A DNA stretch of 64,000 bases, taken from Sutcliffiella sp. FSL R7-0096. Lineage in GTDB: Bacteria > Bacillota > Bacilli > Bacillales > Bacillaceae_I. The position numbers and the translations under genes were made by a program. Below, piece by piece: positions 1-64,000 of this stretch (its first letter is position 1; every line of letters begins with the position of its first letter). The stretch lies in assembly GCF_038595065.1 (NCBI RefSeq), contig NZ_CP152003.1, positions 662,001 through 726,000 of the forward strand, written 5' to 3'. Under the pieces are notes generated by a model that ran no database searches, was not told the origin of the DNA, and saw only the letters and a program-made list of their open reading frames with translations.

Positions 1-390
1 TACTTAGGATATACAGACGCAAATGACCAAGTTTATAAAAATACGAGAAATTTTATCCTAAGCCGTCATAATCCATATTATTATGAAGGGGCTGCAGCGG
101 AAGGAATCGGAAGCTATCATACACCAGATCACTATATTTGGCACATTTCCCTTGCGATTCAAGGGATGACAGCTACCACCTCAGAAGAGAGAAATAGAAT
201 AGTGAATACTTTCAAAGCTACACATGGATCGACTTATTATATGCATGAAGGATTTGATGCCGATCGTCCTGAAAGCTTTACACGTTCATGGTTTGCATGG
301 GCGAACTCGATGTTCAGCGAGTTTATTTTAAGCGAAATTGGAATGCATGTTCCTGGGAGTCCGTTAGATAAAATCAATTTCTCGAAGTGA
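1..390 (+). CDS. GH125 exo-alpha-mannosidase, C-terminal part (5' truncated by window)
   Basis: The reading frame is open from base 1 to the stop at 390, giving 129 residues of the C-terminus; the start lies outside the window. The visible part has a GSYHTPDHYIWHISLAIQGM stretch, then HEGFD and FTRSWFAWANSMFSEFIL. I recognise these as the C-terminal signature of glycoside hydrolase family 125 (metal-independent exo-alpha-1,6-mannosidases). Family knowledge: the enzyme removes terminal alpha-mannose from mannans or N-glycans, acting by inversion. It is followed closely by a GH38 alpha-mannosidase and an oligosaccharide importer, which supports intracellular trimming of imported mannosides. GH125 is a confident call; the exact linkage is inferred. 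Confidence 0.85.
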   Translation, partial: YLGYTDANDQVYKNTRNFILSRHNPYYYEGAAAEGIGSYHTPDHYIWHISLAIQGMTATTSEERNRIVNTFKATHGSTYYMHEGFDADRPESFTRSWFAWANSMFSEFILSEIGMHVPGSPLDKINFSK

Positions 391-399
391 AAAATGGAG

Positions 400-431
400 G
401 AAAAGTTAGATGCTCATCGTCTAACTTTTTC
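400..431 (+). terminator. Stem-loop between GH125 and GH38 genes
   Basis: AAAAGTTAGA (401-410) pairs with TCTAACTTTT (420-429) around a 9-base loop and is followed by further T residues. It looks like an intrinsic terminator. The GH38 gene starts only 30 bases later without a clear own promoter, so it may work as a partial terminator or transcript-end protector inside the operon. Confidence 0.6.
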
Positions 432-460
432 TTTGAATAATAAGAATAAAGAGGTGGACG

Positions 461-3400
461 ATGTTTTATAAAATAGAAAAGCTACAAAACCGTATCCATG
501 ATTTAAATAGACTACGGTATCGAGCACTACAAACCATTGGTGCCTTCCGTATGCATGAGCCAGAAAAGGGTTTGGAATCCATCCTCCCACAAAAATACGG
601 CACCAAAGAAATGAAGGTGAATGATACATGGTCAGGAAGAGATCGCTATATTTGGCTTCACACCATGTTACAAATACCTGAACAATGGACTGGTAAAAAA
701 GCGGTCCTATTTTTAGACATGGGTCGTACAGGTGGTGGGAACAACTCGGGATTCGAGTCATTATTATATGTAAATAAACAGCCTTTTCAAGGGGTGGATT
801 CTAATCACCAAGAGGTGATCCTTCCTGATATTACAGGAGAATTAGAGATTGATATATTATTGTGGTCAGGACTTGAAGGAGGAGGCACTCCTTCTGAACA
901 ATTTTATAGATTAAAAGAAGCCTGGGTTGGCTGGCTTGATGAAGAGGTAGATGCCTTTTACTATAAGGCCAAAGCAATTCTCGATTCTATTAAAAGGTTG
1001 AATGAACATGATTCTATCCGTTCGGATTTAATGGCTGCCCTAGATCGTGTTTTTTATTTTATAGATTGGTCTCTTCCTGGTAGTGATGCTTTCTATGAAT
1101 CAACCTACAAAGCATTGGATGCATTGGATAGCAATATGAAAGAACTAGCAAAAAATACAAAGGTAACCGTTCATACAATTGGCCATTCGCATATTGACCT
1201 GGCTTGGTTATGGCGTACGAAACATACGAAGGAAAAAGCAAAACGAACTTTTTCCACTGTATTGCGATTGATGGATCTATATCCAGATTACACCTATTTG
1301 CAAAGTCAGCCACAGTTATATGAATGGATAAAAAAAGAAGATCCGGAGCTATTTGAAAAGATCAAAGAAAAAGTAAAAGATGGGCAATGGGAAGTCGAAG
1401 GGGCAATGTGGGTAGAAGCAGACTGCAATATCCCATCTGGTGAATCATTTGTCCGTCAACTATTGTATGGAAAGCGCTTCTTCCAAAAAGAATTCAATAA
1501 AACGAACCGTACCCTTTGGCTTCCGGATGTATTTGGTTATAGCTGGTCATTGCCTCAACTTTTACGGAAATCAGGAATCGACACATTTATGACAACAAAG
1601 ATTAGTTGGAATCAATACAATCGTATGCCACATGATACGTTCAAATGGCGGGGAATTGATGGGTCGGAAATATTAACACATTTTATTACCACGCCAGAGC
1701 CTGGTAGACCGGAAGATTCCTGGTTCTATACTTATAACGGGTTGGTTACAGCAGAAACCGTTAACGGGGTGTGGGAGAAATATCGTGATAAAGGAATCAA
1801 CAAAGACCTTCTATTGGCGTATGGCTACGGCGATGGCGGCGGTGGTGTCAATCGTGAGATGTTAGAGATGAAACGGCAACTAGATACTGTCCCGGGAATA
1901 CCAAATGTACAATCTACAAAAGCAGAAAATTATTTCCAAAGGCTTCATGAAACAATAAGTGAAACAGATCAGTATGTTCATATTTGGGATGGTGAGTTAT
2001 ATTTAGAATATCACCGCGGCACCTATACAAGCCAAGCGAAAATGAAACAAATGAACAGGAAGCTAGAGTTTCTTTACAAGGAATCAGAATTTATTTCTTT
2101 ATGGAATAGTGTGATAAATGGGTGGAATAACTACCCAGCAGAAAGAATGGAAGAAGGATGGAAACTAATTTTACTGAATCAATTCCATGATATAATCCCC
2201 GGCTCTTCGATTACAGAAGTATACGAGGATGCACACAAAGATTATGAAAAAGCTGTCAGGATAAGTGCAGAGCTCGTGGGAAATCAGGAAGCCCAAATAG
2301 TAGAAAAAGGGGAGGGGAGTTGGTCATATGTCCATCCTCACCAATATGAGGCGGAAGCGTTACTGACTATCCCGGATAATGCCGATGAACAAGCAGGATT
2401 TGAACAGAATGGGGGGCCACTATTATCTCAGAAAACGGCTAAGGGCAAGCATCTTGTATTGATAGAGAGGACCAAACCATATTCGTATCAATCGATTACG
2501 TCCACTAATGCTTCAAACAATTCGAGCGGATTATTAAGTCAGGTCGATTTGGCAAAGCGGACATGGGAAACACCTCATTATCGATTGAAATGGAATGAGG
2601 AGGGGCATCTCACAACAATCTTCGATATAGAAGCAAATAGAGAGATGCTCAAACACCGTTCTCTTGGGAATGTCTTCAAATTATATGAAGACAAGCCCCT
2701 TGCTCATGATGCATGGGATATTGATTTATTCTATCAGGAAAAATACGACATCATCCAAAGTTTAAAGGATTGTTCTCTGGTGGATAATGGCCCATTGCGA
2801 ACGACCATCCGTTTTGCCTGGGACTATCAGGAGGTCCAAATAGAACAATATGTCCATTGTTACCTTCACACAAAACGAATAGATTTTGAAACAAAAATAA
2901 ATTGGGAAGCAAGACAAAAACTATTGAAAGTAGAATTCCCGGTCGGTATCCGCTCGACAGAAGCTATTTATGATATTCAATTTGGAAATGTAAAACGCCC
3001 AACCCATTGGAATACTTCTTGGGATATGGCTAGGTTTGAAACAGTCGGTCATAAATGGGCTGCGATTACAGAGCCAAACTATGGTATTGGTTTAATGAAC
3101 GATAGTAAATATGGCTACTCCATAAAAGATAACGTTATGGCGCTAACATTATTGAAAGGTCCTGTATATCCGGATCCTCAAGCAGATATAGGAATACATC
3201 TATTCACGTATTCCATATACCCATTTAAAGGTCCAGCCCATAAGCATGATATCGAAAGGGAAGCCACCTATTTGAATGCTCCACTTAGAGTGGCAGCAGG
3301 GAAAGTAAAAGAGGAGTTTACGAAATCCCTTTTCACCCTCAACAACGATCGGATCGTATTAGATACCATTAAAAAAGCGGAAGATAGAGAATCAACCATC

Positions 3401-3586
3401 ATCAGACTCCATGAAATGGAAGGTTCTACAGAGGAAGTAGTGATCGATAGTAGCTATTCTATCGGGCGATGGAGAGAGGTCAACTTAATGGAAGATGAAG
3501 GATACATGGATTTTAACGAAGGTCCGATTAACCTTTCCTTTACACCGTATGAAGTGAAAACGATTGAATTGGAGTTTAATAGATAG
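461..3586 (+). CDS. GH38 alpha-mannosidase
   Basis: This 1041-residue protein has the length and order of bacterial and cytosolic GH38 alpha-mannosidases: an N-terminal accessory part, a catalytic domain beginning near residue 236, a helical middle domain and a large C-terminal beta domain. The zinc-binding motif HTIGHSHIDLAWLW starts at residue 238. The family nucleophile is the Asp of LPDVFGYS at about residue 356. The later LNQFHDIIPGSSI motif (nt 2176-2214) supplies the other conserved His-Asp of the family. No signal peptide is seen, so it should act in the cytoplasm on imported oligosaccharides. The start has an AGAGGTGG site just upstream. With GH125 next door it probably completes removal of alpha-linked mannose. 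Linkage preference cannot be read from sequence. Confidence 0.93.
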   Translation: MFYKIEKLQNRIHDLNRLRYRALQTIGAFRMHEPEKGLESILPQKYGTKEMKVNDTWSGRDRYIWLHTMLQIPEQWTGKKAVLFLDMGRTGGGNNSGFESLLYVNKQPFQGVDSNHQEVILPDITGELEIDILLWSGLEGGGTPSEQFYRLKEAWVGWLDEEVDAFYYKAKAILDSIKRLNEHDSIRSDLMAALDRVFYFIDWSLPGSDAFYESTYKALDALDSNMKELAKNTKVTVHTIGHSHIDLAWLWRTKHTKEKAKRTFSTVLRLMDLYPDYTYLQSQPQLYEWIKKEDPELFEKIKEKVKDGQWEVEGAMWVEADCNIPSGESFVRQLLYGKRFFQKEFNKTNRTLWLPDVFGYSWSLPQLLRKSGIDTFMTTKISWNQYNRMPHDTFKWRGIDGSEILTHFITTPEPGRPEDSWFYTYNGLVTAETVNGVWEKYRDKGINKDLLLAYGYGDGGGGVNREMLEMKRQLDTVPGIPNVQSTKAENYFQRLHETISETDQYVHIWDGELYLEYHRGTYTSQAKMKQMNRKLEFLYKESEFISLWNSVINGWNNYPAERMEEGWKLILLNQFHDIIPGSSITEVYEDAHKDYEKAVRISAELVGNQEAQIVEKGEGSWSYVHPHQYEAEALLTIPDNADEQAGFEQNGGPLLSQKTAKGKHLVLIERTKPYSYQSITSTNASNNSSGLLSQVDLAKRTWETPHYRLKWNEEGHLTTIFDIEANREMLKHRSLGNVFKLYEDKPLAHDAWDIDLFYQEKYDIIQSLKDCSLVDNGPLRTTIRFAWDYQEVQIEQYVHCYLHTKRIDFETKINWEARQKLLKVEFPVGIRSTEAIYDIQFGNVKRPTHWNTSWDMARFETVGHKWAAITEPNYGIGLMNDSKYGYSIKDNVMALTLLKGPVYPDPQADIGIHLFTYSIYPFKGPAHKHDIEREATYLNAPLRVAAGKVKEEFTKSLFTLNNDRIVLDTIKKAEDRESTIIRLHEMEGSTEEVVIDSSYSIGRWREVNLMEDEGYMDFNEGPINLSFTPYEVKTIELEFNR

Positions 3587-3778
3587 GCTGTTTTCGTAAA
3601 CCTTGTTGCTTTTTCGTTTAATACATCAACCGTAATATTCCTTACTGCCATGCTCTTTTTTCTGCTTTACTTAAAAATACTACTTGCAATCCTTTAGAGT
3701 GTGTAAGTAGTAAAAAGTTCAACTGGCGATGTTTTCTAGTAAATAGCAACGATTTTTGAGAAAAGAGCCAATAGGTAA

Positions 3779-3826
3779 GAAACAGTGACAGAGATGAAAA
3801 GGTCTCTGTTACTGTTTCCTTTTTAC
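3779..3826 (+). terminator. Intrinsic terminator after the GH38 gene
   Basis: GAAACAGTGACAGAGA (3779-3794) pairs with TCTCTGTTACTGTTTC (3803-3818), with one wobble, and CCTTTTT follows. It separates the two mannosidase genes from the two-component system. The rest of the 3587-3897 gap shows no gene. Confidence 0.8.
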
Positions 3827-3897
3827 ATAACGGTAACGGACAGGGCAAATGACTAAACATGATAGCATCGTGGTTTATCAGCTTAGGAGTGAATGAA

Positions 3898-5679
3898 ATG
3901 AAAGCGTTTGAATTAATGAAAAAACTTAGTGGTAGAATGTTTTATCGTGTGTTTTTTACCTATTCGACGATCATCTTTATCACCATGTCGATTCTCTTTG
4001 TGTTTCTATCTGAATATTACTCTAATTTTATTATTCAAAGAGAATTGGATAGGCATGAAACGGTGATTAAGGAGATTCATTCCGAAGTAAAAGGGAAGCA
4101 TCAATTTGTAAAACATGGCGTTCAACAACTATATTTAGACAAGCGATTGATAGAAGATTTAGCATTTGCCTTGCAGCATGACTATCAGGAATATATCGGG
4201 AACCGGTTAGATAAGTTCTCCTCGAGTGATTCGTTCGTTCCCTATAATTTTGATTTATATGTAAAAAACTATTTTTCAAGAGATCCAGAAGCAGTTGCCA
4301 TCCAAATACAAAATGATACCATTGGTACGGAGTATGCATACTTATTTAACCATAGCAGATGGTATCAAAGCAGTTATTATAAAAACTTCGGAGAAGAAAG
4401 TCCTCCAGTACAAGAATATGAAGAAAGAGACTTGTATAGAGTCCAAGAGCGGATTAACGATCCTGTTTCGCTTGAGAGGCTTGGGAATGTATCCGTCTAT
4501 TTCACGTATGATAACTTACAGCGGTTGCTATCCTTAAGGGAAGCAAAAGTAAATGGTTCCTTCCTCATAAGTGATATGGATAATAATGTTTATTTTTCCT
4601 ATGGTGATATCAACGAAGGTATTTTGAAGGAATTGAATTATAGTACAGTTCAAAAGGAGTTAAAGCTGGATAAGCATTATTATATACACTCCTCTATCGA
4701 GCCGACTACACAATTGATGGTTACGGCCGTTATCCCTAAAGAGGAGTTGGCCCCATTACTCACATATAGGCTTACTATTTTTTTCCTCATATTAGCTTTA
4801 ACAACTGTTGCCATTGGATTACCTTACTTGTCTTTGAGAGGTTATTCCAAGCGGATCGATGAGATGTTAAATAAAATGAAGGAAGTCCAGGAAGGCAACC
4901 TGGACGCAAGAATTAAAACCTCCAGTGGAGTCGATGATTTAAATATTATTTCCATCACCTTCAATGAGACCTTGGATGAACTCAATGACTATATCAATAA
5001 GGTTTACTTTTCAAGGTTAAAACAAAAAGAAGCGGAATTGGCCAATCTGCAAGCACAAATCAATCCTCACTTCTTATATAACACGCTAGAAGCCATCAGG
5101 ATGAAATCGTTAGCGGAAGGTGGAAAAACGTCTGCTAAGATGATTGTTCAATTAGCTCAATTGTTCCGCTATTCCTTGAAAAGCGGAGAGCTTGTGACGG
5201 TTGATAATGAACTAAATCATGCGAAGCAATATATGGAATTGTATAAGATTCGATTTCAAAACCATTTGACTTCCAATTATATAGTAGACGAAAAACTTTT
5301 GAATTTTTACATCCCTCCATTCATTTTACAGCCTTTAATTGAAAATTTCTTGATACATGGGTTTAAAAGGGACTCAGAAAAAAATGAAATATCCATTAGG
5401 GTATCGGAGAAGAACCATAAGCTATTGATTGAAATTGAAGACAATGGAATGGGAATTGACCCTGAAAGGTTAGAAGAACTGAAACAAAGGCTGCAACTAA
5501 TGGAAGGTCCATCCGATTCTATAGGTTTAGAGAATGTTCATCAAAGGATTCGCTTGAAGTATGGAGAACCATACGGTATTAACTTAGAAAGTACACCAGC
5601 CATAAGTACTATTGTAACGGTTGTTTTACCACTTATAAGTGAGGTGCTATTACATGATCAAAGTAATGCTGGTAGATGA
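3898..5679 (+). CDS. YesM-type sensor histidine kinase
   Basis: I choose the ATG at 3898 (593 residues) because TTAGGAGTGA lies at the right distance. An in-frame ATG at 3859 has no such site. Order of parts: a membrane helix near residues 15-40, an extracytoplasmic sensing region of about 240 residues, a second membrane helix around 290-312, a HAMP-like linker, then the His_kinase domain with the phospho-acceptor in NPHFLYNTLE (His about 391) and an HATPase domain with DNGMGID (Asp about 515) and GLENV. This is the YesM/LytS-like architecture typical of Bacillus sugar and polysaccharide sensing systems. It overlaps the next gene, its cognate regulator. It probably senses an extracellular manno-oligosaccharide or the binding protein, which is inference from context. 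Confidence 0.93.
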   Translation: MKAFELMKKLSGRMFYRVFFTYSTIIFITMSILFVFLSEYYSNFIIQRELDRHETVIKEIHSEVKGKHQFVKHGVQQLYLDKRLIEDLAFALQHDYQEYIGNRLDKFSSSDSFVPYNFDLYVKNYFSRDPEAVAIQIQNDTIGTEYAYLFNHSRWYQSSYYKNFGEESPPVQEYEERDLYRVQERINDPVSLERLGNVSVYFTYDNLQRLLSLREAKVNGSFLISDMDNNVYFSYGDINEGILKELNYSTVQKELKLDKHYYIHSSIEPTTQLMVTAVIPKEELAPLLTYRLTIFFLILALTTVAIGLPYLSLRGYSKRIDEMLNKMKEVQEGNLDARIKTSSGVDDLNIISITFNETLDELNDYINKVYFSRLKQKEAELANLQAQINPHFLYNTLEAIRMKSLAEGGKTSAKMIVQLAQLFRYSLKSGELVTVDNELNHAKQYMELYKIRFQNHLTSNYIVDEKLLNFYIPPFILQPLIENFLIHGFKRDSEKNEISIRVSEKNHKLLIEIEDNGMGIDPERLEELKQRLQLMEGPSDSIGLENVHQRIRLKYGEPYGINLESTPAISTIVTVVLPLISEVLLHDQSNAGR

Positions 5680-7177
5680 TGAACCACTAATACTTGAGGG
5701 ATTGAAGTATATCATCGATTGGGAATCTGAAGGTTTTGAAATTGTTGAGACAGCCAAGAACGGCATGGAAGCGCTGGAAAAGGCGAAATCCATTGATTTT
5801 GATATACTGGTAACCGATATAAACATGCCCGAACTAACAGGGTTGGAATTAATAGAATCACTGATTAGGTTAGGTAAACAGTTCAAAGCAATCATTCTCT
5901 CTGGTTTTCAAGAGTTCGGCTATATTAAGAAGGGGTTGCAATTAGGAATCGAAAACTACTTGCTAAAGCCAATTAATGAGGCGGAGTTAATATCATCGCT
6001 TCAGCATGTAAAGGAAAAGATAAATGTATCTACCTTACAAGAGGCATCTAAATTAGTGTTAAGGGACCATTCCATCTGGAGGTGGGTGACCGGTAAAATG
6101 TCATTGGAAGATTTTATGGAAAGAATCTCTCTTTATCCAAGTTATTCACTTAATGGCCCTATATATTTGGGTATATTGAAATTGGAGCTGGAAGAGCAAG
6201 ATGAGTCATTCCTTCAATCATTCCAATTAGAATTGGAACAGCACACGAATGCACTTGTAGTCCTTACACCGTCCAATGATGTACTTTTGTTATGGTCAAG
6301 TAATGGGTTGCATGAAGACTGGGAGAACGAAAAATATTGTTTCCGAGAATTTTTAAGGAAATGTAAACTTCCAGGTGAGTATGTTTTAGTTTTGAGTAAT
6401 GAAATACAATCTTATTCTCAAGTGACCAATCAATACCGTGAACTTGAAATGAAATGTGAATTGAAATTGTTATTACCTGACAGTGACCATGGAATAGCGG
6501 AACAAATGTATCTTAACTGGACGAACGTAAAAAAACATAATAATAAATCTACGGAGTATTTAAATCAGGATTTATTAGAACAACTAGCCAATGAGCGATA
6601 CGACTTGGTGAAAGTATCAATAAGGAATTTATTCAGTCAATTAGAACAAGATCGACAGGCTTTACTGATGAAAGGGATATTGCTGGAGTTCTTCTTTCAT
6701 GTTAAAAATAAGTTTTTGATTCTCCTGGATTACACGCAATACGTAGAAGTGATTCATCAAATTTTATATATTAATACAAAAGAAGAAGCAGTGAAAATAG
6801 CAGAAAAGTGCATCGATATGATTGAAAAAGATTCAAATCCTGAGAATGAGAAATATAGTCCCATTATTCATACGGTATTAAACCATATCCTTAAAAATTA
6901 TGCGGATGATATGTCCTTAAAAACATTGGGATATCAGTTTCATATCAATCCGATCTATTTAGGTCAGCTCTTTCAAAAAGAAGTAGGTACTTCTTTTACG
7001 AAGTACTTAAATAAGCTAAGGATCGACAGGGCAAAAAAACTGTTGCTCAATTCACATGACAAGGCTGGACATATCGGGAAAAAAGTAGGGTATATTGATG
7101 CAGCGTATTTTTACAAACAATTTAAGAAGTTTGAGGGGATTACTCCTTCTGAGTGGAAGAAGAAAAGACAAGCATGA
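5654..7177 (+). CDS. YesN-type response regulator with AraC DNA-binding domain
   Basis: The start is taken as ATG 5654, preceded by GAGGTG; it overlaps the kinase gene by 26 bases. The 507-residue protein opens with a receiver domain: acidic pocket at VDDEP, phospho-acceptor Asp about 55 in VTDINMPEL, then LSGFQEF and the conserved Lys in LLKPIN. A middle region of about 270 residues is poorly conserved. The last 100 residues form two AraC-type helix-turn-helices (SLKTLGYQFHINPIYLGQLF and a second near DAAYFYKQFKKFEG). Such regulators activate neighbouring ABC importer and glycosidase genes when phosphorylated. The target here is probably the importer operon starting at 7421. Confidence 0.93.
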   Translation: MIKVMLVDDEPLILEGLKYIIDWESEGFEIVETAKNGMEALEKAKSIDFDILVTDINMPELTGLELIESLIRLGKQFKAIILSGFQEFGYIKKGLQLGIENYLLKPINEAELISSLQHVKEKINVSTLQEASKLVLRDHSIWRWVTGKMSLEDFMERISLYPSYSLNGPIYLGILKLELEEQDESFLQSFQLELEQHTNALVVLTPSNDVLLLWSSNGLHEDWENEKYCFREFLRKCKLPGEYVLVLSNEIQSYSQVTNQYRELEMKCELKLLLPDSDHGIAEQMYLNWTNVKKHNNKSTEYLNQDLLEQLANERYDLVKVSIRNLFSQLEQDRQALLMKGILLEFFFHVKNKFLILLDYTQYVEVIHQILYINTKEEAVKIAEKCIDMIEKDSNPENEKYSPIIHTVLNHILKNYADDMSLKTLGYQFHINPIYLGQLFQKEVGTSFTKYLNKLRIDRAKKLLLNSHDKAGHIGKKVGYIDAAYFYKQFKKFEGITPSEWKKKRQA

Positions 7178-7188
7178 TGGTAGGATTC

Positions 7189-7236
7189 CAAACTGTAGAC
7201 AAACTCGAAGTCCTGAGTTTGACTGCAGTTTTTTTA
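7189..7236 (+). terminator. Intrinsic terminator after the response regulator
   Basis: AAACTGTAGACAAACTC pairs imperfectly with GAGTTTGACTGCAGTTT, followed by a run of seven T residues to 7235. It ends the yesMN-like transcript, so the importer genes need their own promoter. Confidence 0.82.
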
Positions 7237-7364
7237 ATGCAATTAAATTTCCAAAATGTTGAAGCGGCTACCTCCATCACTCAATGGGATATAAAAATTT
7301 GCAACATTTCATATATTGTATTTATTTTTACCAGTAAATCTAAGATATCTCAACTATTTTGTAT

Positions 7365-7380
7365 GTAAGGGTTTTCATAT
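7365..7380 (+). promoter_or_regulatory. Possible CcpA (cre) site before the importer operon
   Basis: ATGTAAGGGTTTTCAT fits the catabolite-responsive-element consensus WTGNAANCGNWNNCW except for one central mismatch (G in place of C). It lies 41 bases before the first permease start. Catabolite control of a carbohydrate importer would be expected, but the mismatch keeps this tentative. Confidence 0.35.
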
Positions 7381-7420
7381 AATTGAATTAAGGAGAAGTT
7401 GTCCAGGAAGGGGGAAGTAT

Positions 7421-8359
7421 ATGGGCCGCATCAAGCAATTTGGAAAAAATGTATATGAGAATAGGATATGGCTTCTCATGACACTGCCAGGGCTCATTTG
7501 GCTTATCGTATTAAAATATATTCCAATGTTTGGACAAGTTATGGCATTTAAAGATTTTAGATTTCACCGGGATGGGTTTCTAGCAAGTGTCATGCATAGT
7601 GAGTGGGTTGGGTTCGATAACTTTAAGTTTTTATTCAGTACGAATGATGCATATATCATTACTCGAAATACCGTGTTATACAATTTGGCCTTTATCGTAA
7701 TAGGTTTGATACTAGCGGTAGCAGTTGCCATCATTTTGAGTGAGTTGACAAAGCAAAGGTTAGCGAAAGTCTATCAAACAGGAATGTTATTTCCGCACTT
7801 TTTGTCCTGGGTGGTTGTCAGTTATTTTGTATTCGCTTTCTTAAGTGTAGATAAAGGATTGTTTAATAGTATTTTAGGATATTTTGATATGGACGCTGTC
7901 TCGTGGTATAACGAACCTTCGTATTGGCCTTATTTTATCTTAGCCATCAGTCAATGGAAGGGAGTGGGGTTTAGTAGCATAGTCTACTTGGCAGCTATCG
8001 TAGGTATTGATAGAACTTATTATGAAGCGGCCATGATAGATGGGGCTAGTAAGTGGCAACAAATTTGGAATGTCACGATTCCGATGATCATGCCATTGAT
8101 TATCATATTAACTATTTTAAATATAGGAAGTATTTTTAGTGCAGACTTCGGGCTATTCTACCAGATTCCGAGGGATTCAGGCCCTTTATATCCAGTCACG
8201 AATGTCATTGATACTTATGTATATCGAGGATTGATGTCGATGGGGGATATCGGGATGAGTACAGCGGCGGGATTATATCAAGCAACTGTCGGATTCATTC
8301 TGATTTTAGTCACCAATTATATTGTAAGAAAAATAGATGAAGAGAATGCCTTATTTTAA
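7421..8359 (+). CDS. ABC sugar importer permease (LplB/YtcP superfamily, subunit 1)
   Basis: ATG 7421 is preceded by GAAGGGGGGAAG and gives 312 residues. An open frame reaches back to 7316, but only this start has a ribosome site. The protein has about six hydrophobic helices. The EAAMIDGASKWQQIWNVTIP stretch is the cytoplasmic EAA loop that contacts the ATPase. The N-terminal run of hydrophobic residues followed by KDFRF is typical of LplB-type permeases of the CUT1 group. No ATPase gene lies in the cluster, as is usual for CUT1 importers that share the multitask ATPase MsmX. It pairs with the next permease and the binding protein at 9435. Confidence 0.92.
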   Translation: MGRIKQFGKNVYENRIWLLMTLPGLIWLIVLKYIPMFGQVMAFKDFRFHRDGFLASVMHSEWVGFDNFKFLFSTNDAYIITRNTVLYNLAFIVIGLILAVAVAIILSELTKQRLAKVYQTGMLFPHFLSWVVVSYFVFAFLSVDKGLFNSILGYFDMDAVSWYNEPSYWPYFILAISQWKGVGFSSIVYLAAIVGIDRTYYEAAMIDGASKWQQIWNVTIPMIMPLIIILTILNIGSIFSADFGLFYQIPRDSGPLYPVTNVIDTYVYRGLMSMGDIGMSTAAGLYQATVGFILILVTNYIVRKIDEENALF

Positions 8360-8386
8360 TTTTATATGGAAGGAGAATGTAATGGT

Positions 8387-9352
8387 ATGGAAACTCCTCC
8401 AAAGGTGACTGAAACTGCCATTGTAAAAACAGAGCGCCAAACAAAGAAGAAACATAAATACAATCCGCATGGGTTTTCAGGGAAAACAAGTGTACTCATG
8501 CATGTATTGCTTGGATCATTCGCCTTTTTTTGTATCTTTCCATTTCTTTATATCATTGTAATTTCATTATCAAGTACACAATCATTAGCTTTAAACGGTT
8601 ACAGCATCATTCCGAGTGAATGGAGCATGGAAGCTTACCAATATTTATGGCAGATGAAATCACAAATCATTCAAGCTTATGGCGTGACAATTTTTGTAAC
8701 AGTAGTAGGAACTTTTATTAGTGTTTCGATTATCGCTATGTACGCTTATGCCATTTCAAGAAAACAATTTAGATATAGGAAGCAATTTACGTTCATCGCT
8801 TTCTTTACCATGTTATTCAGTGGAGGCATGGTACCATTTTATATTGTCATGACACAGCTACTTGGTTTACGCAATTCTATTTGGGCACTCATATTGCCAT
8901 TGGCTGTCAATGCCTTTTATATCATTATCATGAGAACATTCTTTCAACGTACAGTACCGGAAGCCATTCTAGAATCAGCTCGCATCGATGGTGCAGGGGA
9001 GCTGCGGATTTTCTTCACCATCGTCTTACCGCTGTCCATACCGGGAATTGCAACTATTGCTCTATTCAGCACATTGGCATATTGGAATGATTGGTTCAAT
9101 GCATTACTGTTCATTGATAATCCCAACCTAGTTCCATTACAGTCACTACTGATGAGAATAGAAAACAATCTGGATTTCATTCGTCAAAATGCTATGTTGA
9201 CGAATCAAAACAGTTCCATCCTGGCTTCGGTTCCACAAGACTCTGCAAGGATGGCTATGGTAGTTTTAGCTACTTTACCAATCGCTTTATCCTATCCTTT
9301 CTTTCAAAAGTATTTCATCAAAGGATTAACGATTGGCGGAGTGAAGGAGTAA
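8387..9352 (+). CDS. ABC sugar importer permease (LplC/YtcP-like, subunit 2)
   Basis: I take ATG 8387 (321 residues) with AAGGAG 11 bases upstream. ATG 8366 is in frame but overlaps that site and is less likely. The protein has six predicted helices, an N-terminal charged tail rich in Lys, and the EAA loop ESARIDGAGELRIFFTIVLP. This is the second CUT1-type permease and forms a heterodimer with the product of the preceding gene, whose stop is 27 bases upstream. The C-terminus KYFIKGLTIGGVKE is characteristic of the LplC/YtcP branch, usually devoted to oligosaccharides or polysaccharide breakdown products. Confidence 0.92.
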   Translation: METPPKVTETAIVKTERQTKKKHKYNPHGFSGKTSVLMHVLLGSFAFFCIFPFLYIIVISLSSTQSLALNGYSIIPSEWSMEAYQYLWQMKSQIIQAYGVTIFVTVVGTFISVSIIAMYAYAISRKQFRYRKQFTFIAFFTMLFSGGMVPFYIVMTQLLGLRNSIWALILPLAVNAFYIIIMRTFFQRTVPEAILESARIDGAGELRIFFTIVLPLSIPGIATIALFSTLAYWNDWFNALLFIDNPNLVPLQSLLMRIENNLDFIRQNAMLTNQNSSILASVPQDSARMAMVVLATLPIALSYPFFQKYFIKGLTIGGVKE

Positions 9353-9370
9353 TGAAACGTCTGTAAAGGG

Positions 9371-9396
9371 AAGCCTTAACTAACCATTTAGGCTTA
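9371..9396 (+). other. Stem-loop between permease and binding-protein genes
   Basis: AAGCCT (9371-9376) pairs with AGGCTT (9390-9395), with extra GG/CC pairs outside. There is no long T run. Such intercistronic hairpins often stabilise or partly terminate transcripts next to the more abundant binding-protein gene. The role here is inferred. Confidence 0.4.
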
Positions 9397-9434
9397 CCTT
9401 TATTATAAAAATTAAACAAGAAATGGGGGAAGTA

Positions 9435-10901
9435 ATGATGAAAAGATTAGGTTTATTAGCAATGGTCACCATGCTTATAGTTTCGGGACTCTTAGCATGC
9501 AGCAATGAAAAATCAAGCAATAATACGCAGGCAAATGAAAAAGCATCCACAGACGAACACGTGGAGTTATTATGGTATTTAATTGGTACACCACAGCAGG
9601 ATCTAGATACCGTAATGGAAAAAGTTAATGAGTACACAAAAGAAAAAATTAACGCAACTATTGACCTGAGGCTTCTAGATTGGGGAGAATTCAACGACAG
9701 AATGCAAGTTATCACTACTTCAGGTGAGGCGTATGATATTGCCTTCACTAGTTCTTGGGCGAATAACTATGCTTTAAATGCAAGAAGGGGTGCTTTTTTA
9801 GAGCTTAATGATTTAATGGATCAATATGGAAAAGAAATGAAAGAATTGATTGATCCAGCATTTTTAGAAGGGGCAAAATTGGATGGAGAACTTTATGCAG
9901 TTCCTACCAACAAAGAAGTAGGGCAGCAAGCAGTCCTCTCCTTCAACAATGAATTAGTGGAAAAACATGGACTAGATATTTCTACTGTGAGCTCCCTTGC
10001 AGATCTTGAGCCACTATTAGCAGTTATCAAAGAAAAGGAACCAAATGTATCACCGATTGCAACATTTGATGCATTCTTACCTTTTGACTCCATCTTACAA
10101 GAAGAGATGCCATTTGCATTCCGTCTAGACGGGAATACAGACGAAGTGATTAATAAATATGAAGAAGAAATTACAATGAAAACGCTTAAAACCATGCATA
10201 GCTATTACAATAAAGGATTTATTCGACCAGATGCTGCTACAAGTACGGACTCTTGGCCACTGGAGACACCAAACTGGTTTGTCCGAAAAGAATTATATCA
10301 ACCATATGCGGAATCCATTTGGTCTAGGTCTGCGGGTTATGAAATTGTTACGCGCCCACTGCAGGAGCCATATGTATTTAACGGCTCTGTAACAGGTTCG
10401 ATGCAAGCTATTTCAGCTACTTCCAAAAATCCGGAAAGAGCGATGATGTTCTTAAACTTACTTAACTCTGACCCTTATTTAAGAAACCTTTTGGATAAAG
10501 GTATTGAAGGGATTCACTACGAAGAAAATGAAGACGGTAAGATTAAAGATTTACCTGCACGTGTGGAGAAATACAATATGCCAAGTTTCGCCATTGGTAA
10601 CCAATTGATTTTAAAGTTATATGAAGATGATCCAGAAGATAAATGGGATGCATTCAAGGAATTCAATGAAAATTCCATTCCATCCCCTGTATTAGGCTTC
10701 TATTTCGACTCTAACCCGGTTAGATCTGAAATTGCCGCTATCTCTAATGTGTCCAGTGAATTTGCCCCTGCTTTATTAAAAGGTGCTGTTGATCCTGAGC
10801 AATATATACCGGCATTCAATGAGAAATTAAAGCAAGCAGGCATGGATAAAGTGTTAGAAGAAATCCAAAAACAGTATGATGAGTGGAAAGCAAATCAATA
10901 A
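9435..10901 (+). CDS. ABC sugar importer solute-binding lipoprotein
   Basis: The 488-residue product starts at ATG 9435 behind GGGGGA. It begins with a basic, hydrophobic signal peptide ending in a lipobox (GLLAC, Cys about 22), so it should be a lipid-anchored extracellular protein. The mature part has the DUF3502-like features common in LplA/YtcQ-type binding proteins: a long extracellular fold with VSPIATF and a C-terminal half with SIPSPVLGFYFD and PVRSEIAAISNV. It would deliver a manno-oligosaccharide to the two permeases just upstream. The ligand is inferred from the mannosidases and ManA in the locus. Confidence 0.9.
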   Translation: MMKRLGLLAMVTMLIVSGLLACSNEKSSNNTQANEKASTDEHVELLWYLIGTPQQDLDTVMEKVNEYTKEKINATIDLRLLDWGEFNDRMQVITTSGEAYDIAFTSSWANNYALNARRGAFLELNDLMDQYGKEMKELIDPAFLEGAKLDGELYAVPTNKEVGQQAVLSFNNELVEKHGLDISTVSSLADLEPLLAVIKEKEPNVSPIATFDAFLPFDSILQEEMPFAFRLDGNTDEVINKYEEEITMKTLKTMHSYYNKGFIRPDAATSTDSWPLETPNWFVRKELYQPYAESIWSRSAGYEIVTRPLQEPYVFNGSVTGSMQAISATSKNPERAMMFLNLLNSDPYLRNLLDKGIEGIHYEENEDGKIKDLPARVEKYNMPSFAIGNQLILKLYEDDPEDKWDAFKEFNENSIPSPVLGFYFDSNPVRSEIAAISNVSSEFAPALLKGAVDPEQYIPAFNEKLKQAGMDKVLEEIQKQYDEWKANQ

Positions 10902-10924
10902 TAGAAGGTCCATTTAACAATTAT

Positions 10925-10975
10925 GTAGAGGGTGCCAAAAGGTGTTTCCACCTTTTAGGTCACCCTCTACTTTTA
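10925..10975 (+). terminator. Hairpin between binding protein and ROK kinase genes
   Basis: GTAGAGGGTG...CACCCTCTAC (10925-10934 with 10961-10970) encloses a second stem AAAAGGTG/CACCTTTT, and TTTTAT follows. It is strong enough to terminate. The ROK gene begins 16 bases later, so readthrough or a nearby promoter is needed. Confidence 0.72.
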
Positions 10976-10990
10976 TGGAGGGAAGATAGG

Positions 10991-11848
10991 ATGCACTATG
11001 GCGCTATAGAAGCAGGTGGTACCAAGTTTGTTTGCGCGGTGGGTGACAAGGGGGGAACCATTGTGGATCAAATCACGATTCCGACCCTGGCTCCAGAAGA
11101 AACCTTAAAAATGGTCGATGCCTTTTTTGATAAGTACGAATTAAGCTCTATAGGAATAGGGAGCTTTGGACCTATTGAGTTGAACGAAACAAATCCAAAC
11201 TATGGAAAGATATTAAATACGCCAAAACTTTTATGGAAGAACTTTAACCTATATGAGGCATTTAAAGAGAAATATCGTATTCCGGTTTTCCTTGATACAG
11301 ACGTGAATGCTGCTGCTTTAGGGGAGTATTATTGGGGGGCTGCACAGCTTACAGATAGCTGCCTGTATATAACGGTAGGAACAGGGATAGGGGCAGGATT
11401 TGTCAGGGACGGTGTTACATTGAAAGGGATGGCCCACCCTGAGATGGGCCACATACTTATCCCCCGCCATCCGAAAGACACGTTTGATGGGTGTTGCCCG
11501 TATCATAAAGATTGCTTAGAAGGGTTAGCTTCCGGAACCGCCCTTTCAGAAAGGTACGGGTTGAGTGGAAAGGAACTTGCAAGTGTAAAAGATGTTTGGG
11601 AAATGGAAGCCTATTACCTTGCCCAAGCTATTATTAACTACATCCTGATTCTAAGCCCTGAAAAAATAATTTTGGGTGGGGGAGTCATGAAGCAAGAGGT
11701 CCTTTTCCCATTAATTCGACAACAAGTATCCAAGCTGCTAAATCATTATATAGAAATTGATTCCTTAGAGAACTATATTGTTTCACCTCAACTTAATGAT
11801 AACCAAGGAATCAAAGGGGCGCTTGCTCTTGCAGCAAGAAATATTTAA
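10991..11848 (+). CDS. ROK family sugar kinase (fructokinase, GmuE/YdhR-like)
   Basis: ATG 10991, with GGAGGG upstream, gives 285 residues; a longer frame back to 10883 overlaps the previous gene and the hairpin. The N-terminal phosphate loop EAGGTKFVCAVG and the VGTGIGAGFV motif are those of ROK kinases. The zinc motif appears as the His and three Cys of HPKDTFDGCCPYHKDCLEG, a form seen in Bacillus YdhR/GmuE fructokinases. Family knowledge: these phosphorylate fructose or mannose at O6. Next to ManA, it would turn released mannose into mannose-6-phosphate and then fructose-6-phosphate. Confidence 0.9.
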   Translation: MHYGAIEAGGTKFVCAVGDKGGTIVDQITIPTLAPEETLKMVDAFFDKYELSSIGIGSFGPIELNETNPNYGKILNTPKLLWKNFNLYEAFKEKYRIPVFLDTDVNAAALGEYYWGAAQLTDSCLYITVGTGIGAGFVRDGVTLKGMAHPEMGHILIPRHPKDTFDGCCPYHKDCLEGLASGTALSERYGLSGKELASVKDVWEMEAYYLAQAIINYILILSPEKIILGGGVMKQEVLFPLIRQQVSKLLNHYIEIDSLENYIVSPQLNDNQGIKGALALAARNI

Positions 11849-11888
11849 AGATACAAATCATTTGATTCCGAAGGCCTTGGAGGTATTT

Positions 11889-12857
11889 ATGTATAACAAC
11901 CAACCAATATTTTTGCAACCTGTATTTCAAGAAAGGGTGTGGGGAGGAATAAAGCTACACACAGAATTTGATTATCACCTCCCTACTGAAAGCATTGGAG
12001 AAGCATGGGTCATTTCTGCTCATCCCAATGGGCCAAGTATAATTGAAAACGGACCGCTTAAAGGGAAAACGTTAATGGATGCTTGGATGGGACATGGGGA
12101 GCTGTTTAATAGAAAGGAAGATAACAAAGAAGAATATCCACTACTTGTCAAACTATTGGATGCAGCTGATGACCTTTCTGTACAGGTCCACCCCAATGAT
12201 GAATTTGCGCGAGATATCGAAGGGGTACCTTATGGAAAAACAGAATGCTGGTATGTATTAAGTGCCGAAGAAGGAGCGGAAATAGTTTTGGGGCATCGTG
12301 CCCCCACAAAAGAAAAACTTGCCCATATGATAGATAACGGTCAATGGGAAACATTGTTGCGCCGCGTAAAAGTAAAAGCAGGAGACTTTATATACGTTGC
12401 AAGTGGAACCATCCATGCGATTGGTAAAGGAATTCTTCTTTTAGAAACACAACAAAGCTCTGATGTTACATACCGTGTTTACGACTACGATCGCATGGAT
12501 GCTTCAGGGGAGAAAAGGGCTCTCCATCTCGAAGAATCAAAGGAAGTAACAACTGTACCGGATAGTGGTGCCTCATTTTCCAATGAACAACACGAAGAAA
12601 ACAGAAATGATGGTTTAATCGAAAAAAAGCTGGTCGAAGCTCCATATTTTACGGTATATCACTGGATGTTGGATGGTACAGTAAAGCGTAAAATGACACA
12701 CGACTTTCTGCAGGTCAGCGTGGTGGAAGGTAGAGGAGAAATTACTATAGAAGGTGAGAAATTTCTATTTAAAAAAGGATCACATTTTATCATACCATTT
12801 GTGATAAAAGATTATACATTAAAAGGAGTGGCAGAGTTCATCGTGTCCCATGTATAA
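11889..12857 (+). CDS. manA: Mannose-6-phosphate isomerase, class I (short Bacillus form)
   Basis: ATG 11889 has GGAGG at the proper spacing and gives 322 residues; the frame reaching back into the kinase gene is a shadow. The cupin metal site is visible in LSVQVHPNDEFA (Gln and His) and KTECWYVL (Glu). The catalytic Arg lies in SSDVTYRVYDYDR. The C-terminal cupin domain ends with KKGSHFIIPF. The enzyme interconverts mannose-6-phosphate and fructose-6-phosphate. It closes the mannoside pathway: import, GH38/GH125 cleavage, phosphorylation, isomerisation into glycolysis. Bacillus strains often carry several ManA paralogues (ManA, Pmi, GmuF), so this is probably the dedicated copy. Confidence 0.94.
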   Translation: MYNNQPIFLQPVFQERVWGGIKLHTEFDYHLPTESIGEAWVISAHPNGPSIIENGPLKGKTLMDAWMGHGELFNRKEDNKEEYPLLVKLLDAADDLSVQVHPNDEFARDIEGVPYGKTECWYVLSAEEGAEIVLGHRAPTKEKLAHMIDNGQWETLLRRVKVKAGDFIYVASGTIHAIGKGILLLETQQSSDVTYRVYDYDRMDASGEKRALHLEESKEVTTVPDSGASFSNEQHEENRNDGLIEKKLVEAPYFTVYHWMLDGTVKRKMTHDFLQVSVVEGRGEITIEGEKFLFKKGSHFIIPFVIKDYTLKGVAEFIVSHV

Positions 12858-12962
12858 AGGAATAGAAACTATATACCCTTTGAAAGAAAAACTTGATTAT
12901 CAAAGCTTACACTGGGATCTACAACAGCACTTTATGAGAGAAAAGTATTTTATGATATCCGA

Positions 12963-12996
12963 AAAAGCCGAGGATACAAGGGTATTCTCGGCTTTT
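12963..12996 (+). terminator. Intrinsic terminator after manA
   Basis: AAAAGCCGAG (12963-12972) pairs exactly with CTCGGCTTTT (12987-12996). It sits inside a 65-codon open frame that begins at 12850, which argues that frame is not a real gene. It ends the mannoside operon. Confidence 0.85.
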
Positions 12997-13214
12997 CATA
13001 AAAACGGGGCGAGCAACCTCTCCCCAATCATTATTTCTCTTGCATGACAAGCTTGGCAACTTTAGCGGCCGTTCGTCTAGGTAAAAGCGGGCTCCTTGCT
13101 TAGCTTTGTTGCAAACGTGGGGAACACGAAAATGTTCTCGGCTCCGATCAGTTTGTTCGTAGTTCCAGGGAGCTGGACCTCTTCAAAGTTCAAATACTTA
13201 TACTGTCTTATATT
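12997..13214. other. Gene-free stretch with a possible minus-strand coding remnant
   Basis: No gene with a usable start is seen. On the minus strand the frame ending with a TAG near 13078 reads through 13079-13250 as a plausible peptide (for example NFEEVQLPGTTNKLIGAE and NIFVFPTFATKLSKEPAF) but lacks a ribosome site and start. It may be the tail of a decayed gene. Confidence 0.3.
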
Positions 13215-13215
13215 C

Positions 13216-13250
13216 AAAAAAAACACGCCAACCCCTGGAGGTTTGACGAG
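13216..13250 (-). terminator. Weak minus-strand terminator of the RsbR-like gene
   Basis: On the minus strand an imperfect stem built from CAAACC and GGTTGG is followed by eight T residues (plus-strand A run 13216-13223). It lies just beyond the stop of the STAS-domain gene. The stem is short, so the call rests mainly on the T run and position. Confidence 0.45.
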
Positions 13251-13255
13251 TTTCT

Positions 13256-14275
13256 TCAGATTATTCTTCTTCCATTCTGAGCGAGGGCAAAATGAATGCC
13301 GTGCTGCAGCGACTGGAAGAAATCGAAATGAGACAGATCAATGTCTGCTTTTGTAACTTCCAAGCTTAGCTGAGCGGAAATACCGACTAGAATGGTCTTT
13401 ATTCCCAGCAGTTCTGCGGAACAACCCAGCTTTTCAATCATGCTTGCTGTATATGGTGTCAGATTGTCATCCATCCCGGTTAAATCAAGTACCAGATAGC
13501 TTGCTTTATGCTTTGGAAGACTATACAGGGTTTTTACAATCAGCTCGTCAGCCCGTTCTTCATCATATTTTCCTAGAAGGGAAACCACCACAATTCCTTC
13601 GAGTACAGGTATTACGGGAGATGATATTGTCTTGACCAGCTCTTTTAGTTCCTTTGTTTTTTCTTCCACTACTTTTTCCAGCATTTTTATCTGCTCCGCC
13701 TCTTTTTGACGGGCAAGCTGATGGATGTTTTGGGCAACATTCACTTCTTTTGGGAAATATTCGATGGTGGTATATTCATGGCCCTCTATCTGATGATGCA
13801 GGATATTGTACCAGATGTCCGTTTTGAATAGGCCAGTAAAAATCCCTGCATAATGCGCCGCAAGGAAATTGCCGCCGGTTTTCTTTCCTTGTGCCTGATG
13901 GATTTTATATTCCCAGTCATCCCTTAACTGGACTGTTAATGTGTAATTATCCACATCCAGGTTTTTTACATAAGCTCTTCCCCAGCCGGCAGATGCATAG
14001 GTATTGGTAATCAAGCCAGCTATTTTTTCAATACTGATATCTGTCATATTTTCAAAATACTTCCCAACTACCGCACCTTGCCGATAGCCTGTGGATTCCA
14101 TTACAAGGCAGGTCGCTTCCTGGCCGGAAACCTCTTCAATTGTATCAAAGAAGGTTTTCATTGCCGATGAGATCCAAAATAGGACAGCATCCTCCCCTTC
14201 AAAGAGAAATTTCCCTTTTTCTACATCCCATTCAAAATGAAGACCTTCTATATCGATTTTTGGAAGTGTACTCAT
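13256..14275 (-). CDS. RsbR-like STAS domain regulator with V4R-like sensory part
   Basis: The 339-residue protein ends in a clear STAS domain (about residues 222-330: SPVIPVLEGIVVVSLLGKY, then LVLDLTGMDD and the C-terminal FDFFQSLQHGIHFAL). This is the arrangement of RsbR paralogues in the Bacillus stressosome. A charged helix of about 30 residues (EAEQIKMLEKVVEEKTKELK) joins it to a 190-residue N-terminal part with the look of V4R/4-vinyl-reductase sensory domains (QATC and GxTGYRQG-like segments). Family knowledge: RsbR proteins sense stress and feed the SigB cascade through RsbS/RsbT. No rsbS or rsbT is nearby, so this is a stand-alone paralogue. The ribosome site is weak (GGTAAG). Confidence 0.8.
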   Translation of the reverse strand: MSTLPKIDIEGLHFEWDVEKGKFLFEGEDAVLFWISSAMKTFFDTIEEVSGQEATCLVMESTGYRQGAVVGKYFENMTDISIEKIAGLITNTYASAGWGRAYVKNLDVDNYTLTVQLRDDWEYKIHQAQGKKTGGNFLAAHYAGIFTGLFKTDIWYNILHHQIEGHEYTTIEYFPKEVNVAQNIHQLARQKEAEQIKMLEKVVEEKTKELKELVKTISSPVIPVLEGIVVVSLLGKYDEERADELIVKTLYSLPKHKASYLVLDLTGMDDNLTPYTASMIEKLGCSAELLGIKTILVGISAQLSLEVTKADIDLSHFDFFQSLQHGIHFALAQNGRRII

Positions 14276-14365
14276 TTTCTTACCAAATCCTTTATATTTT
14301 TTTATTATTATAAACTAACTCGACAGGATTTTTAATTAATAGCCTATTAAAAGGAGATGGATATA

Positions 14366-14488
14366 ATGGAAAGTCCCCCTTATTATGTAAAATATGGGAA
14401 ATATCAGAACGTGAAAAGGGTCGAGGTTCCTGTCCCTCGACCCAAAAAACACTTGAATCCACCACAAATCCATGGTAAAGTCAAATAG
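14366..14488 (+). CDS. Small protein of 40 residues, function unknown
   Basis: ATG 14366 is preceded by AAGGAGATGG at good distance and the frame runs 40 codons to TAG. The peptide is basic and rich in Pro, Tyr and Val (MESPPYYVKYGKYQNVKR, then VEVPVPRPKKHLNPPQ). I do not recognise it. The coding sequence contains a perfect 9-bp inverted repeat (GGGTCGAGG/CCTCGACCC at 14427-14453) whose loop carries the CCTGTCC core of the dispersed repeat family. Part of the frame may therefore be repeat-derived. The strong ribosome site is the main argument for translation. The rest of the 14276-14604 interval holds no other gene. Confidence 0.5.
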   Translation: MESPPYYVKYGKYQNVKRVEVPVPRPKKHLNPPQIHGKVK

Positions 14489-14604
14489 ATTGTATTGTAA
14501 TGAAATTATTGAGAGTATAATCATCCCTATTATAATCATACAATACATTCCACCCCCGAGTCAACCCCCTATTTATCCATTTTCGAAAAAAAAGGAGTGT
14601 TTGC

Positions 14605-16935
14605 ATGAGTACGGAATTTCAGTTGGAGCAAAGACGTGTGGACGATGTGATGGAGACCATTACAGAGGAAATCGGGAAGTTAGAGAAAGAGACTTCCAAA
14701 CGTAAGGATGAAGTCATTCATATTCGTAAACACTTTTGGGAAGAGGTCAAGGTTAGCACGGATTCTTTTGATGATTATTTAGAGACGATTATCGGCCTGA
14801 GGCAGGAGGCGCAGGCGTTGTCTGTGAGTCAAAGCTCCCATAGGCATGCCTCCAAGCGGTTAACCACCTTGCGTAAGATGCAAGAGATTCCTTATTTCGG
14901 CCGAATCGATTTTATAGAGGACGGGACTTCAGAAGAGGAGCAGATCTATATCGGAATCTCCGCCCTAATGGATCAAAGTGGAGAGGACTTCCTTATTTAT
15001 GATTGGCGAGCTCCGATCTCAAGCGTTTATTATGATTACCAGCCTGGTCGGGCGAAGTACACAACTCCGGGCGGCGAAATAGAAGGTGATTTGGAAAAGA
15101 AGTGGCAATACCTGATTCGAAATGGCGAGCTGGAATCCATGTTTGATACAAGTCTCACCATCGGGGATGAAATCTTACAAAAGGTGCTCGGCAAAGCAAC
15201 GGCAGATAATTACATGCATAATATCGTCGCCACGATCCAGCAGGAGCAGAACAGGATTATCCGACATGACAGCGGAAGACTCCTGATTGTTCATGGTGCG
15301 GCAGGTAGTGGCAAGACGTCGGCTGCCCTTCAACGAATTGCCTATTTACTTTATAAATATAGAGATAACCTAGATGCCGACCAGATTATTTTATTTTCTC
15401 CCAACTCCATGTTCAAAAGCTATGTTTCCAATGTCTTGCCTGAACTTGGCGAGGAAAGCATGCAACAGGTTACCTTTCAAGAGTATCTCGACCACCGATT
15501 GTCCAAAGCTTTTCAAGTGGAAAATCCCTACGGGCAGTTGGAGTACGTGCTGACGGAAAGCCATACGCCGGCTTATAAAGCAAGGCTTGCGGGCATCAAG
15601 TTTAAGGCTTCACTTCGTTTTTATGAAGCAATCCAAGCCTATATAGAATCACTGACCTTGGAAGGAATGACCTTCAAGAATATCACCTTTAGAGGGAAAA
15701 CCATTGTAGCGGCCCAGCAAATAGCGGACCGGTTTTACAAATATGATACTTCCCTTCGATTATCCAATAGACTCGAAAAGTTGAAGGATTGGCTGATGAA
15801 AGAGTTAAAAGACATCCAGAAGGCTGAAAGTGATCAGCCATGGGTTCAGGAGGAGATGGAACTCCTCAGTAACGAAGAATACCATGAAGCGCGAGCATTT
15901 TTAGCTAAAAAGAAAGGCTTTGAAAGGGAGGAGGTTGCGGACTATGAAGTTGATCCAAGGGCACTTGCGCGTTTACTTGTGCACAAGAAAATGAAGCCTT
16001 TGCGAAATCGTGTCCGCAGCTATCAATTTATCAGCTTTAAAGATCTCTATCAGCAGATTTTTGCAGACCCTAGGAAAATTAGTCAATGGTTGGGAGGGGA
16101 TGCGCCTGAAGAGTGGAACGCAATCTGCCAGGGTACCATCGAATCGCTGCAGGAAGATAAACTGTGGTATGAAGATGCGACGCCATTTTTACTGTTAAAG
16201 GAATTGATCCTTGGTTTTCAAATAAACAGCTCGATCAAGCATATTGTCGTGGACGAAGCACAGGATTACTCCCCGTTTCAGTTTGAGTTCATGAAGCGGC
16301 TTTTCCCAGCTGCCAGAATGACCGTCCTTGGCGACTTTAACCAGGCAATCTTTGCCCATGCGAGTGAAGCGGTCAACTTTGATGTGCTTGAGGGCCTTTA
16401 TGGACCGGAGAAGACAGAGATTATAAATATAACCAGGAGCTACCGTTCTACAAAGCCAATCATTGAGTTTACCAGGAGGCTTGTACCAAATGGAGATAAA
16501 ATCATCCCGTTTGAACGAGACGGCGAGGAACCGGTGCTGACGGAAGTGAATGATTTTGAGAGCCTGCACGCTAATATTTCCTCACGAGTTGAGGAACTTA
16601 GAAACCGCGGCTATCAAAGCATTGCCATCATCTGCAAATCAAGTGAAGAGAGTGGTCGTGCTTTTGAAGCACTTTCCCCGGAGATTGATAATTTAAAGCT
16701 GTTGAAAATGAACTCCATGGAGTACGAACAAGGGGTAGTCGTCGTGCCGTCCTACTTGTCCAAAGGTATCGAGTTTGACGCGGTCATTATCTATAATGCT
16801 TCCGATGAAGTGTATGGGGATGAGAGTTTGAGAAGGGTGTTCTATACAGCATGTACGAGAGCGATGCACTACTTGGAGATTTGTAGTGTGGGGGAAAGTT
16901 GTGGGGATAGGTTCCTTGACCCGATTGTGCGTTAA
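14605..16935 (+). CDS. helD: HelD, RNA polymerase-associated UvrD/Rep-like helicase
   Basis: The 776-residue length matches Bacillus HelD (YvgS). ATG 14605 follows AAAGGAG. The N-terminal 180 residues contain the charged arm (EEIGKLEKETSKRKDEVIHIRK region) that enters the RNA polymerase secondary channel in the family. Walker A is GAAGSGKT at residues 231-238. Walker B is VVDEAQDYSP near residue 549. The later UvrD-type motifs NITRSYRST and the C-terminal YTACTRAMHYLEI are present. Family knowledge: HelD binds stalled RNA polymerase and removes it from DNA, aiding recycling. The gene stands alone between terminators. Confidence 0.93.
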   Translation: MSTEFQLEQRRVDDVMETITEEIGKLEKETSKRKDEVIHIRKHFWEEVKVSTDSFDDYLETIIGLRQEAQALSVSQSSHRHASKRLTTLRKMQEIPYFGRIDFIEDGTSEEEQIYIGISALMDQSGEDFLIYDWRAPISSVYYDYQPGRAKYTTPGGEIEGDLEKKWQYLIRNGELESMFDTSLTIGDEILQKVLGKATADNYMHNIVATIQQEQNRIIRHDSGRLLIVHGAAGSGKTSAALQRIAYLLYKYRDNLDADQIILFSPNSMFKSYVSNVLPELGEESMQQVTFQEYLDHRLSKAFQVENPYGQLEYVLTESHTPAYKARLAGIKFKASLRFYEAIQAYIESLTLEGMTFKNITFRGKTIVAAQQIADRFYKYDTSLRLSNRLEKLKDWLMKELKDIQKAESDQPWVQEEMELLSNEEYHEARAFLAKKKGFEREEVADYEVDPRALARLLVHKKMKPLRNRVRSYQFISFKDLYQQIFADPRKISQWLGGDAPEEWNAICQGTIESLQEDKLWYEDATPFLLLKELILGFQINSSIKHIVVDEAQDYSPFQFEFMKRLFPAARMTVLGDFNQAIFAHASEAVNFDVLEGLYGPEKTEIINITRSYRSTKPIIEFTRRLVPNGDKIIPFERDGEEPVLTEVNDFESLHANISSRVEELRNRGYQSIAIICKSSEESGRAFEALSPEIDNLKLLKMNSMEYEQGVVVVPSYLSKGIEFDAVIIYNASDEVYGDESLRRVFYTACTRAMHYLEICSVGESCGDRFLDPIVR

Positions 16936-16942
16936 TGTAATA

Positions 16943-16989
16943 AAATGGAAATAGGGGGGAGGAGAAAACGCCTGCCCCTATTTCCATTT
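16943..16989. terminator. Bidirectional terminator between helD and a DUF3231 gene
   Basis: AAATGGAAATAGGGG (16943-16957) pairs exactly with CCCCTATTTCCATTT (16975-16989). The 15-bp stem has A/T-rich flanks and lies between two convergent genes, touching the stop codon of the minus-strand gene. Confidence 0.85.
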
Positions 16990-18001
16990 ACCTTTTCTCT
17001 TGTGCCAGTTTCTTTTTGTCTGCTGTACCGGGTGGCTGTTCAAGCCATCCTTTTTGTATCATTTCATCTGCAATATCTTTTGCATATTGGCCTATTTCAA
17101 GGGAGAATCGTTCATAGTTTACGATTAAATCACTCCTCTGGCTTGCGGCAGCAGATGTTGCATAATTACCAGTCCCTGAAGCTGTAAGCATCCCTTGATG
17201 AAAGAGAAGCAATTTATCGGAAAATACCTGTTCAGTGGAATCAGTAATGGCTACATCTGCTGAAATAGGTGCTTGTGTATCATTATTAATGAGGATACTG
17301 GTAAAAATCTTCATATGCTTTTCAGAGATATCTTTTCCTCGTAACATCAATTTCTGTATTTCTTTTCTTGGGGAAAACTGTGCAAAGCTAATGGATAGCT
17401 TGGAACCAATCAAGTTGTTTTGTATGTTCATATGTAAGTGAGAAAGCTCGATTGCATTTAAAGGGCGTTTATTTGTGAATGGATTCATGCCGCTTAAGTA
17501 ACTCTTACTATCAATAAAATCCTTCTGTTTAGGATAATCAATATAAGGGGAGCGCATATACAATCCTTTTTCAAGCAGCACTTCAGAGCTTTTATCAAAT
17601 AAATCAGAGGTCAAGGAAAGGGCCTCTTTAAATATTTTCCTGATATCCACTCTTGTACACATACTCAAAAATCCACTATAACCAAGCATACCTGCTTTCG
17701 ACATATGATTCAGGTAAGTCAGCATAAAAGGATCTGTGTAAAGCTTAGATGCGTTAAGATTAACATCACTTTCATTAAATGCCTCTGGCATCGGAATTTT
17801 CTCCGTCTTAAACACTCCGCTCAGTTGCAAAAGATGGGTGGTGGATATGGCAAGAGCCTTCTTTATTACCCCCTTCACTTCCGGATCTTCAACAGTATGC
17901 AAGAAAAAATTCATAATTTGGATGGACATGCTATTTTGCATATATGATGTCCACACAGAAGCGATCTCAGACGAAGTGAGATGAATAATCTTATTAGACA
18001 C
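16988..18001 (-). CDS. DUF3231 family protein (two tandem halves)
   Basis: I choose the GTG at 18001 (337 residues), preceded by AGGAAGAGGGG; a TTG eight codons upstream overlaps that site. The protein reads as two similar helical halves (about 1-165 and 166-337). Each has the LTSSEIASVW/LNAIELSHLH type entry helix and NNLIGSKL or FLSMC segments typical of DUF3231, a Bacillus family of ferritin-like helical bundles. No function is established. A short single-unit relative lies at 22491-23045. Convergent with helD; no operon partner. Confidence 0.8.
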   Translation of the reverse strand: MSNKIIHLTSSEIASVWTSYMQNSMSIQIMNFFLHTVEDPEVKGVIKKALAISTTHLLQLSGVFKTEKIPMPEAFNESDVNLNASKLYTDPFMLTYLNHMSKAGMLGYSGFLSMCTRVDIRKIFKEALSLTSDLFDKSSEVLLEKGLYMRSPYIDYPKQKDFIDSKSYLSGMNPFTNKRPLNAIELSHLHMNIQNNLIGSKLSISFAQFSPRKEIQKLMLRGKDISEKHMKIFTSILINNDTQAPISADVAITDSTEQVFSDKLLLFHQGMLTASGTGNYATSAAASQRSDLIVNYERFSLEIGQYAKDIADEMIQKGWLEQPPGTADKKKLAQEKR

Positions 18002-18219
18002 GGCACAACCCCTCTTCCTAAACAAATAGTAAAGGTATTATTTGTAATTAGTGGATAGAATATGTGAATTTCGAATGGGGAGAACAATTTTTTTCAGCAA
18101 CCACTTGCTGCGAAAACCATGGCCTTGGTATGGGTTTATCGTTATATATATGTGGGAACTACGTTTCACTGGAACTTTTCTTCTGTAAATTCGTAAGTAA
18201 AAGAGAGGAGGCGATTAAT

Positions 18220-18252
18220 ATGAAGGTATGGTTTTTGGTGAAAGCCTCATGA
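18220..18252 (+). CDS. Possible ten-residue leader peptide
   Basis: ATG 18220 follows a near-ideal AGAGGAGG site and encodes MKVWFLVKAS before TGA. Its stop overlaps the ATG of the membrane protein gene at 18249 (ATGA). The strong ribosome site belongs to this tiny frame, not to the membrane protein. Translation of the downstream gene is therefore probably coupled to it. There is no sign of amino-acid-specific attenuation. Confidence 0.5.
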   Translation: MKVWFLVKAS

Positions 18253-18740
18253 AATTCTATTGGCTGAAACAATCATTGGTGATTCTTTTACTTGTTTTAT
18301 TTGCGTTCATAGCAAATTTCAATTTGGTTAATCCTTATCTGACTATGAAAAGTACACTATTAAAACAACTTGCAGTCCTGGTGTCCATTTCACTGATCTT
18401 GTTTGCATGTAATCAGTTGCTTTATAACTATGCAAAGTATAAAAAGCAATTCATGCAACATCGGTTATGGAATAAAATGTCCATTATCCTCTTGGTTTGG
18501 CTACTGTTTTCCTTTGGGCTGTTTATCTTGTTATTTTTCATAACGCCATTACAAGACTTGCTCAATCAGCAAGCTTGGCTGATGTTTATGGTTATCTATT
18601 ACTTTTTGTTTTTCATAAATCTATTCATTTTGTCTATCGTACATAAGGTGGGGGACTCATCCGTAAAAGTAGAGAAGAAACTCGTCATCACATGGATCGG
18701 CTCTTCTCTATTGATTGCTATAATCTTATTCGTGGGTTGA
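18249..18740 (+). CDS. Five-helix membrane protein, unknown
   Basis: The product of 163 residues is almost wholly hydrophobic with five likely membrane helices (about 7-25, 38-56, 78-101, 112-133 and 146-163) and a Lys/Arg/His-rich loop after helix 2 (YAKYKKQFMQHRLWNK). I do not recognise a family. ATG 18249 overlaps the stop of the short leader frame. An in-frame ATG at 18228 lies inside that leader and has no clear site of its own. It stands alone, followed directly by a dispersed repeat hairpin. Confidence 0.65.
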   Translation: MKFYWLKQSLVILLLVLFAFIANFNLVNPYLTMKSTLLKQLAVLVSISLILFACNQLLYNYAKYKKQFMQHRLWNKMSIILLVWLLFSFGLFILLFFITPLQDLLNQQAWLMFMVIYYFLFFINLFILSIVHKVGDSSVKVEKKLVITWIGSSLLIAIILFVG

Positions 18741-18787
18741 AGGGACAGGCACTATGATCAGTGTTGGGTCGGCGTGGCTGTCCCTTC
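18737..18787. repeat. Dispersed CCTGTCCC-type repeat, paired copies forming a hairpin
   Basis: GAAGGGACAG (18741-18750) and CTGTCCCTTC (18777-18786) form a perfect 10-bp stem. The arms read as two inverted copies of the family core: GTGCCTGTCCC on the minus strand, and GGGTCGGCGTGGCTGTCCC on the plus strand. It may also serve as terminator for the membrane protein gene. Confidence 0.7.
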
Positions 18788-18799
18788 GAATCCTGATAG

Positions 18800-19599
18800 C
18801 TACTGAATCGGCATAAACGCCACAGCCCAACTACCGTCTTCTTCCTTCACCATCTGAAAGCCCCACTCTTGACCGTAGAGGTTTATATAGCTGATATATC
18901 CACTTTCCCCTCGCTCATGGAAGATGCCATATTGAATTCCAAAGAACTTCTCGCGGATTTGTTCAGGCGAAGAATGCCCCATTTCGCTCAAGTACTCCTC
19001 TTTATCAATTTGCATCATGTCTTGCCTATCTGTGTAAAGTTCATATCGTACTTCCCATTCGCCATCTAACGTCGCCTGTACATAAAGTTTCGCTATGCTG
19101 ATAGGGGTGAGGTCTAGTAACAATTGAGTATCGAAATCAGCTTTTAGCAGTTCGTAGACTTCTTGTTCGGCATCGGACAGCGCAAGTTCTCTGCGTTTGG
19201 ATTTGCTTCTAAAAGTTCGTGACTTCCACCATTTCCATAAAGCGTATCAATGGAATAAATAACTTGCCCATCTCTAGTTATCCCATGTAATTCAAACATT
19301 TCATCTGGTTCTATATCCACAAAAGCAAACCAATATTTTTTTCCGTTTTCTGAATAAATAACCTCTGCCTTATATTCTTGTTTACTTTAAACCTTTCTGA
19401 CAAGAACTTTAGAAATATCAGCGTTGGTTATCTTTCCAAAAACTATAGGAAACGGTGAATCTTCAGTAGTAGGAGATATAAATTCATGGCTTATGTAAGC
19501 ATCATCAATAATTGCATGTTCTCCGCCCTCTATAGGATGCTCCCAACCGAATTTAGTTTTATTTATAAACAAGGCACTTACCATTTCAATATTTTCCAC
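18800..19599 (-). pseudogene. Decayed gene of unknown family (in-frame stop and frameshift)
   Basis: A minus-strand frame from ATG 19599 runs 70 codons to a TAA at 19387-19389. The same frame then continues for about 80 codons of protein-like sequence (AEVIYSENGKKYWFAFVDIE, then DGQVIYSIDTLYGNGGSHELL). The final part continues in another frame from about 19190 to the stop at 18800 (AEQEVYELLKADFDTQLL, LYVQATLDGEWEVRYELYTD). That last part has no start codon after its preceding stop at 19237-19239. The simplest reading is one gene of about 260 codons broken by one stop and one frameshift. Two adjacent dead fragments are an alternative. Family not recognised. Confidence 0.6.
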
Positions 19600-19619
19600 T
19601 TTTTTAATTTGGTAAGTGA

Positions 19620-19898
19620 ATATATACTATTGGACTGGTTGTCATCAGACCTTTTCTGGAAGAAATCGTATATCGTGTATTGCTTCAAGGGTACCTCCAA
19701 TCTAAATTTAATAATTGGTTCGCGTTAATCATTTCCTCTTTACTTTTTGGATTAATGCATTTTGATAACATGGTTCACTCAGGCATACATGGATTCGTTT
19801 ATGGCTATTTGTTTATGAAATTTAGATCTATTTATCCTTCCTTAATACTGCATGTATTGTGGAACCTGTATGCAATGTTTTATTTTAATTATATTTAG
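19620..19898 (+). pseudogene. CPBP-family intramembrane protease remnant (N-terminus missing)
   Basis: The frame after the TGA at 19617 encodes the C-terminal catalytic part of a CPBP (CAAX/Abi type) membrane protease: FLEEIVYRVLLQGYLQ with the paired Glu and Arg, then FGLMHFDN and ILHVLWNLYAMF with the conserved His/Asn. The usual 100 or more upstream residues with several membrane helices are absent and there is no ATG with a ribosome site. It therefore looks like a fragment next to another decayed gene. Confidence 0.7.
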
Positions 19899-19912
19899 TA
19901 AGGAGAATCAAT

Positions 19913-20335
19913 GTGTTAAGACATATTCTAATTTCCGTATGCCTCATCTCTATTTTAGGTGCTTGTTTACAACAAGAAGCAGCAAAACCAAGCGAGATAA
20001 CATTAGAGGAGGTAGAAGCAGTGCTAATAGAGAAGGGCTTCATTTTAAAGAAACCTGCAATTCTAACAAGTGAAAACGTCTTTATCCAGGAGTTAAACGG
20101 TATTACACCTCGTGTATACAGTTTAGAAGGAAACACTTTATCCATATATGTATTTCCTTCATCAACAGAAAGATCAGAAGGAATTCAGGAATTTGATGAG
20201 AAAACTGCCACAATGGAATTAATAGAGCACAAGGCATATGGTATAAGTAATGCATTGATGTTTTATGTGAGCGATGAAGAAAAGAAGCAAAAAGACTTGT
20301 TTGAAACATTAATTTTACTAGATACTCCAGAGTAA
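19913..20335 (+). CDS. Small predicted lipoprotein
   Basis: A GTG start at 19913, seven bases after AAGGAG, gives 140 residues. The N-terminus is a short lipoprotein signal with lipobox SILGAC (Cys 18). The mature part is acidic, with EEVEAVLIEKGFILKK followed by beta-strand-like segments and VSDEEKKQKDLFETLILL. I do not recognise a named family; small lipoproteins of this form are common in Bacillus. It is 12 bases upstream of the methyltransferase gene and may share its transcript. Confidence 0.72.
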   Translation: MLRHILISVCLISILGACLQQEAAKPSEITLEEVEAVLIEKGFILKKPAILTSENVFIQELNGITPRVYSLEGNTLSIYVFPSSTERSEGIQEFDEKTATMELIEHKAYGISNALMFYVSDEEKKQKDLFETLILLDTPE

Positions 20336-20347
20336 GGAGGCAAAAAA

Positions 20348-21061
20348 ATGACCAACCCTACAAAGGACACCTACAACAAACTAGCACAAACTTATCAAAA
20401 TGATACGGATGAAGGAAGCCCTTATAACGCCTATTACGAACGTCCGGCAATGATGGCAGCCTTGCCACAGCACTTAAAAGGTAAGAATGTGCTGGATGCG
20501 GGTTGTTCAGCTGGATGGTATACTTCTCAATTGGTGCAGCAGGGTGCGGAAGTTACGGGAATTGATTTGAGTCCGGAAATGATAAAAGCTGCAAAGGAGA
20601 GGGTGGGGGAGGATGCGACCTTTCTTTGTCACGATCTCCAAGACCCACTGCCGTTTAAGGACAATTCCTTTGATATGATAGTCAGCTCGCTTACGCTTCA
20701 CTATTTGAAGGATTGGACCTCGACATTCCGGGAATACCATCGCGTGCTAAAACCAGAGGGAGCGGTTTTGTTTTCGGTTCATCATCCATTCATGGATTAT
20801 ACGCGCTTTCATTGTGAGAATTATTTTAAGACGCAGTTTTTAACGGATACTTGGCATAAGCCGACCATCACCATTGATGTCAGCTTTTACAGACGGCCCA
20901 TGCAGGACATCGTCAATAAAACTACTCAATTCTTCATCTTAGATAAGCTGATTGAACCAAAGCCACACGAGAAGATGAGAGAAGTGAAAGAGGAAGCGTA
21001 TCACTATCTCATGACAAGTCCGCATTTTCTGATTGTGAAGGCTATGTCTAAAAAAATATAA
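20348..21061 (+). CDS. Class I SAM-dependent methyltransferase
   Basis: The 237-residue protein shows the methyltransferase motif [16 protein letters not shown] at residues 48-62, the acidic residue of motif II in [11 protein letters not shown] and motif III/IV in [16 protein letters not shown]. This is the Methyltransf_11/UbiE-like type. The C-terminal 80 residues give no substrate clue. The start has AAGGAGG upstream. Substrate unknown. Confidence 0.87.
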
Positions 21062-21100
21062 CAAAAGTGCCCAGAGATTTTGTTCTCTGGGCACTTTTGT
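21061..21100. terminator. Strong bidirectional terminator
   Basis: ACAAAAGTGCCCAGAGA (21061-21077) pairs perfectly over 17 bp with TCTCTGGGCACTTTTGT (21084-21100). It lies between the convergent methyltransferase and P450 genes and has A and T tracts on both sides. Confidence 0.9.
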
Positions 21101-21116
21101 TAGAAAGATTGTCTGA

Positions 21117-22400
21117 TCAAGGAGAATGGGGCGGCGTGCCTGTCCCCATCACTCGCACATCCCGCATCACAATTTTGCTTTCTGGCAAGCTAGGGATTTG
21201 GGACATACTGAAGCTCAAGTCTTGTTCGGGCAAGTTGTAATCTAGGCCATTTACTAGAAAGTCCAGGCTTACATTCATGATATCAACCGTCAGCCATTCT
21301 CCGGCACAGCGGTGACCGATATCATACTCCCCGCCACCTTGGGGGATAAAATCAAATGGACTTTTGTCCCAGGTTTTAAAGCGATCGGGCTCAAAGCGAT
21401 CTGGGTTCTCCCAATCTTCGGGATGATGGTTTGTTCCGTACAAGTCCAATAGGGTAAGGGTATCTTTTTCAAATTTATAGTCATTCCAAATAAAGTCTTC
21501 TTTTACTCTTGCTGCGGTAAAGGGGAAGAAAGGATAGAAGCGACGGACTTCCTGCACAAATCGTTGGAGACTCCCGCTTTCTCCTTCGTGTAACTTTGCA
21601 GCTTCCTCCGGATACTGATGTACCGCAAGAGCGGTAAAGCAAACATAAACAGAAATAGCAACAATCGGACGCAAAAGATTCAATAATTCCACGGCAACAA
21701 TCTCTTTATCAAGAAGTTCTCCGTTGAGGTCACGATGCATGGAGAATTGAAAGAGGGCTTTGTCTTTTGGTACATCTACTTTTTCTTCCCGGACTTCTTC
21801 GACCAGGTCTTCTAACCAGCTTTCTACACTGGAGCGGGATCTGCGTCCTTTCCAATGCTTTAACCCGATTGCAGCAGCAGATTCATACATATCACCCAAT
21901 TGAACGGAGAACTTCTCCACTTTATCTTCCGGAAGAGGGACGCCCGTCCACTCACAGGCAACCTGTGTGAGGATTTTCTTTGCTTCTATGTATAATTCTA
22001 TTTCCTCTTCGTGCTCCCATTTTAGAGCGGCAGCTTCCCAATGTTTTTTTGTGAGTTCGGAAACTTCCTTCAGGCTATCTTTCGACATAAGGGACATGAA
22101 CATTGCTTTTCGATGGTGGTGCGCTTCGCCGTCCATCGCTTGCACGCCGCCTTCACCGAAGAGCGTCTTTTGCAAACGTTTTGGAGCTGCGCCTTTTCGT
22201 TTGAATTTCTCATTATCATAAAAGATTTTTGCAGCTTCTTTTCCAGTCAGACAGATTGCTTTTTCTGCTAGGAGCGTGGTTTCAAAAATATTGGAGTGGA
22301 ACATATGACGGCGGTTCATAATGAACTGGTACCCTTCTTTTAAAAGCTTCAGGCTATGATCGAGTCCCTCTTCCTTAGGCATGGAATGATTATTTTCCAA
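21117..22400 (-). CDS. cypC: CYP152-family fatty acid peroxygenase
   Basis: The start is the TTG at 22400, behind AAGGAGG; length 427 residues. The heme-binding region FIPQGGGEYDIGHRCAGEWL carries the Cys ligand at residue 365, very close to its place in Bacillus P450 BS-beta. LLRPIVAIS supplies the Arg-Pro pair that holds the fatty acid carboxylate in CYP152 enzymes, which use hydrogen peroxide directly and lack redox partners. Expected reaction: alpha/beta-hydroxylation of fatty acids. Oddity: the last ten residues, MGTGTPPHSP, are encoded exactly by a copy of the dispersed repeat and make the protein about ten residues longer than usual. Confidence 0.93.
   Translation of the reverse strand: MENNHSMPKEEGLDHSLKLLKEGYQFIMNRRHMFHSNIFETTLLAEKAICLTGKEAAKIFYDNEKFKRKGAAPKRLQKTLFGEGGVQAMDGEAHHHRKAMFMSLMSKDSLKEVSELTKKHWEAAALKWEHEEEIELYIEAKKILTQVACEWTGVPLPEDKVEKFSVQLGDMYESAAAIGLKHWKGRRSRSSVESWLEDLVEEVREEKVDVPKDKALFQFSMHRDLNGELLDKEIVAVELLNLLRPIVAISVYVCFTALAVHQYPEEAAKLHEGESGSLQRFVQEVRRFYPFFPFTAARVKEDFIWNDYKFEKDTLTLLDLYGTNHHPEDWENPDRFEPDRFKTWDKSPFDFIPQGGGEYDIGHRCAGEWLTVDIMNVSLDFLVNGLDYNLPEQDLSFSMSQIPSLPESKIVMRDVRVMGTGTPPHSP
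21118..21148. repeat. Dispersed GTGCCTGTCCC repeat inside the P450 3' end
   Basis: The plus strand reads GGGGCGGCGTGCCTGTCCCC, a close match to the family found at 26741, 38778 and elsewhere. It lies within the coding frame and supplies the last codons and stop of the P450 gene. Confidence 0.75.
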
Positions 22401-22490
22401 ACAGATCCCTCCTTCATGTATCTATACTTTGTATATTTACTTCTTTCTTCCAACCTAAACGTAAGAAAAGGGGGAAAAGAGAATAAGGAG

Positions 22491-23045
22491 TCAATTAGGT
22501 GGATGGGGAGCACCTGGTGGGCTATATTTCGGGGGAACCCTTAACCATCCCCTGGATTTCATTAAATTTTTTAATGGTGCCGCATACTTCATTAATTGGA
22601 CCTGTATGGAAAAGAACAAAAGCCCTACATCGGTTCGAACCGTTTTGGACATTGCTTGGGCGCAAAAGGTAATGGAAGTGGCAACTTTAGCAGCTATAAG
22701 ATTTGCAATCTCATCTTCGGTCAGTTTTACCCCCTCTGGGATAGCACCTGGGTCGGATGCAGGTTTATTGGGATTAACAAGGGGCAATGGGACGCCTTCT
22801 TTAACGAGGAAATCTTCTATCCGTTTTGTATCAGACAGACTGCCGTCCAAGGCATCCTCCAACATGGCTTTCAAGTCCCTGTCAGTGGTACTGTTGAGTG
22901 CAACCTGATAAAGGGTATGCGCTTCCTTAAAAGCTGTAAAAGCCGTCCATAGATCCATTACTTCCCCTACATGTAAAGGTAGTTTAGGTTCTTCATCTGT
23001 GAAGTTTTTTATGATGGCGGCTATGGCTTCCAATGCATTAGTCAT
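22491..23045 (-). CDS. DUF3231 family protein (single unit)
   Basis: ATG 23045, with GGGAGG upstream, gives 184 residues. LHVGEVMDLWTAFTAFKEAH, a helical middle and DVGLLFFSIQVQLMKYAAPL are typical of one DUF3231 unit, whose tandem form occurs at 16988-18001. The family is predicted to be a ferritin-like helical bundle of unknown function. The C-terminus is a proline-rich tail (VPPKYSPPGAPHPPN). No operon partner. Confidence 0.78.
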   Translation of the reverse strand: MTNALEAIAAIIKNFTDEEPKLPLHVGEVMDLWTAFTAFKEAHTLYQVALNSTTDRDLKAMLEDALDGSLSDTKRIEDFLVKEGVPLPLVNPNKPASDPGAIPEGVKLTEDEIANLIAAKVATSITFCAQAMSKTVRTDVGLLFFSIQVQLMKYAAPLKNLMKSRGWLRVPPKYSPPGAPHPPN

Positions 23046-23084
23046 GGTGAAACCTCCCAAGCTATATTTGGTATATTTTTAACA

Positions 23085-23111
23085 AGTAGAGGGTAAATAT
23101 TCCCCTCTACT
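23085..23111 (-). terminator. Possible terminator of the phosphodiesterase gene
   Basis: AGTAGAGGG (23085-23093) and CCCTCTACT (23103-23111) form a 9-bp stem around the minus-strand stop region of the gene at 23107. The following T-rich stretch is broken, so efficiency is uncertain. Confidence 0.5.
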
Positions 23112-24657
23112 CTTCTTTTAACAAATCCAAGATGTAAGCTTTCAAATCCACCATCCTCCTGGAGGTTGGTTCTTTGTCGGTACCGGCAATAATTAGGGCA
23201 GCCAAGGTATCATCCTTATGGATTCCACCATGTTCCCCGCCGCCATCATGTACAGGTGCGGTCTCTGAAAAAGTAATATGTCCGGGTTTTGCAGTAATGA
23301 CAACAGAACCTGGTTGACTTAATAGGGCACTGGAAAGCTGATTAAGTGCGTCTGGATAATCTGTATAGGAAAGCTTCTTGTTTGAATCGTCCAGCTTTAG
23401 TTTAAGCACTTCCCCTGGGCCATCAATGGTCCAGGATTGTCCAAAGGAATCGGTCCATTCCCCGCCTTTCTTAAATCTAAAAGGCTCTTTCATCTCAGGA
23501 GTCCAGACAGTATACCAGTCATCTATGCTTGCTGCAGATAGAGCAACTCTTTTGTCCTCCATGGCTTTACGGGCAAGCTCTTCTTGTTGCACTTTCTTAT
23601 TTGTGGGATAAAGAAATGCCATGCGGTGATTGTTGGAAATCACAATATCACCTGAGGAAGGCTTTTCTTTAAAGGGGGCAATATGATAATCCCTGTAAAG
23701 CTCGTGTAAGTTTATTTTCACATCGTCCTCTTCCTCCGCTAGGGAAGCTTGGCCATGATCACCAAATAAAATAAAGATATTATCCTCTAGTGCATCGTCC
23801 CAATTTTCATAGACATCCAGTATTTCTTGAAGGTGGTGATCTACTTCTTTGAATCCTTTTACATAAGGGGGACTGTTTCGATGCGTCTTCTTATCCATTT
23901 CAGGAAAAAAAGCGAGCAGAAACTGTGGCTGTTGATTGGTTACTATCAATTTTTTTATCACTTCAGTCGCATAGTTATCTGAGAATCCTGCGCGCAATAG
24001 GAGTGCGTCTGGCAATCTTTCGTCCTTCAATACAGCTGGCCGATGAAAAGAACCGAAGGAAAAGACGTCGGGACCATAGGTTTCCACTTCATCATCGATC
24101 CCAATCAATTTATTGAGACCGAGCGGGGTTTGGAGCAAATGCTTGGTTTTTCCTCGGTATAAGAGTGTATTAATCGCGCCAGTCGAAATATCCTTTTCAT
24201 GCAATTCTTCAAAAATGGTCGTACTTTTTTTATTTAAATGAACGTTGTTTAATCGAAAGAATGCATCTTCCAAAGATTCCTTGAAACCCAACTTACGCAA
24301 TGTTTCAAAAGAAGTCCCATAGTCAATGATACGATCTTCCGTTGGGTCATACCAGGTCAGACCTGGTACCTTATGCTCGTATGGCATTTCCCCTGTGATA
24401 AGTGTCCCTTCGATGGCAACAGACATGGAAGGGAAAGGGGCAATCAAATCGGGATATACTTGTCCCTTCGACACAAAAAAACGCAGCGCAGGGAAATCAT
24501 CGCTTTTTACACTTTCTTCTATAAGCTCATTTGTCATCGAGTCCACCATAATCATTATGATATTCTTTTCAGGGGGAGTGCGGGCTTGTAGCTTTTCCCC
24601 TTGGCAAGCTGTTAACAAGGATGCTGTGCATAACATGATTAGTAGTATGATTTTCAT
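23107..24657 (-). CDS. Type I phosphodiesterase/alkaline phosphatase-fold lipoprotein
   Basis: I choose ATG 24657 with AGGAGT upstream (516 residues), because it gives a clean lipoprotein signal (LLTAC, Cys 18). The longer frame overlaps the preceding gene. The mature domain is of the nucleotide pyrophosphatase/phosphodiesterase type: metal and nucleophile region NIIMIMVDSMTN, LITGEMPYEH, the metal motif FGDHGQA and the late HDGGGEHGG. It should act outside the membrane on phosphodiesters or phosphate esters. It is 8 bases downstream of a glycolipid-type glycosyltransferase gene, which suggests a shared role in envelope lipid or polymer metabolism (inference). Confidence 0.82.
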   Translation of the reverse strand: MKIILLIMLCTASLLTACQGEKLQARTPPEKNIIMIMVDSMTNELIEESVKSDDFPALRFFVSKGQVYPDLIAPFPSMSVAIEGTLITGEMPYEHKVPGLTWYDPTEDRIIDYGTSFETLRKLGFKESLEDAFFRLNNVHLNKKSTTIFEELHEKDISTGAINTLLYRGKTKHLLQTPLGLNKLIGIDDEVETYGPDVFSFGSFHRPAVLKDERLPDALLLRAGFSDNYATEVIKKLIVTNQQPQFLLAFFPEMDKKTHRNSPPYVKGFKEVDHHLQEILDVYENWDDALEDNIFILFGDHGQASLAEEEDDVKINLHELYRDYHIAPFKEKPSSGDIVISNNHRMAFLYPTNKKVQQEELARKAMEDKRVALSAASIDDWYTVWTPEMKEPFRFKKGGEWTDSFGQSWTIDGPGEVLKLKLDDSNKKLSYTDYPDALNQLSSALLSQPGSVVITAKPGHITFSETAPVHDGGGEHGGIHKDDTLAALIIAGTDKEPTSRRMVDLKAYILDLLKEE

Positions 24658-24665
24658 AATAACTC

Positions 24666-25787
24666 CTAGTATTGATGTATTAAACGCAAGATGGTCTTTT
24701 GACATGCTAAAGGATCTATTTTTTGTTTGTAAGTATGAACATTTTCAAGCACGTGCTTTTTATTTTCAGAAGGTGATAACATTTCTTCAATCAGGGAGAG
24801 GACTTCGTGTTCATCATCAGCATAGAATGCTAAGTCATTGTTGGTGAGAAAATCACGGTTCTGCTCTTCATGCCCTGAAATTGGCTCGAAAATGATGAAA
24901 GGAATCCCTTTCATCAAAGCTTCAAAGCAGGTGACACCCCCGCACTTGGTGATGAGAATGTCGGAAGCATCCATCCAAACATCAATAGAGGAAACAAAGC
25001 CGATAACCATGATATTGGGATATCGACATGCCAAGTTATTCTCCAGGTAACGCCTTAAAACGATATTATGGCCGGTACAAATGATTATTTGGTATTGGTT
25101 TTTGTGGCTTGCAAGTTTTTCTGCTACTTTTTTCAAACCTCCAAGCCCTAGTCCTCCGCCCATTACAAGTATGGTCTGCATGTCTTCAATACCAAGCTTA
25201 TTCCGGGCAGTTGTTTTTTCTACTTTCCTCCAAAAGCCCGGCCTTGTAGGCAAACCGGTTATCTTTATTTGATTATTGGGTGTCCCGAGTAGCTCTAGGT
25301 CCGAATGCATATCCTGACTCGAAACAAGGTAATAATCAATTTGTGGGGACATCCATCCTGCATGTAAATGTAACTCAGTGATTAACATACAAAAGGTAAA
25401 AGGATGATTATTGGTATCCTTGATCCTAGAAACCACTATTTTTGAAAAAGGGTGAGTACAGATGACGACATCAGGCTTGAACTCACTTGTCAACCTATCT
25501 AATTTTTGAAACAAAAGTGTATGTAACAAAAGGTTCCACCATGCTGGTACTCCCTTTTGCTGACTGTTGGTGTATAGCTTTCTCCAAATGGAAGGATACC
25601 GTTCAATTAAGGTCATATATGTTTTGCAAATCAGCTTAAAAGCCATTGGTTGAAAGTGCTTTCCCAGCTCCATCACTTTTACCTCAACAGATGAATCTAT
25701 TTTTCGGATCCCTTCCATTAAGGAAAAAGCGACCGAAGTATGCCCCGATCCAAAAGCCTCTGATAAAATAAGAACTCGTTTACTCAA
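24666..25787 (-). CDS. MGDG-synthase/UgtP-like glycosyltransferase (GT28 fold)
   Basis: The TTG at 25787 is preceded by CAGGTGG; length 373 residues. The N-terminal domain matches the MGDG synthase type (LILSEAFGSGHTSVAFSLME, then PDVVICTHPFSKIV). The C-terminal half is the GT28 nucleotide-sugar domain (VMGGGLGLGG, SDILITKCGGVTCFEAL, GHEEQNRDFL). Relatives include Bacillus UgtP, which transfers glucose to diacylglycerol, and plant galactolipid synthases. Substrate here is probably a membrane lipid, but the sequence does not settle it. First gene of a two-gene operon with the phosphodiesterase. Confidence 0.85.
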   Translation of the reverse strand: MSKRVLILSEAFGSGHTSVAFSLMEGIRKIDSSVEVKVMELGKHFQPMAFKLICKTYMTLIERYPSIWRKLYTNSQQKGVPAWWNLLLHTLLFQKLDRLTSEFKPDVVICTHPFSKIVVSRIKDTNNHPFTFCMLITELHLHAGWMSPQIDYYLVSSQDMHSDLELLGTPNNQIKITGLPTRPGFWRKVEKTTARNKLGIEDMQTILVMGGGLGLGGLKKVAEKLASHKNQYQIIICTGHNIVLRRYLENNLACRYPNIMVIGFVSSIDVWMDASDILITKCGGVTCFEALMKGIPFIIFEPISGHEEQNRDFLTNNDLAFYADDEHEVLSLIEEMLSPSENKKHVLENVHTYKQKIDPLACQKTILRLIHQY

Positions 25788-25939
25788 AAGAAACCACCTG
25801 CTTCTAATTATCTTGCTCTTAGTATGAGGTGTTTCCTTAAATTTATTACTGTTTTTGAACTAAGGGGAAAGGTTTTGTAAGAGGTGTAAGAATAGGTAAT
25901 TGGGGAGGGAAACAGGGGGGGAAGAGAGGGAGAAGTAAA

Positions 25940-25975
25940 GAGTGGGAGTCGGCGGCTTCACCTGCTCCCCACTCC
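25940..25975 (-). terminator. Possible terminator of the small P-loop protein gene
   Basis: GAGTGGGAG (25940-25948) pairs with CTCCCCACTC (25965-25974), just after the minus-strand stop. No long T run follows on the minus strand. Confidence 0.45.
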
Positions 25976-26536
25976 TCAAAAACCAAAACGACCTTTTATC
26001 AACTGGGCGACTTCCGCCGCACTCTTATTCGTATTATTAATCTTCATATAGTTCTCAAATGGTATTTCTCCTTCCATTGAGTTCAAACGATGCTTCTTCA
26101 AGGTCTCCATCAGATCATTTTCCGACCATTCCAAGTCCCTCTTTTTAGGCTTGTGTTCCAGTCGGTTTGGCGTTTTATTTCGCTCCAGCCGCTTGTCTAG
26201 ATCTGCTTCTAATTCCACAAAGTAAACAGTGGCCCCTCTCGACTCAAACAGCTGGGTGAGATTCTTCACATACTCCCAATCCGACTCCATATCAAACATC
26301 CACACATAAGTGAACATCATACCGTATAGGTCACTTTTAGAAACCTCTTCAAAAATCTCCTGACGGAACAAGTTCACCAACCGCTTGGCTTCCTTTGTGC
26401 TGTAATCAAAAAAATGACCAACCAAGTCGATTGTCATATGGTTATGAAAAAGCTTCAAATCCGTTATTCTCGCTAACTCCTGCCCAACCGTCATCTTCCC
26501 AACCGCTTGGGGGCCGAATATGTGTACAAATTTCAT
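25976..26536 (-). CDS. Small P-loop (shikimate kinase-like) protein
   Basis: The 186-residue protein begins MKFVHIFGPQAVGKMTVG, a Walker A loop of the adenylate/shikimate kinase type. It continues with LFHNHMTIDLV, a DMESDWEYV segment and a late LERNKTPNRLEHK basic region like the lid of small-molecule kinases. ATG 26536 has AAGGAGCG upstream. Proteins of this kind are common as single genes in Bacillus and are labelled AAA or shikimate kinase; the substrate is unknown. Confidence 0.78.
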   Translation of the reverse strand: MKFVHIFGPQAVGKMTVGQELARITDLKLFHNHMTIDLVGHFFDYSTKEAKRLVNLFRQEIFEEVSKSDLYGMMFTYVWMFDMESDWEYVKNLTQLFESRGATVYFVELEADLDKRLERNKTPNRLEHKPKKRDLEWSENDLMETLKKHRLNSMEGEIPFENYMKINNTNKSAAEVAQLIKGRFGF

Positions 26537-26566
26537 AATGGTCGCTCCTTGCTATTCTTAGGATAT

Positions 26567-26700
26567 CTATATTCTCCAGAAAAGAATTAGGGTTATTTTA
26601 ACATAAAATACCATAGATTATTGTTAAAAAATTGAATAATTTTATATTTCTGAAACTAAAACAATGGGACTTTATGTTAAAGTTTAGTGGAGAATATCTT
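26567..26700. repeat. Long imperfect inverted repeat in intergenic DNA
   Basis: ATATTCTCCA (26569-26578) and TGGAGAATAT (26688-26697) are exact inverted copies. Inside them TTTTAACATAAAATACCAT (26597-26615) matches ATGGGACTTTATGTTAAAG (26664-26682) in inverted order with a few mismatches. The whole AT-rich unit is about 130 bp without a gene, compatible with a small non-autonomous element or a structured 5' region. Confidence 0.5.
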
Positions 26701-26740
26701 ACCGAATGCTGGAAGCTAGCTTAAGGGGGGAAGTAGGGAG

Positions 26741-26760
26741 CGTGCCTGTCCCCCTCGTCT
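26741..26760. repeat. Dispersed GTGCCTGTCCC repeat
   Basis: GGGAGCGTGCCTGTCCCC is a plus-strand copy of the dispersed family. It lies in the 333-bp gap before the small Gly/Phe-rich protein gene. Confidence 0.65.
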
Positions 26761-26869
26761 CCCTTCCACCCGATCCTACTAGGCAAACGCACATCTTTCT
26801 AGGTACAAGTTTATAGACTCATGTCCCGTGAATACCATGGTATGGAATAACTTTAGGGAGTGTAGTCTA

Positions 26870-27094
26870 GTGAATATTGATTATAATGATCAAAGAAGAA
26901 TCATTGGCCCAGGCTTTGGTTTTGGCCGCCCTGGCTTTGGCCGTCCAGGTTTTGGATTCGGACGTCCGGGCTTTGGTTTCGGTCTTCCGTTTATAACAGG
27001 TTTGGCAGCGGGTGCATTATTAAGACCAAGACCATATCCGTACTATTATCCATATCCGCCTTACCCATATCCACCGTATCCTTACTATTATTAA
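26870..27094 (+). CDS. Small Gly-Phe-Arg-Pro repeat and Pro-Tyr-rich protein
   Basis: A GTG at 26870 with AGGGAG upstream gives 74 residues; a longer frame to 26828 lacks a site. After a short polar head (NIDYNDQRRIIGPG) come repeats of GFGRPGFGRPGFGFG, a hydrophobic stretch LPFITGLAAGALL and a tail of Tyr-Pro repeats (RPYPYYYPYPPYPYP). This composition is typical of small spore-coat or surface-associated Bacillus proteins. The role is inferred. A terminator follows directly. Confidence 0.72.
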   Translation: MNIDYNDQRRIIGPGFGFGRPGFGRPGFGFGRPGFGFGLPFITGLAAGALLRPRPYPYYYPYPPYPYPPYPYYY

Positions 27095-27114
27095 TTTACG
27101 AACATGAAACATTC

Positions 27115-27151
27115 CACTCCCTAACTGCGTAGACATGTAGGGAGTGTTTTT
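27115..27151 (+). terminator. Terminator after the Gly-Phe-rich protein gene
   Basis: CACTCCCTA (27115-27123) pairs exactly with TAGGGAGTG (27138-27146), followed by TTTTTA. Confidence 0.82.
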
Positions 27152-27385
27152 ATTAGAGGATAATGGGTCTAGGCATGTGCTGTGTGGATCAAGGAAATAA
27201 ATGAGTTTTAAATAGCATGCGCATTTTTAAGTGAGAAGCTAGCACTTCTTAGTTAGCTATGTGACCGGACGGGTTTCTTTGAAAAGAGGAATGCGTCTTT
27301 TTTTTTGAGGAAAAGATTGAATAGTGAGAATTATTTTGGGATGATTAATGATAAGTGTGATGTGAATATGAAGGAGGAAGATAAT

Positions 27386-27739
27386 ATGTTATTTATGTTG
27401 ATTGTCAAAGCCTCAAAGAATTCGGAAACCGGAAACCGTCCGAACCCTGAATTGAATGAAGCCATGACGAGGTACAATGAGGAATTGGTGAAGGCAGGCG
27501 TCCGGGTGATGGCGAAAGGTCTTCATCCCAGTTCAAACGGGATTCGCATTTCGTTTCCAAATCCAGGAGGCGAGCCGGTTGTGACAGAGGGTCCATTTAC
27601 TGAAACGAGCGATTTGGTTGCCGGTTTTATTTTAATTGATGTGAAGTCGAAGGAAGAAGCCATCGAGTGGGCGATGCGGATGCCGGACCCACAAGGATTT
27701 GGGGAAGGGCAGATCGAATTGCGTCAGGTGTTTGAGTGA
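27386..27739 (+). CDS. YciI/DGPF-domain protein
   Basis: ATG 27386 follows AAGGAGG at 8 bases and gives 117 residues; an in-frame ATG at 27305 has no good site. The fold is the YCII-related type (MLFMLIVKASKNSE at the start, VVTEGPFTETSDLVAGFILIDV in the middle, EWAMRMPDPQGFGEGQIELR at the end), the DGPFAETKE group often fused or linked to ECF sigma factors. No sigma factor gene is adjacent. Function unknown beyond the fold. Confidence 0.85.
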   Translation: MLFMLIVKASKNSETGNRPNPELNEAMTRYNEELVKAGVRVMAKGLHPSSNGIRISFPNPGGEPVVTEGPFTETSDLVAGFILIDVKSKEEAIEWAMRMPDPQGFGEGQIELRQVFE

Positions 27740-27834
27740 GGAGTTTCGACCAAAGATAAGCGGCGTGCACGATAACTTGTGAATCGAGAATCACCGTGCC
27801 CGCCCACTCAACTTCCCTTTCTCTCTGACTGCTC

Positions 27835-27865
27835 TTGAAAATGATAATCGTTTTCAATTATAATG
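27835..27865 (+). promoter_or_regulatory. Fur box within the promoter of the AraC-type regulator gene
   Basis: TTGAAAATGATAATCGTTTTCAA (27835-27857) is a near-perfect dyad of the Fur 7-1-7 type. The same segment offers a -35 TTGAAA (27835) and a -10 TATAAT (27859-27864) with 18-bp spacing, so bound Fur would cover the promoter. The regulator gene starts at 27897. Confidence 0.85.
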
Positions 27866-27896
27866 TTGGTAGGAAAGAAGGGAGTAACATTCTTTT

Positions 27897-29444
27897 ATGC
27901 TGAACGATCAACCTATTGATTTTTATAAGACTGTTAGATTTAATTTGCGTGAGGGCCAGTCGAAAGCCTTCAATAAAGATTGCGATTATTATTATATTCT
28001 GTATGTTTCATCAGGTAATGCCATTTTAGATAATGGGGGACAAGTGATAAGGGTAGAGGAGGGCAAAAGTTACTTTCTCACCGATACTTGCGAGCTCACA
28101 TCAGCTGCTTCAGACCTTTTGACGGTGTATTATCTTTCATGGCCAAAAGAAGGGGACATGATTTCTGGATTCCTATCAGGTCGGCTTGCGGAACAGGCAC
28201 CAGTAAAAATGATGGCTTTGTGGGAAGAATTGCGGAAATGGAACAAAGGAAAAACGATCTCGGCAAGATGCAGATTTCAGTCCCTGCTTTGGGAAATGCT
28301 ATCCTTTCTGACAGATGATGCGGAAGTGGACAGAATGGCAGAAGCGGCGGAATTGCTCCGTAACAACTTGTCCAAGCCATTCACGGTGGCAGAGCTTGCA
28401 TCTAAAATGAATATGAGTCCAGTTTCATTTTCGAGGGCATTTCGTAAAAGCACCGGAATGGCGCCGAAGGAATATTTAAATGTGGAGAGGATGAAGGCTG
28501 CTAAAACACTGATGCTCCAAAAGAAAGGAATTACCGCCAAGGAAGTGGCACTCCAAATTGGACTGCAGGATGAGTTTTATTTCAGCCGTCTTTTTAAAAA
28601 CAAAGAAGGCATGCCACCATCGCTTTTCATGAAAAGGGCGAAGGAAAGGATCGCGGTTGTCAGCCAGCTGTTTTTGCAGGATCACCTACTCGCACTTGGT
28701 GTCCAGCCCGTGGCAGCTCCATCCTATCCAACCATGTATCCCGCAAGCAGTGGGGTGCCAAGCTATCTTCAACAAGGGCTGGAAGGAACTAAGCTGCTGA
28801 ATGCGGAAAAACCGTTTCAGCCGGAGGATATCCTTTTGTCTCAGCCAGATTGCATCATCAAAACACCTCTACATAATCATCAGCTCCAAAATGTACTGCT
28901 TTCCCAGCAGGATCGTGTCCATCATATGCCATTCAAGCAAGATTGGCGGGAGTATCTGTATGAGATTGCATCGATGGTAGGGTGTGAAAGCCGTGCCGAA
29001 TCGATAGATAAAGATATTCACTGTCTGGAGTGTAAAGTGCGGGATGAACTGTGCCCGTTAACCAAAAATGGGAGTTGGGCAGTCATATGGATTCGCCCGG
29101 AAGAAATTCGTCTTTACGGGCAGGGAAATCATGCCTTGCTTGATCTTCTTTTTCAAGGCCTTGGATTCCAGCCGCACCCTGACTTGCATGGGGAAGGCTA
29201 CCGGATTGTCAGTCTAAAGGATATAGCGGCATTAAACCCTGACAAGCTTCTTATTTTATGGAGCCATGAAAGGGATGTATGGAGAACGGCCCATACCCCA
29301 GAATGGAATGAGATCCGTGCTGTCCAATCAGGAGAGGTTTATTATCCTGAAAGTCATGAGTGGGACCCGTGGGGGCCGTTGGGAAGGAAGAGTATGCTCG
29401 AGGAGTTTTCCTCCAGCATGTTCAAAGCCAGGTTAAAAGCATAG
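27897..29444 (+). CDS. AraC-type activator fused to a siderophore-binding-like domain (Btr-like)
   Basis: The 515-residue protein has three parts: an N-terminal cupin-like region (about 1-150), a double AraC helix-turn-helix (about 155-255: FTVAELASKMNMSPVSFSRA, then KEVALQIGLQDEFYFSRLFK) and a C-terminal periplasmic-binding-protein domain (about 260-510: ALGVQPVAAPSYPTMYP, PDCIIKTPLHNHQL). This is the layout of Bacillus Btr (YbbB), which senses bacillibactin and activates its uptake genes. Here it precedes the petrobactin operon and is itself Fur-boxed, so it may sense petrobactin or its iron complex (inference). No signal peptide is present, as expected for a cytoplasmic regulator. Confidence 0.88.
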   Translation: MLNDQPIDFYKTVRFNLREGQSKAFNKDCDYYYILYVSSGNAILDNGGQVIRVEEGKSYFLTDTCELTSAASDLLTVYYLSWPKEGDMISGFLSGRLAEQAPVKMMALWEELRKWNKGKTISARCRFQSLLWEMLSFLTDDAEVDRMAEAAELLRNNLSKPFTVAELASKMNMSPVSFSRAFRKSTGMAPKEYLNVERMKAAKTLMLQKKGITAKEVALQIGLQDEFYFSRLFKNKEGMPPSLFMKRAKERIAVVSQLFLQDHLLALGVQPVAAPSYPTMYPASSGVPSYLQQGLEGTKLLNAEKPFQPEDILLSQPDCIIKTPLHNHQLQNVLLSQQDRVHHMPFKQDWREYLYEIASMVGCESRAESIDKDIHCLECKVRDELCPLTKNGSWAVIWIRPEEIRLYGQGNHALLDLLFQGLGFQPHPDLHGEGYRIVSLKDIAALNPDKLLILWSHERDVWRTAHTPEWNEIRAVQSGEVYYPESHEWDPWGPLGRKSMLEEFSSSMFKARLKA

Positions 29445-29458
29445 TAGTTTTGCTTTCG

Positions 29459-29725
29459 ACGGATGAAGACCTCAATAGCTTAGAAGTTGAGGTGGAAAGG
29501 TCCTCATAGAGCGGATGAAGACCTCACTAGCATGAAAATTGAGTTGGAAAGGTCCTCATAGAGCGGATGAAGACCTCACTAGCATGAAAATTGAGGTGAA
29601 AAGGTCCTCATAGAGCGGATGAAGACCTCACTAGCGTAAAAATTGAAGTAAAAAGGTCTTCATAGCACTCATGAAGACCTTTTTAGCGTGAAAATCGAAG
29701 CACTAAGGTCTTGATTACGCTTATG
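29459..29725. repeat. Tandem array of 52-bp hairpin repeats, about five copies
   Basis: ATGAAG recurs at 29463, 29515, 29567, 29619 and 29671, an exact 52-bp period, with a last degenerate match (ATGG) at 29723. Copies 2 and 3 are almost identical and outer copies decay. Each unit begins ATGAAGACCT and ends AGGTCCTCAT, an imperfect inverted repeat with a loop of about 22 bases, so each can form a stem-loop. There are no unique spacers. It lies between the regulator gene stop and the asb promoter region. Confidence 0.9.
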
Positions 29726-29831
29726 GAAAAAATCTTCTCCTATAGAAAACTGGCTATGAAGATTTACAACAGTATTAAACTGAACTAGAAGTCGTTTGCA
29801 CGTTTTTTTTCATCCGACATTCATTTTCTCC

Positions 29832-29847
29832 ATGCAACAAGTTGCAT
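29832..29847. promoter_or_regulatory. Palindrome upstream of the asb operon, possible activator site
   Basis: ATGCAAC-AA-GTTGCAT is an exact 7-2-7 inverted repeat, 21 bases before the first Fur box. It could be an operator for a regulator such as the Btr-like protein upstream, but AraC-type sites are usually direct repeats, so the link is weak. Confidence 0.35.
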
Positions 29848-29867
29848 TTGTCCATGTTCAGCATCGT

Positions 29868-29898
29868 TGATAATGATTATCATTGAGAATGAATTTCA
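29868..29898 (+). promoter_or_regulatory. Two overlapping-phase Fur boxes upstream of asbA
   Basis: TGATAATGATTATCA (29868-29882) is a perfect 7-1-7 Fur box. TGAGAATGAATTTCA (29884-29898) follows immediately as a second, weaker one. Together they would load adjacent Fur dimers. Confidence 0.92.
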
Positions 29899-29957
29899 AT
29901 ATCCTATCAAACATCAATGAGCGTAAATATATCAAATCAAATTTTTTTAACCAGTAG

Positions 29958-29972
29958 TGAGAATGGTTATCA
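29958..29972 (+). promoter_or_regulatory. Promoter-proximal Fur box of the asb operon
   Basis: TGAGAATGGTTATCA is a good 7-1-7 Fur box 38 bases before the asbA start. With the pair at 29868 it predicts tight iron repression of the operon. Confidence 0.88.
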
Positions 29973-30009
29973 ATTACTAGGTCTAAAGACTCGGTGAAAG
30001 GATGGAATT

Positions 30010-31836
30010 ATGCATCAATCAGCCAAACAAATTGCAGAAAATGCAACGTTTCAAGCTTTTATAAATAGTTACTTAAAAGAAGTGGACTGCGGAAATTGGA
30101 TGGGCATGAAGGAATGGGTGCGGGAGCAGAAACCATCCATGACGCTATCAGGGGAGTCGGTAGTGGAGATGGAACTACCAGGGCAGTCTGCCACCTTTGC
30201 GGTGGAAGTGATGTACCGATCGCAAACAGGCAGGCATCGACTTGGATTTGTTCTTAAATATTGTGACCGAAGCCGCGAATGGGTTCCCCAAGACAGGCTG
30301 CCGATGATGATCGCCCTTATCCATGAGCTCCACCTGATGGCCAAATCAAATGGGTGCCACGAACTTGCATCCCATTATGATGAACTGGTGCTCAGGCTGA
30401 TTGAGAGCTACCAGACGATGGCGACTTACATAGAAACTAGAAGGGAAGATGGAATGAGCCTTTATTCTGAAGATAGCTCTTTCCTGGAAGCCGAGCAATC
30501 GCTGTTGTTTGGTCACTGGCTCCACCCCACACCAAAGAGCAGGCAGGGAATGGCTGGCTGGCAGCATCCAAGCTATGCCCCGGAGTTGAAAGGCCGTTTT
30601 CAGCTGCACTATTTTCAACTAGACCGGGAGATGGTGAGGGAAGGGTCCAATGATATGAGACGTGCGAGCGACATGATTCTCCATTCCTTATCGAAATGGC
30701 TGCCGCAGCTCACTGTACCGCAACATGCTTGTCTCATTCCAATCCACCCTCTTCAGGCACAATGGCTGCTTCAGCAGGATTATGTCAAAAAGGCGATGGA
30801 AAAGAATCTCATCAAGGATCTTGGGCCAATGGGGGCTTATTATTCAGCCACCTCTTCGATCAGAACCGTTTACCATCCTGATGAAGAATGGATGTACAAA
30901 TTCTCCGTTCCGGTAAAAATTACGAACTCTTTACGAACGAATCGACTCCATGAGCTAAGGGCGGGTACAGAAATAGCGAAGCTGATGGAAAAAGTGCGTT
31001 TTACGGAAAAATATCCAAGGTTCCGGATGATTGAAGATCCTGCCTATATTACTGCTCAATTTCCGGGAAAAAAAGAGTCGGGATTCGAGGTCATCATTCG
31101 ATCCAATCCATTCCCGGAAGGAAAAGACAAAGGCATCAGCACGATCGCGGCATTGGTGCAGGACCCTCTGCCAAATGAAAGTTCAAGATTGAAGCAGACA
31201 ATCGATAGGCTTTCGCAATCAAAGCGGCGCACACTTGAGGATGTAAGCATGGATTGGTTCGAGAAGTATTGGAAATGTTCGATTGAGCCACTTATCCGTT
31301 TGTATGACGAACACGGAATTGCGCTCGAGGCCCATCAGCAGAATAGTGTCCTCGACCTTACATCTGGCTATCCCGAAGCGTATTACTACCGCGATAATCA
31401 GGGGTATTATCTATCAAACTCTTATAGGGGAATTTTACATGAGCAACTTCCGTCCCTGGAAGAATGTCCGGAGCTTTTTTATGAGGATGCGCTCATTCAG
31501 GAAAGGTTTACGTACTACCTTTTTATGAATCAGCTATTTTCGGTCATTTGCCGCTTTGGTCAGGAAGGCCTCCTGAGTGAAGATAGGTTACTTGCATGGT
31601 GCCACCAACAGCTTACTCGACTGGAATTGGAGCTCACAGGACAAGGGAGAGCATTTATCCGCCATATACTCCATTCCGAGAAACTGTCCTATAAAGCCAA
31701 TCTGTTAACCCGTTTTCATGATGTGGATGAGCTGATGGCGGAGAATGAACAAGCCGTTTACACCTATATCCCCAATCCCTTTACCCTTGTGAAGGAGGAA
31801 GAGAACTATGCAGAAGCTGCAACCGCTGCCGTCTAG
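30010..31836 (+). CDS. asbA: AsbA, petrobactin NIS synthetase (IucA/IucC family)
   Basis: The 608-residue length and motifs match NRPS-independent siderophore synthetases: IPIHPLQAQW (His about 246), the SSIRTVY and FSVPVKITNSLRT ATP/citrate region and ALEAHQQNSVLDL (His about 442). Family knowledge from Bacillus anthracis: AsbA adenylates citrate and condenses it with spermidine. It is first in a tight six-gene order identical to asbABCDEF, which makes the assignment firm. The start at 30010 has AAAGGATGG upstream. Iron control is predicted from the three Fur boxes. Confidence 0.95.
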   Translation: MHQSAKQIAENATFQAFINSYLKEVDCGNWMGMKEWVREQKPSMTLSGESVVEMELPGQSATFAVEVMYRSQTGRHRLGFVLKYCDRSREWVPQDRLPMMIALIHELHLMAKSNGCHELASHYDELVLRLIESYQTMATYIETRREDGMSLYSEDSSFLEAEQSLLFGHWLHPTPKSRQGMAGWQHPSYAPELKGRFQLHYFQLDREMVREGSNDMRRASDMILHSLSKWLPQLTVPQHACLIPIHPLQAQWLLQQDYVKKAMEKNLIKDLGPMGAYYSATSSIRTVYHPDEEWMYKFSVPVKITNSLRTNRLHELRAGTEIAKLMEKVRFTEKYPRFRMIEDPAYITAQFPGKKESGFEVIIRSNPFPEGKDKGISTIAALVQDPLPNESSRLKQTIDRLSQSKRRTLEDVSMDWFEKYWKCSIEPLIRLYDEHGIALEAHQQNSVLDLTSGYPEAYYYRDNQGYYLSNSYRGILHEQLPSLEECPELFYEDALIQERFTYYLFMNQLFSVICRFGQEGLLSEDRLLAWCHQQLTRLELELTGQGRAFIRHILHSEKLSYKANLLTRFHDVDELMAENEQAVYTYIPNPFTLVKEEENYAEAATAAV

Positions 31837-33538
31837 TAAGGTGGGAAAACGGATAGTCCGACAGCTGCTCGAGGCAATCCTTTTTGAAGGGTTGATGGAT
31901 ATGGAAAAAACAGCTCCCAAGCTGGATGACTCTCTAGTAACCTTCACCATTTTCGGAAAAGGACGGACCTACAGCTGCGAGGGGAAAATCACTGCGTTTG
32001 ACCGGGTGCGAATAAAAGAGGAAAGCATCCGCACCTTGCGTCCTGATGGCTCTAGCACAGTAACCAGGATGGAAGAATTGGTGGAAGACCTTGTATCAGA
32101 TCCTGAGAAAAAGAACTTGCTTATTCGTGAGCTTGCCCAAACAGCCTTACTGGTGGAGTGGAATGAAGCGAATCTCTTAGCACCCCTCTCCAGGCGGGCA
32201 TTCCCATACGAAGAACTGGAATCGGAGATATGGGAAGGGCATCCGTATCATCCTTGTTTCAAGGCAAGGACCGGTTTTACGCTCAAAGATCATGCTGCAT
32301 TTGGACCCGAAGCAAGGCAGTCATTTAGCCTGCAATGGGCGGCTGTCAGACGGGAGCACAGCAAGATTGTACTCCTAGAGGATGAGAAGGACTTCTGGGA
32401 AAGGGAGCTCGGAACTTCCGTGTTCAATCAGATGCTTGCTGAACTACAAGAGCGAGGCAAAGATTTTCAAGAATACACGTTTCTGCCGATCCACCCGTGG
32501 CAGGTGCAAGTTGCACAGGATGAGATGGACAAAGGGGAGATTGTTCTTATAAAAACGACAGGGGATCCTTACCGGGCAACACAGTCCGTCCGAACACTAT
32601 GGAATGTGTCGAATCCTGAGAAAGCGCATGTCAAACTGTCGATGAACATGGTAAATACCTCATCGCTAAGAACCTTGGACACGCACGCCATCTGTGCGGC
32701 ACCTCCCATCTCAAAATGGATCGCGGATACGGTGGAAAGGGATCATTTCTTAAAAGAAGAGGCTTCCTTCATCGTTTTGAAGGAATATGCGGGGGTGGCC
32801 TATCAACCTTCTGAAAAGACGGAAATTAAGCTTGGAGCCATTTGGCGAGAAAGTATCCGGCTTTACATGGAAGAGGAAGAGGAGGCTGTGCCTTTTACGG
32901 CCTTGCCCTTGATTGAGCGGGATGGCTTACCGTTTTTGGATGACTGGCTGAAGCGCTATGGAACCGAAAACTGGTTGAAGAGATTGATCGAAGTAAGTGT
33001 GGTGCCGGTCTGGCATTTGCTTGTCTCCCATGGTATTGCCGTGGAGGCACATGCACAAAATATGATTCTATTACATAAGAATGGCTGGCCAACCCGTGTT
33101 GCCCTGAGGGATTTTCACGACAGCACAGAGTATCATCATGCATTTTTGAAAGAACCGAACAGAGTCCCGGATTTTTCAAGGATACATGAGCAGTTTAAAA
33201 AAGGAGAACCTGACGAGTATTATTGGATGTCTTCTGTGGAAGCCTTGAGAGAGCTTGTGATGGATACGTTGTTTGTTTTTCATTTGAGTGAATGGTCCTT
33301 TGCACTACAGGAGCAGTATGGATATAGCGAGGAAAGATTCTGGGAGATGGTACAGGAAGCAATAGCCGGGCACTTGAACCGCTATCCTGAATTACTATGC
33401 AGGAATAGCATGCTTGAGCATACGGCACCTACCATCTATGCCGAGTCGCTTCTGAAAAGGAAGACCCGAAGTGAAGAGGTTGGCGGATTACGCCATCTTG
33501 TCACAAATTCTTTAGCAGATAGCAAAAAGGAGAGTTGA
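31808..33538 (+). CDS. asbB: AsbB, petrobactin NIS synthetase (IucA/IucC family)
   Basis: ATG 31808 lies inside the end of asbA (29-base overlap) behind AAGGAGG. The 576-residue protein has FLPIHPWQVQVA (His about 229), KLSMNMVNTSSLRT and AVEAHAQNMILLH (His about 415), the standard NIS synthetase set. In petrobactin synthesis AsbB performs the second citrate-polyamine condensation, alternating with AsbA. The C-terminal ferric reductase-like transporter segment of IucA/C proteins is present. The overlap predicts translational coupling. Confidence 0.95.
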   Translation: MQKLQPLPSSKVGKRIVRQLLEAILFEGLMDMEKTAPKLDDSLVTFTIFGKGRTYSCEGKITAFDRVRIKEESIRTLRPDGSSTVTRMEELVEDLVSDPEKKNLLIRELAQTALLVEWNEANLLAPLSRRAFPYEELESEIWEGHPYHPCFKARTGFTLKDHAAFGPEARQSFSLQWAAVRREHSKIVLLEDEKDFWERELGTSVFNQMLAELQERGKDFQEYTFLPIHPWQVQVAQDEMDKGEIVLIKTTGDPYRATQSVRTLWNVSNPEKAHVKLSMNMVNTSSLRTLDTHAICAAPPISKWIADTVERDHFLKEEASFIVLKEYAGVAYQPSEKTEIKLGAIWRESIRLYMEEEEEAVPFTALPLIERDGLPFLDDWLKRYGTENWLKRLIEVSVVPVWHLLVSHGIAVEAHAQNMILLHKNGWPTRVALRDFHDSTEYHHAFLKEPNRVPDFSRIHEQFKKGEPDEYYWMSSVEALRELVMDTLFVFHLSEWSFALQEQYGYSEERFWEMVQEAIAGHLNRYPELLCRNSMLEHTAPTIYAESLLKRKTRSEEVGGLRHLVTNSLADSKKES

Positions 33539-33539
33539 G

Positions 33540-34775
33540 ATGTTTTTTGTAAATGATCAGTATTACACACTGGATGATTTGGAAAGGCAATATAGAGAGT
33601 TTGAAAAAATTCCATATTTAAAAGATTGCCGGAATAGAAGATTGGCAGTTTGCATGCCGGATGTCTTTCAATGGCTTGCACTTTGTTTATTTGTGCGCAA
33701 AAAAGGGGGATCCATCGTGCCGATCCATCCTTCCGTACCAAAGGAAGGGGCGATCCGGATGGCGAAGTCGGCAGGAAGCCATTTCTTGTTTTTTGAAAAT
33801 ATCGACTCCCCCCTCCACCTGGCAGATCAACAAAACGAAAGGGAAGGCGTACTGGTGCAAATGAGCTCTGGTACGACCGGGTCTCCTAAATGCATCGAAC
33901 GTACATGGGATTCAATTGAGACCGAGCTTGAAAGCTATGTATCTGTATTGTCGCTTGATCAGGATACCACGTCCATCGTTGCCTGCCCGGTCACCCATTC
34001 CTATGGCTTGATCTGCGGGGTGTTTGCCTGCATGAGGCGCGGGGCGGAACCGGTCATTCTGACAAATATGAATCCAAAATATGTGCTTAAAAAGCTGAAG
34101 GAACATCCTAAGCATATTCTCTATGGAGCACCTGCACTCTTGTATATCTTATCGAGCCTGGTCCGTGATGATCAACGGTTTGATGCGGTGATGACATCAG
34201 GCACCCTCATGCCTTCAGCATGGCTTGCGGCATTAAAGAACGTTTCCAATCGCGTGTCTCAACAATACGGCTGCTCGGAAGCTGGATGTGTGGCTATACA
34301 GCCGGATGTGAGCGACTCGTGTGACATGGGCTATGCCCTTCCACATCTGAAGGTGGAGGCCGGAACCGTGGATGCTCCTGGTGAAATCATCATTCATGAC
34401 AAGGAGAAAACCATCCATACAAAAGACCTTGGTTATCTGGAAAACGGAATATTGTCCTTTCTGGCAAGGATGGATGACACCATCAATGTGGCTGGCTTGA
34501 ACGTCTACCCGCAGGAAGTGGAGGACGTTTTGATGGCAGAGCCAAGGATCCAAGAGGCGGTTGTGTATAAAAAGGTCCATCCGCTTTCAGGGGAAAGAGT
34601 ATGTGCACAGTATGTCTGCTCCGCTCCAATAGAGGAGCAGGAGTTACGGGAATGGTGCAGGGATTATCTCGCTCCCTATCAAGTACCGATGGAATTCATC
34701 GAGGTGGAAGCAATCGAGAAGCTGCCAAACGGCAAGATCAGCCGAAAAATGCTTGGTGAAGGGGTGTTGGCATGA
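33540..34775 (+). CDS. asbC: AsbC, 3,4-dihydroxybenzoate-AMP ligase
   Basis: The 411-residue adenylate-forming enzyme is shorter than acyl-CoA synthetases, as AsbC is. The phosphate loop MSSGTTGSPKCIE is at residues 108-120, QQYGCSEAG is the A5 motif, and ARMDDTINVAGLNVYPQEVE and LPNGKISRK are the C-terminal core motifs. It activates 3,4-dihydroxybenzoate and loads the carrier AsbD. The gene starts one base after the asbB stop with AAAAAGGAGAG as its site, and its stop overlaps asbD (ATGA). Confidence 0.94.
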   Translation: MFFVNDQYYTLDDLERQYREFEKIPYLKDCRNRRLAVCMPDVFQWLALCLFVRKKGGSIVPIHPSVPKEGAIRMAKSAGSHFLFFENIDSPLHLADQQNEREGVLVQMSSGTTGSPKCIERTWDSIETELESYVSVLSLDQDTTSIVACPVTHSYGLICGVFACMRRGAEPVILTNMNPKYVLKKLKEHPKHILYGAPALLYILSSLVRDDQRFDAVMTSGTLMPSAWLAALKNVSNRVSQQYGCSEAGCVAIQPDVSDSCDMGYALPHLKVEAGTVDAPGEIIIHDKEKTIHTKDLGYLENGILSFLARMDDTINVAGLNVYPQEVEDVLMAEPRIQEAVVYKKVHPLSGERVCAQYVCSAPIEEQELREWCRDYLAPYQVPMEFIEVEAIEKLPNGKISRKMLGEGVLA

Positions 34776-35047
34776 CAAGGCAAGAATTAGTGCAGGTCTT
34801 ACATGAAATTATGCAGCACCATTTAAAGCTGCCTGCCATGGAGGCTTTTCATGAAGATGCCCGTTTAAATGAAGATTTGTATATGGATTCCATCATGATC
34901 CTGCAAATGATCCTTCATTTGGAAGTGGACCTTGGTTTTGAGATTCCGGATGAAATGCTTGTGTCAAAAGACTTCCGGACAGTGGGAAGCTTGGCCGATT
35001 TTCTTATACAACAGCAAAAGCCGGTATCAAAGGAGGGAATCCTATGA
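34772..35047 (+). CDS. asbD: AsbD, aryl carrier protein
   Basis: The 91-residue protein is a phosphopantetheine carrier: NEDLYMDSIMILQMILHLEV places the prosthetic-group Ser at about residue 40 in the DS motif, followed by an acidic recognition helix and DLGFEIPDEM. It holds 3,4-dihydroxybenzoate as a thioester between AsbC and AsbE. Both ends overlap the neighbouring genes by four bases. Confidence 0.93.
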   Translation: MTRQELVQVLHEIMQHHLKLPAMEAFHEDARLNEDLYMDSIMILQMILHLEVDLGFEIPDEMLVSKDFRTVGSLADFLIQQQKPVSKEGIL

Positions 35048-36027
35048 TCAAAGTCCATTGCTTTGTAAGCTGTGTGTGCGAGGCCGTAAAAAAGAAGGAT
35101 GGTGCCGATCACAGGCCCTATTATTTTGGGGTATGGGATGCTGATTTTGATGTGTTGGAAAATGGCGTCCTGACCTATCACTCCCAGCGGATCGACCATG
35201 ATTTTTTCCACCAATGGTATGAAATGCTGTATGGCATCAAGCTACATAAATGGTATGACGAACATAAAAGCAAACAGGAAAACATAGAGGAAATGCTGAG
35301 ACTGCTCAAAAATAAGCAGGCTGATCAATATGTAATGGTCATGCTGGACTTGTCCAAGCTGCCGGAACGGGAGAATAAATTCCATCAAAGCCCATTTCCT
35401 CATTATGTAATGCTCGAAATGACAGAGAACGATGAAGAGTGGATGATGTATGATCCGGACTTTCGCTGGGAAGGGGTGCTTTCAAAAGATCGTATCCTCA
35501 CTGCCATCGAGGACCCATCTGCAAAGGGTGGTTATTTCTTTGATGCATCGAGCCTCATCGTGCCATCCTCAGAAACGGTGGAAGCGTATTTCAACACATG
35601 CATCAAGCATGGCAGTAACCCGATGACAGAGGCGCTCCGTAAGATAATCGACCTGCACACTGCCGGAGATGACAGGTTTCCCCATTCAGGACTGACACTG
35701 GCTTTACGGGAGCTGCCCGTTCTCGCCATCCGAAAATACGCCTATGAACATGCCTTTGCTTATTTCTGGAAAGCACTTCAGTATGACGAGGAAAGCTTTG
35801 AAGCTTGGTGCGATGATATCGAAAGGCTTGTGAAAGGCTATACGGCAATCCAATATCGGGCCATGAAGCTTGCCATGACCGGAAACATGCTTTTAAAAGA
35901 CGAGATTTCTGCAAAGCTTGAAGAACAAGATCTCTTGGAATTCAAGATTAAGAGAGGTTTACAGGAAAGCTTTGAGGCCTGGGTAAAACAGGAGCAATCC
36001 CAACACATGAAGGAGGCAATTCTATGA
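35044..36027 (+). CDS. asbE: AsbE, 3,4-dihydroxybenzoyl transfer to spermidine
   Basis: The 327-residue protein sits exactly where asbE lies in known petrobactin operons and has the size of AsbE. It has few motifs from memory (KVHCFVSCVCEAVKKK at the start, MLEMTENDEEWMMYDPDFRW in the middle). Known role: moves the dihydroxybenzoyl group from AsbD to an amine of spermidine or its citryl derivative. Assignment rests mainly on operon position, length and overall resemblance. Confidence 0.9.
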   Translation: MIKVHCFVSCVCEAVKKKDGADHRPYYFGVWDADFDVLENGVLTYHSQRIDHDFFHQWYEMLYGIKLHKWYDEHKSKQENIEEMLRLLKNKQADQYVMVMLDLSKLPERENKFHQSPFPHYVMLEMTENDEEWMMYDPDFRWEGVLSKDRILTAIEDPSAKGGYFFDASSLIVPSSETVEAYFNTCIKHGSNPMTEALRKIIDLHTAGDDRFPHSGLTLALRELPVLAIRKYAYEHAFAYFWKALQYDEESFEAWCDDIERLVKGYTAIQYRAMKLAMTGNMLLKDEISAKLEEQDLLEFKIKRGLQESFEAWVKQEQSQHMKEAIL

Positions 36028-36869
36028 AACTTTCTCTCTGCACCATTTCATTCCGGCACCACCTACAGTCGATGGACCAGATTGCCCATTTTGCCCAAAC
36101 AAACGGGTTTCAAGGCATTGAACTATGGGGCGCCCATGCCAAAAACTTGGCGGAGGATATCCATTATGGAAGTGAGTGGCTGAGTTCATATGGTCTGGAA
36201 GCGAGCATGCTGAGTGACTACTTGCCACTGGATGCACCTCTCCCTGTTCTAATAGAAGAGATGAATGTGTTATGCGCACTGGCACATCGCTGGGGAACGG
36301 ATAAAATACGGACGTTTGCCGGGAACAAGGGCAGCGCGGATATCAGCAGATTAGAGCGAATCGAATTAGTTTCCCGCATGAAGATGCTCTGCAAAATGGC
36401 GGAAGCAGAAGGGATGCAGCTTCTTGTTGAGACACATCCGAATACCCTGACAGACAATCCATCCTCCACACTTCAGCTTATCGAGGAAACAGATCATCCG
36501 GCACTCCGGGTCAACTTCGATGTCCTTCATATATGGGAATCAGGGGTGGATCCACTCTATGCGCTCAAGCAACTGCGGCCATATGTGTCCCATTTCCATT
36601 TAAAAAATATCGAATCACGCACCCAGCTTGACGTCTTTGCCCCTACCAATGTCTATGCTGCAGCCGGAATCAGGGAAGGAATGGTCTCCCTATTCGAAGG
36701 TACGGTGGACTACCGCCTGTTTCTGAAAGAAGCTGCCGAGATGATGGAGATCGAAGCATCACTGGAGTGGTTCGGGGGGAATGTGAAGGATGTCCTTGCT
36801 AGGGATAGTAGGGAAGTGAGAAGAGTTGTGGGGGCAGATGCCTTGACCAGTTTTACAGCGAGCACTTAG
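36024..36869 (+). CDS. asbF: AsbF, 3-dehydroshikimate dehydratase
   Basis: The 281-residue protein is a TIM-barrel of the AP-endonuclease-2/xylose isomerase-like group: KLSLCTISFRH start, GIELWGAHA, LLVETHPNTLTD (metal-binding Glu), VNFDVLHIWESG (Asp and His) and ASLEWFGG (C-terminal Glu). AsbF makes 3,4-dihydroxybenzoate from 3-dehydroshikimate, giving the aromatic precursor of petrobactin. It overlaps asbE by four bases and ends the operon. Confidence 0.95.
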   Translation: MKLSLCTISFRHHLQSMDQIAHFAQTNGFQGIELWGAHAKNLAEDIHYGSEWLSSYGLEASMLSDYLPLDAPLPVLIEEMNVLCALAHRWGTDKIRTFAGNKGSADISRLERIELVSRMKMLCKMAEAEGMQLLVETHPNTLTDNPSSTLQLIEETDHPALRVNFDVLHIWESGVDPLYALKQLRPYVSHFHLKNIESRTQLDVFAPTNVYAAAGIREGMVSLFEGTVDYRLFLKEAAEMMEIEASLEWFGGNVKDVLARDSREVRRVVGADALTSFTAST

Positions 36870-36974
36870 CTAACGGCTAGGTCTGGAAAAAAAGTAAAAT
36901 GCTGTTGATGACTAACTTCACCTGCATTTCAGACTGTTGACAAACCCTAATAATCTTTATATTTGCATTTACTT

Positions 36975-37052
36975 GTTGATCTTCGTTCCAGGCGCTTCGC
37001 TTCCCTGTCCCTTCCTCTAGCGGGAGTCTGCGCGCCTTTCACTACGATCAAC
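36975..37052. repeat. Degenerate Bacillus-type palindromic intergenic element
   Basis: GTTGATCTTCGT (36975-36986) and ACTACGATCAAC (37041-37052) are terminal inverted repeats with 10 of 12 matches. Between them lie CCAGGCGCTTCGCTTCC and GGGAGTCTGCGCGCC, phrases I associate with a widespread GC-rich dispersed element of Bacillus genomes. Its usual middle is shortened here and a CCTGTCCC core is present. It is flanked by two similar half-copies of the TCACCTGCATTT hairpin sequence (36904-36931 and 37101-37136). Confidence 0.6.
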
Positions 37053-37100
37053 ATGGGAATTGTACATCCTGAAAATAAATTAATTCTTTCTACAAGCTGA

Positions 37101-37136
37101 AATGCAGGTGATTACTAACATCACCTGCATTTTTAT
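37101..37136. terminator. Hairpin terminator of the AAATGCAGGTGAT family
   Basis: AAATGCAGGTGAT pairs exactly with ATCACCTGCATTT around a 7-base loop, with T residues after it. Close relatives start the long dispersed repeats at 41666 and 59949. It is placed to end the asb transcript, though 230 bases past asbF. Confidence 0.75.
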
Positions 37137-37246
37137 GTTGTTTGATATGGATATAACCTATCTGAATCCTCGAGGCGGGGCTGGAAGCTTTGTATTCGAG
37201 GAAAAGAAAGTCGCCAGGTCCATCACCTGGCGTCCATTTTCCGTTA

Positions 37247-38596
37247 TTAAATTTTAGGTCCGTTAAAGTCATTGTTATCAAACTTATTCGGTGTGTTAGG
37301 TGTATTTGGTGTGTTCGGCATTTGAGTATTTGGCGTGTTTTGGTCTTTCTCCATTTTCTTCTCAAAACGCTCCAGGTTTCGTTTGGCGAAATCTCTGCCT
37401 CCGATACCAAATGAAATGGCAAACGCTATGGATAACGCACCAAGGACCAGCAAGAAGCCGATGTTCACAATGGTTTTAGCAAATCCTAATTGGTCTAAAG
37501 CCATGAATACCGCGAACACGATGATGATATACTTCACAAGTGCTGCTGCAAAGGAGCTGTTTGTGTATTTTTTCAACACTTTCTGCAGCAGGTTGCCTCC
37601 AAATAAAGCAAGTCCGAGAATAATTAGCGCACTGATCACCATTGGCAGATAAAGAATAATCGCATTCCCGATATTATTCAATACGTCAAGGTTCAATACA
37701 TTCAGTGCTTCCACTGTGAAGAATAGAATGATTAAGATCTTCACCGTTTGTCCAATGATATTTACAAGGTCAAATCTTGGCGCTTGAGATTGTTCAAGCC
37801 CCATGGATTGGTAGATGTTGTTAATGCCTGTACGGCGCAATAGCCCTGTGAGGAGCTGTGCTGCAAATTTTGCCAGGTAGTAACCAGCCAGCACTAAAAT
37901 AATTGCAACGAAAATATTAGGAATCATATTTAAGATGGTAGTTAACACAGACACGATCGGCTCAGAGATCGTACGGATATTCAGTGTTTCCAAGGCAACT
38001 GTCACAATCGGAATAAGAATGACAGCAAAAAGGATATTGGAGATGATTTTTGCCAATGTACCTTTATTGATTTGGGCTTCGTTTGTATTAGGTGAAGCTG
38101 CAGTACCTCTTGCAGTATTGCTCGTTCCTCCTAATCGATCAAACCAATGATCAATATTGAGGCTTAATAGAAGATTATGGATAAGGTCTCGAACCAGTCG
38201 AGCAATAAAGTAACCGATAATCAGGAGTATAGCTGCTGCAAATAAATTTGGCAGAAAAGCTAGGAACTTCTGTACCATATCAGTGATTGGCTGAGATACA
38301 CTTCTCATGTTCAGTGCATCCAGAATACTTGGCAGGAAGAGGATGAACACTAGGAAGTAAATCACTTTCCCAATGGAATGGAGGACGCTTTTTCCTTGTG
38401 CCTCACTCTTGACCATTCTCGATTTAGCCATTGCTTTGGTCAAACCGACCTTTACAAACAACTTTACGACGATAGCCTTAACGACCGTTGCAACAATCCA
38501 TGCCAATAGTAGCAATAGTAGGGCCACAATAACATTAGGTATAGCTTCGATTAAAGAATTTAGTGCATTCTGAAAACTATAGTTCGCATCATTCAA
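37247..38596 (-). CDS. Mechanosensitive channel-like membrane protein (repeated TM-helix domain)
   Basis: I prefer the TTG at 38596 (449 residues), 8 bases after AAGGAG; the GTG at 38605 directly abuts that site. Three or four repeats of a paired-helix unit are visible, each around IPNVIVALLLLLLAWIVA, LPNLFAAAILLIIGYFIARL, IPNIFVAIILVLAGYYLAKF and LPMVISALIILGLALFGG. This is the conserved TM-helix domain of CmpX/MscS-like proteins. GALSIAFAISFGIGGRDFAK resembles the pore-lining helix of MscS. The short tail has PNT repeats (NTPNTQMPNTPNTPNTPN). Likely a membrane-tension-responsive protein; the channel function is inferred. Confidence 0.82.
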   Translation of the reverse strand: MNDANYSFQNALNSLIEAIPNVIVALLLLLLAWIVATVVKAIVVKLFVKVGLTKAMAKSRMVKSEAQGKSVLHSIGKVIYFLVFILFLPSILDALNMRSVSQPITDMVQKFLAFLPNLFAAAILLIIGYFIARLVRDLIHNLLLSLNIDHWFDRLGGTSNTARGTAASPNTNEAQINKGTLAKIISNILFAVILIPIVTVALETLNIRTISEPIVSVLTTILNMIPNIFVAIILVLAGYYLAKFAAQLLTGLLRRTGINNIYQSMGLEQSQAPRFDLVNIIGQTVKILIILFFTVEALNVLNLDVLNNIGNAIILYLPMVISALIILGLALFGGNLLQKVLKKYTNSSFAAALVKYIIIVFAVFMALDQLGFAKTIVNIGFLLVLGALSIAFAISFGIGGRDFAKRNLERFEKKMEKDQNTPNTQMPNTPNTPNTPNKFDNNDFNGPKI

Positions 38597-38621
38597 TAAA
38601 CTCACTCCTTCTTTGTTGTAT

Positions 38622-38672
38622 GTAAAAGCAACAGGAAAACTATTTTTCTATAAGTTTTCCTGTTGCTTTTAC
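38622..38672. other. Perfect 20-bp inverted repeat between divergent genes
   Basis: GTAAAAGCAACAGGAAAACT (38622-38641) and AGTTTTCCTGTTGCTTTTAC (38653-38672) are exact reverse complements with an 11-base loop. It lies 26 bases before the MscS-like start, in its probable leader RNA. No T run follows in either direction, so it is not a standard terminator. Confidence 0.8.
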
Positions 38673-38777
38673 ATTTATGATTGTAATAGCCTCTTTTGTA
38701 GTATTTTAAACTATTTTGTTGAAATCTATTCTAAAATAGAATACTTGCACAATGAAGATACCAGAATCAATAGTTTT

Positions 38778-38802
38778 GGCGGGTCGGGCGTGCCTGTCCC
38801 TT
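38778..38802. repeat. Dispersed GTGCCTGTCCC repeat
   Basis: GGGTCGGGCGTGCCTGTCCC is the clearest plus-strand copy of the family. It lies in the divergent interval between the MscS-like gene and the glycerate kinase gene. Nothing else gene-like is seen in 38673-38961. Confidence 0.75.
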
Positions 38803-38961
38803 AAGTCTAATCCTCAGAAGGTGGGTTTGAGGTCTTTTTATACTATTTTTTGTTTGTGTGAGATGCGTCCCATTTTAATGTTTTTTTAATGTTTTATTAA
38901 TTTTCTATTCTCTTTTGGGAGGTAGATTGATAATCATCAACATTAAAGGAGGAACATTACG

Positions 38962-40152
38962 ATGAAGTTAGTTGTCATTCCATCAGGATTTAAAGAATGT
39001 TTGGATGCTTGTGAGGTTGCATCGGCTATGGAGAGAGGTGCGAAAGCCTTTGATGCCTCGATAGATATGGAAGTCATCCCGATGATTGATGGTGGGGAAG
39101 GGTTTGCAAAACGAATTGCTGATTTGAAGGGTGGAGAAATCGTCTATCATGATGCGACAGGACCAGTCGGACAAACGATTAAAAGTCATTTTGGCATGTA
39201 CAGAGAAAACGGGAATGTGTACGCTGTAATCGAAATGGCTGCCGTTGCAGGATTAAGCCTGGTACCGTCCATGCAGAGAAACCCGCTTCTTACTAGCACA
39301 CAAGGTGTCGGGGAGCTAATTATAGAAGCTATTAATCAAGGTGCTACCAATCTATTAATTGGTTGTGGAGATTCCGGTACATCTGATGGTGGAGCAGGTA
39401 TGGCGCAAGCACTAGGGGTTAAGTTTTATGATAACCAAGACATGTTGTTAAACATTCAAGGAGCGAAGGATTTGCCAAAGGTCGCTAAGCTTGATATCAG
39501 CGAGATAGACCCACGCCTCCAGGACATTACAATGGATGTTGCATGCAATTGGACTAACATTTTGTGCGGTGAAAAAGGTGTGGCAAGGGTTTTCGGCCCG
39601 CAAAAGGGAGCGTCGACTCAACAGGTGGAAGAGCTTGCATATGCACTGGAACATTTTGCATCCCTTATTGATCGTACAAAAGGTCACGATGTCCGGACCA
39701 TCCCAGGCGGAGGGGCATCTGGCGGATTGGGTGCCGGCCTTGTTGCGTTTGCAGGAGCAACACTCCATCCTAGATTTGAAGTCATCATGCAATATATCGA
39801 TATGGAAAAAGCGATTTCTACGGCAGATGTTATCTTAACAGCGGAAGGAAGCTTAGATTTCCAGACGCCGAACGGCAAAATACCAGCAGAGGTGGCACGT
39901 ATCGCAAAAAAATACAACATCCCGGTCATCGCGCTGACAGGGACGATTGGAAAAGGCGCTAAACGCAACTGTCTAATTGGCATCGATGCCTACATAAGCA
40001 TCATCCCAAAACCGACGTCCTTGGAGCATGCAATAAAAAAAGCGCCAAAATGGATTGCGGAAAGTACAGAAATGGTGTTAAGACAGATTTTTGTTGGGGT
40101 AACCATCGCCCAAAAACAAAGTTATTATCAAAAGGAACGTGACTTGGTATGA
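38962..40152 (+). CDS. Glycerate 2-kinase (GarK/GlxK family)
   Basis: The 396-residue protein shows glycerate kinase type 1 motifs: PSGFKECLDACEVASAMERG at the start, MIDGGEGF, EMAAVAGL, GCGDSGTSDGGAGMAQALG, PGGGASGGLGAGL and LTAEGSLDFQTPNGKIP. It phosphorylates D-glycerate at the expense of ATP, feeding glycolysis. ATG 38962 has AAAGGAGG upstream. The stop overlaps the start of an SLC13-type permease gene, so the pair probably takes up and phosphorylates glycerate or a related acid. Confidence 0.94.
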   Translation: MKLVVIPSGFKECLDACEVASAMERGAKAFDASIDMEVIPMIDGGEGFAKRIADLKGGEIVYHDATGPVGQTIKSHFGMYRENGNVYAVIEMAAVAGLSLVPSMQRNPLLTSTQGVGELIIEAINQGATNLLIGCGDSGTSDGGAGMAQALGVKFYDNQDMLLNIQGAKDLPKVAKLDISEIDPRLQDITMDVACNWTNILCGEKGVARVFGPQKGASTQQVEELAYALEHFASLIDRTKGHDVRTIPGGGASGGLGAGLVAFAGATLHPRFEVIMQYIDMEKAISTADVILTAEGSLDFQTPNGKIPAEVARIAKKYNIPVIALTGTIGKGAKRNCLIGIDAYISIIPKPTSLEHAIKKAPKWIAESTEMVLRQIFVGVTIAQKQSYYQKERDLV

Positions 40153-41606
40153 GTACTCGTACCGAAAAACATGATAAAAAAAACTGGATCATCAATTATT
40201 TCTTACAAATGGATAGGAAAATAAAAGTCTTATCGAGCCTCCACTTATTCTTTTTCATACTAATAATGGCGACAGGAGGAGCATTGAGTTATCAAGGGAA
40301 AGTCGCATTATTTTCCTTCCTTTCCGCCATGGCTTTATGGATCTTAACATCTCTTCCTGCGGGATATGTGGCAATAGGACTTATCTTCTTCATGATTGTG
40401 ATGCGTGCACAACCGTCAGAGGTGCTTTACCACTCGCTATCGGAAGAAGTGGTCTGGCTCATGATCGGCGCATTTATCATTGGGGAAGCATTCAGAAAAT
40501 CGGGTCTTGCTGACAGGCTCTCGTCATTTGTCCTTCAAAGGTCATCAAATGTGTCTTCGGCATTGGACGGGGTGAGCACCATCTTGATGCTCACGGCCTT
40601 CTTTATCCCTTCCACATCAGGAAGGGCAGCCTTGGCAAAGCCTTTTATTGGAAAATTCGGGGAGCGGCTGTCAGTCAAAGAGCAAAGCCTCTTATCACTC
40701 CTAGTACCAGTCATTATATTAATGAGTACATCGGCAACATTGATCGGCGCGGGCTCCCACATAATCGGAGTCAGCCTCTTGGAAAGCACAGTGGGAGAAG
40801 GAATCTCCTTCATTCAATGGTTTATTTGGGGAATGCCTTTTGCCATTGCCATTTCAGCGCTCTCTCTTTACGTCATAAAATGGAAGATGTGGCCAAAAGA
40901 GGAGGAGATGGATCCAAAAGTAGGGTTTGACGCAGATAGAAGCTCACAGTTACAAGCCGAACAGCCACCATTTGGCAAAAAAGAAAAGCAGACGATCCTA
41001 TACGTCCTATTATTGATTATCGGTTGGGTCACAGAAAGTGTGCATCCCTTTGATATAGCATTCATTACCATGGTAGGGGCTTTCTTTTTCATGATGCCAA
41101 CGTATGGAGTCATCAGCTGGAAGGAAGGTATACAGTCAGTGTCGTGGAATCTAATATTATTCGTTGCAGCAGCTACTGCGCTGGGAAAAGCCTTGGTGGG
41201 TACGGGAGTTGTCAACTGGGCACAAGAGCATATGCTATCCTTTCTCGGTGTCTTTGAATCGGCGCCGGAGTGGTTACTGGTTCTGGCCGTCCTGATCGTT
41301 TCGGTCACCAGTCACCTATATATCACATCCCATACCACCCGTGCCGTCGTCATTATACCTGGCATCATCTTGTTCAGCCAAACAGTCGGTATCGACCCGG
41401 TCGCAATGGTATTTATCAGTCTGATCGGCATAAACTACTGCGTCACCTTTCCAGTAAGCTCCAAAGCATTGCTCCTATTTTATGAAGAAGGTAAAACCAG
41501 CTTTGAAGCCAAGCACCTTCTCAAAGCCAGCAGCATCCTCATGCCGCTCTATATTGCCGTCGTCATGCTGTTTTACTTTACCTACTGGCAGTGGACGGGG
41601 ATGTAA
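40149..41606 (+). CDS. SLC13/DASS-family anion permease
   Basis: The 485-residue protein has about 11-12 membrane helices. The transport signatures are IGEAFRKSGLADR, FFIPSTSGRAALAKP and the matching second-half VSVTSHLYITSHTTRAVVIIPG; paired Ser/Thr-rich hairpins of this kind are typical of DASS/SLC13 carriers for dicarboxylates and other anions. It overlaps the glycerate kinase gene by four bases (ATGA). Glycerate or a precursor such as tartronate or glucarate breakdown acid is the likely substrate by context only. Confidence 0.87.
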   Translation: MSTRTEKHDKKNWIINYFLQMDRKIKVLSSLHLFFFILIMATGGALSYQGKVALFSFLSAMALWILTSLPAGYVAIGLIFFMIVMRAQPSEVLYHSLSEEVVWLMIGAFIIGEAFRKSGLADRLSSFVLQRSSNVSSALDGVSTILMLTAFFIPSTSGRAALAKPFIGKFGERLSVKEQSLLSLLVPVIILMSTSATLIGAGSHIIGVSLLESTVGEGISFIQWFIWGMPFAIAISALSLYVIKWKMWPKEEEMDPKVGFDADRSSQLQAEQPPFGKKEKQTILYVLLLIIGWVTESVHPFDIAFITMVGAFFFMMPTYGVISWKEGIQSVSWNLILFVAAATALGKALVGTGVVNWAQEHMLSFLGVFESAPEWLLVLAVLIVSVTSHLYITSHTTRAVVIIPGIILFSQTVGIDPVAMVFISLIGINYCVTFPVSSKALLLFYEEGKTSFEAKHLLKASSILMPLYIAVVMLFYFTYWQWTGM

Positions 41607-41610
41607 GGGA

Positions 41611-41632
41611 ATCAGGGGACAGGCAGAGCGAG
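41611..41632. repeat. Dispersed repeat, inverted orientation
   Basis: TCAGGGGACAGGCAGAGCGAG is the complement of the GCCTGTCCC core, 5 bases after the permease stop. Confidence 0.55.
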
Positions 41633-41665
41633 CCGTTTAGTAAAGTAAGCAATGTACTTATCAGG

Positions 41666-41906
41666 AAAATGCAGGTAATCTTTATTGGTACCTGCATTTT
41701 CTCATTCTAGCCATATCTAGAGATATTGTAGGAAAATAAAATTTAAACAAATGTTGGTTTAAGTTGAAAATTAGCACCGCAGGATAAATCACAAAATCCA
41801 TTCGCCAAACCTCAACCATTTTCGCGTTTTATATCAAAATAATTTTCACCTAGTAACCGGAGCAAGCCTCACAAAAACTGGGTCGGCGCTCCTGTCCCCT
41901 TGAACT
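41666..41906. repeat. Long dispersed intergenic element, copy 1
   Basis: The element starts with the hairpin AAAATGCAGGTA...TACCTGCATTTT. It continues with TTTAAACAAATGTTGGTTTA, CCATTCGCCAAACCTCAACC and ATTTTCGCGTTTTATATCAA, and ends with GGGTCGGCGCTCCTGTCCCC. The same order of blocks occurs at 59949-60180. No reading frame is shared. It fills the gap between the permease and the DinB gene. Confidence 0.8.
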
Positions 41907-42021
41907 AAATTATTTTTTGCTTTGTAGGTTTTGAGAGAAGCGGATGGTTGGCAGAACGTGGTAGAATTATTTGAAGGGTTGTTTAAAAGGAAGAGTTTTC
42001 CTAATATAAGGAGGGAATGGA

Positions 42022-42519
42022 ATGTTTACTTCAGTAAATGATTTTCTAAATGAGTGGAAACAAGAAGCAGCTGTTACCCAAAAATTGTTGGATGTGCTGA
42101 CAGATGAATCGTTGAATCAGGAAGTTTCCCCAGGATTATACAGTGTTGGAAGCCTTGCTTGGCATATTACAGGATCCGCTTACTACTTTCCTGCTCAAGT
42201 TGGTATAAAATTTGAGGTTCCTGATCTTCAAAAAGAGACCCCAAAATCAGCTGCTGAAATCAGCGAGACCTACAAAACAATAAGTCAGCGCTTTACACAA
42301 GCATTTTCTGAACAAATTACAGATGAAACGATGAATAAAATGGTGAATTTATTTGGTGGAGACATGCCACTTCAGGCTGTTTTTCGTCTGCTGATTCAAC
42401 ATCAGGCACATCATCGTGGTCAATTGACTGTCCTTATGAGACAGGCAGACTTGAAAGTTCCTGGAGTTTATGGTCCTAGTAAAGAAGAATGGGAAGCAAT
42501 GAATGCTCAAAAGAGCTGA
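42022..42519 (+). CDS. DinB-family protein
   Basis: The 165-residue four-helix-bundle protein has LAWHITGSAYYF and LIQHQAHHRGQLTVLMRQAD, which carry the His triad of DinB/YfiT-like metal-binding proteins. VPGVYGPSKEEW is a common C-terminal segment. Proteins of this type are thiol-dependent metalloenzymes or DNA-damage-inducible proteins; the substrate is unknown. AGGAGG precedes ATG 42022. A hairpin GCCGGC/GCCGG with six T residues follows at 42533-42561. Confidence 0.87.
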   Translation: MFTSVNDFLNEWKQEAAVTQKLLDVLTDESLNQEVSPGLYSVGSLAWHITGSAYYFPAQVGIKFEVPDLQKETPKSAAEISETYKTISQRFTQAFSEQITDETMNKMVNLFGGDMPLQAVFRLLIQHQAHHRGQLTVLMRQADLKVPGVYGPSKEEWEAMNAQKS

Positions 42520-42532
42520 TATCGTCATGATG

Positions 42533-42561
42533 CAAAAAGCCGGCCTACGCCGGTTTTTTGT
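42533..42561 (+). terminator. Terminator after the DinB gene
   Basis: AAAAAGCCGGC pairs with GCCGGTTTTTT around a 4-base loop. Confidence 0.82.
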
Positions 42562-42608
42562 ATTGGCTGTAATCTTAAACAATGAATAAGGATAATGAGG
42601 TGAATAAA

Positions 42609-43298
42609 ATGAAGGTTATTGGTCTTATTGGTGGAATGAGTTGGGAATCTTCTGTTGAGTATTATCGGATTATCAATCAAGAGGTTAAAAGAAGAATGGG
42701 GGGATTACATTCGGCGAAATGTCTATTATACAGTGTCGATTTTCAAGAAATTGAACGTTACCAATCAGAAGGCGCATGGGAAAAGGCTGGTGAAGTGTTA
42801 GGTGATGCAGCGAGTTCTTTAGAAATGGGAGGAGCGGACTTTATTGTCATTTGTACGAATACGATGCATAAAGTTGTAAATGACATCCAATCGAAAATAA
42901 CTATTCCCCTATTGCATATCGCAGATGCAACCGCAGCCCAAATTAAAGAGAAGGGAATTAATTCGGTTGGATTACTAGGCACAAGGTACACAATGGAGCA
43001 AGACTTTTATAAATCACGTTTGGAGATGAACGGAATAAAAGTCATTGTACCAAATGAGGAAGAAAGAGTGATAATAAACAAAGTCATTTATGAAGAGTTA
43101 TGTTTGGGTAAAATTCAACAAAAATCTAGGGATTACTATAAAAAAGTAATCCAAGGCTTAATTGAATCTGGAGCCAATGGGATTATCTTAGGCTGTACAG
43201 AAATTGGATTATTGGTAAAACCGGAGGATTCAGATGTTCCTCTATTTGACACGGCCTACATCCATGCTTTTGAAGCGGTGAATATGTCATTAGAATGA
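42609..43298 (+). CDS. Aspartate/glutamate racemase family protein
   Basis: ATG 42609, behind GAGGTG, gives 229 residues; an ATG at 42582 in frame has no site. GLIGGMSWESSVEYYRIINQ opens the protein. The two catalytic Cys are in VICTNTMHKV and LGCTEIGLLV. LLGTRYTME and LFDTAYIHA complete the RacX/YgeA-type pattern. These enzymes racemise aspartate or other amino acids without cofactor. D-amino-acid supply for wall or spore is a family-based guess. Confidence 0.9.
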   Translation: MKVIGLIGGMSWESSVEYYRIINQEVKRRMGGLHSAKCLLYSVDFQEIERYQSEGAWEKAGEVLGDAASSLEMGGADFIVICTNTMHKVVNDIQSKITIPLLHIADATAAQIKEKGINSVGLLGTRYTMEQDFYKSRLEMNGIKVIVPNEEERVIINKVIYEELCLGKIQQKSRDYYKKVIQGLIESGANGIILGCTEIGLLVKPEDSDVPLFDTAYIHAFEAVNMSLE

Positions 43299-43382
43299 AA
43301 AATAGTTTTATGTGTTAAAAAATAAAACCTATATTAATGAAAACTTTCGGAACTGGTTTAATGATAAATAGGAGATGGAAAG

Positions 43383-43772
43383 ATGAAAAAAATGACGTTA
43401 TGGGGAAGAGATGAACAGGACGATAGATTGGTTTTAGAAGTCATAAGAGGAGAGAAAACAGCAACATGTACACCGAAAGTGTGGTATTATGATTCGCCAG
43501 AAGAACCACCTACGGAAGTAGGGGATCTCGTAGCGGTATATGATCAACAGGGGAAAAACAGGTGTACGATTTTGATTACGGAAAATTATGAAATTCCTTT
43601 CGGGGATGTAGACGAGAGAATTGCAAAAGCAGAAAACGCAATTTCAGTAGAGGAGTTCCGCAAAGACCACCTCGTTAGCTGGGAAGAAGCGTTACGACAA
43701 GAGGGTATTGAATTAAATGATCATACAATCATCGTAGTAGAGCATTTTGAGTTAGTGGAAATAGTCACCTGA
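43383..43772 (+). CDS. ASCH-domain protein
   Basis: The 129-residue product contains the ASCH fold (VIRGEKTATCTPKVWYY, EVGDLVAVYDQQGK, CTILITENYEIPFGDV, RKDHLVSWEEALRQEG), a PUA-like beta barrel proposed to bind RNA or act as a small amidohydrolase on modified nucleosides. AGGAGATGGAAAG precedes ATG 43383. Stand-alone gene. Confidence 0.88.
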   Translation: MKKMTLWGRDEQDDRLVLEVIRGEKTATCTPKVWYYDSPEEPPTEVGDLVAVYDQQGKNRCTILITENYEIPFGDVDERIAKAENAISVEEFRKDHLVSWEEALRQEGIELNDHTIIVVEHFELVEIVT

Positions 43773-43781
43773 TAAAAAGTC

Positions 43782-43830
43782 GGAGGACAGGCACCATGAC
43801 CCGTCTGTAAAAAAAGGTGCCCTCCCTTCC
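43782..43830. repeat. Dispersed repeat with terminator-like hairpin
   Basis: GGAGGACAGGCACCATGACC is the reverse complement of the GGGTC...GTGCCTGTCC family. Downstream AAAAAAAGGTGCCCTCC can pair with part of it (GGAGGAC...GGTGCC region), placing a hairpin between the convergent ASCH and lipoprotein genes. Confidence 0.6.
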
Positions 43831-43841
43831 TCAGCTAGTAA

Positions 43842-44282
43842 TCACTCGCCTCCCGAAACCGAACGAAACGACGACTCCTTTCCGTTATGAAATAGCTTAA
43901 CTGTATCATACTCTCTGTTGAGGTTTACTCTATAAATGGGGCCATGTTCCGATGAAGAACCGGAGAGGTCAGTTGTTTCTTCACTCTTATATATTATGTT
44001 TAAAACATCCTTCTCGATCTCAACATCGAATTCAGTAAAGATTTCGGCTTTCTCACCCTGTACAACATTGGAGGAATTCAAGTATACAAACATAGAGTTA
44101 TTCTCTTTATCAAAATAAAGATGAACGCCATTATCCGCTTCTACACTTTGAAAATATGATTGTACCTCCTTGCTTAAATCCCCTTGTGATACATTTAAAT
44201 AGTTCACTGAGGTAGCTGTGTAACTACATCCACTTAATACTGCTACTACGATACCAAACAATAAAAGCCATATTCTTCTCAT
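43842..44282 (-). CDS. Small predicted lipoprotein
   Basis: ATG 44282 after GGGGGATTCAGG gives 146 residues with a clear lipoprotein signal (MRRIWLLLFGIVVAVLSGC, Cys 19). A longer upstream frame adds a polar head that would spoil the signal. The mature part is mostly beta-rich with no family I recognise (YFDKENNSMFVYLNSS, FDVEIEKDVLNIIY). Stand-alone gene. Confidence 0.7.
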   Translation of the reverse strand: MRRIWLLLFGIVVAVLSGCSYTATSVNYLNVSQGDLSKEVQSYFQSVEADNGVHLYFDKENNSMFVYLNSSNVVQGEKAEIFTEFDVEIEKDVLNIIYKSEETTDLSGSSSEHGPIYRVNLNREYDTVKLFHNGKESSFRSVSGGE

Positions 44283-44590
44283 CCTGAATCCCCCTGTGTC
44301 TTTAACATTGCCCACGAAAACTATCATTTCACTTTATACATTTTACCATGAAATCCCATAAATTAACATCACTAAAAATCTCGCCTTTTCCCACTCTTTA
44401 CGCGCTGCACTGCGCACACTCAGGTTACTGCATTGCATTTTCAACAAGGAATCAAGCTTTATTTTGTAACGTTTGTATTTCTTTTCGATAGGAAAACGCA
44501 ATCGTAGGTAGCATCGTGTTTGGTATTTTAGGAGGATGGTGCTTGTCAAAACACTTCGGCCAAGTGTACCCCTGCCAAACTATAAAAATA
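44283..44590. other. Interval without a convincing gene
   Basis: A minus-strand frame of 68 codons (44343-44549) is basic and has no good ribosome site, so I leave it out. I see no repeat or clear regulatory site here. Confidence 0.4.
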
Positions 44591-44623
44591 AAAAGCAAGA
44601 CCATCCTTTTTAGTGGTCTTGCT
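44591..44623 (-). terminator. Terminator of the FadR-type regulator gene
   Basis: AGCAAGACCA (44594-44603) pairs with TGGTCTTGCT (44614-44623); on the minus strand TTTTTATTTTTA follows. Confidence 0.85.
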
Positions 44624-44624
44624 G

Positions 44625-45353
44625 TCAGTCTTCATTTTTAAAATTTGTCTCTATAAATTCATTTTTTCGAGCTTTTAGCTTTTCCAAACTGTTTGATAAA
44701 TGGTTATACATTGCTGCTTCTGCACTTTTTGCATCTCTAAGGGAAATGGCCTTCAGAATAGATTGGTGTTCTTCATAGACTTGCTTTTTCTTTCCCTTAA
44801 TTTTCGTGTTGATGGTAAGAGAAGCTCTTAATGCACGATAATAGGTATCAGATAGGTTCTCCTGCAACGTTATGAGCACTTGATTTTTAGTAGAATAAAT
44901 AATGGACTGATGGAAGAGGAAGTCTGCTTGGTCATTAATTTTTTCTGGATTATTCAATTCTTTAAAGAGTATTTCCTGAGCTTGATACAGTTTGTTCAGA
45001 TCTTCATCATCGTGTCTTTCGGCAGCAAGTGATGCGGCTTTTGTTTCCAGAATAATTCTGGTTTCCAACAGCTCCATTATCTGTGTGTACGAAATGACCT
45101 CGATTAAAGGTTGATTGAGGAGCCTTTCGAGCGGCAAAGGTCTGACCCAACTTCCCCCCCCATGGATAGATTCTATGATGCCGTGGGAAGATAGGGCACT
45201 TAGAGCTTCACGGATAGGGACCCTGCTCACATTAAACATTTTTGCTAATTCATTCTCTGATGGAAGTTTGGTATTGACCGGAAATTCTCCCGATTTTATT
45301 CTGTTCTTAATTTCGTCCATAATTTGATGGGATACTCGTTTTCTTACAATCAT
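44625..45353 (-). CDS. GntR-family regulator, FadR subgroup (FCD domain)
   Basis: ATG 45353 has AAAGGAG upstream (242 residues); the longer frame overlaps a promoter-like region. The N-terminal winged helix is typical of GntR (IKSGEFPVNTKLPSENELAK, FNVSRVPIREALSALSSHGI). The C-terminal FCD domain binds metal and a carboxylate effector (HQSIIYSTKN and EEHQSILKAISLRD carry conserved Asp/His positions). Recognition sites of this group follow TNGTNNNACNA, and two exact TTGTAATACAA sites stand between the transporter and hydrolase genes upstream. I infer that it represses both divergent units until an organic acid is bound. Confidence 0.9.
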   Translation of the reverse strand: MIVRKRVSHQIMDEIKNRIKSGEFPVNTKLPSENELAKMFNVSRVPIREALSALSSHGIIESIHGGGSWVRPLPLERLLNQPLIEVISYTQIMELLETRIILETKAASLAAERHDDEDLNKLYQAQEILFKELNNPEKINDQADFLFHQSIIYSTKNQVLITLQENLSDTYYRALRASLTINTKIKGKKKQVYEEHQSILKAISLRDAKSAEAAMYNHLSNSLEKLKARKNEFIETNFKNED

Positions 45354-45371
45354 ACGGATTCTCCTTTTATT

Positions 45372-45427
45372 AAAAACCCTTCCATTTCCTAATAGTATAA
45401 CATGATATTCCAATAGTCATGGAAGGG
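45372..45427 (-). terminator. Attenuating hairpin between transporter and regulator genes
   Basis: CCCTTCCAT (45377-45385) and ATGGAAGGG (45419-45427) form a 9-bp stem; on the minus strand a TTTTT run follows. The loop region includes a TATACT box, so the regulator may be made both by readthrough and from its own promoter. Confidence 0.65.
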
Positions 45428-45440
45428 CATTTTTCAATGC

Positions 45441-46805
45441 TTAACTTATTTTTTTGTTATAGGTGGTATTATTTTGGCTGGGCCCCCATAAACCAAAGTG
45501 TTTATGAATGGCGATGATAGCTGCTCCAATAAGAAGAAGGAGAATCGGCATTACCCAAGGATAGCCAATGGAAAATAAGATAGGAGAAAAAGTTATAATA
45601 ACAATTTCTACCGGAACCATCCCTATGTATCCCAGTGCATAGTCGTCTGTCGTTTTGCTTTTAAGTTCCGGGTCTACAATGCGAAGAAGGGCTAACCCCA
45701 TTGCGACCGTTCCTGTACTCCAACCCCAGCCGAATAATGACTTTTCAAACCAGAAATTCTTAAAGATATTTGGACCGATAAAACGAAATATTAGATAAGC
45801 CCAAAACGTTCCGAAGACAAATAACATGATCAAAGGTACAGCATAATCGATTACAACGGTGATATTGATGGATGCAATACCAATTGCAACCAAATAATCT
45901 GTTGCACTTCCCCCTATTCTTTCCATTACACGATGGTCCACATAGGAATCAGCATTCATTTTTCTAATAGACATTTGAAATAATAGAGCAATAACGAAGG
46001 CGATGCTCAGTAAAGGAACAGCAATTCCTAATAGTGATCCTAATTTACTAGTCAGCCAATAGGATATTCCAACGACGAAAGCAACGATTGACAGGTGTAG
46101 GACCAATGGGTCAATGGAGCTTGGGGAAACAGTTTCCTTTCCCATTCCGATACGCTTATCCGGGTGGGTCAGGCCCGATTTTAGTTCATTTGGAAGATCG
46201 TTAAAACTAGAGATGAAATTAGTATTTCCTTGTTCTGTGTTCTTTTTAATTAGAAATAACCCACCCAGGACTGCTACGAGTATTCCGACAGTAGCAGATG
46301 TCATCCCAAGCGTCATTGCCTCTTCCCAGCCATATTTACTGAATCCCTCTCCGATGGCAGCAGCTGTACCGTGTCCTCCTAGGAAACCAGCTCCTAATAT
46401 TAATCCGAATCCACTTGGTAAATCTTTAAAAATTTGATTAATAACGATAAGGCCGAACAGGGCTCCGCCACCCCACATCAATAGTGTAAGGAGCATGGAA
46501 TACGACCACATTTCCCTTACCCTATGAATGATTTCTTTAACGTTCACCTTTGCAGCTCCAAGAGGAATGGAAGCGAAGATGACTGCAATGAGCAGTCCCG
46601 GATAGGTGGAGAATTGGGTGGAAAAAGGTAACAAGTTTATTCCACTGGGACCCAGCCCCAACCCTATAAAACCAGCAATCATACTTGCAGGGAGAAACAA
46701 TCTTTGAATCCACTGAACTTTTGCCCTCAAGATAGTTCCAAGTAGAAGTAATCCAGAGATAATACTAATATCGACCATTAATGACCAAATTGAAAAATCG
46801 TTCAT
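45441..46805 (-). CDS. ESS/GltS-like sodium:organic-anion symporter
   Basis: The 454-residue protein has about 10-12 membrane helices in two inverted halves. GAGFLGGHGTAAAIGEGFSKYG and the matching WGWSTGTVAMGLALLRIVDPE resemble the twin Gly-rich hairpins of the ESS glutamate:sodium symporters (GltS). The central hydrophilic loop (NDLPNELKSGLTHPDKRIG) is longer than usual. A ribosome site AAAGGAGG lies before ATG 46805. Substrate is probably a carboxylate consumed by the divergent catabolic operon; glutamate itself is less likely given the neighbours. Confidence 0.85.
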   Translation of the reverse strand: MNDFSIWSLMVDISIISGLLLLGTILRAKVQWIQRLFLPASMIAGFIGLGLGPSGINLLPFSTQFSTYPGLLIAVIFASIPLGAAKVNVKEIIHRVREMWSYSMLLTLLMWGGGALFGLIVINQIFKDLPSGFGLILGAGFLGGHGTAAAIGEGFSKYGWEEAMTLGMTSATVGILVAVLGGLFLIKKNTEQGNTNFISSFNDLPNELKSGLTHPDKRIGMGKETVSPSSIDPLVLHLSIVAFVVGISYWLTSKLGSLLGIAVPLLSIAFVIALLFQMSIRKMNADSYVDHRVMERIGGSATDYLVAIGIASINITVVIDYAVPLIMLFVFGTFWAYLIFRFIGPNIFKNFWFEKSLFGWGWSTGTVAMGLALLRIVDPELKSKTTDDYALGYIGMVPVEIVIITFSPILFSIGYPWVMPILLLLIGAAIIAIHKHFGLWGPSQNNTTYNKKIS

Positions 46806-46826
46806 TATTCATCCTCCTTTTAAACT

Positions 46827-46840
46827 AAGTAAGCGCTACC
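46827..46840. promoter_or_regulatory. cre-like site on the transporter side
   Basis: AAGTAAGCGCTACC resembles a CcpA site and mirrors the better match at 46927, but departs from the consensus at several positions. Confidence 0.3.
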
Positions 46841-46842
46841 AT

Positions 46843-46859
46843 TTGTAATACAAGTATAC
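46843..46859. promoter_or_regulatory. FadR-type operator, transporter side
   Basis: TTGTAATACAAGTATAC contains TTGTAATACAA, an exact fit to the TNGTNNNACNA rule for FadR-subgroup GntR regulators. It is the inverted twin of 46909-46925. Confidence 0.8.
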
Positions 46860-46908
46860 AGCGAATTTAGAAAATTACAATTATATATTGAAAAAAATAA
46901 AATAACTA

Positions 46909-46925
46909 GTATACTTGTATTACAA
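46909..46925. promoter_or_regulatory. FadR-type operator, catabolic operon side
   Basis: GTATACTTGTATTACAA is the exact reverse complement of 46843-46859, 49 bases away. Both operators flank the AT-rich region where the divergent promoters must lie, which suits co-repression or looping. Confidence 0.8.
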
Positions 46926-46926
46926 G

Positions 46927-46940
46927 TTAAGCGTTTACAT
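46927..46940. promoter_or_regulatory. Probable CcpA (cre) site before the catabolic operon
   Basis: TTAAGCGTTTACAT matches the core AANCGNWNNCW of cre sites and abuts the FadR-type operator, suggesting added carbon catabolite repression. Confidence 0.5.
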
Positions 46941-46970
46941 TTGTTAAAATAATTTTCAGAGGTGATGAAA

Positions 46971-47894
46971 GTGTTAGAGAAAAAAGTGGAGTTTTACAGT
47001 GATGGTTTAAAGTTAAAAGGTAGCTTCTATTTTCCGGATCAGTTTAATGAGTTGGAAGAACATCCTGCTATTATCATTAATTCTGGTTATCAGGGATTCA
47101 ATGAGTTTTATCCAAAGCTATTCGCTGAAAAACTTACAAAAAAAGGATATATTTGCTTTGGTTTTGATTATCGCGGCTTTGCGGACAGTGAAGGAGAAAA
47201 AGGAAGAGTACTCTTAGAAGAACAGGTCCGCGATATCCAGCATGCAATCAGTTACATCTCCACTAATGAAAATGTAAATGAAAATCAAATCGGACTTATA
47301 GGGTGGGGAATGGGAGCTTGCAACGTAGTTCATGTTGCGGCAAAAGACAAGCGAGTAAAGGCTGTTGCAGGGTTAAACGGATTCTATAATGGAGAAAGAT
47401 GGTTGAAGTCTATACACTCCTATATAGAGTTTGCAGAAATGGAAGAAACCCTTAAAGAAGATCGTAAATTAAGGGCAACTACCGGCAAGTCAAAATCTGC
47501 CCCTACTTTCATTCATTATCCACTTGATCCTGCAACAAGGGATTACGTTGAAAACGAGTTGGCTTCTGTATATGGATTTGGCCACGAAACGCAGTTGTTA
47601 TTCACGGATTCCATTTTAGAAACCAATGCAGAAGATGTGGTTGGGAATATTTCTCCAGTCCCTTTATTTATAGGCCATGGAAAGGATAATCTTCTTCATC
47701 CATATGCTGAATCGGTCTCTCTTTTTAAGAAATCGGATGCTCCTAAGGTATTCTTCAGAATTGAAGGGAAGCACAACGACTTTATGTTTGGGGATCATCC
47801 TGAGTTTATTCGCCTAAATAATCAACTCGACAAATTTTTTCAAGAAGCTTTAAAAGGTGATTTATATGAAAAATCCATTTCACCCATTGCTTGA
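46971..47894 (+). CDS. Alpha/beta-hydrolase fold protein lacking the nucleophilic serine
   Basis: A GTG at 46971, six bases after GAGGTG, is the best start (307 residues); GTG 46962 and ATG 46965 overlap that site. The fold is clear: FDYRGFADSEGEKGR after strand 4, then LIGWGMGACN at the nucleophile elbow, PLFIGHGKDNLLHP with the acid, and GKHNDFMFG with the His. The elbow reads G-W-G-M-G, so Gly (about residue 113) replaces the Ser, Cys or Asp of active enzymes. It may be a decarboxylase-like, binding or otherwise non-hydrolytic member, or an enzyme using another mechanism. First gene of a four-gene operon; its end overlaps the next gene by 29 bases. Confidence 0.82.
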   Translation: MLEKKVEFYSDGLKLKGSFYFPDQFNELEEHPAIIINSGYQGFNEFYPKLFAEKLTKKGYICFGFDYRGFADSEGEKGRVLLEEQVRDIQHAISYISTNENVNENQIGLIGWGMGACNVVHVAAKDKRVKAVAGLNGFYNGERWLKSIHSYIEFAEMEETLKEDRKLRATTGKSKSAPTFIHYPLDPATRDYVENELASVYGFGHETQLLFTDSILETNAEDVVGNISPVPLFIGHGKDNLLHPYAESVSLFKKSDAPKVFFRIEGKHNDFMFGDHPEFIRLNNQLDKFFQEALKGDLYEKSISPIA

Positions 47895-48750
47895 AGGAGC
47901 ATACGAGTTTCATGTTCATAGTTCTCCAAGTATTTTTGAGCGTAAACAAACGGATTGGGAACTTATAGAAGACGCCAAGCGGGCAAAGATGGGCGGTTTG
48001 GTCCTAAAAAGTCATGAATCTTCCACTGCAGAACGGGCCTTTCTATTAAATGAAAAAGATCCTGCTGTCCGAGTGTATGGAGGAATCGTGTTAAATCAGC
48101 ATGTTGGGGGGCTTAATCCATATGCTGTAAATACTGCATTAAAGATGGGCGGTAAAGTCGTTTGGTTTCCGACACTTTCTGCAGGGCAGCATCAACAGTA
48201 CTTTAAGCAGAAAAAAACGAAGCTGTTTAATGGGAATCCGCTACTATCCGAAACAACTGTTGAGGTTGAGAAAGACGGGCAATTAATCGATGAAATAGAG
48301 GATATATTCCGCCTTATTAAAGAATATGAAGCTGTTTTAGCTACCGGTCATTTGTCTTTAAGGGAGCAGCATATTATTGTCGGAGCAGCGCTAGAAGCCG
48401 GTGTGAAAAAAATAGTCATTCAGCACGCAGACATGGGAATATCGAGGATTCCGCTTGAAGACCAAAAGTATTTTGCCTCGCAAGGATGTATGATTGAAAA
48501 GTGTCTATTAGCCTGCAGTTCTGATTTTAATGATCTAACTATTGAAGAAATGGCAAAAACAATAGATATTATTGGACATGAATCTTGTATCCTTGTAACG
48601 GATTATGGCCAGGTTCATCATGAAGCTCCAATTTATGGATTAAGTCGATTTGTGGAAGAACTTTTACGGTATGGGATAAGCGAAGAGCAAATAATAAAGA
48701 TGGTGCAAGACAATCCTCGTTCCTTATTAGGTGTTGAAGATAATGAGTAA
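47866..48750 (+). CDS. DUF6282-like metal-dependent hydrolase-fold protein
   Basis: ATG 47866 follows AAAAGGTGA and gives 294 residues. The motif FHVHSSPS near the start, then LKSHESSTAERA, a middle VLATGHLSLREQ and VIQHADMG, and late DYGQVHH look like the metal ligands of an amidohydrolase/PHP-type barrel. I associate the set with the DUF6282 group, whose function is not established. Embedded between a fold-only hydrolase and a GlcDF-type oxidase it is probably an amidase, lactonase or similar ring-opening or cleaving step (inference). It overlaps glcD by eight bases. Confidence 0.72.
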   Translation: MKNPFHPLLEGAYEFHVHSSPSIFERKQTDWELIEDAKRAKMGGLVLKSHESSTAERAFLLNEKDPAVRVYGGIVLNQHVGGLNPYAVNTALKMGGKVVWFPTLSAGQHQQYFKQKKTKLFNGNPLLSETTVEVEKDGQLIDEIEDIFRLIKEYEAVLATGHLSLREQHIIVGAALEAGVKKIVIQHADMGISRIPLEDQKYFASQGCMIEKCLLACSSDFNDLTIEEMAKTIDIIGHESCILVTDYGQVHHEAPIYGLSRFVEELLRYGISEEQIIKMVQDNPRSLLGVEDNE

Positions 48751-50152
48751 AATATCAAATGAAGTACTGGATAAGTTAAAAGATATCGTTCACGAAACGA
48801 GAATTCTTACGAAGAAGAAAGATCTTTACTCCTACAGCTTTGATGCCTCGTTTGGAGAATATCTGGCTGACATCGTCCTTCAGCCACAATCAAAAGAAGA
48901 AATAAGCAAAATTCTGTTACTTGCGAACACCTATCACATACCTGTCTATCCAAGGGGAGCCGCTACTTCTTTAAGTGGCGGACCGCTCCCCACGATGGGC
49001 GGTATTGTTCTTGATATGGCCCAATACCCTAAATCCTTGAAGATTGATAAAGAAAATATGCTTGCCATTGTAACACCAAGCGTGATTACCTCGGAGATAC
49101 ATGAAAAAGCCGAGTTGGAAGGGCTGTTCTATCCGCCTGATCCAAGCAGTTCTCATGTTTCAACAATCGGGGGAAACATTCTTGAAAATTCGAGTGGTCC
49201 CAAAGGATTGAAATATGGTACAACGAAAGAATATGTAATCGGGTTGGAAATGGTCACCCCGACCGGGGATATTGTTCGTACTGGTGGGAAAACAGTAAAA
49301 AATGTTACTGGGTTTGACCTGACAAGGCTCATTGTCGGCTCAGAAGGGTTGCTTGGGGTAGTGACGGAAATCACCTTACGCCTTATTCCGAAGCCTGCCT
49401 ACAAAATGACATTGATCGCATCCTTTCAAAGTGTCGTTGATTCAGGAGTAGCCATAACTAACATATTGTCAGCGGGAATCCTGCCGGCTGCCATGGAGCT
49501 TATGGATAAATATTGTATACAGGCAGTCGAGCATTACCAGCCTTCAGGTCTACCGTTAGATTCGGAGGCTATCGTCATTATTGAGGTAGACGGGCATAGG
49601 GCGTCAGTTGAAGAGGAAATAGAAAAGTGCTCTGACATATGCAGGTCTTTTCCAAACTCAAGGGTAAGGGTAGCAAAAACGGAAGAGGATCGCCTTAATA
49701 TATGGAAAGCTCGGAAAATGGTATCTCCTGCCATCACCCAGCTAGGACCAACAAAAATATCGGAAGATGCCACGGTTCCTAGAAGTAAAATTCCGGAGAT
49801 GATTGAAAAGCTTCATTTCATACGGGAGAAATATGAACTGAACTTAGTCGTTTTCGGTCACGCAGGCGACGGTAACCTGCACCCGAACATCATCACTGAT
49901 AAAAGAAATATTACTGAAATGAAAAAAGTCGAGTTGGCGGTAGGGGAGATCTTCCAGGCGGCAATCGACCTTGGGGGAACCCTATCAGGTGAGCATGGCA
50001 TCGGAATTTTAAAGGCTCCTTATATGAGAAATGAGTTGGGGTTAACACTTGATTTAATGAAAAAGATTAAAGAGGCATGGGATCCGAACAATATTCTCAA
50101 TCCTGGAAAAATGTTTCCTCAGAAGGGGCAAACTAAGGTGGTGTTAACGTAG
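48743..50152 (+). CDS. GlcD-like FAD-linked 2-hydroxyacid oxidase subunit
   Basis: ATG 48743 (469 residues) overlaps the previous stop and has AGGTG upstream. PRGAATSLSGGPLPTMGGIV and PPDPSSSHVSTIGGNI are FAD-binding type-4 motifs. The C-terminal FAD-oxidase domain has VFGHAGDGNLHPNI and GTLSGEHGIG. It belongs to the glycolate/D-lactate dehydrogenase group and would oxidise a 2-hydroxy acid to a 2-keto acid, passing electrons to the iron-sulphur partner encoded next. The exact substrate is unknown. Confidence 0.92.
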   Translation: MSKISNEVLDKLKDIVHETRILTKKKDLYSYSFDASFGEYLADIVLQPQSKEEISKILLLANTYHIPVYPRGAATSLSGGPLPTMGGIVLDMAQYPKSLKIDKENMLAIVTPSVITSEIHEKAELEGLFYPPDPSSSHVSTIGGNILENSSGPKGLKYGTTKEYVIGLEMVTPTGDIVRTGGKTVKNVTGFDLTRLIVGSEGLLGVVTEITLRLIPKPAYKMTLIASFQSVVDSGVAITNILSAGILPAAMELMDKYCIQAVEHYQPSGLPLDSEAIVIIEVDGHRASVEEEIEKCSDICRSFPNSRVRVAKTEEDRLNIWKARKMVSPAITQLGPTKISEDATVPRSKIPEMIEKLHFIREKYELNLVVFGHAGDGNLHPNIITDKRNITEMKKVELAVGEIFQAAIDLGGTLSGEHGIGILKAPYMRNELGLTLDLMKKIKEAWDPNNILNPGKMFPQKGQTKVVLT

Positions 50153-50153
50153 T

Positions 50154-51494
50154 ATGAATAGTACGGAAGCATCAAAAGTGCTTCATTCGAAAGCCTATGA
50201 TGAGCTAAATCAGTGTATACAATGTGGGTATTGTCTTCCGGCATGTCCCACATATGCGTCCATGCAAACGGAAAGTGCATCTCCTAGAGGGCGTATTAAT
50301 TTAGTGAAAATGGCAGCAGAAGGAAAAATTGATATACTGGAAGATTTAAAGGAACCCATCGATCTTTGCCTAGGATGTCGTGCTTGTGAAGTGGCTTGCC
50401 CTGTAGACGTCCCTTATGGATCCATATTGGAGCATGCCAAAGAAAGCATTTATAACATGGAAGTTCAATCCAAAACCAATAACCGATACAAGGATTTTGC
50501 GTTAAACCAGCTCTTTATGAGACCGGCAGCAATGAAAATTTCTAGTAATCTATATCACTTTTATCAGCAAAGTGGAATTCAAAAGGTGGTCAGGTCCACC
50601 AATCTTACCGAAAAGCTTGTCCCTAATGTTGGAGGCTATGAAAAGGCCCTTCCAAAAGTCCCCTCTAAGAAATATCAGATTAAAAGAGGAAAACTCTATA
50701 AGTCGAAAACAGGGAAAGCAAGTAAAACAGTTGCCTTGTTCCTCGGTTGTATCAGTGACGCACTTTTCTATCACGTCAATTATCTTACATTGGAGCTTCT
50801 AAGGATATCAGGCTGTGATGTGTATGTACCCGACGAACAAACCTGTTGTGGCGCTCTTCACGCTCATCAAGGGCAAATGAAACAATCTCGTCAATTAGCA
50901 AAGGAGAATTTACTGGCATTTGAACAATACAAAGTAGATGCAATTATAACAAACGCCGGTGGCTGTGGTGCAATTCTCCAGGAATATGAGCATTTACTAA
51001 ACGAAGAAACTGATATTGCTTGGAAGGAAAAAGCTCGAATTTTCTCTGCTAAAATTAAAGATATAGCTGAAATTCTACACTCCCTAGATAAGCTGCCTTT
51101 CACTGAAAATATAAATAAAACAGTAACATATCAGCCATCTTGTCATCTAAATAATGTTCAAAAAGCAGGTGCATATCCAGAGAAGTTGATTAAACAAATA
51201 TCTGGCCTGCATTATGTGGAATTACCGAGTAAGAACTCATGCTGTGCCTCGGGAGGAGTTTATAACATTGAACAACCTACCGAATCAATGAAAATCCTTG
51301 GAGGCAAAATGGAAGAGGTTAATCAAATAAAACCTGATATTATCGTCACCTCTAATCCTGGCTGTCTTATTCAAATGACGCATGGAATTAAAACTTTTTC
51401 TGAAAATAAGCAACCGGAATCAATACATTTAGTAGAACTTTTGGCAAGAGCGTGCGGTGTTTATACGGAAGATACTAAGAAGCTAAATAACTAA
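50154..51494 (+). CDS. GlcF-like iron-sulphur subunit
   Basis: The 446-residue protein has two 4Fe-4S motifs (CIQCGYCLPACPTY and CLGCRACEVACPVDV) and two Cys-rich CCG-type domains (EQTCCGALHAHQG and SKNSCCASGGVYN). This is the GlcF/LutA-type electron-transfer subunit that works with GlcD and delivers electrons to the membrane quinone pool. It starts two bases after glcD, and a terminator follows its stop. Confidence 0.92.
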   Translation: MNSTEASKVLHSKAYDELNQCIQCGYCLPACPTYASMQTESASPRGRINLVKMAAEGKIDILEDLKEPIDLCLGCRACEVACPVDVPYGSILEHAKESIYNMEVQSKTNNRYKDFALNQLFMRPAAMKISSNLYHFYQQSGIQKVVRSTNLTEKLVPNVGGYEKALPKVPSKKYQIKRGKLYKSKTGKASKTVALFLGCISDALFYHVNYLTLELLRISGCDVYVPDEQTCCGALHAHQGQMKQSRQLAKENLLAFEQYKVDAIITNAGGCGAILQEYEHLLNEETDIAWKEKARIFSAKIKDIAEILHSLDKLPFTENINKTVTYQPSCHLNNVQKAGAYPEKLIKQISGLHYVELPSKNSCCASGGVYNIEQPTESMKILGGKMEEVNQIKPDIIVTSNPGCLIQMTHGIKTFSENKQPESIHLVELLARACGVYTEDTKKLNN

Positions 51495-51522
51495 AGGAGC
51501 CAAGATTACAATGGCTCCTTTT
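51493..51522 (+). terminator. Terminator of the catabolic operon
   Basis: AAAGGAGCCA pairs with TGGCTCCTTTT around a 9-base loop, directly after the glcF stop. Confidence 0.85.
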
Positions 51523-51639
51523 CATTTTTCTATTACATGTCACCGTTTTTTTCAAACTGTAATATTCTACTTCTCTGTCCCATCACCGATGAATTCAGCT
51601 GCAACCTTGGCTCCGTCCTGAGACTCTTGATATTTAATT

Positions 51640-52464
51640 TCACTCAGACAAGCTATTATCAAGGTATCGCACTTCTGCATACCCCTTTTTTCGGCGGAAC
51701 CAACAAATCATAATGGCAGTAAGGATCAATACTAAAGACATGACTTGGGCAATGCGCAGATTTTCTGTGAGCATCAAGCTGTCCGTTCTCATACCTTCTA
51801 TAAAAAAGCGGCCTATAGAATAGTAGGTGAGATAAGTTAAAAATAGCTCCCCCCTCCTTAAGTTAGCTCGCCGTAGGGAAATCAGGATGATAAACCCTAA
51901 AAAATTCCAAATGGATTCGTATAAAAACGTCGGATGATAATATGTACCATCAATGTACATCTGATTTATTATAAAATCAGGTAAGTATAGATTCTCAAGA
52001 AATGCTCTAGTGACGGGACCACCATGAGCTTCCTGATTAATAAAGTTCCCCCATCTACCTATTGCTTGTCCCAGAATAAGGCTTGGTGCAAGAATGTCGG
52101 CAAGCTTCCAAAAGGAAATGCCTCTATACCTTGCAAATAAGAAAATGGATAGGACTGCACCTGTCAATACCCCGTGCATAGCCAAGCCGCCCTCCCAGAT
52201 TGCGATTATTTCATTGGGATGCTGTGAATAATACTCCCATCGGAAAATGACATAATATATGCGTGCAAAGATGATGGAAACTGGAAGTGCAAAGAAAACG
52301 AGGTCAAGGAAAGTATCTTTAGGAAGATTGCGGCGTTCACTCTCCCTTATGATTAACCATAGACCAAGGAAAATACCTCCAGTGATGATGACTCCATACC
52401 AATACACATTTATCGGACCAAAACTAAATAAAACCCTGTCGATCGGTTCACCAATATTATTCAT
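51640..52464 (-). CDS. lgt: Prolipoprotein diacylglyceryl transferase
   Basis: The 274-residue protein has seven membrane helices and the Lgt hallmarks: [11 protein letters not shown], the His in [11 protein letters not shown], the signature [14 protein letters not shown] (residues about 143-156) and YHPTFLYES. It attaches diacylglycerol from phosphatidylglycerol to the lipobox Cys of exported lipoproteins. In Bacillus lgt normally sits with hprK; here it follows a sugar-type dehydrogenase and aldolase gene on the same strand with a 50-base gap. It is therefore probably a second copy, or a relocated one. Confidence 0.94.
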
Positions 52465-52514
52465 TTTCTCATGCCTTTCTTTGGATATTAAAAAAGTTGA
52501 TAAACTTAATATGT

Positions 52515-53609
52515 TTATCCCATAGGAATCTGGGAAACGACCTGCCCATCAATACGCTCGAATATCTCTTCCAAATTTCGTCCAGTAATGGTCAGCCCAT
52601 GATTTTTCAGCCCAATAACTGCCCGCGAAGGGTCTTCCGCTTTCCTTACCAGGTCAGCTACGGTTTCGGCCAATTGAATCGTGCCACAAGGGTAGTTAAT
52701 CTCAGTTGCTTCAATCCCATCCATCCATGCATGAATATGGACAATCGCCCCTACATTTGGGTGTTCTTTATAAATCATCCAATGTTCAATGGCATCAACC
52801 GACGCCCTTTTTGGCGTTATTTTTGGAGGAACACTCACTTCCATTGCATTTTTATTCGGATTAAACCCTTTTATAAATAAGATATCTTGTCCGATTATTC
52901 GCATGTCAGCCTTGTTGACTCCGCTCGCACTCATCCAAAATGTTTTATCATCGTGTCTGCTGCTGAGGTTCCCATAGCTTAGTCCGCCTATACCATATAA
53001 TTTTTTTAGCTGTCGCATGTCTCGTTTGGATAAATAGTTTTCAAGTGGAAACGGGGCCGGGAGCAAATTCATTTGATCTAGTTTCTGTCCCGAGGCATAC
53101 ATTCTTTGTGTTATCTCGTTCCCTTTCCATAATTGATAGTCCAAATCCTCTGCAAAAAGGTTGTCAATGATCAATTGTGCAGAGGCAACAGGTTCAAGCC
53201 TCCTATAATTCAGATGGAAAAAGTCTTCATCATCTCCACTCTTATAACTTATTTTGTAGAAGCCTTGTTCAGGAGTGATAAAATATACATCTGTGTTTTC
53301 CTTGGTGTGGACAATATATATTAAGTGGTTGGCTAAAGAGCGTATAAGATATGGATACGCTGCTTCAAATATATCCTCGATCTCTTTATCCATCTCCATA
53401 ATGGATACAACAAAGGTCGCCTGAGATTTCCTACGATAAGGACGCGGTTTTTCCTGGTTGATCACATTAAACACTATCCCGATACCATCATCTGAGTCTT
53501 CACAAAACTGATATCCTTTTGAAGAGAATTTCTTCTTTAACCCTTCTGTATACCATGTTAGAAATGGAGTTTTTTCGCTTCCGGATATGGTGAATTTCTT
53601 CATTTTCAT
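52515..53609 (-). CDS. Class II aldolase/adducin-type protein with extra N-terminal domain
   Basis: I choose ATG 53609, 10 bases from AGGAGG (364 residues); ATG 53618 almost touches that site. The C-terminal 190 residues are a class II (L-fuculose-phosphate type) aldolase: [24 protein letters not shown], the metal His pair in [11 protein letters not shown] and [10 protein letters not shown]. The first 170 residues ([40 protein letters not shown]) form a domain I do not recognise that is absent from ordinary class II aldolases. Downstream of a zinc dehydrogenase in the same operon. It may cleave or decarboxylate a sugar acid. Confidence 0.8.
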
Positions 53610-53641
53610 TTCAATCATTCCTCCTATGTAGAATTGAGCTA

Positions 53642-54865
53642 TTATGGTTCAAAAACGACTTTTATTGCTGAACGGCTTTTTTTATTTGAGGCTGTGACAA
53701 GTGCATTCTGGTACTCTTCCAAAGGATATCGGTGAGTCACAAGCGGTGATAAATCCACCTTTTTGGAACGCATTAAATCAATGGCAATTTCGAAGGTGCG
53801 GACATTTTTCCCTTGGTATAACTCTGTACTATAAGCAAAGCTCCCTTTCACATCCAATTCATTAAGCCAGACAGTCGTCCAATCAATTCCATCAATGATA
53901 CCTGCCAAACCCAGTAGAACCACTTTTCCGCCATTTCGAGTAAATCGAAGGGCATCACTAATACTCTGCTTCTTCCCCACACATTCGAACACCATGTTCG
54001 CTCCCCCCTGAATCACTTCCGGTCCGAAAAGGGGCTTGAGTAATTGCGCTCCAAGAGAATCCTTTAAATCCTCTACATATTTTTGTTTTCGTAGCAGGAC
54101 TGTCTCGGTCGCACCATAATGGGATGCTAGTTCGGCTTGAAATGGATGCTTGACAAGTGCCACAATTCTGCATGGAATATCCAATGCCCTTATAGCAGCA
54201 ATTACGCATAACCCGATTACTCCACCCCCGATTACCAATACCGTATCGTCTTTTGTAGGGGTATTCCTAAGTACACTGTGTAAAGCACAGCTGAATGGCT
54301 CGACCATGACTCCGTTCAAATCATCAATTTCTTTTGGGAGTTTATAGACCTGATTTTTGTGAGCTACTAATATGGAACTCCAGCCACCTCCAGTCTCACG
54401 ACATGCACCTATCAATAAACCTGGTGACAAGATTCCTTCTGTTTTAAACTCACACAAGCTGTAATCGCCCTTTTGACAGGAGGGACAAGGTTGTTTGATC
54501 CCCCTTGCTACACAAGATAATATCGGATCAACTACAACTCGATCTCCTGGTTTGAATTCCGTACCTAGTGAACTTCCCTCTGTAATTTGCCCAACGATTT
54601 CATGACCTATGGTGAAAGGAAATGATACATAGGGGGAAGTGGCAGGACTATCATTTAAAGAAAGTAGATTAAGGTCACTGCCACAAATGCCGCCGTATTT
54701 GACTTTTATTTTTACCCAGTCATCATTAGGAAGCTCCGGCTCGGACTGTTCAAGGAACCGTAAACAGGATAGCTTAGTATTCCAATATACCGATGGAGTA
54801 AAGCTACCGACCAATTTGGTTATAAGATAACGGGGCATTCTATAATCGAATTGCAAAGCTTTCAT
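53642..54865 (-). CDS. Zinc-dependent medium-chain dehydrogenase
   Basis: The 407-residue protein has the catalytic zinc region GGICGSDLNLL and GHEIVG, structural zinc Cys in QPCPSCQKGDYSLCEF, and the nucleotide loop VIGGGVIGLCVIAA of the alcohol/sorbitol dehydrogenase superfamily. It carries an extra N-terminal segment of about 35 residues before the usual start of the catalytic domain. It would oxidise a polyol or reduce a ketone with NAD(P). First gene of an operon with the aldolase and possibly lgt. Substrate unknown. Confidence 0.87.
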   Translation of the reverse strand: MKALQFDYRMPRYLITKLVGSFTPSVYWNTKLSCLRFLEQSEPELPNDDWVKIKVKYGGICGSDLNLLSLNDSPATSPYVSFPFTIGHEIVGQITEGSSLGTEFKPGDRVVVDPILSCVARGIKQPCPSCQKGDYSLCEFKTEGILSPGLLIGACRETGGGWSSILVAHKNQVYKLPKEIDDLNGVMVEPFSCALHSVLRNTPTKDDTVLVIGGGVIGLCVIAAIRALDIPCRIVALVKHPFQAELASHYGATETVLLRKQKYVEDLKDSLGAQLLKPLFGPEVIQGGANMVFECVGKKQSISDALRFTRNGGKVVLLGLAGIIDGIDWTTVWLNELDVKGSFAYSTELYQGKNVRTFEIAIDLMRSKKVDLSPLVTHRYPLEEYQNALVTASNKKSRSAIKVVFEP

Positions 54866-55021
54866 CCTACATCACCTAATTTCATCCATGTTATTTATTT
54901 TTATATAATCTCACCTATCCATTCCTTTAATATTCATATTTTAGATAAATATGGAAGAAAAATATAAAAACAATGTAGATTACGCATAAATAATAAGCGT
55001 TAGTTGAAGGTGAATTTTATT

Positions 55022-55135
55022 ATGAGGGATTGCAATATGAATAAATGGAATAAACGTGGAGTCCGTCAAACAATGCGAAATTTGGAATGCAGTACATATA
55101 GGTGGATGTCCATTCGGATGCAGTATGTGATTTAG
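55022..55135 (+). CDS. Possible small protein of 37 residues
   Basis: ATG 55022 lies 11 bases after AAGGTGA and the frame runs 37 codons (MRDCNMNKWNKRGVRQ, then TMRNLECSTYRWMSIRM). The peptide is basic with two Cys and is not recognised. It stands in the 330-bp interval between divergent genes; coding status is doubtful. Nothing else is evident in 54866-55197. Confidence 0.25.
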   Translation: MRDCNMNKWNKRGVRQTMRNLECSTYRWMSIRMQYVI

Positions 55136-55197
55136 AGAGTATAACCATGATGAAATTCGGCTATAATTTTGTAAAAAAACTTGAATAGGTGAGACTT

Positions 55198-56085
55198 TTG
55201 TATTGTTTTATTGTCAATAAAGCATCAGGTAACGGTAGAGCTTATAAAATTTGGAACAAAATAGAGAAAAAGCTTGTAGAAAGAGATATTGCGTACTGTG
55301 TATATTTTACACAGATGCCTAAACACGCTACTTTATTGGTGAGAGAACTGATCAGGAAAGAAGAAGTAAAAGTCATTGTGGCGGTTGGGGGTGATGGGAC
55401 TGTCCATGAAGTGATTAATGGGTTAATCGGTTCTGATTTGCCTTTTGGAATCATTCCTGCCGGTTCTGGAAATGATTTTTCAAAAGGTCTTGGTATATCG
55501 TCAAAATATGATAAGGCTTTAGAGCGAATATTAAAGGGTAGACCGAAACACATCGATATAGGATGTGTGAACTCTACCTATTTTGTTACAGTGGCAGGAA
55601 TAGGGTTTGACGGGGAGGTGGCTCATGTCGCCAATACTTCGATATATAAAAAATTATTCAATTTATTTCGGCTTGGTCATATTACCTATCTTATGAGTGC
55701 CATTAAAGTGCTTACTCAGTATAGGCCGATGGATATATCTATTATGATCGATAAAGAACTTCACACATTCAAGAAGGTATGGCTGATAGCAGTAGCCAAT
55801 CTACCCTTTTACGGTGGTGGACTTATCATCTGCCCCAATGCTAAGAATAATGACGGTGTATTTGATATATGTATTGTTCAGGGAATCTCCAAGCTAGAGT
55901 TTCTCCGTCTTTTTCCATCAGTTTTTAAAGGGAAGCACATTGATTTTCCTTCAATTAAGACGTATAGAGGAAAAGAGCTCGAAATACATTCCGCCATGCC
56001 CTTAAAGATTCATGGAGATGGAGAACAAATTGGAAGATGTCCCGCCCATATTAAAATTATTCCCCTTGCTTTAAATGTTTTTTAG
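55198..56085 (+). CDS. Diacylglycerol kinase-family lipid kinase
   Basis: The TTG at 55198, six bases after AGGTGA, gives 295 residues; the GTG at 55189 overlaps the site. Motifs of the DAGK/YegS fold are present: IVNKASGNGRAYKIW, VAVGGDGTVHEVINGL (nucleotide-binding GGDG), GIIPAGSGNDFSKGLG, a central GIGFDGEVAHVANTS and the C-terminal KIHGDGEQIGRCP. It phosphorylates a lipid such as diacylglycerol with ATP. In Bacillus such paralogues (DgkB, YerQ, BmrU, YtlR) coexist; this one is not clearly DgkB. Confidence 0.9.
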   Translation: MYCFIVNKASGNGRAYKIWNKIEKKLVERDIAYCVYFTQMPKHATLLVRELIRKEEVKVIVAVGGDGTVHEVINGLIGSDLPFGIIPAGSGNDFSKGLGISSKYDKALERILKGRPKHIDIGCVNSTYFVTVAGIGFDGEVAHVANTSIYKKLFNLFRLGHITYLMSAIKVLTQYRPMDISIMIDKELHTFKKVWLIAVANLPFYGGGLIICPNAKNNDGVFDICIVQGISKLEFLRLFPSVFKGKHIDFPSIKTYRGKELEIHSAMPLKIHGDGEQIGRCPAHIKIIPLALNVF

Positions 56086-56110
56086 AAATAGTAGACCTAG
56101 GAATCACTTA

Positions 56111-56145
56111 CCCCTATATCCGGCCCTTCATGGAATAGGGGTTTT
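56111..56145 (+). terminator. Terminator after the lipid kinase gene
   Basis: CCCCTAT (56111-56117) pairs with ATAGGGG (56135-56141), followed by TTTT. Confidence 0.75.
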
Positions 56146-56154
56146 CTCTAGGGT

Positions 56155-56262
56155 TTAATTCTTTTTTTCCATATCTTTCAAAGCTGCTTCATAATCAAAT
56201 TCTACTAATGCCACAATCATCTCGATTATGGTTCTAAAAAATCCTGTTATCAACTTGATCAT
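56155..56262 (-). CDS. Possible small hydrophobic peptide of 35 residues
   Basis: On the minus strand ATG 56262 opens a 35-codon frame whose product has one hydrophobic helix (IKLITGFFRTIIEMIVALV) and a charged tail (EFDYEAALKDMEKKN). This layout is common for single-span membrane peptides, including type I toxins and small regulators. GAGAGGAG lies 12 bases upstream, a little far. No partner antisense RNA can be seen with confidence. The coding call is tentative. Confidence 0.4.
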   Translation of the reverse strand: MIKLITGFFRTIIEMIVALVEFDYEAALKDMEKKN

Positions 56263-56855
56263 TTGCCTGATACACTCCTCTCATAAGAAGAATTAGCTTT
56301 CTTTTACCCTTAACCAAAGCAATCAACTGAGTAGCAAAGGAAAAAGCAACATTTCCAATGTAATGCAACAAAACCTAAGCATCCCATCACCCCTGACATA
56401 CTGATTTTTTTATAATATGAACAGTAGATTTATCGATTATACATAAAAATCATATTGATATAGCTGGAATACTTATCCCCACGCCTAACTATTGGGAATG
56501 ATTGTAGTATATTACTGTTTTTTTCAACAAAAGAGTGGCCTGTCTTGTTGATCCTGATACAACTTTCTCCACAATGCAGGGGAAATAACAAGTATTTTGG
56601 GGTAGATGTAAAGTAACATCCTGGATGTCATGTAATGTTTGTGCAACTTCCAGGCTTTATGATTTTTGCCCGTTTTTTTAATCTAGGGACATCAAAAGAA
56701 ACAGATAAATTACTTGATCAAATTATAAAAGTTTACGATATCTTTTGCTCAAAAAACACGTGGTTATTTTCCCTCATTAAACAAATACTATCCAAAGTAT
56801 CCATTAGAAGAATAGGGTTGATGCTTGGATAAGAGCAAAATAGGAGTGTTGAAAT
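56263..56855. other. AT-rich interval, no convincing gene
   Basis: A plus-strand frame of 65 codons (56635-56832) has a protein-like end (QIIKVYDIFCSKNTWLFSL, then IKQILSKVSIRRIGLMLG) but no ribosome site, so it may be the tail of a lost gene. No repeat of the families described here is present. Confidence 0.35.
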
Positions 56856-57695
56856 ATGGATAATAAGGATATGAACTACAGCAAGGACAATAAATTCATT
56901 CCGGTAACCTCGGTTTCCGCGCATTCTGGACACGCGGTCACCGAGGATTTATATTATTACACCAATCAAGTGGTGAATGTTTGCCTTTATGGAAATACGG
57001 AGGGCTGGGTACTGATTGATACAGGGATGCCGAAGTCCGCGCGAGAGCTTCTTTCCATGGTGGAGAACCATGTAGGCAAAGGTGCCCGCCCGAAAGCGAT
57101 CATTCTGACGCATGGTCACTTTGATCATGTGGGGGCATCGGTGGAACTAGTGCGACATTGGGACGTTCCGGTGTATGCACATGAGCTGGAGCTTCCGTAC
57201 CTGACAGGCAAAAGCGATTATCCAGAGCCAGATCCGAGTGTAGAAGGGGGGCTCGTTGCGAAAGTGTCCTCCTATTTTCCTAACGAATCAACCGATCTCA
57301 GCGGGCATGTCCATGCACTCCCTGCAGATGGGACCGTACCGGGCATGGAAGGCTGGCGCTGGATTCAAACGCCAGGTCACTCTCCGGGTCATGTGGCTCT
57401 TTTTCGAGAGACGGACCGCACTCTGATTGCAGGGGATGCCTTTGTCACAGTTAGGCAGGACTCCCTCTATAAAGTGCTTGTGCAGCAACAGGAAGTCTGC
57501 GGACCGCCACGATATTTCACGACAGACTGGAAAGCGGCTTGGGAATCGGTGAAAAAGCTAGAAGCGTTAAAGCCGCGTGTTGCCGTGACGGGACATGGAA
57601 CGGCCATGGCAGGCGAGGAGCTGGCCAGCGGACTAGCCAAACTGGTGGAAGACTTTGAAGCAGTAGCTATCCCGGACTATGGAAAATACGTATAA
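56856..57695 (+). CDS. Metallo-beta-lactamase fold hydrolase
   Basis: The 279-residue protein has the HxHxDH zinc motif as ILTHGHFDHVGAS (about residues 84-96), HSPGHVALF with the next His, AGDAFVTVRQD with the bridging Asp, and a final TGHGTAM. It is a stand-alone MBL-fold enzyme, of the glyoxalase II/lactonase kind. Base composition is visibly richer in G and C than the DNA just before it. A zinc dehydrogenase gene follows after 24 bases; the two probably form an operon dealing with an aldehyde, thioester or lactone. Confidence 0.9.
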   Translation: MDNKDMNYSKDNKFIPVTSVSAHSGHAVTEDLYYYTNQVVNVCLYGNTEGWVLIDTGMPKSARELLSMVENHVGKGARPKAIILTHGHFDHVGASVELVRHWDVPVYAHELELPYLTGKSDYPEPDPSVEGGLVAKVSSYFPNESTDLSGHVHALPADGTVPGMEGWRWIQTPGHSPGHVALFRETDRTLIAGDAFVTVRQDSLYKVLVQQQEVCGPPRYFTTDWKAAWESVKKLEALKPRVAVTGHGTAMAGEELASGLAKLVEDFEAVAIPDYGKYV

Positions 57696-57719
57696 ACACC
57701 TACATCCAAGGAGGACAAC

Positions 57720-58853
57720 ATGAGAGCAGTTACGTACCAAGGAAAAAATACTGTAGTGGTTAAAAAAGTAGAGGCCCCTAAAATCCAGGACCGGGAAGAC
57801 GTCATTATCAGGATAACGTCCACCGCCATCTGTGGGTCAGACCTTCATCTGTATCAAGGGAACTTCCCATTACCAATCGGCTATATCATCGGGCATGAAC
57901 CGATGGGGATCGTGGAGGAAGTGGGACCAGACGTGACAAAGGTAAAAAAGGGAGACCGAGTTGTCATCCCATTTACCGTCGCGTGCGGGAGATGCCATTA
58001 CTGTGAACACGAGCTGGAAAGTCAATGCGATAACTCAAACCCGCACTATGACTCCGGTGGCTATTTCGGCTATTCCGAGAAATTCGGAAATCACCCAGGA
58101 GGACAAGCGGAATACTTGCGCGTCCCGTTTGGCAACTTTACCCCATTCGTCATCCCGGAGGACTGTGAGCTTGAGGATGAATCACTCCTCCTCTTATCGG
58201 ACGTCCTGCCAACTGCCTACTGGAGCGTGGTGAATGCCGGTGTGAAGGAGGGAGACACGGTCATTGTCCTAGGTTGCGGACCAGTTGGACTCATGGCCCA
58301 GCAATTTGCTTGGCAACAAGGTGCCAAGCGAGTCATCGCCGTCGATTATATCGGCAATAGGCTCCAGCATTCCAAGCAACACATGCAAACAGAAGTCTTC
58401 GATTTCACCAAATACGACGACATGGGCGAAACCCTCAAGGAACTGACCAAAGGTGGAGCCGACGTTGTCATCGACTGTGTGGGGATGGACGGGAAAAAAT
58501 CTCCGCTAGAATGGGTCGAGCAAAAAATGAAACTGCAAGGCGGGACACTTGGGCCGATCCAGATCGCAACCAAAGCGGTGCGAAAAGGAGGAACCCTGCA
58601 AATTACTGGTGTGTATGGTGGATTGTACAACATGTTCCCGCTAGGGCCGTTTTTCACCCGGAACATCAATATCAGGATGGGGCAGGCGCCTGCACGTCAT
58701 TTTATGCCACATCTGTATGATCAGATAAAGAGTGGGAAGATTGATCCGACCAAGATCATTACACATAAGATGTCCTTGGATGAGGCAGCACATGGATATG
58801 ACATTTTTAACAAAAAAGAAGATGACTGTATTAAGGTAATTTTGAAGCCTTGA
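57720..58853 (+). CDS. Zinc alcohol dehydrogenase, formaldehyde dehydrogenase-like
   Basis: The 377-residue enzyme has AICGSDLHLYQG, GHEPMGIVEEVG, structural zinc Cys in CGRCHYCEHELESQC, the long insert HYDSGGYFGYSEKFGN, and the cofactor loop VLGCGPVGLMAQQFA. Similar enzymes include the glutathione-independent formaldehyde dehydrogenase group and many Bacillus AdhB-like proteins. Oxidation of an aldehyde or alcohol with NAD is expected. AAGGAGG precedes ATG 57720. Operon with the MBL hydrolase; GC content is similarly raised. Confidence 0.9.
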   Translation: MRAVTYQGKNTVVVKKVEAPKIQDREDVIIRITSTAICGSDLHLYQGNFPLPIGYIIGHEPMGIVEEVGPDVTKVKKGDRVVIPFTVACGRCHYCEHELESQCDNSNPHYDSGGYFGYSEKFGNHPGGQAEYLRVPFGNFTPFVIPEDCELEDESLLLLSDVLPTAYWSVVNAGVKEGDTVIVLGCGPVGLMAQQFAWQQGAKRVIAVDYIGNRLQHSKQHMQTEVFDFTKYDDMGETLKELTKGGADVVIDCVGMDGKKSPLEWVEQKMKLQGGTLGPIQIATKAVRKGGTLQITGVYGGLYNMFPLGPFFTRNINIRMGQAPARHFMPHLYDQIKSGKIDPTKIITHKMSLDEAAHGYDIFNKKEDDCIKVILKP

Positions 58854-58892
58854 TTGTGTCCGTTAGATTGTGCAGGGCCTTTGACCAACTTA

Positions 58893-58916
58893 GGTCAAGG
58901 TTCCTGTCCGCAAAAT
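58893..58916. repeat. Weak CCTGTCC-type repeat
   Basis: GGTCAAGGTTCCTGTCCGC resembles the dispersed family core and the loop of the hairpin at 14427. It is partial and may be chance. Confidence 0.35.
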
Positions 58917-58926
58917 ATAAAACGCT

Positions 58927-58954
58927 TGGAATAAATAACTATCTATTGTAATAT
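58927..58954 (+). promoter_or_regulatory. Candidate promoter of the TPP-controlled tenA transcript
   Basis: TTGGAA (58927-58932) and TAATAT (58949-58954) are spaced 16 bp apart, 20 bases before the riboswitch. This is a plausible SigA-type promoter without other support. Confidence 0.45.
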
Positions 58955-58972
58955 ATTCATATAGAATATCCA

Positions 58973-59056
58973 CTAGGGGAGCCAATTGGCTGAGACGGAG
59001 CGTTACGCGACGGACCCTTTGAACCTGATCTGGTTGATACCAGCGGAGGAAAGTGG
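58973..59056 (+). ncRNA. TPP riboswitch (THI element)
   Basis: The aptamer is recognised by GGGGAGCC at the start, GGCTGAGA (58988-58995), the CGTTACGCG variable arm, GACCCTTTGAACCTGATC (59013-59030), TGGTTGATACCAGCG and GGAGGAAAG near the end. All conserved thiamine pyrophosphate contacts seem present. It is followed by a strong terminator before tenA, so bound TPP should stop transcription. It implies that tenA is expressed when thiamine is scarce. Confidence 0.96.
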
Positions 59057-59087
59057 CGCATTGAGTTTAGTACGTACATATACTCAT

Positions 59088-59119
59088 GCTCCTCTTTCCC
59101 GTGGAAGAGGAGCTTTTTT
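59088..59119 (+). terminator. Riboswitch expression-platform terminator
   Basis: GCTCCTCTTTCC (59088-59099) pairs with GGAAGAGGAGC (59103-59113), followed by six T residues. It lies between the TPP aptamer and tenA. Confidence 0.92.
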
Positions 59120-59211
59120 CGTTATGAAATAAGATAACGATTTTACTAAGTTTTGTTCTTCTGTGGGAAAAGGTGGGTATTCTCCTAATTAATTTTGAGG
59201 AGGAATACGAC

Positions 59212-59901
59212 ATGAAGTTTTCTGAGCAGTTACGAAGAGAGGCAGATCCCATTTTTCAGTCGATTTTTGAACATCCGTTTGTAAAAGGGATCGGGGAAGG
59301 TAATGTACCAAAAGAGGCACTTATTCATTATGTAGAACAAGATTTTGAGTATTTATCGACTTTTTGTAGAATTTATGGGCTGGCTGTTTCTAAATGCACA
59401 GACCGAGAAGATATGGCATTTTTCCAGCAACAAATAGGGTTTGTGTTAAATTCCGAGGTGCATCCACATAATAACTTTTGTGAAGTAGCTGGCGTACGTT
59501 ATGAGGATTTGCAAAAAGCCCCAATTGCTCCGACTGCCCACCACTATACTCGACATATGATGGAAGCAGCAACAAACGGCACATTAGGCGAAACCCTTGC
59601 TGCCCTTGCCCCTTGCCCTTGGACATATTGGGAGATTGGGAAAAAGCTCATCCAAGAAGTGAAGCCAACACCTGATCACCCTTTCTATGAATGGATCATG
59701 TTTTATGGAAACAAGGAAGTGACTTCCATCACAGAAGTGTTCATGGACAAAATTGATGCTTGTGCATCAACAGCGGGTGAAGAAGAAAAACAACGTATGC
59801 GTGACCACTTTATAACGAGCACACAATTAGAACACCAATTTTGGACAATGGCTTATACCCAGGAAAAGTGGCCAGTTGCTTTGGATCGGGTGAGGGTTTA
59901 G
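59212..59901 (+). CDS. tenA: TenA, aminopyrimidine aminohydrolase (thiaminase II)
   Basis: ATG 59212, behind GAGGAGG, gives 229 residues; an in-frame GTG at 59173 has no site. The family motifs YVEQDFEYLSTFCRIYG, the active-site Cys in LAALAPCPWTYWEIG and FYEWIMFYGNKEV are present. TenA hydrolyses the amino group of degraded thiamine pyrimidine and so salvages it into HMP. The TPP riboswitch upstream fits this role. No other thiamine gene follows, so it is a single-gene transcript. Confidence 0.95.
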   Translation: MKFSEQLRREADPIFQSIFEHPFVKGIGEGNVPKEALIHYVEQDFEYLSTFCRIYGLAVSKCTDREDMAFFQQQIGFVLNSEVHPHNNFCEVAGVRYEDLQKAPIAPTAHHYTRHMMEAATNGTLGETLAALAPCPWTYWEIGKKLIQEVKPTPDHPFYEWIMFYGNKEVTSITEVFMDKIDACASTAGEEEKQRMRDHFITSTQLEHQFWTMAYTQEKWPVALDRVRV

Positions 59902-59948
59902 TAAATAGATTAGTAACATTAGGGACGGTAAAGGTCCTTTGACCGGCT

Positions 59949-60180
59949 GAAAAATGCAGGTGATCATGATGATTACCTGCATTTTGTCTATGTTCTAGTG
60001 CTTTCTTAGAATAACAAAAATTAAACAAACGTTTGTTGAAACGGAAATTTAGCATCGTAACGAAAGCTCTCCTAACCATTCGTCAAACCTCAACCATTTT
60101 CGCATTCTATTTCAAAAAAGCTTTCACTTCACATTTGAAGTGAAACTCCATCAAAATTGGTCACCTCGTCTGTCCCTTCC
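59949..60180. repeat. Long dispersed intergenic element, copy 2
   Basis: It begins with the hairpin AAAATGCAGGT...ACCTGCATTTT (59950-59985), continues with ATTAAACAAACGTTTGTTGA, CCATTCGTCAAACCTCAACC and ATTTTCGCATTCTATTTCAA, and ends with CACCTCGTCTGTCCC. Block order and much of the sequence match 41666-41906. The hairpin may double as the tenA terminator. Confidence 0.8.
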
Positions 60181-60201
60181 CCAAAAAATCTCTTGCTCAC
60201 T

Positions 60202-60245
60202 TATGTCACAACGTGATATACTCACGTCGTGACATATATCACGTT
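60202..60245. promoter_or_regulatory. Operator region of the PadR-type regulator
   Basis: Two interlaced inverted repeats are present: TATGTCAC/GTGACATA (60202-60209 with 60229-60236) and AACGTGATATA/TATATCACGTT (60210-60220 with 60235-60245). The ATGT...ACAT pattern is typical of PadR operators, and the region overlaps the likely promoter. Autorepression is expected. Confidence 0.75.
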
Positions 60246-60277
60246 GCCACATAGCAAGAAGAACAGAGGTGACCACA

Positions 60278-60607
60278 TTGGAACTTTCCAAAATCATTAA
60301 AAAATACATACCCATGACAGAAACCGCCTTCTACATATTGCTCTCATTAACAGAACCACGCCATGGCTATGGCATCATCAAACACGTAGAAGAAATCTCG
60401 AACAGCCGCATCCGTCTGGGCTCTGGTACGATATACGGAACACTGACAAAAATGCAAAAGGATGGGGTCATCACCGTGTTCTCGGATGCAGAGCGAAAGA
60501 CGGTGTACGAAATCACCGATAGCGGCAAAGTGCTGATCACCGCAGAGATTACACGATTGAAGGAGCTTCACGGAAACGCACTGAAGTACGAGGGGGGATT
60601 CAAATGA
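60278..60607 (+). CDS. PadR-family transcriptional regulator
   Basis: A TTG at 60278, six bases after GAGGTG, is preferred (109 residues) over the GTG inside that site. The winged-helix PadR domain is clear: MTETAFYILLSLTEPRHGYG, then RLGSGTIYGTLTKMQKDG and VYEITDSGK. The C-terminus is short, as in the single-domain PadR type paired with DUF2812 genes. It overlaps the next gene by four bases (ATGA), and the interlaced dyads just upstream are its probable operator. Confidence 0.93.
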   Translation: MELSKIIKKYIPMTETAFYILLSLTEPRHGYGIIKHVEEISNSRIRLGSGTIYGTLTKMQKDGVITVFSDAERKTVYEITDSGKVLITAEITRLKELHGNALKYEGGFK

Positions 60608-61797
60608 AAACAAACATAAGACCATTATGGAGCTATGATGTGCAGAAGACCGAGCAATGGCTCAGCGACCAGGCAAAAGAAGGCTATCACCTGAAAGAAC
60701 TTCACCGCTTCAAACGGTGCTTCACATTCGAAAAGGGAGCTCCAAAGGATGCCACCTACCGAATCGGCTACGACAAAATAAAACCTACCACTTTATCCAA
60801 TACCATGTGCAATGACGGCTGGGAAAAAGTTACGCAAAGCGGAAAATGGTATGTGATTGCAAATGAAAGACCACAGGCAGAAGTGACCACGTCCACGAGT
60901 CGCGATGCCATTATCAAACGGAATAATTATATCTTTTACGCATTCATGGCCATACTCATCTACTTTACAGCTGCGACACTGGCAAATGTGGCCATGTTTG
61001 CCACAGCTTATACCGCAAGTAATGGCAATGTGGAAGTGGTGGAGAGTCCATTCTGGATCATCACCTATATCGGTGCAGCTTTAGCACTCGCCTTCTACTT
61101 TTTCATGATCTACTCTGTTTGGAAAATAAAGAAGACAAACAAAGCGCTATCTACTGAGAACCAAACAACATTCACGACACCACACACATTGGATAGGAAA
61201 AACCTTAATAAAGCAGAAGAAAAACAACTTAAGCGAGATGGGCTGCTTATCAAGCGCCGCAAGTTCGGATGGATGTATTCCCCGGATAAACTCGAAAGGT
61301 TCCTAGAAAAAATGGCAGCAGAAGGATATCGCCTATACCGCCTCAACAAACTTGGCACCACCTACTACTTCCGAAAAGGCGAAGCACAAAACATCAAATT
61401 CAGCGCAGACTACCAAAACCTCTCGGATGATAGCTATTTCGAGATTCATAGACAAGCAGGTTGGAAGGATGTATTCAGCTCCAAGGGTGCCCTCCAAAAG
61501 TGGACCATCTGGAGTAAGGAATATGAAGAAGGCGAGATACCACCAGACTTATACAGCGACAAAACACACAAGCTCAAGCATGCCAAGAAAGTTGCCTTCT
61601 CCTATACCATGCTGTTTCTGCCAATAGTACTTATGTACATTTTTATTGCCAGCATGAACATCGGTTATTTGCTCCGACAAGGGGAGACCTGGACCTTAAT
61701 GAATACCAACACAGTAATGTTTTTCCTATTAATACTAGTATTTGGAACATTCATCACAAAAACCTGGATGTATTATTTTAGGTTGCAAAGAGCTTGA
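60604..61797 (+). CDS. DUF2812 membrane protein
   Basis: The 397-residue protein has two DUF2812 units. The first (about residues 8-95: YDVQKTEQWLSDQAKEGYHL) and the second (about 218-310: YSPDKLERFLEKMAAEGYRL) are each followed by two membrane helices (about 112-134, 150-173 and 335-355, 368-388). The family is regularly encoded with a PadR repressor and is thought to respond to envelope or metabolite stress, but its function is not established. Translation is coupled to padR. Confidence 0.9.
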   Translation: MKTNIRPLWSYDVQKTEQWLSDQAKEGYHLKELHRFKRCFTFEKGAPKDATYRIGYDKIKPTTLSNTMCNDGWEKVTQSGKWYVIANERPQAEVTTSTSRDAIIKRNNYIFYAFMAILIYFTAATLANVAMFATAYTASNGNVEVVESPFWIITYIGAALALAFYFFMIYSVWKIKKTNKALSTENQTTFTTPHTLDRKNLNKAEEKQLKRDGLLIKRRKFGWMYSPDKLERFLEKMAAEGYRLYRLNKLGTTYYFRKGEAQNIKFSADYQNLSDDSYFEIHRQAGWKDVFSSKGALQKWTIWSKEYEEGEIPPDLYSDKTHKLKHAKKVAFSYTMLFLPIVLMYIFIASMNIGYLLRQGETWTLMNTNTVMFFLLILVFGTFITKTWMYYFRLQRA

Positions 61798-61808
61798 ATA
61801 AACATTGA

Positions 61809-61849
61809 AAAAAGACCATTAAAACGCACAAGGTTTTAATGGTCTTTTT
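61809..61849. terminator. Bidirectional terminator
   Basis: AAAAAGACCATTAAAAC (61809-61825) and GTTTTAATGGTCTTTTT (61833-61849) are perfect 17-bp complements between convergent genes. Confidence 0.92.
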
Positions 61850-61860
61850 CTATTAGTTGA

Positions 61861-62349
61861 TTAGAAGGTCTCTTCACTACCTCGTTCCGGAGTCAATGCC
61901 CATATCAATCCAATCAAGGTTGGTGGGACGCTGGCAAGCAGGAACCACCAGTTGTCGGTTGCAATAGAAAGAACTAGAAATAAAAGTAGTGATAAGGCCA
62001 CAGTGGCTATCCCGAATTTAACTCTAGAAGGCTTCAAAGGCTCTTCCATATTCATATTGATGGATAAGACCACGCCTGTAATCCCCCAGCTGGCAAAATG
62101 AACAAGCATAACGACTCCGAGAACCATCGCGGCCGTTAATTCCATTCCGAATATGACTAAAGTGAATAGAATGTACATGGAAGCAAGCGTGAAGAACCAA
62201 GAAATGGCCCGGGCCTTTTGCCAAATATGGTCATGCAGTTCATCCAAACCACGCTGCTTTTTGGCCATACGGCGTCCAAACCACCAAGCTAATATACCTA
62301 TCACAGCTCCTCCATATAATCCGACCAACCCACCAATTTGTACCCCCAT
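61861..62349 (-). CDS. Membrane protein, partner of XRE regulator
   Basis: The 162-residue protein has about five membrane helices (GGLVGLYGGAVIGILAWWFG, ISWFFTLASMYILFTLVIFG, TAAMVLGVVMLVHFASWGIT, VALSLLLFLVLSIATD, WWFLLASVPPTLIGLIWAL) and a basic cytoplasmic loop (RRMAKKQRGLDELHDH). I do not recognise a named family. Its ATG overlaps the stop of the XRE regulator gene (TAATG), so the two are coupled and the regulator probably controls this membrane protein. Confidence 0.78.
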   Translation of the reverse strand: MGVQIGGLVGLYGGAVIGILAWWFGRRMAKKQRGLDELHDHIWQKARAISWFFTLASMYILFTLVIFGMELTAAMVLGVVMLVHFASWGITGVVLSINMNMEEPLKPSRVKFGIATVALSLLLFLVLSIATDNWWFLLASVPPTLIGLIWALTPERGSEETF

Positions 62350-62555
62350 TATTCCTCTCCCCCTTCTTCTAAAATAAAGACCTCTTCAATGATGCAATCA
62401 AAAACCTTTGAAATGTTGTAAGCTAGTTCGAGTGAGGGGTTATATTTCCCTGATTCAATCGCAATGATGGATTGTCTCGAGACCCCCACCTGAATGGCCA
62501 GCTCCTCTTGCGTCATCTTCGTAGCTTTGCGCAGATCTTTAATCCGATTTTTCAA
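62349..62555 (-). CDS. XRE-family helix-turn-helix regulator
   Basis: The TTG start at 62555 has GAGGTG upstream; 68 residues form one Cro/CI-type HTH ([39 protein letters not shown]) with an acidic tail. Small regulators of this form are typically coupled to a membrane protein gene, as here. The perfect palindrome at 62578-62597 and a second at 62608 are its likely operators. Confidence 0.92.
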
Positions 62556-62577
62556 CGTATCTACACCTCTGATTATT

Positions 62578-62623
62578 TTGTAAAGCTAGCTTTACAATTA
62601 GTTATAAGTAAAGCTTACTTTAC
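62578..62623. promoter_or_regulatory. Two palindromic operators of the XRE regulator
   Basis: TTGTAAAGCTAGCTTTACAA (62578-62597) is a perfect 20-bp palindrome. GTAAAGCTTACTTTAC (62608-62623) repeats the GTAAAG...CTTTAC arms 28 bases further upstream. A third half-like TACTTTAC occurs at 62644. They lie before the regulator start, supporting autoregulation. Confidence 0.85.
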
Positions 62624-62697
62624 ATTTTAACGAATGTCAAGGGTACTTTACATTATTTAGGTGTTGCGAACAATTATTGGGCATGAGCTTCAAAAAA

Positions 62698-62742
62698 AAG
62701 ACCGCCCAAAAAGTCAACTGCATGACTTTCTGGACGGCCTCT
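62698..62742 (-). terminator. Terminator of the secreted helical protein gene
   Basis: An imperfect stem (GACCGCCCAAAAAGTC with GACTTTCTGGACGGCC) is followed on the minus strand by eight T residues, just after the stop at 62750. Confidence 0.82.
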
Positions 62743-62749
62743 AAGACAA

Positions 62750-63373
62750 TTATTTAAATTTATCAGGAAACTGCTTCACAACTCCCGCAGAGATAGCATC
62801 TGCCATTAGGATGATATGTGTGACTCCTTCGACAATTGCAACGATTCTAGCTTCCCAGTCTTTTGCTAAACTTGCAGATAGATCATTTGCCACTAATTCC
62901 AGATGCATATACAGCATTTTCTTTAAATCTTCATTCTTTAAATGGGGGTTGGCTCCACTAAGAAAAGCTGCGATGTCATCGGCATTTCTAACCCATTCTT
63001 TGTTTAGCTGCTTCACCAAGGCTTCATTTCCGCCCTTAGCCGCATCAACAATCTTTCCTGCAATCACAATATGCTCCTTAAGCAGCTCGGTAAGTTTATT
63101 CCCAGCTTCTTCTCCATACACTGGCTTTATCGCATTGCCAATATCCTCCTGATTTTTCAGGAGCCTAGCCAGTACCTCTTTTTGATCCTCCGCACCTGCT
63201 GTTGTGGCACTTGTAATATAATTACTTGTCCACAATACATGATCTATCCAAAGCCTTCTGAAATCATTCTCGAACTTCACCTCAGATTCGCTAACGGCAT
63301 AAGCAGTAGTAGTTCCACCAAACATATTTAGAGAAAGTAAAAAAACAAATCCAATCAACCATATTTTTCTCAT
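62750..63373 (-). CDS. Secreted helical protein of unknown function
   Basis: ATG 63373 with AAGGAGAAGG upstream gives 207 residues. The signal peptide runs to about AYA-VSE (residue 25). The mature part is all-helical and resembles a frequent Bacillaceae family with the phrases RRLWIDHVLWTSNYI, LLKNQEDIGNAIKPVYGEEA, LLKEHIVIAGKIVDAA and NKEWVRNADDIAAFLSGANP. Such proteins are sometimes labelled glycosyltransferase without support. The evenly spaced His, Asp, Asn and Arg could bind a metal or form a helical bundle. Function unknown. Confidence 0.8.
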   Translation of the reverse strand: MRKIWLIGFVFLLSLNMFGGTTTAYAVSESEVKFENDFRRLWIDHVLWTSNYITSATTAGAEDQKEVLARLLKNQEDIGNAIKPVYGEEAGNKLTELLKEHIVIAGKIVDAAKGGNEALVKQLNKEWVRNADDIAAFLSGANPHLKNEDLKKMLYMHLELVANDLSASLAKDWEARIVAIVEGVTHIILMADAISAGVVKQFPDKFK

Positions 63374-63547
63374 AAATCCTTCTCCTTCCAAAATGTGTCC
63401 TTTTTATTATGAATAATTGGGATTTTTATTATTCCTAAATCGCATGACTTATTGTAGGAATATGTAGATTATGAAATAATTGGTATTAAGCAGTTGGGCA
63501 GGATTATTCAATAAGAAATTGCTTATTGTACAGATAGGAGAATGCTA

Positions 63548-63922
63548 ATGGACTGGAATACTGTTAATAATGAAGAGCGAGAAGAAACTAAGTTTTACAC
63601 TAAAATTGGCTGTTTCTTCGGGGTAGTGATAATAGGACTTTTAATTATTGCATTCATTATTGGGATTTCTTACCGTGTATTTGTCCCTAGTGAAATTCAG
63701 TTAATGGTCAGTGATTCTCCAAATAATAAAAATAAAATTGAAATTGTTAGGGTAGAAGATTTCCCCGATCCTACATTAAGAATTAATTATGATAATAATT
63801 CTATTATAAAAACTAATCTACCTGATGATATATCCATTGAATGGAAAAATGATTATGAAGCTAATGTTATCCTTGTTAGGCAAGGGCAGGAACCAGATGT
63901 TGTTAAAGTTGAATTTCAGTAG
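63548..63922 (+). CDS. DUF5412-like membrane-anchored protein
   Basis: ATG 63548, seven bases after AGGAG, gives 124 residues; ATG 63542 is too close to the site. One membrane helix (about residues 22-44: FFGVVIIGLLIIAFIIGISY) is followed by an extracytoplasmic beta-rich domain (KIEIVRVEDFPDPTLRINYD, ISIEWKNDYEANVILV). This fits small anchored DUF5412-type proteins; I hold the family name loosely. Nothing is seen in the last 78 bases of the window. Confidence 0.7.
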   Translation: MDWNTVNNEEREETKFYTKIGCFFGVVIIGLLIIAFIIGISYRVFVPSEIQLMVSDSPNNKNKIEIVRVEDFPDPTLRINYDNNSIIKTNLPDDISIEWKNDYEANVILVRQGQEPDVVKVEFQ

Positions 63923-64000
63923 CAATCACAGAAATGTTCAATCGTTCTTCAATAAACTTGGAGCGATTGTTACAAAGTCGCTCACTCTTTACAATAGATT

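Follow-up and report, generated by a model that had tools for sequence, protein, structure and literature searches.

A conserved gene set with a DUF6282 protein and a serine-less α/β-hydrolase-fold protein that looks built for organic-acid catabolism

Six genes in a 64,000-nucleotide stretch of Sutcliffiella sp. FSL R7-0096 DNA (the window) form a set that is real and repeatedly conserved in bacteria, and that looks built for the uptake and breakdown of an organic acid, with two enzymes of putative activity. The locus is probably an inducible, patchily distributed catabolic unit, combining control by an FCD-domain regulator, import by an ESS-family carrier, ring opening by a DUF6282 protein, a step carried out by an α/β-hydrolase-fold protein (ABH) and oxidation by the subunit pair GlcD and GlcF (GlcDF). 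Specifically, the best reading that we infer is that a cyclic or amide-bearing 2-hydroxy acid is unmasked by hydrolysis and then oxidised by GlcDF.

The six genes, all open and spanning 44625..51494, lie in the order given by the first-pass annotation, which had also described two divergent units, overlapping or nearly touching genes and a terminator at each end. Reading frames, Pfam domains (matches above gathering score) and computed overlaps bear out this layout (Table 1). A minus-strand unit of the GntR/FCD regulator and the ESS carrier diverges from the plus-strand genes for ABH, DUF6282, GlcD and GlcF; the first two of these overlap by 29 nt, DUF6282 and GlcD overlap by 8 nt, and a 1-nt gap separates GlcD from GlcF. 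Homologue ends guided the choice of likely gene starts, which for the regulator is the ATG at 45353 (mechanical ORF start, TTG at 45413). Both terminator hairpins were missed by a stock scan because its loop limit is 8 nt.

Table 1. Features of the locus, in window coordinates
Feature	Position	Strand	Remarks
Intrinsic terminator, ESS-regulator unit	44594..44623	-	Perfect 10-bp stem, 10-nt loop, then T-run
GntR-family regulator with FCD domain	44625..45353	-	Pfam FCD 79 bits, GntR 72.5 bits
ESS-family symporter (Glt_symporter, PF03616)	45441..46805	-	53.6 bits, cut-off (gathering score) 26
Predicted operator O1, TTTGTAATACAAG	46842..46854		One mismatch to CTTGTAnTACAAG; overlaps minus-strand promoter-like -10
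Sigma-70-like site TTGTAA-16-TATACT, before ESS-regulator unit	46853..46880	-	9/12, consensus match only
Sigma-70-like site TTGAAA-16-TATACT, before catabolic unit	46888..46915	+	10/12, best of the region; consensus match only
Predicted operator O2, CTTGTATTACAAG	46914..46926		Overlaps plus-strand promoter-like -10
ABH, α/β-hydrolase-fold protein	46965..47894	+	Likely start ATG 46965; several Pfam α/β-hydrolase models
DUF6282 protein	47866..48750	+	Likely start ATG 47866; Pfam DUF6282 above gathering score
GlcD-type FAD-linked 2-hydroxyacid dehydrogenase subunit	48743..50152	+	Likely start ATG 48743; FAD_binding_4 and FAD-oxidase_C
GlcF-type iron-sulfur electron-transfer subunit	50154..51494	+	CCG and 4Fe-4S
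Intrinsic terminator, catabolic unit	51493..51521	+	Perfect 10-bp stem, 9-nt loop, then T-run

The set recurs well beyond the window. GlcD lies within the stretch at 43 of the 48 loci with close DUF6282 relatives (two of these core loci, L024 and L026, belong to one genome), an ESS relative is present at 18 of the 48, and none of the 32 loci with distant DUF6282 relatives has any of 12 partner families. In the order-level sample, ABH occurs in 11 of 299 genomes, every one of them among the 15 with DUF6282, an association far beyond chance (Fisher P = 4e-17, for genomes that are related and not independent). Partner co-conservation and this association rule out a chance neighbourhood and, since the set is also distinct from the genome's glycolate locus, they support the dedicated unit that the first-pass annotation had proposed. 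A literature search for the gene set or for the serine-less fold led to no matching description in the papers searched.

The regulator has both the winged helix-turn-helix domain of GntR proteins and the FCD domain, and its top curated models are NanR, LldR, PdhR and GlcC, all scoring under their cut-offs. Two predicted sites at its own promoter, O1 and O2, are palindromes of the TNGTNNNACNA type, which we take to be the consensus of GntR-FCD regulators. These CTTGTAnTACAAG palindromes overlap both predicted divergent promoters, in a region that overall has fewer sigma-70-like sites than its shuffles; O2 is the sole perfect CTTGTAnTACAAG copy in the 4.9-Mb genome, and such palindromes were found in 14 of 22 hand-chosen upstream regions, with single-base shuffles as the control. 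The first-pass annotation did not include the palindromic operators. A second operator-like pair, at G000:C1:327177 and 327215, precedes a 225-aa reading frame that is not obviously related. Judging from operator position and partial conservation, the regulator may repress both units via the two operators, which reach into the -10 boxes, until an acid inducer releases it. ESS carriers are known for sodium-coupled import of carboxylates, and the carrier encoded here would likewise bring in a carboxylate together with sodium.

In a sister architecture, a betaine-type ABC importer, a sensor kinase and a sigma-54 regulator replace the ESS carrier and FCD regulator, and the operons additionally carry nitrilase and MmgE/PrpD genes; haloarchaeal plasmids, whose PLSDB annotation is incomplete, carry a related set. 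Neither this architecture nor the haloarchaeal version appeared in the first-pass annotation. The sigma-54 pattern scan covered 24 loci, 20 of them distinct (L063/L113, L027/L116, L028/L117 and L038/L120 are each one genome). The sister-operon binding protein is of ProX/OpuBC type, and eight of its pocket positions, named from A. fulgidus ProX, share one signature, K-Y-T-N-Y-R-F-Y, in 27 of the 31 rows compared (some proteins are represented by two rows). Paracoccus, Ancylobacter and two haloarchaea are among the rows with the signature, and L056, L061, An_SBP2 and a truncated L112 match depart from it. In Paracoccus and Ancylobacter the importer is accompanied by nitrilase, MmgE/PrpD and a gene for a Rieske oxygenase whose nearest match is the glycine betaine monooxygenase GbcA (528.5 and 541.1 bits against a cut-off of 670). 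In the sister architecture, nitrilase, MmgE/PrpD and the importer may extend the core to a nitrogen-bearing precursor. The pocket signature and these gene partnerships speak for a route for a nitrogen-bearing zwitterion, such as an osmolyte or plant compound that resembles betaine or bears an amide, with the ESS form taking either that compound or its deaminated product. This alternative is possible but doubtful: an ABC importer and a nitrilase are both absent from the window locus, ESS carriers are of the carboxylate type, and the annotation of the two proteobacterial stretches shows neither DUF6282 nor GlcD/GlcF, so that these stretches may serve another compound.

The DUF6282 protein is a predicted metal enzyme of the amidohydrolase superfamily. 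Its model is a TIM barrel, consistent with the fold of that superfamily, and modelled strands 1, 5, 6 and 8 place the putative metal-site residues H16, H18, H162, H187 and D246 in the amidohydrolase HxH, H, H, D pattern; across 63 sequences, H16 and H187 are invariant and H18, H162 and D246 reach at least 90% conservation. A sequence search against solved structures returned no significant match (three matches, best E 0.25), and a literature search for DUF6282 by name found no mention in the papers searched. Across Bacillota at large, its neighbours are of N-heterocycle type (68 of 79 listed neighbours scanned, 11 short or antisense-looking frames dropped), and ring opening is an expected step in N-heterocycle breakdown. 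None of a set of 20 Bacillota stretches contains GlcD, GlcF, ABH or ESS; FCD-like matches occur in four (L169, L177, L179 and L163, where the frame automatically assigned to DUF6282 is antisense), a nitrilase-like match in L174, and response-regulator and MBL matches in L176. Modelled fold, metal-site residues and these other gene contexts together suggest that DUF6282 would open, in a metal-dependent manner, a cyclic or masked form of the acid (lactone, lactam or imide).

ABH, in turn, has the α/β-hydrolase fold and lacks the Ser nucleophile and the acid of the serine-hydrolase triad: Gly116 stands at the nucleophile position (GWGMG) and Asn243 at the acid position, with His271 retained. The earlier description of the protein as serine-less is correct and holds across the clade, with GWGMG and the Asn in all 37 operon copies, Ser at the nucleophile position in none of 120 database relatives and the Asn motif in 119 of them. 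Given the observed loss of the nucleophile, ABH would perform its step without a serine acyl-enzyme, for instance as a hydrolysis mediated by water, His or acid/base chemistry, or as a hydration, isomerisation or decarboxylation. Alternatively, DUF6282 might be a decarboxylase or hydratase and not a ring-opening hydrolase, with ABH as the ring- or ester-opening enzyme. The Foldseek list for DUF6282 ranks 2,6-dihydroxybenzoate decarboxylase as high as lactonases, and ABH-less loci carry, one gene from DUF6282, a second amidohydrolase gene (haloarchaea) or a metallo-β-lactamase-fold gene (Jeotgalicoccus). This assignment of roles nevertheless appears rather unlikely, as ABH is without the nucleophile and acid of its hydrolytic relatives and the N-heterocycle neighbourhoods lead one to expect ring opening from DUF6282.

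GlcD/GlcF-family proteins oxidise 2-hydroxy acids and pass the electrons to the quinone pool, and the pair would in this manner turn the 2-hydroxy acid so formed into a 2-oxo acid. The FAD-linked oxidase domains and Fe-S subunit motifs of glycolate oxidase are present: GlcD retains HAGDGNLHP and GEHGIG, and GlcF retains two CxxCxxCxxxCP motifs plus one CCG and one CCA. Both fall below the curated glycolate-oxidase cut-offs (GlcD 479.4 vs 567.9 bits; GlcF 225 vs 333 bits, a weak test because the GlcF of the genome's other locus also misses, at 259.9 bits). That other, separate locus encodes a regulator of CdaR type (Diacid_rec), a GlcF and a GlcD above the cut-off (587.8 vs 567.9); its presence, together with the lower score of the window GlcD, rules out the window set as the canonical glycolate locus, and the set matches no characterised glycolate or lactate locus among those checked. 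D-2-hydroxyglutarate dehydrogenase is more distant from GlcD, both by the cut-off of the YdiJ type (146.7 vs 1350 bits) and among solved relatives (148 bits). L-2-hydroxyglutarate oxidase adjoins GlcF at both Jeotgalicoccus loci, which is not accepted as proof of substrate, and in L163, a Bacillota genome, an LhgO-like match of lower strength (44%) lies some 5 kb from DUF6282 and is a hint only, because carrier-like frames intervene.

A second locus for glycolate, lactate or glycerate, in which the ESS carrier imports the 2-hydroxy acid, GlcDF oxidises it and DUF6282 and ABH handle minor lactone or ester forms, is unlikely. It would suit the closest solved relatives of GlcD (glycolate oxidase, 304 bits; the lactate dehydrogenase subunit LctD, 277 bits), the regulator's top models, sub-cut-off as they are, and a glycerate kinase and a CitMHS/Na_sulph_symp carrier 3 kb from the locus; yet the genome has its separate glycolate locus, and such acids need neither DUF6282 nor ABH, both of which are usually present. 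That ABH is non-catalytic or quorum-quenching, in a locus that breaks down signal lactones, is highly improbable: its top curated match is the UilS acyl-homoserine-lactonase model and the Jeotgalicoccus metallo-β-lactamase-fold protein is weakly AiiA-like (36.9 bits, cut-off 375), but the UilS score is 106.1 bits against a cut-off of 400, the nucleophile is missing and 77 invariant columns speak against a dead protein.

It is tentatively proposed that the core may constitute an undescribed pathway, found in both haloarchaea and Bacillales, whose substrate would be a 2-hydroxy acid in zwitterionic, amide-masked or ring-masked form (an osmolyte or plant compound). The bacterial ABH would then carry out a non-serine reaction, DUF6282 would open the ring and two unrelated modules would provide import and control. 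Pantothenate, isonicotinate/citrazinate, carnitine, ectoine, iminodisuccinate and 2-hydroxyglutarate lactone were thought of as candidates; each suits some of the genes and none suits all. The findings place DUF6282 in a likely superfamily, predict its active site and identify partner genes that recur with it, define a clade of α/β-hydrolase-fold proteins whose members all lack the catalytic serine yet retain many invariant residues, and offer the sister-operon binding protein, the regulator's predicted operator and GlcDF as direct handles on the substrate.

The carrier shares PF03616 with the ESS glutamate:sodium symporters and, at a modest score, is a candidate carboxylate carrier. Sister operons share with AtoS/AtoC-type two-component systems a Cache-PAS kinase, a sigma-54 response regulator and -24/-12 elements, but their proteins score under both cut-offs and are linked to the catabolic core and to an ABC importer of betaine type. 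The DUF6282 model shares the barrel, the HxH after strand 1 and the H, H and D after strands 5, 6 and 8 with the amidohydrolase superfamily (phosphotriesterase-like lactonases, dihydroorotase, isoaspartyl dipeptidase, LigI); it differs in a conserved K-x-H-E after strand 2 and in having, by eye, no evident carboxylate or lysine bridge residue after strand 4. Compared with UilS-type and YcjY/7qjm-type α/β hydrolases, the ABH clade has Gly for Ser and Asn for the acid, whereas a Rhizobium pRL8 relative (33%) retains GTSFG. Finally, the window pair shares with the glycolate oxidase GlcD-GlcF (TIGR00387, PRK11274), which in B. subtilis is presumably ysfCD, the FAD-linked oxidase domains, a two-cluster Fe-S subunit with CCG/CCA and adjacent genes, but it lies below both curated cut-offs and stands with another regulator and other neighbours.

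The gene content, divergent units, tight or overlapping genes and terminator at each end that the first-pass annotation described are all seen in the sequence: six genes in two divergent units occupy 44625-51494. The plus-strand junctions are overlaps of 29 nt and 8 nt or a 1-nt spacing, and a stock scan admitting only loops of up to 8 nt missed both terminators. The alpha/beta-hydrolase-fold protein (ABH) has lost its nucleophile, and a structure model assigns DUF6282 to the amidohydrolase superfamily, as a predicted member. A separate locus elsewhere in the genome encodes a CdaR-type regulator together with a GlcD that passes the cut-off for glycolate oxidase. The window also encodes, at 30010-34775, what looks like an NIS-type siderophore cluster: two IucA/IucC-FhuF proteins and, after them, an AMP-binding enzyme. 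It further holds a glycerate kinase gene overlapping that of a CitMHS/Na_sulph_symp carrier (38962-41606), a further hydroxy-acid unit at a distance of 3 kb from the catabolic locus, and a gene of the Asp/Glu/hydantoin racemase family (42582-43298).

Genes, terminators and promoter-like sites of the proposed catabolic locus
Feature	Position	Strand	Remark
ESS carrier	45441-46805	minus	first gene of minus unit
GntR/FCD regulator	44625-45353	minus	from likely ATG; after ESS
ABH (alpha/beta-hydrolase fold)	46965-47894	plus	
DUF6282	47866-48750	plus	
GlcD	48743-50152	plus	
GlcF	50154-51494	plus	
Terminator, minus unit	44594-44623		perfect 10-bp stem-loop and T-run
Terminator, plus unit	51493-51521		perfect 10-bp stem-loop and T-run
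Promoter-like TTGAAA-16-TATACT	46888-46915	plus	gap's best on plus strand
Promoter-like TTGTAA-16-TATACT	46880-46853	minus	gap's only one on minus strand

A one-genome-per-species scan retained 80 DUF6282 loci (L handles); the core set is the 48 whose DUF6282 shares 45% or more identity with that of the window. Within stretches of up to 10 kb either side, some on short contigs, core loci carry GlcD (43/48), GlcF (38/48), ABH (31/48), ESS (18/48), an FCD regulator (19/48), a sensor kinase (19/48), a sigma-54 response regulator (20/48), a double-domain nitrilase (15/48) or the other nitrilase (11/48); at the score limits applied, none of the twelve partner families turned up in the 32 loci with a distant DUF6282, which are mostly from Chloroflexi. 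ABH is missing from the stored stretch in 17 core loci, and whole-genome searches of 16 recovered it in 11. Among the nine of these whose placement was examined, it lies within the operon's gene run in six (L113-L118), in L119 some 20 kb away from the DUF6282 end, next to MmgE/PrpD and the importer, and on a separate contig in L123 and L124. Across 299 order-level genomes, DUF6282 exceeds its cut-off in 15 and ABH (E <=1e-60) occurs in 11, all within those 15 (Fisher P = 4e-17, with genomes that are not independent). The sample includes 10 further genomes of the window's genus, none with ABH, and the gene set also lies on a Priestia filamentosa plasmid (L105); the locus is accessory and may be mobile. 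On that plasmid, the GlcD match (L105:10891-12293) comprises two overlapping pieces in different frames with no CDS annotated, and at L034:9426-10864 a partial additional DUF6282 copy immediately precedes the full one.

Two architectures recur. Type I, the window's form, combines FCD and ESS with ABH-DUF6282-GlcD-GlcF, and in L019, L020, L036, L041, L045 and L105 a 600-aa nitrilase-family protein adjoins. This protein has two CN_hydrolase domains (L064:4349-6187 and 13 orthologues), the first keeping Glu-Lys-Cys and the second having its catalytic Cys replaced by Gly, each in 14/14 copies. In type II, the place of ESS and FCD is taken by an ABC importer, whose binding protein is of the ProX/OpuBC type, along with a Cache-PAS histidine kinase and a sigma-54 response regulator; MmgE/PrpD and a nitrilase (double, or NAD-synthase-glutaminase-like with Glu-Lys-Cys) are added. 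The mixed locus L075 has ESS together with kinase and regulator. Every one of the 24 type II loci scanned, 20 of them distinct, has one or more -24/-12 elements (TTGGCAc-N5-TTGCw kind) just upstream of importer, DUF6282, ABH or nitrilase genes, with a few matches elsewhere; the 20 distinct loci give 38 matches, whereas single-base shuffles yield 3.6, with a maximum of 9.

Further versions vary this theme. The version on three haloarchaeal plasmids comprises DUF6282, a nitrilase-family gene, an ABC importer of the type II kind, a second amidohydrolase gene and a FAD/Fe-S gene of GlcD-GlcF type, which is fused in L112 and L127 and annotated as two pieces in L128; one plasmid also has MmgE/PrpD. 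ABH was not found on L112, the one plasmid searched. Both Jeotgalicoccus genomes lack ABH at the limit used in whole-genome searches. Their loci have a metallo-beta-lactamase-fold gene upstream of DUF6282 with an Nramp gene between, and, 3' of GlcF, an L-2-hydroxyglutarate oxidase gene (L056: 555 against 299 bits) with TRAP importer genes beyond.

The type II binding protein aligns most closely with ProX/OpuBC-type proteins, and eight positions of the A. fulgidus ProX pocket read K-Y-T-N-Y-R-F-Y in 27 of 31 rows, some proteins being entered twice. The exceptions are L056, L061, An_SBP2 and L112, the last a truncated match whose full Halobaculum protein fits. In Paracoccus and Ancylobacter, the same signature occurs next to genes for a nitrilase, MmgE/PrpD and a Rieske oxygenase; the oxygenase is most similar to glycine betaine monooxygenase GbcA, at a score below the GbcA cut-off. 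Signature and neighbours suggest a carboxylate-bearing zwitterion as type II substrate. The betaine-type importer clusters on Paracoccus denitrificans plasmid 1 (L125) and in Ancylobacter (L126) also include a GlxA regulator and are perhaps a related, unnamed zwitterion pathway.

DUF6282 also appears in other settings. On a Thermus oshimai plasmid (L108:7330-11996) it sits inside an aromatic ring-cleavage cluster, at a place where one might expect a 2-pyrone-4,6-dicarboxylate lactonase, and is a candidate LigI replacement. In L160-L179, Bacillota DUF6282 genes repeatedly lie near DHO_dh-like, molybdo-hydroxylase, Amdase and HpcH/HpaI genes, possibly reductive N-heterocycle pathways.

Between the window's two units, the gap contains a 17-nt inverted repeat without mismatches (arms at 46843-46859 and 46909-46925). 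Each arm falls in a palindrome CTTGTAnTACAAG; the copy at 46914-46926 is perfect and, 72 bp away, that at 46842-46854 has a single mismatch. The -10 boxes of both promoter-like sites extend into these palindromes; since the scanned region has fewer consensus promoter-like sites (13) than shuffles (28.3), such sites are weak evidence. Presumed cre-like (CcpA) sequences, judged by eye and imperfect against the consensus, lie close to both promoter-like sites, at 46828-46841 and 46926-46939. The extended site TATACTTGTATTACAAGT, at up to 3 mismatches, has three matches in the window against 0.08 expected, all within the gap, two being a single site counted on both strands. Across the whole genome (4.9 Mb), the perfect palindrome is found a single time; one-mismatch forms occur at 16 sites, no excess over the control's 22. 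Both palindromes are kept in the four relatives of the same divergent layout (L019, L020, L021, L105), spaced 72 or 82 bp. Of 22 hand-chosen upstream regions, 14 have a site with no more than 2 mismatches and 8 have none; single-base shuffles do as well as the best site in 0 to 14 cases out of 300. Most simply, the FCD protein would repress both units, its own included, through these predicted operators. A similar pair, 38 bp apart at G000:C1:327177-327227 in the genome-wide palindrome scan (L181), precedes a 225-aa reading frame and probably serves another regulator.

Taken together, we lean, with slightly better than even confidence, towards a pathway in which a masked 2-hydroxy acid is unmasked hydrolytically and oxidized by GlcDF; any particular named substrate has far less support. 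Both units would be repressed and induced, the ESS carrier would import the putative cargo, DUF6282 would open a ring, ABH would contribute one reaction step and GlcDF would perform the final one. Counting against this pathway are three otherwise largely complete loci without GlcDF, two loci with DUF6282 but no partners, an operator that is not universal, and the window's genome, where a genome search found no orthologue of either nitrilase; DUF6282 may instead be a decarboxylase. The gene combination was not found in the literature searched, nor was the name 'DUF6282'. Every protein of the set falls into a known family or fold, and we class the locus as a catabolic operon whose enzyme set is novel.
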